DNA of 30,226 nt from a virus. Both the position numbers and the translations under genes were made by a program. The stretch lies in IMG/VR virus record IMGVR_UViG_3300017613_000880, positions 1 through 30,226 of that record. One strand, given 5' to 3'. The notes under the pieces were generated by a model. That model searched no databases, had not been told where the DNA came from, and saw only the letters and a list, made by a program, of their open reading frames with translations. Of the stretch, positions 1 to 30,226 are shown in pieces (the stretch's first letter is position 1; every line of letters begins with the position of its first letter).

Positions 1-2
1 CA

Positions 3-50
3 GCACTAGGATTTGGAAATGATGAGGTTCGTTACTATTACACTAAGTAA
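3..50 (+). CDS. 3' end of an upstream phage gene (partial)
   Basis: The window opens inside a reading frame that runs from position 3 to a TAA at 48-50 and encodes 15 residues ending in VRYYYTK. It is directly followed, two bases later, by the next start codon, the same tight packing seen throughout the window, so it is probably the end of a real gene. Too little is present to assign a function. Confidence 0.5.
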   Translation, partial: ALGFGNDEVRYYYTK

Positions 51-52
51 GC

Positions 53-292
53 ATGGCATCAATTAAATTAAATGAGTTAATCACGTACCTTCAGGGTACG
101 TGTAAAACTCTTTCGGAAGCAACAGAGGAAATCCACGACGACTTAACTGAGGATGATTTAACTGATGAAGATAAAGCTATTATAGACCAAGAGATATTCC
201 AATGCGCAGATTGTAGTTGGTGGTATGAAGTAGCAGAGATGTCAGGAGATGAGGACGAAACAATATGTAGCAACTGTTATGGGGGAGAATAA
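53..292 (+). CDS. Small acidic zinc-ribbon-like protein (79 aa)
   Basis: The protein has an acidic helical N-terminal half (residues 20-50 rich in D and E) and a C-terminal pair of CxxC knuckles, C51/C54 and C72/C75, with WW between them. Four cysteines spaced this way typically bind one zinc ion. Small zinc ribbons are common in phage genomes next to transcription genes, and here the 3' end overlaps the start of the sigma-factor gene by 14 nt, so the two are probably translated together. It could be a regulator or RNA polymerase-binding protein, but that is inference; the exact role is unknown. Confidence 0.8.
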   Translation: MASIKLNELITYLQGTCKTLSEATEEIHDDLTEDDLTDEDKAIIDQEIFQCADCSWWYEVAEMSGDEDETICSNCYGGE

Positions 293-836
293 AATAATCG
301 AAAGAATCCAAGCATGTGAGCCTTTTTTAAGAAAGAGAGCATTGTTCCTGTGCAAGGGGAATATTCAAGAGTCAGAAGGATTATATCAGGAAACTGTTAT
401 TAAGCTGTTAAAAAGCAAGACTGCATACGACAAAGATAAAGGTGCTTCATTTAAAACATTCGCATCTGTGGTTATGAAGAACAAGTTCATAGATATGTAT
501 AGAAGCAAAAAAGTAAGAGCTATGCAGTCATGGAATATGTTGGACCTAGAACTAGTAGGGAATGATGGAGTCGATTTATCACAAATAGTAGGTCAAATGG
601 GAACAGCAAGGAATGAAGGAGCTCATACAGATAACTGCCAATTCATACTTGATTCGATAAATAGCCTAAGAGATAAAAGCTCAGCCATATTGAATAAAAG
701 ATTAGAGGGAGTAAGTTACGGCGAGATATCAGCACAATTAGATTTACCTCTAGCAACAATCAAGTCAAGATTATTCAGAGCTAAAAAGGAATTAAAAACA
801 ATCCTCGAAAAGGAATGGGGAGAATTAACACTATAG
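279..836 (+). CDS. Phage-encoded ECF-like sigma-70 family factor
   Basis: The 185-aa protein has the two-domain layout of a minimal (group IV/ECF) sigma factor. Residues 12-80 match region 2: the LYQETVIKLLK helix and FKTFASVVMKNKFIDMYRSKK resembling the FRxWLxxIAxNxxIDxxRRxK core of region 2.3-2.4 that melts the -10 element. Residues 125-175 match region 4, a helix-turn-helix with LEGVSYGEISAQLDLPLATIKSRLFRAKKEL. There is no region 1.1 or 3. I chose ATG 279 over the in-frame ATG at 249 because 249 lies deep inside the preceding zinc-ribbon gene. It probably redirects host RNA polymerase to late promoters, possibly the TAnnTTTA boxes listed below; the pairing is inference. Alternative: an unrelated HTH regulator, less likely given both regions are present. 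Confidence 0.85.
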   Translation: MGENKIIERIQACEPFLRKRALFLCKGNIQESEGLYQETVIKLLKSKTAYDKDKGASFKTFASVVMKNKFIDMYRSKKVRAMQSWNMLDLELVGNDGVDLSQIVGQMGTARNEGAHTDNCQFILDSINSLRDKSSAILNKRLEGVSYGEISAQLDLPLATIKSRLFRAKKELKTILEKEWGELTL

Positions 837-838
837 AG

Positions 839-1153
839 ATGAAAGAAGAATTAATCAGAGTAGCCAGGGAAAAGGGTTTTACTGAAGAATTAATGCAATG
901 GACAGTTGACCCATATTACACATGGCTATGTCTACTTCATAAGTGGTTAAGAGAAAATCATAATATATCAATTGAGGTAACTATGAGAAAAGGAGTAGCC
1001 TCAGCAGTTATTGTAGAAGAGAACAACAGTAAGTACCACATAGGAGAATGTGGGTCATATCAAGAAGCATTAGAAAGAAGCGCATTAGCGTCATTAAGAA
1101 TATTAAAAACAAAATCGGATGAAAGTACTAATAATAGACAAACCAGTAAGTAA
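839..1153 (+). CDS. Conserved-type small phage protein, function unknown (104 aa)
   Basis: Starting at ATG 839, two bases after the sigma-factor stop, gives MKEELIRVAREKGF; an in-frame ATG at 815 would overlap the sigma gene by 22 nt. The chain has an N-terminal helix, then YYTWLCLLHKWLRENHNISIEV, then a predicted strand and a C-terminal helix with YQEALERSALASL. This arrangement, with a tryptophan-rich helix followed by a single small alpha/beta unit, is typical of short hypothetical proteins in tailed phages of many hosts. No catalytic motif is visible. It overlaps the next gene by 35 nt. Confidence 0.75.
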   Translation: MKEELIRVAREKGFTEELMQWTVDPYYTWLCLLHKWLRENHNISIEVTMRKGVASAVIVEENNSKYHIGECGSYQEALERSALASLRILKTKSDESTNNRQTSK

Positions 1154-1496
1154 GTTAATAGAAGATTTACAAGAACTATTAACAACAATCAAAGGACCTG
1201 CAAAGAAGGCCGTCTCATACAAGATTAAGTTAGCAGAGGGATATAGGGACAGAAAAGAAGTGAACCAGGAAGTGAAGAAGATTAAAGCTAACCGTCCAAA
1301 ATCAGAATCTACATACGTAAAGAAAATGAAAGCATTGGTAAAAGGAATTACAGGAATATCCTATGCGCCAAGAGATGATACTTTCTATGTAAGAGTAAAA
1401 GGAGATAGTGGTCAATTATATTTAGGTACATTCAAAGAGCTATCAGATGCTCAAGATGTATTAGCAGAACATTTTAAGGGATTAGTAAATGCCTAG
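1119..1496 (+). CDS. Small AP2-like DNA-binding-domain protein (125 aa)
   Basis: The N-terminal 70 residues are basic and helical. The C-terminal part, about residues 77-119, reads like the three strands and helix of an AP2/ERF or integrase-type DNA-binding domain: GITGISYAPRDDTFYVRV, then LYLGTF, then LSDAQDVLAEHF (compare the usual G-V-x-W..W-x-A-x-I..LGTF-x-x-xEEAAxAYD). Such domains occur in phage HNH homing endonucleases, and the gene directly downstream, overlapping by 8 nt, encodes an HNH-type protein, so the two may be the separated halves of one nuclease system. Start is ATG 1119; the next in-frame ATG would remove most of the helical part. No nuclease motif is present in this protein itself. 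Confidence 0.7.
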   Translation: MKVLIIDKPVSKLIEDLQELLTTIKGPAKKAVSYKIKLAEGYRDRKEVNQEVKKIKANRPKSESTYVKKMKALVKGITGISYAPRDDTFYVRVKGDSGQLYLGTFKELSDAQDVLAEHFKGLVNA

Positions 1497-2190
1497 GTGT
1501 AAGACATGCAGAGAGAAATACATTCCCAAGTATTTCGGTCAAAAGAACTGTAACGAGAAAGAGGAGTGTAAACAAGCTGAAATTGATATGAAGCAAGAGA
1601 AGCAGCAAGCTCGTATCGATAAGGCTATGGGAAAGAAGAAAGATAAGGTAGCCTCAGTAATAGTTAGTATCCCTAAACTATCATATGAAGAGAAGCAAGA
1701 ATTCATTGCTAATTGGAAACAGATGAATAGGGAACAGGGAGATATAATCATACCTGAAGGGGCTAAAGTAAAATTCGTTGAGAAGAAAACACCAAAGCCA
1801 TTCTCAGCTAAGAAGGGAGCTCCAAAGAAATTGTCAAAGAAACAAGCCAAGATAGAAACAGAATATCATAAGATGTTAAAAGACTATGATATGAACACAG
1901 AACCTAAATGCACAGGATGTGGAAGATATCAGGGAGGAGATATTAAACTATCCCACTCACATATCATATCAAGAGCTGATTGTAAGAGGTATGGTCGACC
2001 AGATTTAATCTCAGATAAAAGGAACATAGCATTCCATTGTTTAGATATAGGCGAGCATATTGGTTGTCATGGTCGACACGAAAGAAGAGATAACACTCTA
2101 TTGGATTATGAGGATAAGCTAAAGTTCGTCTATGAGATATGCGTAGAAATAGAGAACGATGAACTGGTCAATAAGTTGATTCTGACATAA
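1489..2190 (+). CDS. NinG/Rap-like HNH-fold nuclease candidate (233 aa)
   Basis: The protein begins with a zinc-knuckle-like segment, C4/C7 and C21/C27, similar in layout to the N-terminus of lambda NinG (Rap), which acts on recombination junctions. A long lysine-rich linker (residues 30-125) leads to a C-terminal HNH-like domain: C141/C144, then LSHSHIISRADC around 154-165, N179, HC at 183-184 and CH at 193-194. These residues could form the metal site of a His-Cys/HNH nuclease. It follows the AP2-like gene and closes the first gene cluster, being followed by the first good promoter-like box. Likely role: recombination or DNA-processing nuclease. It could also be a packaging-associated HNH protein, but no terminase is in view. 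Confidence 0.75.
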   Translation: MPRCKTCREKYIPKYFGQKNCNEKEECKQAEIDMKQEKQQARIDKAMGKKKDKVASVIVSIPKLSYEEKQEFIANWKQMNREQGDIIIPEGAKVKFVEKKTPKPFSAKKGAPKKLSKKQAKIETEYHKMLKDYDMNTEPKCTGCGRYQGGDIKLSHSHIISRADCKRYGRPDLISDKRNIAFHCLDIGEHIGCHGRHERRDNTLLDYEDKLKFVYEICVEIENDELVNKLILT

Positions 2191-2217
2191 AAAGTTTTTA
2201 TTTAAAATAAAATTTGT

Positions 2218-2225
2218 TAATTTTA
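2218..2225 (+). promoter_or_regulatory. Promoter-like box TAATTTTA
   Basis: TAATTTTA lies in one of the few real gaps, 31 nt before ATG 2257. It fits the Bacteroidota -7 element TAnnTTTG except for the last base. A GTTTTTA stretch at 2194-2200, 17 nt upstream, is a possible -33 element. The sequence TCGG occurs 8 nt downstream, as it does 9 nt downstream of the box at 21079. Confidence 0.45.
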
Positions 2226-2256
2226 GCCTACCATCGGAAACTAATAATTAAAAGAG

Positions 2257-2472
2257 ATGACTTTAGAAGAAAATGAATACACCATAAAATCCCTAATGGA
2301 TTACCTAAACAAGAAGTTCAAGAAGGACTCTGGTGGTGATTTCAATCACTCTGACATATCTCAATATTGTATTAGAGGGTACCTTCCCTACAAGTACGGT
2401 GGTGAGATAATATCAATGTCAGTACAACATGGAATTAAAATAATAAAATTGTATGAAAACAAAGCTAAATAA
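2257..2472 (+). CDS. Small basic phage protein, function unknown (71 aa)
   Basis: First gene after the box at 2218. The sequence MDYLNKKFKKDSGGDFNHSD followed by ISQYCIRGYLPYKYGG is a pattern I associate with short hypothetical proteins of Bacteroidota phages, and the spacing of its helices could accommodate a small helix-turn-helix, but no recognised domain can be named. It overlaps the exonuclease gene by 20 nt, which argues for co-translation. It could be an auxiliary nucleic-acid-binding protein; that is a guess from context. Confidence 0.7.
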   Translation: MTLEENEYTIKSLMDYLNKKFKKDSGGDFNHSDISQYCIRGYLPYKYGGEIISMSVQHGIKIIKLYENKAK

Positions 2473-3169
2473 CTTCGTAGTATTAGATTGCGAAACAGGT
2501 GGTCTAGATAGAAAGAACAATGAGCACGCAAGATTGGTCCCGATGACCGAGATAGCAGCCATAGCCGTAAGTGCAGATGATTTCAAAGAACTTGGAAGAT
2601 ATGTATCAAAAGTAAAGGGTCAATATGTAGGTGATGAATATGTAGGGTACGACCCAGCATTAATCTATCAACAAGAAGCACTCAAGTTTACAGGGACAAC
2701 AATTACTATGTTAGAAAGAGATGGTAAAACTGTAAAGGAAGTAGTAGCAGGATTAATAGAAGTATTTAAAGCAGCTAAGACAGGTTCACATTTCCACAAA
2801 CCAATTATAGTAGGTCACAATGTAGTGTATGATATTCCATTCATTCAACACATATTCGATTTAGATAAAAAGGATTTAGGGAAATTCTGTGCAGGGTGGA
2901 AAGACCACAAAGGAACATTCCATCCATTATTCGAAGACACAATGTCTTTAAGCAAGAGAAAGTGGCCAGTGGAAGGAATGAAACATAACTTAGGTGCATT
3001 ATGCGAGAGATTAGGTGTAGACTTATTCGATGCTCACGGAGCCTTAGCAGATACAGTAGCTACTCTAGAATGTTTCAAGAAACAAATTACAGGACTTAGA
3101 ACGGGAACAATCTCTACAGGGTCAGTAAATAATGATGTGGCAAGAACAAGACAAACATTCGAAATGTAA
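2453..3169 (+). CDS. DnaQ-like 3'-5' exonuclease (DEDDh family)
   Basis: The three exonuclease motifs are all present: ExoI with D12 and E14 in VVLDCETGGL, ExoII with D127 in IVGHNVVYDIPFI, and ExoIII with H195 and D200 in DAHGALADT. The histidine in ExoIII places it in the DEDDh group, which removes nucleotides 3'-5' from DNA or RNA using two metal ions. At 238 aa it is a free-standing exonuclease with no polymerase domain, like those that phages use for proofreading or recycling host nucleic acid. The 30 C-terminal residues are low in structure. It overlaps its neighbours by 20 and 1 nt, so it sits in the middle of an operon. Confidence 0.9.
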   Translation: MKTKLNNFVVLDCETGGLDRKNNEHARLVPMTEIAAIAVSADDFKELGRYVSKVKGQYVGDEYVGYDPALIYQQEALKFTGTTITMLERDGKTVKEVVAGLIEVFKAAKTGSHFHKPIIVGHNVVYDIPFIQHIFDLDKKDLGKFCAGWKDHKGTFHPLFEDTMSLSKRKWPVEGMKHNLGALCERLGVDLFDAHGALADTVATLECFKKQITGLRTGTISTGSVNNDVARTRQTFEM

Positions 3170-3498
3170 TGGACCAGGAATTAAAACATAAGAACGAAGA
3201 CCGAATTGAGGTTGAGGTAAAGAAAGAGATAGAATACAAACTCCAAATGCGTATGCAGAGAAAGAGAGGTTTAACCATCTTTGCTTATAATGTTAAGACA
3301 GGTGATATCAGCAGGGTAGAAATAGAGAAGAAAGTAGCAGTTGATTTTACCAATACGAATAAGGTAAAGAAAACCAATAAGGCTCAACATAACCCTGATT
3401 GTATCTATGTCCAAGCATTAAACCTAAAGAATGCTAAAAAGAAGATTAAAAAGCTTGTAGAAAAAGCTCAAGTATTAAACAACGAAAAAAGTAAATAA
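3169..3498 (+). CDS. Lysine-rich protein, function unknown (109 aa)
   Basis: The start codon overlaps the exonuclease stop (TAATG). The N-terminal third is a charged helix (EDRIEVEVKKEIEYKLQMRM), followed by a short beta-like stretch (GLTIFAYNVKTGDISRVEI) and a lysine-rich tail. The high positive charge suggests nucleic-acid or polymerase contact, but no domain is recognisable. Codon use and spacing are like the neighbours, supporting a real gene. Confidence 0.7.
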   Translation: MDQELKHKNEDRIEVEVKKEIEYKLQMRMQRKRGLTIFAYNVKTGDISRVEIEKKVAVDFTNTNKVKKTNKAQHNPDCIYVQALNLKNAKKKIKKLVEKAQVLNNEKSK

Positions 3499-3499
3499 A

Positions 3500-3925
3500 A
3501 TGAAGAACGTTATACTCAATATAAAAGATGCAATTATTTCAAGGTTACACAAGATGTTTCCAGACCCAACAGAAATAGAAGAGATAGTAGATGATGCTAC
3601 TACGATAAAGAAATATGTGAATAATAAGAAGAACAGAAAGAAAGCCATTAAAGTAGCTGAAGGAATATACACAGACTTCCGACACAACTTTGAATTGAAA
3701 CATCTAATAAAGAAGTACAATGCAGAGCCAAATGCTATTGTAGCGCAATTACAGATGCTAGGATTATTCCAATTATGTAGCTCAAGGTTAAATGATAAAG
3801 GAAAGACTATATTCAGAATCACATTATCTCCTGAAGATAGAATAGAGGTACTGAAAGAAAAGCTGGCTGAATTAGCAGTAGAGAGAGACCAGATAGTCAC
3901 AGAGATAGCTAATTTACAGAAATAA
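3500..3925 (+). CDS. Coiled-coil protein, function unknown (141 aa)
   Basis: It starts two bases after the preceding stop. Residues 45-105 are helical and could form a winged-helix-like unit (HLIKKYNAEPNAIVAQLQ, then LGLFQLCSSRLNDKGKTIFRITL). Residues 112-141 form a heptad-like coiled coil (VLKEKLAELAVERDQIVTEI). It is the last gene before the portal promoter. A small terminase subunit would be expected near here and would also combine a DNA-binding unit with a coiled coil, but no terminase large subunit follows, so I leave it unassigned. Confidence 0.7.
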   Translation: MKNVILNIKDAIISRLHKMFPDPTEIEEIVDDATTIKKYVNNKKNRKKAIKVAEGIYTDFRHNFELKHLIKKYNAEPNAIVAQLQMLGLFQLCSSRLNDKGKTIFRITLSPEDRIEVLKEKLAELAVERDQIVTEIANLQK

Positions 3926-3945
3926 TAAAGCTTGGTTATCAAGTT

Positions 3946-3963
3946 TTTGCAAACTTGTGCAAA
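3946..3963. promoter_or_regulatory. Palindromic operator candidate, copy 1
   Basis: TTTGCAAACTTGTGCAAA contains perfect inverted half-sites TTTGCA and TGCAAA separated by 6 nt. It ends 9 nt before the promoter-like box at 3973 upstream of the portal gene. A second copy differing by one base lies at 10902-10919 in the same kind of position, so it probably binds a dimeric regulator. Confidence 0.6.
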
Positions 3964-3972
3964 AATAATCCT

Positions 3973-3980
3973 TATTTTTA
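3973..3980 (+). promoter_or_regulatory. Promoter-like box TATTTTTA upstream of portal gene
   Basis: TATTTTTA lies 19 nt before the portal ATG in a 74-nt gap, immediately downstream of the palindrome. It matches TAnnTTTA, close to the Bacteroidota -7 element. If transcription starts about 7 nt downstream, the leader is only about 12 nt long. Confidence 0.5.
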
Positions 3981-3999
3981 CATCTTATAAGTCCTCAAT

Positions 4000-5637
4000 A
4001 TGTCTAAACCAGAAGAAGAAAACCAAGATATCCCAGCTTTCGAGAAGATTCGTAGGCTAGATGAGGCGCAAGCTAAGGCAAGTATCGAGAAAAGTTTACT
4101 GCTAAAAGAAGCGCTAACATCAAATAGTGCAGAAGATATCTTCAAAGCACAAGGATATTTACAGAGAAATAGAATGGGTTCTCCTACAGAAAAGGGAGAA
4201 AGTACAGGAAAGTCAATGTTAATTGACCCATATTCACTTAATCAGAGTATGGGATATGCTGAAAAACAGTATACAGTATCCTACCCAGTTCTAAGAAATA
4301 TGGCTAAAGTGCCAGTAATTAAATCAGTAATTGGTACTAGAGTAGAACAAGTAGTAGCATTTGCGGAGCCTCAAAAAGATAAACATTCAACAGGATTTGT
4401 AGTAAGGCCTAAGAGAATTAAGCCTGGTCAAGAAGATAAAGAGAAGCTTACCAAGCAAGAAGAAAGAGATATTGAGGAAATAACTGAATTTGTATTAAAC
4501 TGTGGAACAGCAGATAACGAGTGGCACGGTGATACATTAGATTCATTAATAAGAAAATTCATACCAGATTCATTAACACTCGACCAAGGAACATTTGAAG
4601 TTGTAAGAAACAACATGATGGAACCTACAGAGGTAATTGGAGTAGATGGTGCAACATTCAGAATAGCAGATAGTTGGGACGACGACACTTATATGGGTGA
4701 TAAGGAAGAGATAGATGGTCACTACCCTTCATACGTTCAAGTATGGGATGGTAAAATAATCAATGACTTCTATCCTTGGGAATTGTGTTTCGGAATAAGA
4801 AACCCACAATCAAGTATCTATTCGAACGGATATGGAAGAAGTGAATTAGAAGATTTGATGCAAACAGTAACATCTATCTTACATGCAGACCAATATAATG
4901 CTAACTATTTCAAGTTAGGAAGTAATCCAAAAGGAATATTAAAAGTATCTGGAAATGTAAACACTTCTAGGATAGATGAATTAAGAGGCCAATGGGGTGC
5001 TCAAATGGCAGGCGTACAGAATGCACACAGAATGCCTGTAATAGAAGCAGACAAATTAGACTTCATTAACACACAGACTTCTAATAAGGATATGGAATAC
5101 TCACAATACTACGAGTTCCTAATCAAGATTACATGTGCATGTTATAAGATAGACCCGGCAGAGATTGGGTTCCCATTACCAGGAGGAGCTAACTCAGCGC
5201 CAATGTTCGAAGGTAATAATGAGGCAAGATTAAAGTATTCTCAAGATAAAGGGTTAAAACCATTATTGAAATTTACAGCAGCTAGAATCAACAAGTACAT
5301 TGTAAGCTATATGAAGGGAGGTAAATACGAATTTGTATTTGCAGGGATAGATAGTGAAACAGCAGAACAAGAGTTAGAAGCTGATATTAAGAAAATGGGA
5401 GCGGGCCTAATGACACTAGAAGCAGGATTAGCTAAGTATGGCCATAAGTTCGATGAAGAGAAAGACATATTATTGAATCCAGTATATCTACAGTATAAGC
5501 AAATGGCTGCTGCTGGGGGAGGGGAATCAGATGAGTATATGGATGAAGAGTACGGATACGAGGACGAAGAAGATGAAGAAGAAAATCCATTCGAAACAGC
5601 GTTTCAAAAAAGTTGGGATATATTAAACGAAAATTAA
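4000..5637 (+). CDS. Portal protein (545 aa)
   Basis: The portal is the dodecameric ring at one head vertex through which DNA enters and leaves. This protein has the length and features of the family: an N-terminal flexible region, then SYPVLRNMAKVPVIKSVIGTR introducing the core, an alpha/beta wing around residues 135-260, the tunnel-region segment with MPVIEADKLDFINTQTSNKD about residues 347-366, and the IDPAEIGFPLPG loop near 385. The last 45 residues are strongly acidic and end in FQKSWDILNEN. It is the first gene behind the palindrome and box at 3946-3980. No terminase precedes it, so the packaging ATPase must lie elsewhere in the genome. Confidence 0.9.
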   Translation: MSKPEEENQDIPAFEKIRRLDEAQAKASIEKSLLLKEALTSNSAEDIFKAQGYLQRNRMGSPTEKGESTGKSMLIDPYSLNQSMGYAEKQYTVSYPVLRNMAKVPVIKSVIGTRVEQVVAFAEPQKDKHSTGFVVRPKRIKPGQEDKEKLTKQEERDIEEITEFVLNCGTADNEWHGDTLDSLIRKFIPDSLTLDQGTFEVVRNNMMEPTEVIGVDGATFRIADSWDDDTYMGDKEEIDGHYPSYVQVWDGKIINDFYPWELCFGIRNPQSSIYSNGYGRSELEDLMQTVTSILHADQYNANYFKLGSNPKGILKVSGNVNTSRIDELRGQWGAQMAGVQNAHRMPVIEADKLDFINTQTSNKDMEYSQYYEFLIKITCACYKIDPAEIGFPLPGGANSAPMFEGNNEARLKYSQDKGLKPLLKFTAARINKYIVSYMKGGKYEFVFAGIDSETAEQELEADIKKMGAGLMTLEAGLAKYGHKFDEEKDILLNPVYLQYKQMAAAGGGESDEYMDEEYGYEDEEDEEENPFETAFQKSWDILNEN

Positions 5638-5646
5638 GAGGAAGAG

Positions 5647-6171
5647 ATGAACAGAGCATTAACGTATATAGTGGAAACATTCGGATTCGCAGATTGGACC
5701 GATTACACAACATCAGCATTCCACTCAAAGCAAATAGGTTTATTCGTAGCCTCGTCAATGGTAATCTCAACAATAAATGCAGCAGTACAAGAGTACTTAG
5801 GGTTAAAGCCAGCATTAGTATGTGCTATCTTAGTGTTACTCTTAACAGAGTTATTAACAGGATTAGCTTCAATACAGAAAAGAAAACAAGTATTTCAATC
5901 AAAGAAATTCTCAAGGTTCGCGTTAAAAGCTTTTATGTGGGTAGTATTCATTTACATAATACGTCAATTCAGAGAACAATTTATAGATACAAACTTAGCA
6001 GCATTCGAACTATTCGATTGGGCTCACACAGGATGTTTAACATATATGTGTCTAGAGTACCTTATATCAGTAGATGAGAACGTAGCAACAATTACAGGAA
6101 AGCCAAACACATTCTTGAGAATATTAACGAGGAAGATGAAAACCTTTCTTAACATTAAAGACGAAGCATAA
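5647..6171 (+). CDS. Phage holin-like membrane protein (174 aa)
   Basis: There are about three hydrophobic segments (roughly residues 29-47, 54-72 and 90-107). The segment LVLLLTELLTGLASIQKRKQVFQSKKFSRF is typical of the phage_holin_4 type family: a transmembrane helix with a small-residue motif, then a basic loop with SKK before the next helix. Holins form lesions in the inner membrane that let the lysis enzymes out or trigger membrane collapse. The gene begins 9 nt after the portal gene and overlaps the next start by 1 nt. A holin between portal and head genes, rather than in a terminal lysis cassette, is unusual. Overlapping frames in this stretch are not coding. Confidence 0.8.
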   Translation: MNRALTYIVETFGFADWTDYTTSAFHSKQIGLFVASSMVISTINAAVQEYLGLKPALVCAILVLLLTELLTGLASIQKRKQVFQSKKFSRFALKAFMWVVFIYIIRQFREQFIDTNLAAFELFDWAHTGCLTYMCLEYLISVDENVATITGKPNTFLRILTRKMKTFLNIKDEA

Positions 6172-9080
6172 TGGAATTTACAACAGCAAAAGGATTACAT
6201 GCATTAAGGAAGTTTGATGATAATGCGGTAGAACATATCGCTAAATCATTGAATACTAAATTCAATAAGGGAGTAATCTCTGAAGAATCATGTGAGAAGG
6301 CATTTAATCAGCTCGACACGTTAATATCTAAATCTGGGAATAGTAAGTATACAAAGAGAACAGGAGCTCCTGGGAATTACTCTTATGAATATGGAACACC
6401 AAACGCCAAGAGAGCTGCTAACAAGAAAGATGTAGCTAGTCAGTCATTAAAAGAGAAGACAGATGAGGCCAAATACGAGGCAGTCATCAAGAAGATTGAA
6501 GCGAACCCTGAGAGCTGGCCGGAAGGTGCATTAAAGGATGCCAAGGAAGACCTGAGGGTACTGAGGAAGCAGAATGCAAGAATGGATGAGCATAGAGCTG
6601 GGGGCGATGCTAGGGCTAGAAAAAGAGCTCTAAGAAAAGAGCTAAAGCAACACCTAAACAAAGTTTACGATTCGGGCGTTACGGGTCAAACGATAAAGAT
6701 AACCAAAGTAGATGTACTAAACACTACTATGCAATTAGGCGGGGTAGATGCCAAGACAATCAAGGTACCCAACAAAGAGGCCCTGAGTAGAATAAAGTCA
6801 GCCGTGACCGCAAGTGAGACTGAGCGCAATATCAAGATGGCTATGTTAGGTGGTGCAGAAGAGGCTCCATTAAGAGAATTAGCGAAGTTAGCGGAGAAGA
6901 ATAAGTTAAGCAAAGCAGAATCCCTTGCTATATTAAATGGTGAAGAAGATATGTTCTATAAGGCACAGCCAATAGGAACTGTCAATAAGCATGGGAAGAT
7001 AAAAACTGCTGAAGGGTGGGTTTATCAAAAGAAGGGTCAAAGAGCTAATGGTGGGAAGGTAAAGAAAGTAGAGAGTAAATTTGGTCAAAAGAAAGGTGTA
7101 ACATTCAAAGAAATATTAGAAGATAGAAGTGAGGGTGGTGCAAGGAGCATAGTTGACTCAATAGAAGAGTATGTAGGTGACCTAAGAGACCAGCCTGAGA
7201 GAAAGGAGCACATGTCAGGGTTAAGAAGTAAAGTAGCCGAGTTAAAAGAAATGACAGGATATAAGTATGATATCAGCGAACAGGAAGCTGCATACGAAGG
7301 CACTAAAGCTGCCACAGAAGCTCCACAAAAGAAAGAGGAGGCGGGAGCTGCAGGCGGCGAACCACACATCACGCTAAACATCAAATCCAAAGACGCATAT
7401 AACGAAATGATTAGCGTGCTACAAGGTATGAATGTTAATCATCGAAGAGAAACAAAAACAACGATAAGAGTATACACTAGTGCTGCTAATAATTTTCCAA
7501 CAGACAAAGCAGCAATACGTCATATCAAATACAACAAATACGTCGATAGTGTAGACGAATCAATCGATGGAGAAGTTAATAAATCAGAATCACTTGCAAT
7601 ACTAGAAGGAACAGAAGAGGAGTTCTACAAAGCAGCAGCTATTGGAACTGTAAATAAATACGGTAAGATTAAAACAGCTAATGGTTGGGAATACCAAAAG
7701 AAAGGTAGAAAAGGAACAACAGTAGGAAGTGGGGCTCCAAAAGATAAGCCTAAGGCGAAAGCAAAAAAAGATATAGGGCCTAAAACGAAATTTGATGTAG
7801 GTGCGATGGTGGAGCTTAATTCAGCAGGCTCTATACTAATTGGGAATGCGATGGTGGATGGTCATAAGATGAGAGTGCTTAGAACAGTAGACTCAGGACT
7901 AACTTCTCAACCAAAGTTTCTTGAAGTAGTGGATGAGGATGAGAATGTGCATGAAATAAATCCAGCGCACGTTAAGATGGTAGGTGAGAAGGACCAGCCA
8001 ACACCTACGTCGACAACTCCTAAACCTAAGAGAAAGAAGTTCACAACAATAGCTGAAAGAATATTGGGTGAAGCTAATGAAAGAAAAGAGAAAGAGGCAG
8101 CGGCCAAGAAGGCCAAAGAAAGAGCTAAACCTAAGAAAAAGAAGAAAGGTACTACTGGCTATGAAAACTATGATGTGGAGAAAGAGGCTAAGTTTCAAGT
8201 AGAAGCTTCCGCTATAAGGGAAAGAGAAGTTAAAAAGCTCCTCCCTGAAGGAGAAAGGTATTATGCTCACGAGGACCATCTTAACCCCAAGAGAACCACA
8301 TATGTGGGCGATAAGGAGGCTAGTAGAATTAAGGGATTGTTTAAGAAGATAGGTAATACTCCGGGTCATGACACGGACCTACCTAAAGACTTAGGGCTTA
8401 CAAATACTAATTTCAAGAAACATAAGCTAGATATGGGTGATATGCGAGGGATAGCTAAAGAAGGAAGAAGTCACCGTCAGACACCTGAGAGGATAAATAG
8501 AAAAGTTAAGACAGCAGCAGCTTTAATGTCTAAACCCAAAGTAACAGCGGAACTGAAAAGGATTGAGAAGTATGCAGAGAGTAAGGGATTAACAGTAACG
8601 ATTAATGCCATGACTAGTAATTCTAACAGCGGAGATTCGGGGAACTTACATGTATCTTTTTATGAAAAAGATTGGAAGCGTAGTGGAACTAGCAGGCAGT
8701 TCGGTACAGTAATAACCTTTGATAAGGCAGGTAACTATGAATACATGGACCTGAATGATAAGCTCGAATCAGGTAGACCTGGAGAGTGGAACCCTAACGC
8801 AGATGTAGATAACTACAAGGCACTAAAGGCTTATTCAGAAGCTATGAACCCTGACCACATATCTGACGGGGGTAAGGAGATAAAGCCATATGTTAGCCCT
8901 GAAACTTTTTCAGTAGAATTAAGAGAGCCGTCTGAAGATGGGGATGATTATTCAGAAAACCACTACGACTTTGAGACAAAAGCCGAAGCAATGAAGTTTG
9001 CCAATAAGCATGCAGGTCAAGTCCATAGTGTATTACATTATGAAGAGGGTCAGAATTCAGACCCTAGAGACCTTTGGTAA
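6171..9080 (+). CDS. Large modular virion-associated protein with duplicated tags (969 aa)
   Basis: Function unknown, but the domain layout is visible. Residues 27-72 are the helical tag shared with the AAA+ protein (ISEESCEKAFNQLDTLISKS, then KYTKRTGAPGNYSYEY). Residues 268-289 and 491-512 are two copies of the beta tag (GKIKTAEGWVYQKKG and GKIKTANGWEYQKKG), each preceded by a helix with the pattern K-x-E-S-L-A-I-L-x-G and then FYKA. Between them, about residues 400-480, lies a small alpha/beta unit. About residues 545-605 form an SH3-like unit similar to the start of the 21125 protein. A Lys/Glu-rich helix (620-665) leads to two unrecognised C-terminal domains (about 690-840 and 860-969). 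Overlap with the holin gene by 1 nt. Probably an internal or injected head protein; this is inferred from the tags and position. Confidence 0.75.
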   Translation: MEFTTAKGLHALRKFDDNAVEHIAKSLNTKFNKGVISEESCEKAFNQLDTLISKSGNSKYTKRTGAPGNYSYEYGTPNAKRAANKKDVASQSLKEKTDEAKYEAVIKKIEANPESWPEGALKDAKEDLRVLRKQNARMDEHRAGGDARARKRALRKELKQHLNKVYDSGVTGQTIKITKVDVLNTTMQLGGVDAKTIKVPNKEALSRIKSAVTASETERNIKMAMLGGAEEAPLRELAKLAEKNKLSKAESLAILNGEEDMFYKAQPIGTVNKHGKIKTAEGWVYQKKGQRANGGKVKKVESKFGQKKGVTFKEILEDRSEGGARSIVDSIEEYVGDLRDQPERKEHMSGLRSKVAELKEMTGYKYDISEQEAAYEGTKAATEAPQKKEEAGAAGGEPHITLNIKSKDAYNEMISVLQGMNVNHRRETKTTIRVYTSAANNFPTDKAAIRHIKYNKYVDSVDESIDGEVNKSESLAILEGTEEEFYKAAAIGTVNKYGKIKTANGWEYQKKGRKGTTVGSGAPKDKPKAKAKKDIGPKTKFDVGAMVELNSAGSILIGNAMVDGHKMRVLRTVDSGLTSQPKFLEVVDEDENVHEINPAHVKMVGEKDQPTPTSTTPKPKRKKFTTIAERILGEANERKEKEAAAKKAKERAKPKKKKKGTTGYENYDVEKEAKFQVEASAIREREVKKLLPEGERYYAHEDHLNPKRTTYVGDKEASRIKGLFKKIGNTPGHDTDLPKDLGLTNTNFKKHKLDMGDMRGIAKEGRSHRQTPERINRKVKTAAALMSKPKVTAELKRIEKYAESKGLTVTINAMTSNSNSGDSGNLHVSFYEKDWKRSGTSRQFGTVITFDKAGNYEYMDLNDKLESGRPGEWNPNADVDNYKALKAYSEAMNPDHISDGGKEIKPYVSPETFSVELREPSEDGDDYSENHYDFETKAEAMKFANKHAGQVHSVLHYEEGQNSDPRDLW
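6972..7037 (+). repeat. Coding repeat: beta tag, copy 1
   Basis: This 66-bp stretch encodes residues 268-289 of the 969-aa protein, including GKIKTAEGWVYQKKG. It matches copy 2 at 19 of 22 residues and the copy in the 21125 gene at 19 of 22. Nine of the 19 residues shared with copy 2 use different codons, so the protein, not the DNA, is conserved. Confidence 0.85.
7641..7706 (+). repeat. Coding repeat: beta tag, copy 2
   Basis: Encodes residues 491-512 of the same protein, including GKIKTANGWEYQKKG. It is preceded, like copy 1, by a short helix ending FYKAA. The spacing between the two copies is 223 residues. Confidence 0.85.
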
Positions 9081-9088
9081 ATAATAGA

Positions 9089-9108
9089 ATCGGGACCAAT
9101 AAATAATA
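9089..9108 (+). repeat. Short leader repeat, copy 1
   Basis: ATCGGGACCAATAAATAATA lies between the 969-aa gene and ATG 9113. A copy differing by four changes including one extra base lies at 25903-25923 upstream of the major capsid gene. It may be part of a transcript leader or a promoter; the function is not known. Confidence 0.4.
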
Positions 9109-9112
9109 CGTT

Positions 9113-9310
9113 ATGAAAAAGCCAGATTGGAAAAGTAGAAAGCTGTGGGTATATATCCTAGCAATGATAGTCGGAACAGTAGTATGGTTCTTCGCAGAAG
9201 GAAGTACATTCACTGATTGGAAAGATTTATTAGTTTGGATGACAGGTATCTATATGGGAGGGAATGGAGCAGAGCACGCAGCAAACGCCTTATCTAAGAA
9301 AGATGTCTGA
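9113..9310 (+). CDS. Small two-helix membrane protein, second holin candidate (65 aa)
   Basis: The sequence has two hydrophobic helices, about residues 11-28 (LWVYILAMIVGTVVWFF) and 38-50, with a short charged tail and a conserved-looking GGNGAEHAANAL end. Short proteins of this pattern, N-terminal basic residues, two helices and a final GGN motif, are frequent in phages beside lysis genes and behave like class II holins or antiholins. It stands at the head of the lysis group and overlaps the next gene by 8 nt. Whether it or the protein at 5647 is the actual holin cannot be told from sequence. Confidence 0.7.
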   Translation: MKKPDWKSRKLWVYILAMIVGTVVWFFAEGSTFTDWKDLLVWMTGIYMGGNGAEHAANALSKKDV

Positions 9311-9635
9311 TAAGAAATTAACCATACTTGACAGGTTTTTATTTACCGTAAATTATATCAAGAACTTTCTTTTTATAATAACACCACTTACTGCGTTATT
9401 TGTTTATATAGGAACTCTAGTCGCAAAAGACACGAATTGGTATAAGGATGAGAAAGCAATGTATGATTGGTACATAAAAAAACAGCAGACACATGCAGTA
9501 GGTTTAAGGGTAGATAATGATGGTGACCTTTACTACAAGGCTGAAGATGGAAAAATATACAGAGCGTATTACAAAGAAGATTTAAGCGCCTATTTCTATA
9601 CCAATAGAAAAGGTATAATGTTAGAATGTCATTAA
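9303..9635 (+). CDS. Membrane-anchored protein of the lysis group, function unknown (110 aa)
   Basis: I chose ATG 9303, which overlaps the preceding stop by 8 nt, rather than the in-frame ATG at 9264 that lies inside the membrane protein gene. Residues 17-39 (IKNFLFIITPLTALFVYIGTLVA) form one transmembrane helix. The remaining 70 residues are soluble, with DWYIKKQQTHAVGLRVDNDGDLYYKAEDGKIYRAYYKED resembling a small beta-hairpin domain. The orientation suggests it could reach into the periplasm. It could be a lysis accessory, superinfection-exclusion or antiholin factor; nothing decides between these. Confidence 0.7.
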   Translation: MSDKKLTILDRFLFTVNYIKNFLFIITPLTALFVYIGTLVAKDTNWYKDEKAMYDWYIKKQQTHAVGLRVDNDGDLYYKAEDGKIYRAYYKEDLSAYFYTNRKGIMLECH

Positions 9636-9642
9636 AAGAATT

Positions 9643-10122
9643 ATGAAGATAGTAGTAAAAAGAATAGCAGATAATGGAGATAGCACTATGGGTGCTTTAT
9701 ACATAAACGGAGTATTTGAATGTTTCACAATAGAAGACGAGAAGAGAGATGAGAAAGTATTGGGTGAAACAAGAGTTCCAGAAGGCGTTTATAAAATCAG
9801 TCTAAGAAGCGAAGGTGGATTCCATAATAGATATTCAAAGAAATATGGAAAGATGCACAAAGGAATGTTATGTATCCACAATGCACCCCATTGGAAAATA
9901 GAGAAAGCAGGAATGACATTCCAATATATTTTGATTCATACAGGCAATACTGACGACCATACTATGGGGTGTTTATTAGTAAATGATGCTGTAAGTGGAA
10001 AAACATTCTCTGGAAGCTCTAGTGTAGATGCATACAAAGATTTCTATCCTAAAGTAGCACAAGCTATATTGGATGGGTTTAAAGTAACAATTGAATATAT
10101 AGATATAGAAGAAGGGAAGTGA
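9643..10122 (+). CDS. DUF5675-like protein, candidate cell-wall lysis enzyme (159 aa)
   Basis: The protein matches the pattern of DUF5675 proteins: an N-terminal beta sheet (IVVKRIADNGDSTMGALYI, then CFTIEDE), a GETRVPEGVYKISLR strand pair, and the signature QYILIHTGNTDDHTMGCLLV at residues 94-113. H99, H106 and C110 in that signature resemble the His-Cys arrangement of L,D-transpeptidase folds, so a peptidoglycan-related activity is plausible. There is no signal peptide, so export would need the holin. Its place between membrane proteins and a spanin candidate supports a role as the lysis enzyme; no other lysozyme, amidase or peptidase is visible. Residues QYILIHTGN recur nearly intact (8 of 9) in the AAA+ protein. 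Confidence 0.75.
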   Translation: MKIVVKRIADNGDSTMGALYINGVFECFTIEDEKRDEKVLGETRVPEGVYKISLRSEGGFHNRYSKKYGKMHKGMLCIHNAPHWKIEKAGMTFQYILIHTGNTDDHTMGCLLVNDAVSGKTFSGSSSVDAYKDFYPKVAQAILDGFKVTIEYIDIEEGK

Positions 10123-10172
10123 CATGTTACAAATTAAACTGATTCTAAGGCGAATCAAAAAGAAGAAAAGAA

Positions 10173-10892
10173 ATGGACTTAAACAATCGAAAAAACCAAA
10201 TCATAATAGTGCTCCTGATTATTGCAGGCATTCTATTATTCAAATCTTGTAGTGATAATAGGGGGTTAAAAGAACAAGTAGCTCTATATGAGGCGTCTCA
10301 AGATACATTGATACAAACAAGAAACGCATTAGGTCAAGAGAAAACCTCTACAGCATTAATGAAAGCTTCCAATAAGAAAGCGTTCTTAAAGATGCAATCA
10401 AATGATAGTACAATAATAGCCTTACAAAAGGTAGTTAAGGAATACAAAGGAAAACTATCAGTAGCAACTGTGTTAGTTAATTCTACGAACGATAACGGTA
10501 CTTCAGCCACTACTACAAGTTATGATACAATAAAGACTGACACGGGAAGTATTATACATCCAGTATTTAGAACTAATTGGGATGAGAGATGGAGTAGGGG
10601 AAATATCATAGCTTCTAAAGATTCTATAACAAGAGACATTCAAGTAAGGAATGAATTCGAAATTACTCAAGGGAAAGAGAAGCAAGGGTTTTTAAAAAAA
10701 AAGAAATCTCTGGTCACTATAAAGAACCTAAACCCCAATACAGTAACTACAGAACTAAAGACATTTACCATTCAAACACAAAAGAAGAGATTCAGTGTAG
10801 GAATAGGTGCAGCATATGGTTTGGATATAACAAGCTTCAAAACCACAATCGTAATCGGTCCAACAATTCACATGCCATTAATAAGCTGGTAA
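10173..10892 (+). CDS. Candidate spanin: inner-membrane anchor, coiled coil, C-terminal beta segment (239 aa)
   Basis: Residues 9-23 (QIIIVLLIIAGILLF) form an N-terminal membrane anchor. Residues 30-95 are a coiled coil (EQVALYEASQDTLIQTRNAL and on through LQKVVKEYKGKL). The rest is beta-rich, ending with KRFSVGIGAAYGLDITSF and IVIGPTIHMPLI, an alternating pattern like the terminal strands of an outer-membrane barrel. A protein spanning inner membrane, periplasm and outer membrane is what a single-protein spanin needs, and this layout is common in lysis regions of Bacteroidota phages. Cys26 follows the anchor in LLFKSC but does not form a good lipobox. It is the last gene of the lysis group; the second palindrome-promoter unit follows directly. 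Confidence 0.7.
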   Translation: MDLNNRKNQIIIVLLIIAGILLFKSCSDNRGLKEQVALYEASQDTLIQTRNALGQEKTSTALMKASNKKAFLKMQSNDSTIIALQKVVKEYKGKLSVATVLVNSTNDNGTSATTTSYDTIKTDTGSIIHPVFRTNWDERWSRGNIIASKDSITRDIQVRNEFEITQGKEKQGFLKKKKSLVTIKNLNPNTVTTELKTFTIQTQKKRFSVGIGAAYGLDITSFKTTIVIGPTIHMPLISW

Positions 10893-10901
10893 TATAATTA
10901 A

Positions 10902-10919
10902 TTTGCAAACATGTGCAAA
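10902..10919. promoter_or_regulatory. Palindromic operator candidate, copy 2
   Basis: TTTGCAAACATGTGCAAA matches copy 1 at 3946-3963 in 17 of 18 bases; the only change is in the 6-nt spacer, and both half-sites TTTGCA/TGCAAA are intact. It ends 18 nt before the promoter-like box at 10938, against 9 nt at copy 1, a shift close to one helical turn. Confidence 0.6.
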
Positions 10920-10937
10920 TAACAGAATAGTTTTTAT

Positions 10938-10945
10938 TATTTTTA
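10938..10945 (+). promoter_or_regulatory. Promoter-like box TATTTTTA upstream of AAA+ gene
   Basis: The same TATTTTTA box as at 3973, here 26 nt before ATG 10972 in a 79-nt gap and downstream of the palindrome. The repeated palindrome-plus-box arrangement is the best evidence that these are real control sites. Confidence 0.5.
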
Positions 10946-10971
10946 GAGATTATAGGCTAAAACGAAATTAA

Positions 10972-12489
10972 ATGAAACAATACACTACACTAGCAGAGCT
11001 CAATACTCTCACTAAAATAACGGGAAGTAGCGTGGTAGGTGCCGTAGATGCACTTAATAAAAGCTTCAAAGAAGAAAAGATTAGCTCACAAGACTTTGAA
11101 AAAGCACTAAGTCAACTTGACAACCTTATCGAGAAGTCAGGGAACGGGAAGTATTTCAAAGCAAACACTACACCAGGAGAGTGTCAGTATATCCTTATTC
11201 ATAAGGGTAATGCAGCAGAGATTGAGAAATCAATCAACACTGCTAAGCTTACCAAGAAGACAATTCAGGTAACAAATAAGAAAACAGGAAAAACATATAC
11301 TACTACAAGGTATGTAAAGACTGGAACTGATGAGTCAGAAGACACTGGGCATTCAGTAAAAGAAATACATGACCCTCAATATGAGGCAAATGATGTTAAG
11401 GTACTCGAAGCCATTATCGAAAGAGAAGGGCCTAAGTCAGCTAAAGTAAGGGATTTAATTGCTTTAGGTATATATGACAAGAAAGCTATCTTAGCTATGA
11501 CAGGTGCAGCCAATGCGCAAGTGTATACAGAATTCAAGAAATTAGATATTCAAGGATTAGATGCTAAACCTACTACAGGTGGAACAGGAGAAGATATGCC
11601 AGCACATGATGGTGGTGGTTTTCCGCCAGCTGATATGAGTGACCTAAGTGCTAAGAAGGTTCACAAGATAATGGAAAGGCAAAGAGCTAAGAGAAGAGAA
11701 GAGTCAGGGATTAACTACAAAGATTTCTGGACATCTTATGAAAATACCTTAGAAGGAGTAATATTAGATGGTTATCCAAAATCATTAATTGCTTACGGAA
11801 CAGGTGGTTTAGGTAAGACATTTACATTAGACCAAGTAAAAGAAAGATTACAAGTAAGAGAATACGACGAAGAAATCGACCCAACTCCAGAACAATATGA
11901 TGCAGTTACTATTAAGGGAACTACAGGATTAAGGGATATGTGGAATATCATTGTTAAGAATAGGGACAAATTAATCGTATTTGATGATGCTGATTCAATG
12001 TGGGGTCACGGAAAAGAAGAGCAACAAAACATTCTTAAAGGGATGTTAGATACTTCAGGTGACGGTACAGTGAGATATGGTAACGCAGGTAAAGATGAAA
12101 ACAAGCAGCAAATACCTAAGCAGATTAAATTTACTGGCCAAGTAGTATTCATCTCAAACTTAGAAAGAAAAGATTTCCCACAACCATTGATTTCAAGTAG
12201 ATGTGGCGCAATCGATTTAACTATGACCAAAGATGAAACAATGGACAAGTTAAATGACATTAAAGATTTAATTCAAATAAAAGGAAAAGGTCAAGTACCT
12301 ATTGATATATCACCGGAATCAAGGCAAGCAGCTTATGAATTCTTTGTAGACCACAAAGATGAGCTTGACATCGGACAAATAAATGGTAGAACATACGCTC
12401 AAGTAGCGCAGATTCACAATAGGTTTACTAGACAAGGTAATACTGATGGCTTCAATAATGCAGCTTTAATTAGAATGAATCTTGTATAA
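10972..12489 (+). CDS. AAA+ ATPase with an N-terminal virion-type tag (505 aa)
   Basis: Residues 28-73 form the helical tag (ISSQDFEKALSQLDNLIEKS, then KYFKANTTPGE), 23 of 46 residues identical to the start of the 969-aa protein. After a linker (about 80-215) comes an AAA+ core: Walker A G276-TGGLGKT-T283, Walker B LIVFDDAD at 334-341, sensor-1 asparagine N396 in VVFISN, and a likely arginine finger R410 in SSRC. The C-terminal part (about 425-505) is helical. AAA+ proteins use ATP to remodel proteins or DNA as rings. The core resembles phage AAA proteins of unassigned role rather than clamp loaders or terminases. Being behind its own palindrome and promoter and among head genes, with a tag shared by structural proteins, it may be packaged; it could instead be an assembly chaperone. 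Confidence 0.85.
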   Translation: MKQYTTLAELNTLTKITGSSVVGAVDALNKSFKEEKISSQDFEKALSQLDNLIEKSGNGKYFKANTTPGECQYILIHKGNAAEIEKSINTAKLTKKTIQVTNKKTGKTYTTTRYVKTGTDESEDTGHSVKEIHDPQYEANDVKVLEAIIEREGPKSAKVRDLIALGIYDKKAILAMTGAANAQVYTEFKKLDIQGLDAKPTTGGTGEDMPAHDGGGFPPADMSDLSAKKVHKIMERQRAKRREESGINYKDFWTSYENTLEGVILDGYPKSLIAYGTGGLGKTFTLDQVKERLQVREYDEEIDPTPEQYDAVTIKGTTGLRDMWNIIVKNRDKLIVFDDADSMWGHGKEEQQNILKGMLDTSGDGTVRYGNAGKDENKQQIPKQIKFTGQVVFISNLERKDFPQPLISSRCGAIDLTMTKDETMDKLNDIKDLIQIKGKGQVPIDISPESRQAAYEFFVDHKDELDIGQINGRTYAQVAQIHNRFTRQGNTDGFNNAALIRMNLV

Positions 12490-12501
12490 AATTATTAAAC
12501 G

Positions 12502-12675
12502 ATGGAAAACCCAGGAAAATCAAATCACTTTAAATTAAAAACTAACGAGGAGTTAGAAGCTCAGCTTAACGTTTATCTTACAATGGATAACTTAGGTGGT
12601 GTGTTAGCGGATGATATTATAGATGAGCTGTCGAGAAGACAGAATATTTCAGACAACGAAACAATAGAAGAGTAA
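12502..12675 (+). CDS. Small acidic protein between AAA+ and metalloprotease genes (57 aa)
   Basis: ATG 12502 opens a frame of 57 codons ending at TAA 12673-12675, one base before the next start codon. The product (MENPGKSNHFKLKTNEELEA, then YLTMDNLGGVLADDIIDELSRRQNISDNET) is acidic and largely helical. It fills the only gap between the two genes and follows the same spacing rules, so it is probably real. An acidic two-helix protein between an ATPase and a protease might be an adaptor or inhibitor of one of them; this is only a suggestion from position. Confidence 0.65.
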   Translation: MENPGKSNHFKLKTNEELEAQLNVYLTMDNLGGVLADDIIDELSRRQNISDNETIEE

Positions 12676-12676
12676 G

Positions 12677-14848
12677 ATGGCTAGAAAGATGCCCGTAGGC
12701 ACAATTAGGCAATGGAGTAGTGGGGCTGTAATTAAGGCGCACGAAAATTCACAATTCGGAAACGGGTGGGTTCCATTATCTACGTCTACAGCATTAGAGA
12801 ATATAGGTCACGCTTGTGATAGAGCTGCTAATTCTATGATACACAAGAAACTTCCAATTAACGGGGAGAAATTCTTAGACCATGAAATATCAGATTTCGA
12901 AAGAAAAGATGGACAGAAGCATGGTAAGTATACACCAAATGACTTTAAGAAGTATACTATGGGGCAGTACTCTTTTAGAGAAGAGTTCAGTAGAAGATTC
13001 ATGAAGCCTAAATTAGATGCTTGGGCTAAGATAGATGAAGAGCTAGATGATGCTAATAGAAGGAAAGGTGAAGAGCAAGGATTATCTTGGGAAGAGATAA
13101 ACAAATCAGTGCTCCTAACCTCAAGTGAGATAAAAGAGATAAAAGCTCGTGTCAGAGCTAATATGGTCTATGACCCTGATTATTTTACAACGAAAGAGGC
13201 TAAAGAACTCCATGACATTGTAATGAGGACTAAAAAGCAGCTAGATAGAGGATTGGATTTTGAAGGAGATGAGAAGAAGGCTTATGATAAAGCACTCAAG
13301 ATAGCTAACAGTATCCCAGAATCATATGACCAAGTTCCTGTAAAAAAGGAATTGATAAGACAAACAATGGATGATATGAATGAAGCGTTCGCAGATAATT
13401 GGGGCGTAAGAACATCATTCAAGACATACTTAGAAGACAAATACAGCGAATACTTTCAGAAGTACAAAAAACAAATATTCATAGATGAGGGTGCTAGGCA
13501 AGAGAAACTGTTCGGTGTTACAATAGATGAAGATGCTTCAACATTCTATCCTAAGCTAAGTAGCAGAATGGGTAGTATGTCAGTAGAGCAACAACAAAAG
13601 GAATTACCCTTTGAGGAATTAATTGAATTAAGATTCGAAGCATTATACTCAAAGCAAGTAAAGGGTGAATGGACAGGTGCATTAATACCCGCACTTGAGA
13701 AGATAGAGAAAGCAATAAACTTCCTACCAGAAGGTCATTGTTTATCAAATGACAACCTAAGACAAATCACACAACAAGATTATGATGGAGGTTCTCATGG
13801 TGGATATGCATGGTATAGTCCAAGTACTAAGAGAATTAATTTATCTTCAGAGGCTGCTAGTGAAGCCAATGTATGGGGTAGAGTAGGGGAATTTAATGAA
13901 TTCGAATCTACACTATATCATGAAATAGGTCACTCAGTAAGTCAAAAGCTAGGGAGAGCCAATTCATTAAAGTACAAGTATTTTGTAAAAGAATGTGGTT
14001 GGTCATATTCACAGCAAGCAGCAAAAGAAGAAAACGGTTTTGTAGCTACAGGAGACCAAAAAGATGTCGTGAGGGAAGGTAGTAGACAACACATACCTTT
14101 ACTAACACAATATGCACATAAATCTCCAGAAGAAGCTTTTGCTGAATATTACAGTCTATATGCAACAAACAAAGAAGCAATAGATAAATGGTTAAAGACA
14201 GGAGATGAAAGACCTTTACATAAAAAGGAATATTTTGGAATGACCAATATGTTCGGTGGAAAGGAAACAGTTGGTTCAACAATACCAGATAGAACATCTA
14301 TTGACCCAGAAACAAGAGAGAGAGTAGAGAAAGCTGCAGGTGATAGTAACTTAGATGTAGATAAACACATTACAATGGATGTGATTAATCCTTGGCATTC
14401 GAAAGTATCTGATTATGATAAACCTAATTTCTCTGCATACCACAAAGTAAGGCATAGAAAGAATTGGGGGTTAGAGAAAATGCCTCCAGTAATAGCAGTA
14501 GGTCATAGTGGAAAATATGAGATAATAGATGGGGCCAATAGAAGGGAACAGGCTAAGATGAACAAATTCATGTTACCCTCTATCGTAGTATCTAAGGAAT
14601 TACATAACCAATTAACCATGAAGGGTCTTGGCAATGAAGAGATAATTAATTATGCATACAGCATGCATAAGAACTCAAGAGTGCCTAAACCCGCAGAAAA
14701 GCCAATAAAAATACAAGGTCTTGACTATAGAGGTCAGGTGATTTCAACAAAGGATATTAAGAAGAGTGAACAGATATTCCGAAGAATGAGAGGAATTTAT
14801 AACTCACCAGAGCTTCAGAAAGCATTAGAAGTTGTATCTTTAGGGTAA
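12677..14848 (+). CDS. Zinc metalloprotease with N-terminal tag and ParB-like C-terminal domain (723 aa)
   Basis: The first 36 residues carry a divergent beta tag (VGTIRQWSSGAVIK and GNGWVPL). Residues about 60-300 are helical. The protease core has H415-E-I-G-H419 in STLYHEIGHSVSQ and a second acidic helix EEAFAEYYSLY, with E490 or E486 as the likely third zinc ligand, so a gluzincin-like enzyme. Residues 602-640 (MPPVIAVGHSGKYEIIDGANR, then VV) match the nucleotide-binding fold of ParB/sulfiredoxin-like proteins, with the D-G-x-N-R motif at 618-622. Protease and ParB-like domains in one chain are not a combination I know as a named family. Likely targets: head proteins, or host proteins if the enzyme is injected. 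Start 12677 is one base after the preceding stop. Confidence 0.85.
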   Translation: MARKMPVGTIRQWSSGAVIKAHENSQFGNGWVPLSTSTALENIGHACDRAANSMIHKKLPINGEKFLDHEISDFERKDGQKHGKYTPNDFKKYTMGQYSFREEFSRRFMKPKLDAWAKIDEELDDANRRKGEEQGLSWEEINKSVLLTSSEIKEIKARVRANMVYDPDYFTTKEAKELHDIVMRTKKQLDRGLDFEGDEKKAYDKALKIANSIPESYDQVPVKKELIRQTMDDMNEAFADNWGVRTSFKTYLEDKYSEYFQKYKKQIFIDEGARQEKLFGVTIDEDASTFYPKLSSRMGSMSVEQQQKELPFEELIELRFEALYSKQVKGEWTGALIPALEKIEKAINFLPEGHCLSNDNLRQITQQDYDGGSHGGYAWYSPSTKRINLSSEAASEANVWGRVGEFNEFESTLYHEIGHSVSQKLGRANSLKYKYFVKECGWSYSQQAAKEENGFVATGDQKDVVREGSRQHIPLLTQYAHKSPEEAFAEYYSLYATNKEAIDKWLKTGDERPLHKKEYFGMTNMFGGKETVGSTIPDRTSIDPETRERVEKAAGDSNLDVDKHITMDVINPWHSKVSDYDKPNFSAYHKVRHRKNWGLEKMPPVIAVGHSGKYEIIDGANRREQAKMNKFMLPSIVVSKELHNQLTMKGLGNEEIINYAYSMHKNSRVPKPAEKPIKIQGLDYRGQVISTKDIKKSEQIFRRMRGIYNSPELQKALEVVSLG

Positions 14849-15108
14849 TGAATGAACCAAATTCAATAGAATTTCCATTATTCTCAGCAACTCAAAACGA
14901 GAAAGGTGAGTGGATTTATAAGTCTAAACCTATAGAACCAAAGAAGAAGGATGGTCGATTAAAGAAAAGATACAAGGACTTACCAAGAGTAAAGGCTATT
15001 TACGAGGTAGAGGCAGCATTCAGCGAATCATATAAGAAGGAAGTATTAGATTCATCCATGAAGGAGATAAATGATAAACTAATCGAATTTTCACGTGCTA
15101 GAGGCTAA
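14848..15108 (+). CDS. Small basic protein, function unknown (86 aa)
   Basis: It starts on the stop codon of the protease gene (TAATG) and overlaps the next gene by 14 nt. The N-terminus has a short strand-like stretch (IEFPLFSATQNEKGEWIYKS), then a basic segment KKKDGRLKKRYKD and a C-terminal helix. Such small proteins often accompany minor head genes. No domain can be assigned. Confidence 0.65.
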   Translation: MNEPNSIEFPLFSATQNEKGEWIYKSKPIEPKKKDGRLKKRYKDLPRVKAIYEVEAAFSESYKKEVLDSSMKEINDKLIEFSRARG

Positions 15109-16021
15109 ACAAATATTAGAGCTACTTTCTATTATAGAAAAGAACGGGATTGTCTTTATAGCAAAGAATCTCGGACCAAACTATTTAACAGAGCTAGAAT
15201 TAGAGAGATTAGGTAGGATGGGGATTAACCCAAGCAACTTATATCTTCCAGAGAAAGACTTTATACTACAACAATTCTATTTAGGGCTCATATCAGATGC
15301 TATGGGTAAGGATGTTCAGAAAGTAACATTTCAAGATATCAAGGAACATCTAAAAGCAGGTAAGTATAGACCAACAACTTTTAGAGAGAAAGCAACCATT
15401 GAATCAATAAGAAAACAATTCCTAGGGGATATTAGGGGTGCTAATGGAAAGGTATTTGCTAATGTTAATGGAATAATCAATCAAAATGAAGTTCGTAATA
15501 GAGCAGCATATGAGAAAGTAATAAGAGATGAAGTTGAAGCTGGTACTATTAAGAAGAAAACAAATAGACAAATAGCTAGTGATATTCATCATAAGACAGG
15601 TGATTGGTCAAGAGACTTTGATAAGATAGTTGAATACATAGGACACCAAGCATTCGATGAGGGAAGAGCTGCGTTGTATGAGAAGCAAGATGGAGAAGGG
15701 GCACAAGTATATAAAGATGTTTATGCAGGCGCATGTAAGCACTGTGTCAGATTATATCTAACAGGTGGAGTAGGAAGCAGACCTCTTGTATTTAAGTTAA
15801 GTGAATTAAGAGCGAACGGAACCAATATAGGAAGAAGAGTTGCAGAGCTAAAACCAGTAGTGGGGTCAACACACCCATATTGCAGATGCACCCTAAATAG
15901 ACTAGAGAAAGGAATGGTTTGGGATGTGGAGCAAGGAAAGTTTATCAGAAATAAAGAGATTAAAATCGTAGGAAGGAAGCCTGTCAAAATAACTTTTAAC
16001 AATAAAGAGTATAACGTATAG
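15095..16021 (+). CDS. MuF-like minor head (head morphogenesis) protein (308 aa)
   Basis: The protein has the features of the Mu gpF / SPP1 gp7 family of minor head proteins: a helical N-terminal two thirds, then a C-terminal metal-site-like domain with C214/C217 in GACKHC and H260, C263, C265 in STHPYCRC, with VYKDVYAG and ELKPVVGSTHPYCRCTL around them. Such proteins sit with the portal, are few per virion, and may be ejected with the DNA. The start is a GTG at 15095, overlapping the previous gene by 14 nt; no upstream ATG is available in this frame. Unlike many MuF proteins it has no extra C-terminal toxin domain, ending about 40 residues after the cysteines. Confidence 0.85.
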   Translation: MLEAKQILELLSIIEKNGIVFIAKNLGPNYLTELELERLGRMGINPSNLYLPEKDFILQQFYLGLISDAMGKDVQKVTFQDIKEHLKAGKYRPTTFREKATIESIRKQFLGDIRGANGKVFANVNGIINQNEVRNRAAYEKVIRDEVEAGTIKKKTNRQIASDIHHKTGDWSRDFDKIVEYIGHQAFDEGRAALYEKQDGEGAQVYKDVYAGACKHCVRLYLTGGVGSRPLVFKLSELRANGTNIGRRVAELKPVVGSTHPYCRCTLNRLEKGMVWDVEQGKFIRNKEIKIVGRKPVKITFNNKEYNV

Positions 16022-16031
16022 ATTTTTTCCT

Positions 16032-16039
16032 TATTTTTA
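16032..16039 (+). promoter_or_regulatory. Promoter-like box TATTTTTA
   Basis: TATTTTTA lies 33 nt before ATG 16073 in a 51-nt gap. It is identical to the boxes at 3973 and 10938 but has no palindrome upstream and no obvious -33 element. Confidence 0.45.
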
Positions 16040-16072
16040 TAACCTTAAAAATTGGGTTTTTAAAGAAAAATT

Positions 16073-16564
16073 ATGAGCACCATACAAGAAGATATCGCGA
16101 AAGCGAAAGAAATATTGAGAGATGAGGCAGCAGAAGGTGTTTCTTCAGCCGCGCTAGATTACCTTTTTAACTTAATTGAGAGTGTGGCAGGGGCGAGTAG
16201 GCCAAAAAGATATTTAATGATTATGTCACAGACAGGAACAGATGCTCCAGTGGTCACAAGAGATATTGATAACACAATAGGAGATATAGTATGGACCTAT
16301 CTTGGTGTGCCTGGGTATTTTACAGGAACATTAGCAGGAGCCTTTCCAGAGGGAACTACTTTTGGAGCCGCCTCTATAGGGCAGAAGAAAGGTGCAGGAG
16401 GTATGACACTAGTTGAGATAACAAGATTGGACGATGATTCTGTTTTAATGGTTACATCTGAATTGTTGGCTGCTACCGGAAATGCAGGTTCATCTATAGC
16501 ACCAACAGCAGCCAATGGGATATTAGCAGTGCAGGCTGTAGAGATTTCAGTGGGTCAGCGTTAG
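16073..16564 (+). CDS. Beta-rich virion appendage-like protein (163 aa)
   Basis: An N-terminal helix (residues 5-40) is followed by a beta-rich domain with YLMIMSQTGTDAPVVTRDID, then NTIGDIVWTYLGVPGYFTGT and a repeated G/T-rich pattern. I associate the motif SQTGTDAPV..NTIGDIVW with small fibre or decoration domains encoded in flavobacterial phages, where the helix anchors and the beta domain is exposed. First gene after the box at 16032. It could be a head fibre or capsid decoration. Precise role unknown. Confidence 0.65.
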   Translation: MSTIQEDIAKAKEILRDEAAEGVSSAALDYLFNLIESVAGASRPKRYLMIMSQTGTDAPVVTRDIDNTIGDIVWTYLGVPGYFTGTLAGAFPEGTTFGAASIGQKKGAGGMTLVEITRLDDDSVLMVTSELLAATGNAGSSIAPTAANGILAVQAVEISVGQR

Positions 16565-16601
16565 AAGCAAAAGATAATTGGTATAATATAAAACAAATAA
16601 G

Positions 16602-16913
16602 ATGAAAGACGTAAGATTTTACGGAGTAGTAGGGACAACAGATGTAGATATTACATTTAGAACAGATGCTATCTCTCAAGACGATGAGAACTTCAACGTT
16701 ACACAAGTAACGGTAGGAGATGAATTCCAAACAACTGATAAGTCAGATGCTGACCACGTAGCGTTGTTTAATGACATTAAAGAGGTAAACCATACCTTAA
16801 CTGATATGAAGAACTTAGCTTCTACTATCGGATGTGCATTAAGTATCTCTGATAGTGATGGTGAAAACTTAACTGTATTAAGAGCAGAGCTAGATTCTTC
16901 AGATAGTATTTAA
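16602..16913 (+). CDS. Small acidic phage protein, function unknown (103 aa)
   Basis: The N-terminal half is beta-like (VRFYGVVGTTDVDITFRTDA and FNVTQVTVGDEFQ), the C-terminal half helical with VALFNDIKEVNHTLTDMKNL. It is acidic, 37 nt from its upstream neighbour and 11 nt from the methyltransferase gene. Its size and composition resemble decoration proteins, but there is no diagnostic motif. Confidence 0.6.
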   Translation: MKDVRFYGVVGTTDVDITFRTDAISQDDENFNVTQVTVGDEFQTTDKSDADHVALFNDIKEVNHTLTDMKNLASTIGCALSISDSDGENLTVLRAELDSSDSI

Positions 16914-16924
16914 AATATTTTTTT

Positions 16925-17500
16925 ATGAAAAGATGGGATATAATTAACCATTTTATAGAAAAGTATAATTACAGTACTTATTTAGAAATCGGTTGTCAGA
17001 AAGACATTGCCTTCAAGAAGGTAAAAATAGCAAATAGAATTGGGGTAGACCCCGAACAAGGAGGAACTCATCGCATGACTAGTGATGAGTTCTTTTCTAT
17101 GAATAAAGAAACGTTCGATATAATCTTTGTGGATGGCCTTCATCATGCAGACCAAGTACAGAGAGATATTGAAAATTCATTACTAGTATTAAATGAAGGT
17201 GGAACAATTGTAGTACATGATTGTAATCCAACCTCAGAAGATATGCAAAGGGTTCCTAGAATAACAAAGGAATGGACAGGTAATGGATGGATAGGTTGGG
17301 TAGCATTACGTATGACTAGACCTGATTTAGACATGAAAGTAGTTAATACTGATTATGGATGTGGTGTAATTAGGGTCGGAAAACAAAAAGTATTGGAAGT
17401 AGGATGTGCTCCATGTACTAAAAAGTACAAGAGTTTCGCTGCAAACAAAAGGACCTGGTTGCCACTTATTGAAGTAAAAGACTTCACTAAGTTTTACTAG
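16925..17500 (+). CDS. SAM-dependent methyltransferase, class I (191 aa)
   Basis: The Rossmann-like fold is visible: motif I YLEIGCQ at residues 19-25, an acidic residue after the next strand in IGVDPEQGG, and IIFVDGLHHADQVQRDI followed by LLVLNEGGTIVVHDCNP, which are the motifs of the Methyltransf_24-like group. These enzymes commonly methylate sugars in surface polysaccharides or glycans. It opens a run of six sugar-related genes (16925-21077), so O- or N-methylation of a glycan is the most likely job. Confidence 0.85.
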   Translation: MKRWDIINHFIEKYNYSTYLEIGCQKDIAFKKVKIANRIGVDPEQGGTHRMTSDEFFSMNKETFDIIFVDGLHHADQVQRDIENSLLVLNEGGTIVVHDCNPTSEDMQRVPRITKEWTGNGWIGWVALRMTRPDLDMKVVNTDYGCGVIRVGKQKVLEVGCAPCTKKYKSFAANKRTWLPLIEVKDFTKFY

Positions 17501-17503
17501 GAA

Positions 17504-18286
17504 ATGAAAACAATTGTTTATACAGCCAATATAGGTAACTACGACCACATTGATATGCCTGCTTTCAGGTCACTCAATCCCGATGTAGAATTTATCTTAT
17601 TTACAACAGACTTAAAATACAAGTCAGATGATTGGACTGTAAAGTATGTTGTAGACCCAAAGCTTATAAACGAAGATAATCAGAGAGTAGCAAGATACTT
17701 CAAACTACAACCACATAAAGTACTACCGCCTCATGATGTTAGTATATGGTTCGACAGCTGCTTGTCATTAAAGATAAAGAGCTACAAGAAATTCCTTAAA
17801 GAAAACCTTATAGACAGAGATTTAGAGATGGTGTCATACAAGCACCCTCTAAGGAACTGTTCATATGTAGAAGCAACTGTTTGTATGAGTATGGGGTTAG
17901 ATAATGGAATAAGAATCAAAAGGCACATGGAATCATATAGGAAGCAACGTTTTCCTAAAAACTTCGGTTTGTTCGATACTGGATTAGTAGTAAGAGTAAA
18001 TACGCCAAAAATGGTGGAGTTTAATGATTTGTGGTATACAGAGCTGAAAGCTAAGAGTAAAAGGGACCAACTATCACACCCATATGCAGTATGGAAAACA
18101 GGTATAAGGATAGCATCATTTCTAAAGGGAAGTAAAAAGGGGGCATCTCCTTATCTAAAAAAGAGAAAGCATCGAACAGGAAGAATAAGGATAGGTGGTG
18201 CACTCCAAACATCAAAACCCAAAAGAACAGAGGCTCAAGATGCTCTAAATAGAAAATTAGCATTTAAAAGGAGGATGAGAAGATGA
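17504..18286 (+). CDS. DUF616-type glycosyltransferase with basic tail (260 aa)
   Basis: It shows the GT-A-like motifs of DUF616 glycosyltransferases: an N-terminal strand IVYTANIGNYD, R-x-A-R-Y-F-K-L-Q-P-H-K-V-L-P at 61-75, the acidic SIWFDSCLSL at 80-89 standing in for the DxD motif, and later FGLFDTGLVVR and SKRDQLSHPYAVW. These transfer a sugar from a nucleotide donor to a glycan. The last 45 residues (SPYLKKRKHRTGRIRIGG to FKRRMRR) are strongly basic and not part of the usual domain. The start is 3 nt after the methyltransferase stop; the stop overlaps the next start (ATGA). Confidence 0.8.
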   Translation: MKTIVYTANIGNYDHIDMPAFRSLNPDVEFILFTTDLKYKSDDWTVKYVVDPKLINEDNQRVARYFKLQPHKVLPPHDVSIWFDSCLSLKIKSYKKFLKENLIDRDLEMVSYKHPLRNCSYVEATVCMSMGLDNGIRIKRHMESYRKQRFPKNFGLFDTGLVVRVNTPKMVEFNDLWYTELKAKSKRDQLSHPYAVWKTGIRIASFLKGSKKGASPYLKKRKHRTGRIRIGGALQTSKPKRTEAQDALNRKLAFKRRMRR

Positions 18287-19140
18287 AATTAGCAATAGCA
18301 ACAAGTAAAAAGAAATCAAAATACGGACCAATAGCTGATGCACTTCAGAAATCAGGTGTAGTGGATATAGTGTCTTTAGCAGACCAATCAAACTTCCACG
18401 AATACGACCACATCATTGTATTTTACAATAAGGTGCCAGAGATAGTGAATAGACCGAAAGGGAAGATAGCTTGGTGGATGAATGATTTAAGAAAACCAAC
18501 AGACCTACTGCCTTTGAAAGACTATAACTTCGATGATATCTTTATATGTCATAAAACATATGATAAAGAATACAAAGAGTTTTACAAAAAACCCCTACAC
18601 TATATGCCTCAATGTGGGCATGCAGCTCCTTTAGAGAAAGGGAGAAAGATTGAATGGGATATGGTTTTTCTGGGAAATGCGAAGAGCAACAGATATTATC
18701 ATAAGGACAGAGCACCGTTTATCGAGAAAGTAGGTAAGGCTGTTAGGTTAAAGAATATCACGGGAGAAGGCCAAACAAAAGACCAACACTGGATATATAA
18801 CCAATCAAAGTATAGTTTAGCAATGAGTTTCCCAATGATAGAGGGAACTTCAAATAGATTATACAATATTCTGTCATCTGGAGGGTTCTGTATAACTAAG
18901 TACTATCCGGGATTAGAAAAGCAATTTAGGCATGGGAAGCATTTAGTGTGGTTCCATAATGCAAAAGAGTGCATGGAATTAATAGAATACTACAACACTC
19001 ACGAAGAAGAAAGAAAGAAGATAGCGAAAGCAGGCCACGAACAATATCTAAAGAAACATACTGCAGCTCACAGGCTACACAATATGTTTGATATTATGAT
19101 GGGGAAAGAAACTGAATTTAGAGGATATATAAATGAGTGA
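18283..19140 (+). CDS. Glycosyltransferase, CgeB/GT-B-like (285 aa)
   Basis: The C-terminal half has the donor-site layout of the Glyco_trans_1_2 / CgeB group: WDMVFLGNAKSNRYYHKDR, YSLAMSFPMIEGTSNRLYNI with E at the donor ribose position, LSSGGFCITKYYPGLEKQF, then ECMELIEYYNTHEEERKKIA and a final HTAAHRLHNMF. The N-terminal half forms the acceptor domain, with DHIIVFYNKVPEIV. It probably adds a sugar to a glycan acceptor. It overlaps the flanking genes by 4 and 8 nt, so it is in the same operon as both methyltransferases. Confidence 0.8.
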   Translation: MKLAIATSKKKSKYGPIADALQKSGVVDIVSLADQSNFHEYDHIIVFYNKVPEIVNRPKGKIAWWMNDLRKPTDLLPLKDYNFDDIFICHKTYDKEYKEFYKKPLHYMPQCGHAAPLEKGRKIEWDMVFLGNAKSNRYYHKDRAPFIEKVGKAVRLKNITGEGQTKDQHWIYNQSKYSLAMSFPMIEGTSNRLYNILSSGGFCITKYYPGLEKQFRHGKHLVWFHNAKECMELIEYYNTHEEERKKIAKAGHEQYLKKHTAAHRLHNMFDIMMGKETEFRGYINE

Positions 19141-19627
19141 TTATCTATATGGAAATGTAATGAAGCAACTAGGGAAGAGAGAAAAGATTCTTCAGCTAGG
19201 ATGTGGCGTAGGTAGCCTAGGTAAGCTTATGCTGTATAGTAATTACAATTATGTGAGAGGTGTAGATGTAGCAGATAGGGTTATTGCATCAGCAAAAGCA
19301 AGTATGCCGACCAGACATAAAGATAAGTTCATACAAGGATATTTTGATGATGACCATGTATATGATGTAGAATACGATGCTGTAATATGTGTAGAGGTAT
19401 TTGATTATGCAGATTGCGACATACCCATATTGGATTGTATCAAGAAAGGTGCTAAAGTATTATTCACAGTACCAGGTCATCCAAATGAAGCTCATCCTAG
19501 ATGGTTTAAGGATGAAAAAGAAATTAAATCGAGATTCAGGAAATCTGTAAGTATTAAAAGCATAACACCTTTAGTCTTCAACGACGACTATTGTAAAACA
19601 TATTTAGTTAACTGTATAAAGAAATAA
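19133..19627 (+). CDS. SAM-dependent methyltransferase, second (164 aa)
   Basis: Motif I is LQLGCGVGSLG at residues 20-30, followed by VRGVDVADRVIASAKAS and the motif YDAVICVEVFDYADCDI, which define a class I methyltransferase. It is short and has no target-recognition domain of DNA methyltransferases. The neighbours suggest a small-molecule or sugar target. It overlaps the upstream glycosyltransferase by 8 nt and is followed by the scar of two deleted genes. Confidence 0.8.
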   Translation: MSDYLYGNVMKQLGKREKILQLGCGVGSLGKLMLYSNYNYVRGVDVADRVIASAKASMPTRHKDKFIQGYFDDDHVYDVEYDAVICVEVFDYADCDIPILDCIKKGAKVLFTVPGHPNEAHPRWFKDEKEIKSRFRKSVSIKSITPLVFNDDYCKTYLVNCIKK

Positions 19628-19628
19628 C

Positions 19629-19739
19629 ATGATTGAAGTAACTGTAGCTCTTCCACCATATAAAGCAAAAGACATAGCCCGACTATGCCCAGAGAGTTTT
19701 TGTAATCAAGTAGATGTTAATTTCGAATGGGAGCTGTAG
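19629..19739 (+). pseudogene. Remnant: N-terminus of a family 2 glycosyltransferase
   Basis: Thirty-six codons from ATG 19629 to TAG 19737-19739 encode VTVALPPYKAKDIARLCPES, then NQVDVNFEWEL, which is the first strand, helix and second strand of a GT2 glycosyltransferase (compare TVxIPxYNAKDxxWLxLESLxNQ). The rest of the enzyme is missing. At its end the DNA passes directly into the tail of a different gene in another frame, so a deletion has joined two genes. Confidence 0.75.
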
Positions 19740-19789
19740 TAAAAGATGTAGAAGATGGAAAAACTATTTACGGTAATCCAGCAAAATAA
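19727..19789 (+). pseudogene. Remnant: C-terminus of a hexapeptide-repeat acyltransferase
   Basis: In the frame +1 to the GT2 remnant, codons from 19730 to TAA 19787-19789 read GAVVKDVEDGKTIYGNPAK. This is the characteristic end of left-handed-beta-helix sugar acetyltransferases (GAVVTKDVPDGxxVVGNPAK). The in-frame ATG at 19727 is accidental. Only the tail survives; the join with the GT2 remnant lies around 19725-19732. Confidence 0.75.
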
Positions 19790-19794
19790 ATAAA

Positions 19795-20343
19795 ATGAAG
19801 ATACCAAGATTACACTTCGTGACACCATATTCCTTTGATAAAAACTTAGGGAAGGCTTATAACGACGAATTTGAGAAAGTAAAAGATGATGATGATTGGG
19901 TTGTACTAATGGATGGTGACTCTCATTTCTTCACAGACTTTGGTCAACAAATAAGAAACCACATAATAGCAAGACCAAATACAGGAATGTTTACTTGTAT
20001 TACAAATAGAGTGGGTAACAAGCAACAATGCTATAAGGGGATGATTAGTGAGAACTCAGATTACCTATATCATGCCAAGTTAGCTAAAGCAGTGGCTAAA
20101 ACAAGTAAGGGGAAAGTTAAACCTTCTACTAGAGTCATATCTGGATTGTTGATGGTAGTTCAGAAAAAGACCTGGAGAGCTGTGGGTGGGTTCCATGAAA
20201 AGGGTATACTGAAGGTAGATAATATTTTTAGCAGGGAGCTATTAAAAAGAAACATACCTATCAATATCATGATGGATGTGTACATGATTCATTATTACAG
20301 ATTCCTAGAAGGAGGGAAATCATTTAGAAAACACTTACAATGA
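19795..20343 (+). CDS. GT-A glycosyltransferase, short phage type (182 aa)
   Basis: The protein has DWVVLMDGDSHFF with the metal-binding DGD at residues 40-42, a TNR motif (ITNRVGNKQQ), and the acceptor-side segment SGLLMVVQKKTWRAVGGF followed by VDNIFSRELLKR and DVYMIHYYRF. These match small single-domain GT-A enzymes of phages of about 180-200 aa, so it appears complete despite its size. It begins just after the deletion scar and overlaps the next start by 4 nt. Confidence 0.8.
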   Translation: MKIPRLHFVTPYSFDKNLGKAYNDEFEKVKDDDDWVVLMDGDSHFFTDFGQQIRNHIIARPNTGMFTCITNRVGNKQQCYKGMISENSDYLYHAKLAKAVAKTSKGKVKPSTRVISGLLMVVQKKTWRAVGGFHEKGILKVDNIFSRELLKRNIPINIMMDVYMIHYYRFLEGGKSFRKHLQ

Positions 20344-21077
20344 AAGTAGATGTAGTATATAAAATAGGGTTAACGGCTGATTGGGGTGATTTCAATGAGC
20401 TAAGATATTCTTTGAGGTCAGTAGAACAGAACTTCAAGGATTTGGGAAAAATATATATCGTAGGACATAAACCGAACTGGGTTCAGAATGTTATTCATAT
20501 ACATGCAAAAGACCCATACAGAACAAATAAAGATGGTAACCTAATCAACAAAATGATTATGGCATCTGTTCATCCAGACATAACTCCTCAGTTTATTAAT
20601 ATATCAGATGACCAATATATGATAAATGAAGTAAGTGCGGAGGACATGAAATACCCACTTATTGACAATTCACATATTCAATTTGTTCCAGGTGCTAAGT
20701 TAAATAGATGGCAGCAAAGATTAAAAAGAACAGTAGAGGTGTTGAAAAAGAATGATTTTAATCACGACTGCTACGAATCACATGCTCCATACTTACTGGA
20801 TTCAAGCAATTATATGAAGACATTAATGCAGTACGATTATGGTGTCGACATAGGATATTGTGGTAACACCCTATATTTCAATTCTATACGAGCGAAAGGT
20901 AGAGTAAAAACCAATAGAGATTTAGTGAGAATACAGAAACCTATGACTCGAGATGCTATAATGAGTAAGCTCTCATACGCCAAATTCCTTAATCACACAA
21001 ACAAAGGGATGAACGATGATTTGGGTAAAATATTAAAAGAAAGATTCCCTAAACAGTCTAAGTATGAAACTTTTTAG
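20340..21077 (+). CDS. Stealth-like sugar-phosphate transferase (245 aa)
   Basis: It begins VDVVYKIGLTADWGDFNELRYSLRSVEQNF followed by KIYIVGH, matching the conserved regions 1 and 2 of Stealth proteins, which transfer hexose-1-phosphate to a polysaccharide. The motif FINISDDQYMI (SDD at 89-91) corresponds to the catalytic NDD. The later SHAPYLLDSSNYMKTL and KGMNDDLGKIL also fit. Such enzymes are rare in phages. It closes the sugar cassette; a promoter-like box follows its stop. Confidence 0.75.
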   Translation: MKVDVVYKIGLTADWGDFNELRYSLRSVEQNFKDLGKIYIVGHKPNWVQNVIHIHAKDPYRTNKDGNLINKMIMASVHPDITPQFINISDDQYMINEVSAEDMKYPLIDNSHIQFVPGAKLNRWQQRLKRTVEVLKKNDFNHDCYESHAPYLLDSSNYMKTLMQYDYGVDIGYCGNTLYFNSIRAKGRVKTNRDLVRIQKPMTRDAIMSKLSYAKFLNHTNKGMNDDLGKILKERFPKQSKYETF

Positions 21078-21078
21078 T

Positions 21079-21086
21079 TAATTTTA
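21079..21086 (+). promoter_or_regulatory. Promoter-like box TAATTTTA
   Basis: TAATTTTA overlaps the region just after the Stealth-like stop and lies 38 nt before ATG 21125. It is identical to the box at 2218 and, like it, is followed 8-9 nt later by TCGG, suggesting the two share a start region. No clear -33 element. Confidence 0.4.
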
Positions 21087-21124
21087 CTTGATATTTCGGT
21101 ACTTAATAAAGTAAAGCCCAAACG

Positions 21125-22210
21125 ATGCGTAGATTAGTAAGAGCACCAAAACCACCAAAAATAGGTTCTTCAGTTAAATTAACTGAGAACGGTAGTAAGT
21201 TAAAGGTAATTAGTACACAAAGAATGTTTGCTAGCCCACTTCATGCTATTACTGTGCAGGACGAAGATGGTGTAATTAAAAGATATTCACAAGACCAATT
21301 ATTTAGAAAGTCAGAAGAAACAGACCTTGAGAAGGCTGCCGAGATAGGGACAGTTAATGCTCATGGTAAGGTTAAGACTGCGAATGGTTGGGTTTATCAG
21401 AAGAAAGGAAATACAGCAAAAGATAAGAAAGAAGCAGGTGCCGCAGATAAGCAAGAGAGAGCATCTAGAGCCAGAAAGGCATATGAGGCAGCAAAGGAAA
21501 AGGGTGATAAGAAGGGAATGGAAAAACACGCAGCCGCTCTTGATAAGATGAAGGCTGAGAAGAAAGAATCTAAAGCTGAGGGCTCTGGTGAGAAGAAAGG
21601 GGGTGGAGGTGCCTCAAATAAAACAAGGTCAGGGAAAGAAATTAAAGACAATTTAGGCGGGAACACTAGAGGCGTTGCAGACTTCTCAAGTGAGGACCAC
21701 CAAGATGCAGTAAAGTATTTCAAGGAAAAGAAGAAGCAGGTAGAGGCGGAAGCGGCGTCTCTCGATAAAGGAAAAAAGAAAGATGCAGCTAATCTCAGGG
21801 CGTATAGCGCAGGCAAGAAAATAGAGAGCCATGAAAAGGCGGCTAAGGACAAGGCTGGGAAGAAAGAAGATAAGCCTAAAAGAAAAACTCAGGCTGAGAA
21901 GCTAAAAGAGACTTGGGGTGAGAAGAAAAAGAAAAAATCCAACGAGTATAGCCCCAAAGAAAAGAAAGCTAAGTTAAAAGAAGCTCACGCAGCAATGGAA
22001 ACTGCTAGAGAAAAGATAAAGAAGCATGAAGGTAAGATTGAATACCTTAAGGGGTCGAAAGAAAAAGCGGCATATGCTCATGAAATAAAGGCAGAAAAGA
22101 AAAAATTAGCAGAAGCTAAAAAAGAACTAACGGCATCTATTAAAGAGGCTGGCAGGTTCATAATAAGAAAATCGCTCGATGAGTGTTTCGATATTTTAAA
22201 ATCAGAATAA
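21125..22210 (+). CDS. Lysine-rich tagged virion-type protein (361 aa)
   Basis: Residues 12-60 form an SH3-like unit (VKLTENGSKLKV, then LHAITVQDEDGVIKRYS) related to one in the 969-aa protein. Residues 74-95 are the third copy of the beta tag (GKVKTANGWVYQKKG), preceded by DLEKAAEIG. A linker with TRSGKEI and DFSSEDHQDAVKYF follows; it resembles short repeats I associate with Bacteroidota phage virion proteins. From about 230 on the chain is Lys/Ala/Glu-rich with a coiled coil (280-345) and ends KSLDECFDILKSE, like the portal end KSWDILNEN. Very high pI suggests DNA contact inside the head. The stop directly abuts the next ATG. Function unproven. Confidence 0.7.
   Translation: MRRLVRAPKPPKIGSSVKLTENGSKLKVISTQRMFASPLHAITVQDEDGVIKRYSQDQLFRKSEETDLEKAAEIGTVNAHGKVKTANGWVYQKKGNTAKDKKEAGAADKQERASRARKAYEAAKEKGDKKGMEKHAAALDKMKAEKKESKAEGSGEKKGGGGASNKTRSGKEIKDNLGGNTRGVADFSSEDHQDAVKYFKEKKKQVEAEAASLDKGKKKDAANLRAYSAGKKIESHEKAAKDKAGKKEDKPKRKTQAEKLKETWGEKKKKKSNEYSPKEKKAKLKEAHAAMETAREKIKKHEGKIEYLKGSKEKAAYAHEIKAEKKKLAEAKKELTASIKEAGRFIIRKSLDECFDILKSE
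21344..21409 (+). repeat. Coding repeat: beta tag, copy 3
   Basis: Encodes residues 74-95 of the lysine-rich protein with GKVKTANGWVYQKKG. It shares 19 of 22 residues with copy 1 and 18 of 22 with copy 2, located 14 kb away in a different gene, with many synonymous differences. Confidence 0.85.
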
Positions 22211-24268
22211 ATGTTCCAAGAATTTATTAATAAAACAAGAGATATTTTTAGCCCAAAGATGAAAATCTTAAACAATGACGGAGAGAATATCGATACTTCT
22301 AATGTAAAGGAGTTAAGGAAAGGTGAATTAGTAGAGTTTATTTCCTCTCTAGAGGCAGATAAAGAAACCCAAAAGAAAGTTCTTGACAATTTAGATGACC
22401 TTAAAAAGTCATTCTCTAAAGAATTTCATGATGAAGTAGAGGATATAGCTTTAGGTAAAATAATCGACATTGATAATGCATTAGAAAAAGCTAGAAAAGG
22501 TTTAGCCGATTTAAAAGAGAAATTCGCAGATGCTATCATATATAATAACAAAGGACAAATACTATTCTTGAGAAGAAAGAACAGTTCATCATTTGCGCCA
22601 GGAGTATTAGGATTGCCAGGTGGTCATATAGACCCAGGAGAGGATGCTGAGACAGCTGCAAAGAGAGAGCTATTAGAAGAAACTAACCTAAAGGCAATTA
22701 ATTGTATTCCTTTCGGAGAATTTAATGACGATGAGAAAGAGATATCATATTTCTACATGGAAGTGGAGAAAGATGGGTTAATCATATTAGAAGCATCAGA
22801 GCACGGAAATCTTGAATGGAAATACTTAAATGACTTATGTCCAAAAGATTCGATTCCTGGATTAAAGGAAAAGCTAGTAGAAATGCTAGACCCAATTAAA
22901 CATTCAATTGGTGTAATAAAGAAAGGGTTTGATGAAGGGATAGTATCAGAGGAACAATATTTAGAGGCTTTATCCAAAGCTGCAGCCTCAATAGGGGAAG
23001 TAAGAGAATGGAGTGGTCAGAAGATGAAGAAGGAAGCTAATGGGTGGGTTCCTGTAAAGGGAGATGCTAAAGGTGGAAAGGAAGAAGAAGAGAAAGACCC
23101 AAGAGCAAAGAAAGACGATAAGAAGAAACAAAAGAAAGATAAAGGGCCTGAGGAAGAAAAAGAGCCTGCTACTCCAGAGCAATTAGGAATGCATGCTAAG
23201 AACACTGATAGTGATACATTAAGAGCTACAGCAGAAAACCCAAACGCAGAGCCTGCACTACAACAAGCGGCACAAGCTGAGTTAAGTGAAAGAGGTGAGA
23301 AGCCTTCTGTTAAACAAAGATTAAAAGAGAAAGCAAAAGATTGGCATGCGAAACAAGTAGAGTTTTACCAATCTGGAGCGCTAGATGCTGGAAGTGAGGA
23401 TAGAAAGGGGTTAAAAGGATTCCTTGCTAAAAAGAAAGACGGTATCATTGCTGCTGTAAAAGATGAAATACACGAGTTCAAAGAAACGGGTAGTGGATTA
23501 AAGAAGTTTTTCTCAGGAAACAAATCTGAGATTACAGCGCACGAAAAGAAAGCGATGAAGACAATAGCAATACACTTAGGTGTGGTTATTGGGGGTATGG
23601 CATTAACAGGTGGATTATCTGGATTGGCTAGTAAAGGAGCGGGTGCGTTAGCAAAAGGGATTGTAGCACATTACTTTGAGCATGCAGGTATCATGAGATT
23701 AGGTCACGTACTAGCGTTTGCGAAAGCAGAAGATGGAGAGAAAATGTCCGAAGAAGAGTTCGAAAAGATACTAGGTGAGTTAATAGATAACATACTAGAA
23801 CACATTGAATCAGGGAATATTAGTGAAGATGATTGGATGGCTATGGGTGATTCTTCTAGCGGAGACTTTGACACAGTGCATAGTATAGATGAAGAAGGAG
23901 AAGGCGAAGAAGAAGAAGGAATGGAAGAAGAAGGTGCTGAGGGAGAAGAAAAAGAAGAGGGTGAAGAGAGTGAAGAAAAAGAGGTGTCCAAAGAGGCTCC
24001 GACACCAGAAGAACACGAAGAAGGTGCTGAAGAGGATAAAGAAGGTGCTTTTGATAATGAAGGTGAAAAAGAAGAGGTAAGTGAAGAAGATGACATCGAA
24101 GCTCAAATGAAAGCTCACGGAGAACATTATGATGAGGCACATATGGAGAAGATGAAAACGTATATGGAAGCAGGTGCGGATTTCAATGAAGCTCACCAAG
24201 CAGCCCTTGAAGAAGAAGAAGAAGAGGGTTCTGAAGATAAAAAAGAAGATAAAAAAGAAGATAAATAG
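22211..24268 (+). CDS. Nudix hydrolase fused to a tagged, acidic scaffold-like protein (685 aa)
   Basis: Residues 115-230 are a Nudix domain: Nudix box G138, E144, R152-E153 and E156-E157, in GGHIDPGEDA and AAKRELLEETNL, with N159 in place of the usual glycine. Nudix enzymes cleave nucleoside diphosphates linked to another group (NADH, ADP-ribose, caps). Residues 236-285 combine a helical tag (GFDEGIVSEEQYLEALSKA) with a divergent beta tag (IGEVREWSGQKMKKEANGWV). Residues 320-363 resemble a HEAT-like helix pair (HAKNTDSDTLRATAENPN). Residues 450-483 (HLGVVIGGMALTGGLSGLA) are hydrophobic. Residues 540-685 are acidic with a closing helical segment. It probably lies inside the head or acts in assembly; the Nudix part could act on host metabolites after ejection. 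No overlap, zero spacing with the gene before. Confidence 0.8.
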   Translation: MFQEFINKTRDIFSPKMKILNNDGENIDTSNVKELRKGELVEFISSLEADKETQKKVLDNLDDLKKSFSKEFHDEVEDIALGKIIDIDNALEKARKGLADLKEKFADAIIYNNKGQILFLRRKNSSSFAPGVLGLPGGHIDPGEDAETAAKRELLEETNLKAINCIPFGEFNDDEKEISYFYMEVEKDGLIILEASEHGNLEWKYLNDLCPKDSIPGLKEKLVEMLDPIKHSIGVIKKGFDEGIVSEEQYLEALSKAAASIGEVREWSGQKMKKEANGWVPVKGDAKGGKEEEEKDPRAKKDDKKKQKKDKGPEEEKEPATPEQLGMHAKNTDSDTLRATAENPNAEPALQQAAQAELSERGEKPSVKQRLKEKAKDWHAKQVEFYQSGALDAGSEDRKGLKGFLAKKKDGIIAAVKDEIHEFKETGSGLKKFFSGNKSEITAHEKKAMKTIAIHLGVVIGGMALTGGLSGLASKGAGALAKGIVAHYFEHAGIMRLGHVLAFAKAEDGEKMSEEEFEKILGELIDNILEHIESGNISEDDWMAMGDSSSGDFDTVHSIDEEGEGEEEEGMEEEGAEGEEKEEGEESEEKEVSKEAPTPEEHEEGAEEDKEGAFDNEGEKEEVSEEDDIEAQMKAHGEHYDEAHMEKMKTYMEAGADFNEAHQAALEEEEEEGSEDKKEDKKEDK
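23889..24268 (+). repeat. GAA/GAG-rich low-complexity coding tract
   Basis: This stretch encodes the acidic end of the Nudix protein, dominated by GAA and GAG codons, and it closes with GAAGATAAAAAAGAAGATAA-type repeats. The long open frames on the other strand and in other frames here are by-products of this composition. Confidence 0.8.
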
Positions 24269-24293
24269 GGTATATTAAATAAAAACAATTACA

Positions 24294-25883
24294 ATGCAAG
24301 ACATTCAAGAAGACAACTTTAAGTTCTTTCTACCTGTAGATATAGAAAAGGGTACTAATGGTAAGGGGAATAAGGTTTACAAGATTAGTGGTCAAGCATC
24401 TAAGCAGAGAAGAGATTCACAAGGTGAAACAATGAGTCTTGCTGGAATGGATGTTAGTAACCTAAAGGTTATAAACTGGAATCATAAATCAAAAGACAAC
24501 CCTGATGCTTATATAGGGGAAGTACATAGTGTTAGCTTTAAAGATGATGAGATGCACTTTAAAGGAGAGTTATTTCCTGAGATGCCAATGGCTAAGGGGT
24601 GTATCAATTTGATGAAGGCTTTAAAGAAGAGAGGAAAGCAATTAGGAATCTCTATTGAAGGTAGTGTTGTAGAAAGAGGAAGTACTAACCCACAAGACCC
24701 TGCTTATGGTACAGTAACCAAAAGTAGATTAACTGCATTAGCAGTAACACCTAATCCAATTAATAGCGATACATACGCTGAATTGGTTGAGAAGGGATTT
24801 ACTACTTCTAATATATGGGAATTTGATGCTGAGACAGAAGTGATAATGAAGTCGTATGAGAATGGGGAGCTAGAGAAAGCCTTTACAGCTGAAGCTAACC
24901 AAGACTTAGCGAAAGAAGATGTAGAGGGACCTAAGAACAAAAAGGGTAACGAAAAAGAGGAAAAAGAGGAGGAAGATAAACAGAGTTTATCAAATAAAGT
25001 ATCTAAGGGGGATGTGTACGAAAGAATATTTGACTATTTTTATGACATAGATATTAAGAAAGCTAAAACAATTTATAACTTAATCGAAAAAATTACAACA
25101 ATGGCAGATAAAAAAGAAATTACTAACGAAGAAATCAGCAAAGCATTTTCTATTTTAGAAGGTTCTCCAATCGAGGAAGTTGTTGAAAAAAGCGAACAAG
25201 AAATTGAAGCGGATGCTGATTACGCTAAAATGGTATCTAAAGCAACAGATATTGTAAAGGGAATGGTTACAGCTGGATTAGAAGGTGAAGAGGTTGTAGA
25301 TGCAATGATTGAAAAAGGTTTCGGTCAAAAAGTTATCGATGAGGCAGTTGTTGCAAGTAAGGAAACAACATCAGCTCCTGTTATTGTAAATAATAATGAA
25401 GAAGTGTTGAAGGCGTTAGAGATATCTAACATCAACATCAACAAAAAATTCAGCGCAATTGCTGATATATATAAGTCACAGTCAGAGCAGTTAGGGGAAA
25501 TCCAAACTGAGAACGCTGAATTGAGAGAGGACTTAGAAAAGTCTGCTGAGATTATTACTAGTTTAAATGACACTATTAATAGTTTCGCTAAGAAGCCAGG
25601 TCAAAGACGTTCAGTAACTAAGTTTTCTGATAAAAACTTTGAAGGGAACGAAGGTCAGGCAATTCAAAAAAGCGAAGGGTCATCAAATAAAGGATATGAC
25701 TTATCTAACTTTGACCAGAGAAAAGCTTTAGTAGCTCGATTAACTGAAGAGAGTGGAATTAATAAAGGTGCAGGTTATGACCAAGAGTTAATCACAATTG
25801 CTCAACATGTTGAGATTGCTAAAGGAGTAGATGATAAAAGCCTAGGGAGATTAAATGCAATGGGTATTGAAATCTTAGGGTAA
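24294..25883 (+). CDS. Prohead protease fused to scaffold (529 aa)
   Basis: Residues 1-160 form an assemblin-like serine protease of the HK97/T4 prohead type: KISGQASKQRRDSQGETM, catalytic H64 in NWNHKSKD, Asp/Glu-rich IGEVHSVSFKDDEMHFKGEL, and nucleophile S120 in LGISIEGSV. Such enzymes mature the head by cutting scaffold, protease and other head proteins. A hinge (200-250, KKGNEKEEKEEED) leads to a scaffold half (270-529) with coiled coils (LGEIQTENAELREDLEKSA). M270 probably is a second start (see 25101). The arrangement parallels lambda C/Nu3. It precedes the major capsid gene, as expected, with an A-rich start (AACAATTACAATG). Confidence 0.9.
   Translation: MQDIQEDNFKFFLPVDIEKGTNGKGNKVYKISGQASKQRRDSQGETMSLAGMDVSNLKVINWNHKSKDNPDAYIGEVHSVSFKDDEMHFKGELFPEMPMAKGCINLMKALKKRGKQLGISIEGSVVERGSTNPQDPAYGTVTKSRLTALAVTPNPINSDTYAELVEKGFTTSNIWEFDAETEVIMKSYENGELEKAFTAEANQDLAKEDVEGPKNKKGNEKEEKEEEDKQSLSNKVSKGDVYERIFDYFYDIDIKKAKTIYNLIEKITTMADKKEITNEEISKAFSILEGSPIEEVVEKSEQEIEADADYAKMVSKATDIVKGMVTAGLEGEEVVDAMIEKGFGQKVIDEAVVASKETTSAPVIVNNNEEVLKALEISNININKKFSAIADIYKSQSEQLGEIQTENAELREDLEKSAEIITSLNDTINSFAKKPGQRRSVTKFSDKNFEGNEGQAIQKSEGSSNKGYDLSNFDQRKALVARLTEESGINKGAGYDQELITIAQHVEIAKGVDDKSLGRLNAMGIEILG
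25101..25883 (+). CDS. Scaffold protein from an internal in-frame start (260 aa)
   Basis: Inside the protease-scaffold gene, ATG 25101 (codon 270) is preceded by AAAAAATTACAACA, almost the same as AAAAACAATTACA before ATG 24294. The protein from there (MADKKEITNEEISKAFSILE) is a coherent helical scaffold. Codon choice also shifts at this point. As in lambda (C and Nu3), the scaffold could be made in excess from the internal start while the full-length form supplies the protease. Inference from sequence context; N-terminal data would settle it. Confidence 0.55.
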   Translation: MADKKEITNEEISKAFSILEGSPIEEVVEKSEQEIEADADYAKMVSKATDIVKGMVTAGLEGEEVVDAMIEKGFGQKVIDEAVVASKETTSAPVIVNNNEEVLKALEISNININKKFSAIADIYKSQSEQLGEIQTENAELREDLEKSAEIITSLNDTINSFAKKPGQRRSVTKFSDKNFEGNEGQAIQKSEGSSNKGYDLSNFDQRKALVARLTEESGINKGAGYDQELITIAQHVEIAKGVDDKSLGRLNAMGIEILG

Positions 25884-25902
25884 GATATATAATAATCGGA
25901 AA

Positions 25903-25923
25903 ATCGGGAATTGATAAATAATA
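25903..25923 (+). repeat. Short leader repeat, copy 2
   Basis: Related to 9089-9108 with the shared parts ATCGGGA and AAATAATA. It is 26 nt before the major capsid ATG. A second ATCGG lies just upstream at 25894-25898. This may mark a transcript start or processing site that boosts capsid expression. Confidence 0.4.
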
Positions 25924-25949
25924 TAACAATAAAAAAAATTTTTTAAGCA

Positions 25950-27428
25950 ATGGAAGGATTAGAAGGAAATGGTTTCTTAGGAGGTCAAGATGAAGGTGTG
26001 CAAGAGCTATTAAAAGCGATGCAAGCTGGTCAAGTTACAGGTAGAGATACTGCTGACCAATCACTTTCTTATGAGCCCTTAAAGGCCGAGTCGTTAGAAA
26101 CGACTTTAAAAGTATTAGAGGCAAGACAAAAAGACATCCGTCTTTTAAATGCAATGCCTAAGTTAACAGCTTACAACACTGTAGAGGAATTCTTACAGTT
26201 AGATAGCTACGGTAGTGAACGTGGAGGTTTCTACAATGAAGGGGAACTTTCAGATGTTGAAGATTCTTCTTACATCAGACGTTCAGAATTAATCAAGTAC
26301 TTACAAGTAACTGGAGAAGTTACAATGCAAGCACAAATGGTTCGTTCTTTCGTTGACGCTATGCGTAAAGAAGTTGAAAACAAAGTAATGTGGTTAAACA
26401 AAAGAGCTAACAGATATATGTCATCTGGAAACTCTTCTCACGTTTCTCAAGAATGGAATGGGTTATATGCTCAGCACCAATCAGTAGGAGCAGGTGGTGG
26501 TTTCTTATGGGCTACTTTAGAAGATTACTTTAACTCTAACGTTGTAATCGATATGAGAGGTGCTTCAGTTAAGCAAGAAGATATCGAGGAAGCAGCAGTA
26601 AGAATCGATGCTAACTTCGGTAACGTATCTGATTTCTTTGCTCCAACAACAGTTATCTCTGCAGTATCAAGAGACTTCTTCAATGACCAAAGAATTATGT
26701 TGAACGCTAACAGCGAAAGTGCTTACACAGGTAAGATTGGAACTGTTGCGAAATCAATTTCTACTTCTTTAGGAGATGTAACTTTACAGCCAGATAAATT
26801 CATGAAGCATGAACATGCAGATGGAAGATTGTTAGTAGGTGGTGCTTCTTCAGCAAAAGCTCCTAACGCTCCTGTTACAGGTGGTGCTCCAGCATTAGCA
26901 GTTGACCCATTAGCTAAGTTTGTTGCTGCTGAGGCAGGAACGGTTTATTATGCTGTATCAGCTATTAACAGATATGGTGAGTCAAGTATGACATTATTAG
27001 ATGCAGCTGCAGTGACAGTTACAGTTGGTAGTGCAATTGATTTAACATTTACTTCTGGTGGTGGTGCTATTCCGGCAACTGCGTATAGAATTTACAGAAC
27101 AGTAGTTACAGCAGCAGGTGTTGCAACTAACGAAAGATTCTGGCCTCTATATACTGTAAGTGCTGCTGAATTAGCTGCAGGTCACGATGGTGGTGCAGCA
27201 GGTGTAATCAGAGACAGAGGTAGATTCATGCCAAACACTGAGCAAGGATTTATTACTGAAATGATTGACGATGTATTGTCATACAAGCAATTAGCTCCAG
27301 TTAGTAAATTAGATTTAGCTGTTATCTCTATGAGTAAGAGATTCATTTCTTTCTGCTTCGCAACTCCACAGTTGTATGCTCCAAAGAAAATGGTTAGATT
27401 CATTAACTGTAGTAAGACACTGAACTAA
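25950..27428 (+). CDS. Major capsid protein with Ig/FN3-like insertion (492 aa)
   Basis: The chain shows the order of HK97-fold capsid proteins: an N-terminal arm, ARQKDIRLLNAMPKLTAYNT, a spine-helix region IRRSELIKYLQVTGEVTMQA, FVDAMRKEVENKVMWLNKRA, and the A-domain core DFFAPTTVISAVSRDFFNDQ. Between about residues 305 and 410 sits an inserted Ig/FN3-like domain (GTVYYAVSAINRYGESS, then AYRIYRTVV), and the capsid fold resumes with TEMIDDVLSYKQLAPVSKLDLA. The gene uses CGT arginine codons five times, unlike the AGA-rich neighbours, as expected of the most highly expressed gene. It is flanked by a leader repeat and a strong terminator. Confidence 0.9.
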   Translation: MEGLEGNGFLGGQDEGVQELLKAMQAGQVTGRDTADQSLSYEPLKAESLETTLKVLEARQKDIRLLNAMPKLTAYNTVEEFLQLDSYGSERGGFYNEGELSDVEDSSYIRRSELIKYLQVTGEVTMQAQMVRSFVDAMRKEVENKVMWLNKRANRYMSSGNSSHVSQEWNGLYAQHQSVGAGGGFLWATLEDYFNSNVVIDMRGASVKQEDIEEAAVRIDANFGNVSDFFAPTTVISAVSRDFFNDQRIMLNANSESAYTGKIGTVAKSISTSLGDVTLQPDKFMKHEHADGRLLVGGASSAKAPNAPVTGGAPALAVDPLAKFVAAEAGTVYYAVSAINRYGESSMTLLDAAAVTVTVGSAIDLTFTSGGGAIPATAYRIYRTVVTAAGVATNERFWPLYTVSAAELAAGHDGGAAGVIRDRGRFMPNTEQGFITEMIDDVLSYKQLAPVSKLDLAVISMSKRFISFCFATPQLYAPKKMVRFINCSKTLN

Positions 27429-27450
27429 CAGAGTTTAAGTAAGTATATTG

Positions 27451-27482
27451 AAAGAGCCTAATTAAATTAGGCTCTTTTTTTT
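27451..27482 (+). terminator. Rho-independent terminator after capsid gene
   Basis: AAAGAGCCTAA (27451-27461) pairs perfectly with TTAGGCTCTTT (27467-27477) around a 5-nt loop, and a T-run follows to 27482. It stands 22 nt after the capsid stop and separates the capsid from the neck genes. Confidence 0.9.
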
Positions 27483-27501
27483 GTTGTATGAATTAATTCC
27501 T

Positions 27502-27509
27502 TAAATTTA
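27502..27509 (+). promoter_or_regulatory. Promoter-like box TAAATTTA
   Basis: Located just after the terminator and 35 nt before ATG 27545. A TTG at 27481-27483 lies 18 nt upstream, the best -33/-7 pair of the window by Bacteroidota rules. A promoter is expected here because the terminator would stop read-through. Confidence 0.5.
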
Positions 27510-27544
27510 TAGTCTAAATTATTAATTAATCAAAAAGTAGGAAA

Positions 27545-28078
27545 ATGACAAAAATCAAATCGTTAAATCCTGGATGGGCTAATAGAGCAATCATTATGCC
27601 AATCGTAGGTAAAGTAGAATTCAATGACAAATGCATAACTGAAGTGAAGGATGCTAAGGTAGCTAAAGAATTAGTTGCAATCGAATCTCTTAAGTTAGAG
27701 TTAGTTGGTTCTGGTGGTTCAAGGGGTAATAAGGCTGTAAAGGACATGAATAAGTCTGAGCTAGTTGCCAAAGTAGTTGAAATGAATAGAGATGGTGGTG
27801 AAGACCTTTCTGACAAGAATAAGGGCGAGCTAGTTGCCATTATAGAGATGTCAGAGGAAGATTTTGCTGCTTTAACTGAAGAAGTGGAAGAAGTAGTGGA
27901 AGATGAAGAAACAGAAGATGACACACCTTTATCTAAAGAAGAGAAGATTGAATATATCAACTCTTTAGATAAGATGTCAGAATTAAAAGAACTTGCTGCA
28001 GGCTTCCCAGAAGGGGAATGGAAGTCAATCAACAGCAAAGCTAAATTAAAAGATTACTTGATTAAAAACGTAGACTAA
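27545..28078 (+). CDS. SAP/HeH-like helical repeat protein following the capsid (177 aa)
   Basis: An N-terminal beta-like unit (WANRAIIMPIVGKVEFNDKC) is followed by three short helix-extension-helix-like segments: MNKSELVAKVVEM (68-80), KNKGELVAIIEM (91-102), and a C-terminal one with MSELKELAAGF (144-154) and SKAKLKDYLIKN (164-175). An acidic linker separates the second and third. HeH/SAP/Rho_N-like segments bind DNA or proteins and occur in small proteins next to phage capsid genes. The stop overlaps the next start by 1 nt. A head-completion or DNA-tethering role is possible, but unproven. Confidence 0.65.
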   Translation: MTKIKSLNPGWANRAIIMPIVGKVEFNDKCITEVKDAKVAKELVAIESLKLELVGSGGSRGNKAVKDMNKSELVAKVVEMNRDGGEDLSDKNKGELVAIIEMSEEDFAALTEEVEEVVEDEETEDDTPLSKEEKIEYINSLDKMSELKELAAGFPEGEWKSINSKAKLKDYLIKNVD

Positions 28079-28869
28079 TGGGGCAAATATCTCTAGATAT
28101 AAAGTATGGAAAGAATGACGGCCTAGTATTGTCTCCCGAAGAAGTTCGAGAGAAATATATGTGGGGTGTAAGTGTCAAAGACCAAAATGGTGATGAGATA
28201 CCTGATTCTGTCCTAACATCGTATATTAGAGAAGCCCAAGTTGAGCTAACCAATATGCTTAACTTAAAGTTACAGAAACAAGTAATTGTAGAAGAATTAG
28301 ATTTCAGGCAAGAAGACTTTCGGAGATGGGGATACATTCACTGTACCTATCCCGTAGTCTGCCCTGGAACCTTAGCAGGATTCTTGAATACAGTAAAGCA
28401 AATAGATTACCCGCCAGAGTGGTTATCTTCAAGAAAAATAAATAACAGCGGAGAATTACATCACAGGAACCTATATATAGTTCCCGCAGGAAATGGTACA
28501 GCACATGCAGATGCAGTTGTATACTCAGGAATCATCCCTCAGCTTGGGGTGGTAGGTAGTTCACATATACCTAATTTCTGGGAAGCTAAATACGTAACAG
28601 GATTTGACAGAGTACCAAAAGATATTATAGGGGCAATAGGAAAGATGGCTTCTATCAACATGTTCCATATAGCAGGAGATTTAATATTAGGTGCAGGTAT
28701 TGCATCATTTTCTCTAGGGCTTGATGGATTAAGTCAAAGTATTAGCACCACATCATCTGCAACAAATGCGGGGTATGGTGCGAGAATTACAGGTTATATC
28801 AATGACCTAAAAAGACAAACACCTCAATTAAAGGATTACTATAGAGGGTTTTCATTCGGTGTAATTTAA
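28078..28869 (+). CDS. Head-tail connector / neck protein (263 aa)
   Basis: The N-terminal part LSPEEVREKYMWGV, then SVLTSYIREAQVELTNMLNLKL resembles the helical start of gp6-like connector subunits that stack below the portal. The C-terminal part has FDRVPKDIIGAIGKMASINM, a hydrophobic helix LILGAGIASFSLGLDGLSQS, and YINDLKRQTPQLKDYYRGF. Order (capsid, SAP-like, connector, neck) agrees with this role. Identification rests on order and general shape. Confidence 0.7.
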   Translation: MGQISLDIKYGKNDGLVLSPEEVREKYMWGVSVKDQNGDEIPDSVLTSYIREAQVELTNMLNLKLQKQVIVEELDFRQEDFRRWGYIHCTYPVVCPGTLAGFLNTVKQIDYPPEWLSSRKINNSGELHHRNLYIVPAGNGTAHADAVVYSGIIPQLGVVGSSHIPNFWEAKYVTGFDRVPKDIIGAIGKMASINMFHIAGDLILGAGIASFSLGLDGLSQSISTTSSATNAGYGARITGYINDLKRQTPQLKDYYRGFSFGVI

Positions 28870-28881
28870 TAAAGCTCAGTT

Positions 28882-29718
28882 ATGACTAAGAAGTCAACAC
28901 CCATAATAGCGCAGACGCCTCCTAGCTTAGTAGCAGCACCAGCTATTGAGTTTAGAAAAAATGACTTCGAACAAGCCATTTGGACTAAGGGGTATAGAGT
29001 TATACACGAGAAGGCATTAAAGTGCCCTTGTAAGAGTAAAAACTCAAATCAACAATCAAACTGTAAGAATTGTGGTGGAACAGCATGGATATTCATAAAT
29101 CCAGTTGAGACAAGAGCTATACTGCATTCAATGAATAGAGATACCCAATTTAAAGAGTGGAGCGAAGAAGACGCAGGAAACGTGAATATTTCAATGATGG
29201 ATAAAGACAATTTATCGTTCATGGATAGGATAACGTTAGAGGATGCAAGGGCTGTATTTAGCCAAGCATTACATTTTAAAGAGAAAGACGGAATATTATT
29301 TACATATGCAGCATATAACATTAAAGAAGTGTCCTATATGGGGTTATTCATAGATGTTGATAGTAAGCTGCAAAGATTAGAAGAAGGAACCGATTACACC
29401 CTTGAAGAAACAAATTCAACTTCATGTAAAGGGATATACGGTAACACTATATTTCTAAATGAGAAATATACAAGCATGTGGGGGGCAAGTGGAGAAGATT
29501 TATCAATAACGATAAGATACATTCACGCACCACAATTTTATGTAGTGGACCTCAAGAGAGAGGTAATGACCACGCTTGTTAAGAATAAAGGGAAAGAAGA
29601 AAGCATTTCAATGCCTGTATCTGCAGTAGGTAGAAGAGGTCATTATATTTTAGACAAAGAGAATTTGTCAGAAACTAGGTTAGTAGATAACTCATTCAAT
29701 GACGAATGTAAAACATAA
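28882..29718 (+). CDS. Neck protein with zinc-binding N-terminal segment (278 aa)
   Basis: Residues 46-68 hold C48, C50, C61 and C64 in LKCPCKSKNSNQQSNCKNCG with GTAW after it, a small zinc knuckle that I know from neck or head-completion proteins of larger phages. The rest is beta-rich with LFIDVDSKLQRLEEGTDYTL and ITIRYIHAPQFYVVDL, which suits a ring-forming adaptor. It follows the connector by 12 nt. Confidence 0.7.
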   Translation: MTKKSTPIIAQTPPSLVAAPAIEFRKNDFEQAIWTKGYRVIHEKALKCPCKSKNSNQQSNCKNCGGTAWIFINPVETRAILHSMNRDTQFKEWSEEDAGNVNISMMDKDNLSFMDRITLEDARAVFSQALHFKEKDGILFTYAAYNIKEVSYMGLFIDVDSKLQRLEEGTDYTLEETNSTSCKGIYGNTIFLNEKYTSMWGASGEDLSITIRYIHAPQFYVVDLKREVMTTLVKNKGKEESISMPVSAVGRRGHYILDKENLSETRLVDNSFNDECKT

Positions 29719-29722
29719 AACG

Positions 29723-29953
29723 ATGAATAAAGTAGTAGCACAAACAGCCTCAGTGGAAATAGGTCATAAAGAATTTCCTAAAAACACACTTTACATTGAA
29801 TTAGATGAAGGTGATGTGATAACTGTAAAGACAGTTGCAGAAGGTAAAGTAGTAGGAACAGGTACTTTCGAGAAATGGAAGGCTAGTACAAATGTACCAT
29901 ATGCAACTAAGGCAGCAGCAATAACAGCTATAAGAGCAGCAATATACGCATAA
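29723..29953 (+). CDS. Small beta-rich phage protein, function unknown (76 aa)
   Basis: I chose ATG 29723 (MNKVVAQTASVEIGHKEFPK), 4 nt after the previous stop, over the in-frame ATG at 29699 that lies within the neck gene. The protein has strands LYIELDEGDVITVKTVAEGK and an alanine-rich C-terminal helix. It lies between neck genes and may be a minor structural protein. Confidence 0.65.
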   Translation: MNKVVAQTASVEIGHKEFPKNTLYIELDEGDVITVKTVAEGKVVGTGTFEKWKASTNVPYATKAAAITAIRAAIYA

Positions 29954-29954
29954 G

Positions 29955-30226
29955 ATGATACCTATCATCATAGAACCCGAGTCACTTCCTTTCGGCATAG
30001 CTGGTAATTCAGATATGATAGAAAAGGTTATGGACAGTGTCGTGAAGGATATTACTGCGTCGTTTGCTAGGGAATGGGAGAAAGAAGCACAAAATGCTTT
30101 ACATTCAACTAGAAGCAGATATCTGAATAACTTACATGTTATTGATACAGGGAGAATGGAAGGTGCAGTAGTTCTTGACTACAGCGCTGACCCAATGATT
30201 AGGATGATAGAAGAAGGTGCATCAGC
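29955..30226 (+). CDS. Neck/tail-completion-type protein (partial, 5' part)
   Basis: Opens at ATG 29955, one base after the preceding stop, and runs off the window end after 90 full codons. VKDITASFAREWEKEAQNAL, then VIDTGRMEGAVVLDYS and IRMIEEGASA resemble the start of HK97 gp10-like or neck proteins, which contain a helix followed by TGxxxxS/A and an IEEGxxA motif. The rest of the gene lies beyond the window, so the call is tentative. Confidence 0.6.
   Translation, partial: MIPIIIEPESLPFGIAGNSDMIEKVMDSVVKDITASFAREWEKEAQNALHSTRSRYLNNLHVIDTGRMEGAVVLDYSADPMIRMIEEGAS

Follow-up and report, generated by a model that had tools for sequence, protein, structure and literature searches.

The window, by which we mean the whole virus record of 30,226 nucleotides (30.2 kb) that was analysed, holds a cluster of head genes and, between those for the portal protein and the head maturation protease, a plus-strand gene for a tagged AAA+ ATPase of 505 residues (10972-12489). 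The plus strand also carries, in order, the genes for the portal protein (4000-5637; profile matches), a 969-aa protein with a helical tag of the ATPase type plus two hairpin tags (6171-9080; tag comparison), a 57-aa protein directly downstream of the ATPase (12502-12675), a 723-aa protein with a hairpin tag at residues 7-35 and a weak, below cut-off similarity to zinc metallopeptidases (12677-14848; Peptidase_Mx1, E 0.008), a 361-aa hairpin-tagged protein (21125-22210; hairpin model), a 685-aa NUDIX protein with a hairpin tag (22211-24268; profile match and hairpin model), the head maturation protease, presumably with a scaffold region (24294-25883), and the major capsid protein (25950-27428). 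A MuF-like protein (15095-16021) was assigned by our own reading of the sequence, with no profile match. Methyltransferase- and glycosyltransferase-like genes form a run between the MuF-like and NUDIX genes (16925-21077), and a gene for a sigma-70-like factor lies at 249-836. The first-pass annotation had placed the ATPase between lysis and head genes; the head side is certain from the portal, protease and capsid genes, while the lysis side is weaker (a holin family match at 5647-6171, a DUF5675 gene at 9643-10122 and, at 10173-10892, only a sub-threshold DUF6808 match). Judging only from Chryseobacterium phage MA9V-3 and Bacteroides phage DAC16, the host would be a Bacteroidota bacterium; bacterial genomes, when searched for the capsid, yielded no prophage.

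Upstream of the ATPase gene and on the same strand lie the palindrome TTTGCA-N6-TGCAAA (TTTGCAAACATGTGCAAA; 10902-10919) and, after it, TTATTTTTA-N4-TTATA (10937-10954), which bears out the palindrome-promoter unit that had been ascribed to this gene. Perfect copies of both elements occur only twice in the window, here and upstream of the portal gene (3946-3963 and 3972-3989, plus strand), an arrangement that suggests co-regulation with the head genes and is no proof of late expression. On the downstream side, a two-helix ORF of 39-58 aa directly follows the gene in 9 of the 13 ATPases inspected in the tagged clade described below (the window and eight other contigs or phages), and the 57-aa two-helix protein may therefore be a partner of the ATPase.

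In a profile search, residues 226-480 of the ATPase match PHROG 1250, the T4 NrdC.10 family (E 2.9e-20), and by profile and alignment the core is an NrdC.10-type AAA+ module, widespread in phages. This core (aa 247-505, 11710-12486; alignments and AlphaFold) is modelled with pLDDT mostly >90. The AAA+ motifs recognized at first pass all hold, their residues being invariant in a 64-sequence alignment: Walker A GTGGLGKT (aa 276-283, 11797-11820; G276, G279, G281 and K282), Walker B LIVFDDAD (aa 334-341, 11971-11994; D338, D339 and D341), and sensor 1 N396 and arginine finger R410 (12157-12201). The probable sensor 2, R473 (12388-12390), is also invariant, and alignments place in the window ATPase all of the family motifs N-[IL]-L-K-[AG]-x-L-D and F-x-G-x-x-x-F-x-[ST]-N, the SR finger and R473. 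Ahead of the core, AlphaFold predicts at low confidence a four-helix, helix-turn-helix-like region (aa 141-191, 11392-11544), the sequence of which is kept in the ATPase of locus L249. Among proteins of solved structure, those nearest in sequence are clamp-loader subunits (RFC4, E 1.2e-7). An RFC-type clamp loader was considered and set aside, as ~90 N-terminal AAA+ positions align with no full-length match that includes the collar domain, and a fold search further undercuts this reading by returning generic AAA+ proteins and no clear clade. Neither an IMG/VR search with the single window protein directly nor a DNA-level search of the phages collection gave a match; IMG/VR scans yielded 141 distinct ATPases, most with a short N-terminus. 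Many NrdC.10-type AAA+ proteins in the phages collection (e.g., H31, H47 and H59) are labelled 'thioredoxin', a label apparently taken over from the gene name nrdC.10.

The N-terminal tag region of the window ATPase (aa 1-116, 10972-11319) is common to the 969-aa protein and the L249 ATPase, and is modelled by AlphaFold, at low confidence here, as helices at 7-55, a hairpin at 61-75, a helix at 81-90 and a hairpin at 93-116. Residues 3-97 align with the start of the 969-aa protein at 35% identity over 96 residues (55.8 bits, compared with 29.3 bits for the best of 100 shuffles), and the shared helical tag noted at first pass is thus real. The match between the L249 ATPase and that of the window (31% identity, E 4e-52) takes in the helical tag, the helix-turn-helix-like region and the core alike; in L249, a relative of the metallopeptidase-like 723-aa protein comes after the ATPase. 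Adjoining the L249 ATPase is a 599-aa head-cluster protein with NUDIX and ADP-ribosyltransferase (ADPrib_exo_Tox) domains (L249:11461-13260), and possible ferritin-like proteins, picked out by eye from the sequence, lie near the ATPases at L249:17966-18457 and L061:14214-14774. A helical-tag model built from the window has no significant match to the maturation protease; the idea that the tag copies a scaffold segment was dropped for this reason, and recruitment through the tag is accordingly a guess.

In the tree, the tagged clade that includes the window is well supported (100/99) and separate from the tagged groups of T4-like ATPases; how often a tag was gained is uncertain, because the window, T4 and L182 branches are long. 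Each ATPase of this clade bears one of three unrelated tags, and every tag is also found on other proteins of the same phage, mostly within the portal-to-capsid cluster. In MA9V-3, the head genes show synteny with those of the window and the ATPase has the hairpin tag IGARKTFGGREYIKTADGWKYLGKG; the hairpin IGTVxxFGGxxYIKTAxGWKY is shared by the ATPases of MA9V-3, L013, L182 and L187. The hairpin model matches only four proteins in MA9V-3 (~150 genes), all in the portal-to-capsid cluster, and, in the window, the 969-aa, 723-aa, 361-aa and NUDIX proteins. Real matches score 20-44 bits and shuffled proteins at most 7.2 bits; the seeds of the model were drawn from matched proteins, and the scan is therefore informative on absence elsewhere. 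The hairpin variant of the window itself, used as a query, gave no relatives. The DAC16 ATPase bears a third tag, NRKLGRVGMTY (NRKLGRVG), which is present on five proteins, two of them between the portal and capsid genes and ~80 kb from the ATPase gene, so that mere neighbourhood cannot explain tag sharing. One feature expected of a capsid-targeted internal head protein, an N-terminal tag that also occurs on proteins of that phage known or presumed to belong to the head, is present in the window ATPase.

Some relatives depart from the usual gene structure. The ATPase ORF at L182:5945-8674 (also L193:4574-7303) encodes 887 aa from its likely start, and an intein-like insert, ALSLDADIITPNGIVKNKDLSVGMEV, appears to interrupt the L182 AAA+ core after VKITGK. 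At L233:10923-13250 and L242:17760-20231 the ATPase core ends proteins of 775-823 aa whose N-terminal parts resemble the L249 NUDIX-region protein, a sequence relationship that suggests gene fusion. In Bacteroides phage SJC03 (L011:11873-12573), the ATPase gene looks truncated or frame-shifted and is annotated as two CDS.

The T4-type consensus MKTYxEFIxEA is absent from the window N-terminus (MKQYTTLAELNTLTK) and is met in T4-like relatives only. In 24 T4-like ATPases, 177-308 residues lie ahead of the core, and most of these extended proteins begin with a T4-type capsid-targeting sequence (MSFKQFLTEA, MRFTDFINEA and MINFFNFLSEA, compared with MKTYQEFIAEA in T4 IPII and IPIII). With long and short N-termini divided at 130 residues, 15 of 27 long ATPases have the pattern [ILMV]-x-E-[AGS] among their first 30 residues (2.5 expected, and no more than 7 in any of 200 shuffles), as do 15 of 113 short ones (8.9 expected). 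Among the neighbours of long ATPases, 46 of 353 ORFs have T4-type starts (9.6 expected), whereas the neighbours of short ATPases are near background (45 of 2027; 31.5 expected). Of the long ATPases, 7 of 23 have the T4 late-promoter core ATAAATA no more than 60 nt upstream, and of the short ones 0 of 113 do (shuffled expectation 2.2 and 5.2, respectively; Fisher p 1.7e-6, p-values for the T4-like comparisons being guides, as related contigs are not independent), and the exact core is absent upstream of most extended T4-like ATPases. T4 NrdC.10, for which a targeting sequence had been expected, is untagged instead, with a short N-terminus of ~75 residues unlike any tag. Comparison with untagged relatives, proposed at first pass, places these (such as T4 NrdC.10 and those of nACB2 and RDJL2) among early or replication genes, as would be expected if an ATPase of the ordinary cytoplasmic kind had been taken on as cargo of the head.

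Five putative maturation-protease sites of the form [ILVFM]-x-K|[SAG] lie in the window tag (LNK|S 28, FEK|A 42, IEK|S 53, IHK|G 76 and IEK|S 84; 11053-11232, plus strand), whereas 0.78 would be expected among the first 100 residues (2 of 5000 shuffles gave so many); a sixth copy, the family motif ILKG, is the sole match in the core. The motif is most enriched in the maturation protease (20 copies in the window, where 3.2 are expected, 21 in MA9V-3 and 12 in L013, against ~3), with the ATPase second in each of the three, and the window capsid protein has a putative site, LLK|A, at residue 20. Having been picked on the window, MA9V-3 and L013, the motif was then tested on new contigs found via the MuF gene, a set in which a few contigs recur under different locus names: 29/29 maturation proteases lie above all 200 shuffles (mean 18.1 vs 3.3), 33/33 capsid proteins carry the motif in their first 45 residues, and portals hold 4.3 copies (2.2 expected), compared with 1.1 in the MuF control (1.5 expected). 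Pooled N-terminal extensions of 13 clade ATPases contain 49 sites vs 20.1 expected (0 of 1000 shuffles as high), although in the ATPases of L187, L182 and DAC16 the count is no more than modestly above chance; 100 untagged relatives also contain 49, vs 43.6 expected. From the motif statistics alone, the motif is most naturally read as a site at which the prohead protease would cut after lysine; HK97 likewise cuts its capsid protein after a lysine. As a putative prohead-protease code the motif is lineage-wide, occurring in the window protease and in L179, L180, L185 and others.

We consider it probable (roughly 70%) that the window ATPase is a capsid-targeted protein, which is cut when the head matures and probably leaves it together with the DNA. 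The sequence supports the family, the catalytic residues, the tag sharing, the motif enrichment and the co-regulation signal; packing, cleavage, ejection and substrate are inferred. The ATPase would be expressed together with the head genes and recruited into the prohead by its N-terminal helix-hairpin tag, which the maturation protease would cut after the lysine of the [ILVFM]-x-K|[SAG] motifs; the trimmed ATPase would then stay in the head beside the tagged cargo, the 969-aa, metallopeptidase-like and NUDIX proteins. Most likely, it would be ejected with the DNA and act first in the new host, possibly with the ~57-aa two-helix protein as its partner. Ejection is supported by this cargo-like company (NUDIX, metallopeptidase-like and, in L249, NUDIX plus ADP-ribosyltransferase), the last of which recalls T4 Alt, an ejected head protein. 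The target would probably be DNA or DNA-bound complexes, the likeliest choice because of the helix-turn-helix-like region and the clamp-loader-like sequence similarity. The first-pass interpretation is supported in part. Its proposal of a virion or assembly component is well supported by comparison, in that ATPases bear their phages' own head-cluster tags or T4-type targeting sequences, and further by the clustering of putative cleavage motifs in the tag and the palindrome unit common to the portal gene; the papers searched contained no virion proteome of these phages.

Much of the same evidence could be claimed for a prohead assembly chaperone, whose tag would bind the scaffold and which would remodel portal, scaffold or cargo and then be destroyed or released rather than ejected: the gene stands among the head genes, with that for the portal on one side and that for the maturation protease on the other, it has its palindrome unit in common with the portal gene, putative protease sites fall within the tag, and such roles have been proposed for other phage AAA+ proteins, BCS1 and ClpX (Iyer et al. 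2021, PMC7824862). However, the untagged relatives, encoded with replication or early genes, give no hint of a head-assembly function for the core, the DAC16 ATPase gene is far from the head genes, and the core should survive maturation because the putative sites lie in the tag and its sole match is the family motif ILKG; we therefore regard such a chaperone as unlikely. An ordinary cytoplasmic ATPase, a replication or repair accessory standing among head genes by chance with its tag as a generic protein-interaction domain, would agree with the occurrence of the core family beside replication or nucleotide genes in T4-like and other phages and with the similarity to RFC4. It is made improbable, and more so than the chaperone, by tagging that is recurrent and lineage-specific, by the T4-type targeting sequences of the T4-like relatives, by the presence of the DAC16 tag on distant head-gene products and by the late-type promoter association.

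The combination of an AAA+ core with a helix-turn-helix-like region, and a portal gene ~5 kb upstream, could also point to a protein that stays in the head, either assisting the motor that packages the DNA or organising DNA at the portal. Yet no link to terminase genes is seen within the window, and the tag recurs on proteins that resemble enzymes (NUDIX, metallopeptidase-like), company more in keeping with a set of cargo proteins than with a motor; we hold this explanation to be highly improbable.

With a capsid-targeted, probably ejected ATPase as the preferred reading, the wider pattern is that related motors in unrelated phages bear those phages' own head-packing tags, on which ground phages probably inject the motor with their DNA. 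More tentatively, as a possibility that we would not yet call probable, several tailed-phage lineages may independently have turned the same AAA+ motor into a machine dedicated to injection. Each phage would pack it by a cargo code of its own and, in the window lineage, a lysine-specific maturation protease would trim it; delivered with a small two-helix partner, it would be the first ATP-driven protein to remodel DNA or host complexes as infection starts. The analysis connects head packing with a functionally uncharacterized ATPase that is common in phages and often goes under the wrong label 'thioredoxin', and the cargo code proposed for the lineage, a tag plus an x-K|[SAG] site, could predict further injected proteins from sequence, as the T4 targeting sequence does.

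Among known systems, T4 NrdC.10 shares its AAA+ core with the window ATPase, down to the invariant residues of Walker A/B, sensor 1, the arginine finger and sensor 2. It differs from the window ATPase in having no tag and in that its gene lies in a region with nrdC, tk and denV, which we take to be early. A weak AAA match is the only one published for it (PMC1524935). T4 IPI-III have an N-terminal head signal of the kind borne by the T4-like ATPases here; the window tag, by comparison, is longer, consists of helix and hairpin, and has putative sites with lysine, not glutamate, before the cut. The T4 capsid-targeting sequence carries a prohead-protease site. As an N-terminal signal, it brings unrelated proteins into the head (PMC3012670). 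In the Dar ejection system of P1, a large enzyme is packed by an N-terminal signal, as proposed for the window ATPase, although DarB acts against restriction. DarB has a helicase domain. This 250-kDa protein is packed into the capsid via 30 N-terminal residues and is thought to enter the cell (PMC9024508), so the first-pass remark that phage heads do not as a rule contain ATPases besides the terminase is fair but not absolute. The excerpted report on crAss001 (PMC10172136) describes protein cargo in the head with ejection, and that on SPN3US (PMC10052503) gives AxE as the protease motif code, to which the putative lysine motif of the window lineage is comparable. As described in these excerpts, the crAss001 capsid cargo and the SPN3US ejection proteins are head cargo of the sort proposed here, but different proteins, with no mention of an AAA+ cargo in either. 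On the best explanation, the window ATPase belongs with the known internal head or ejection proteins.
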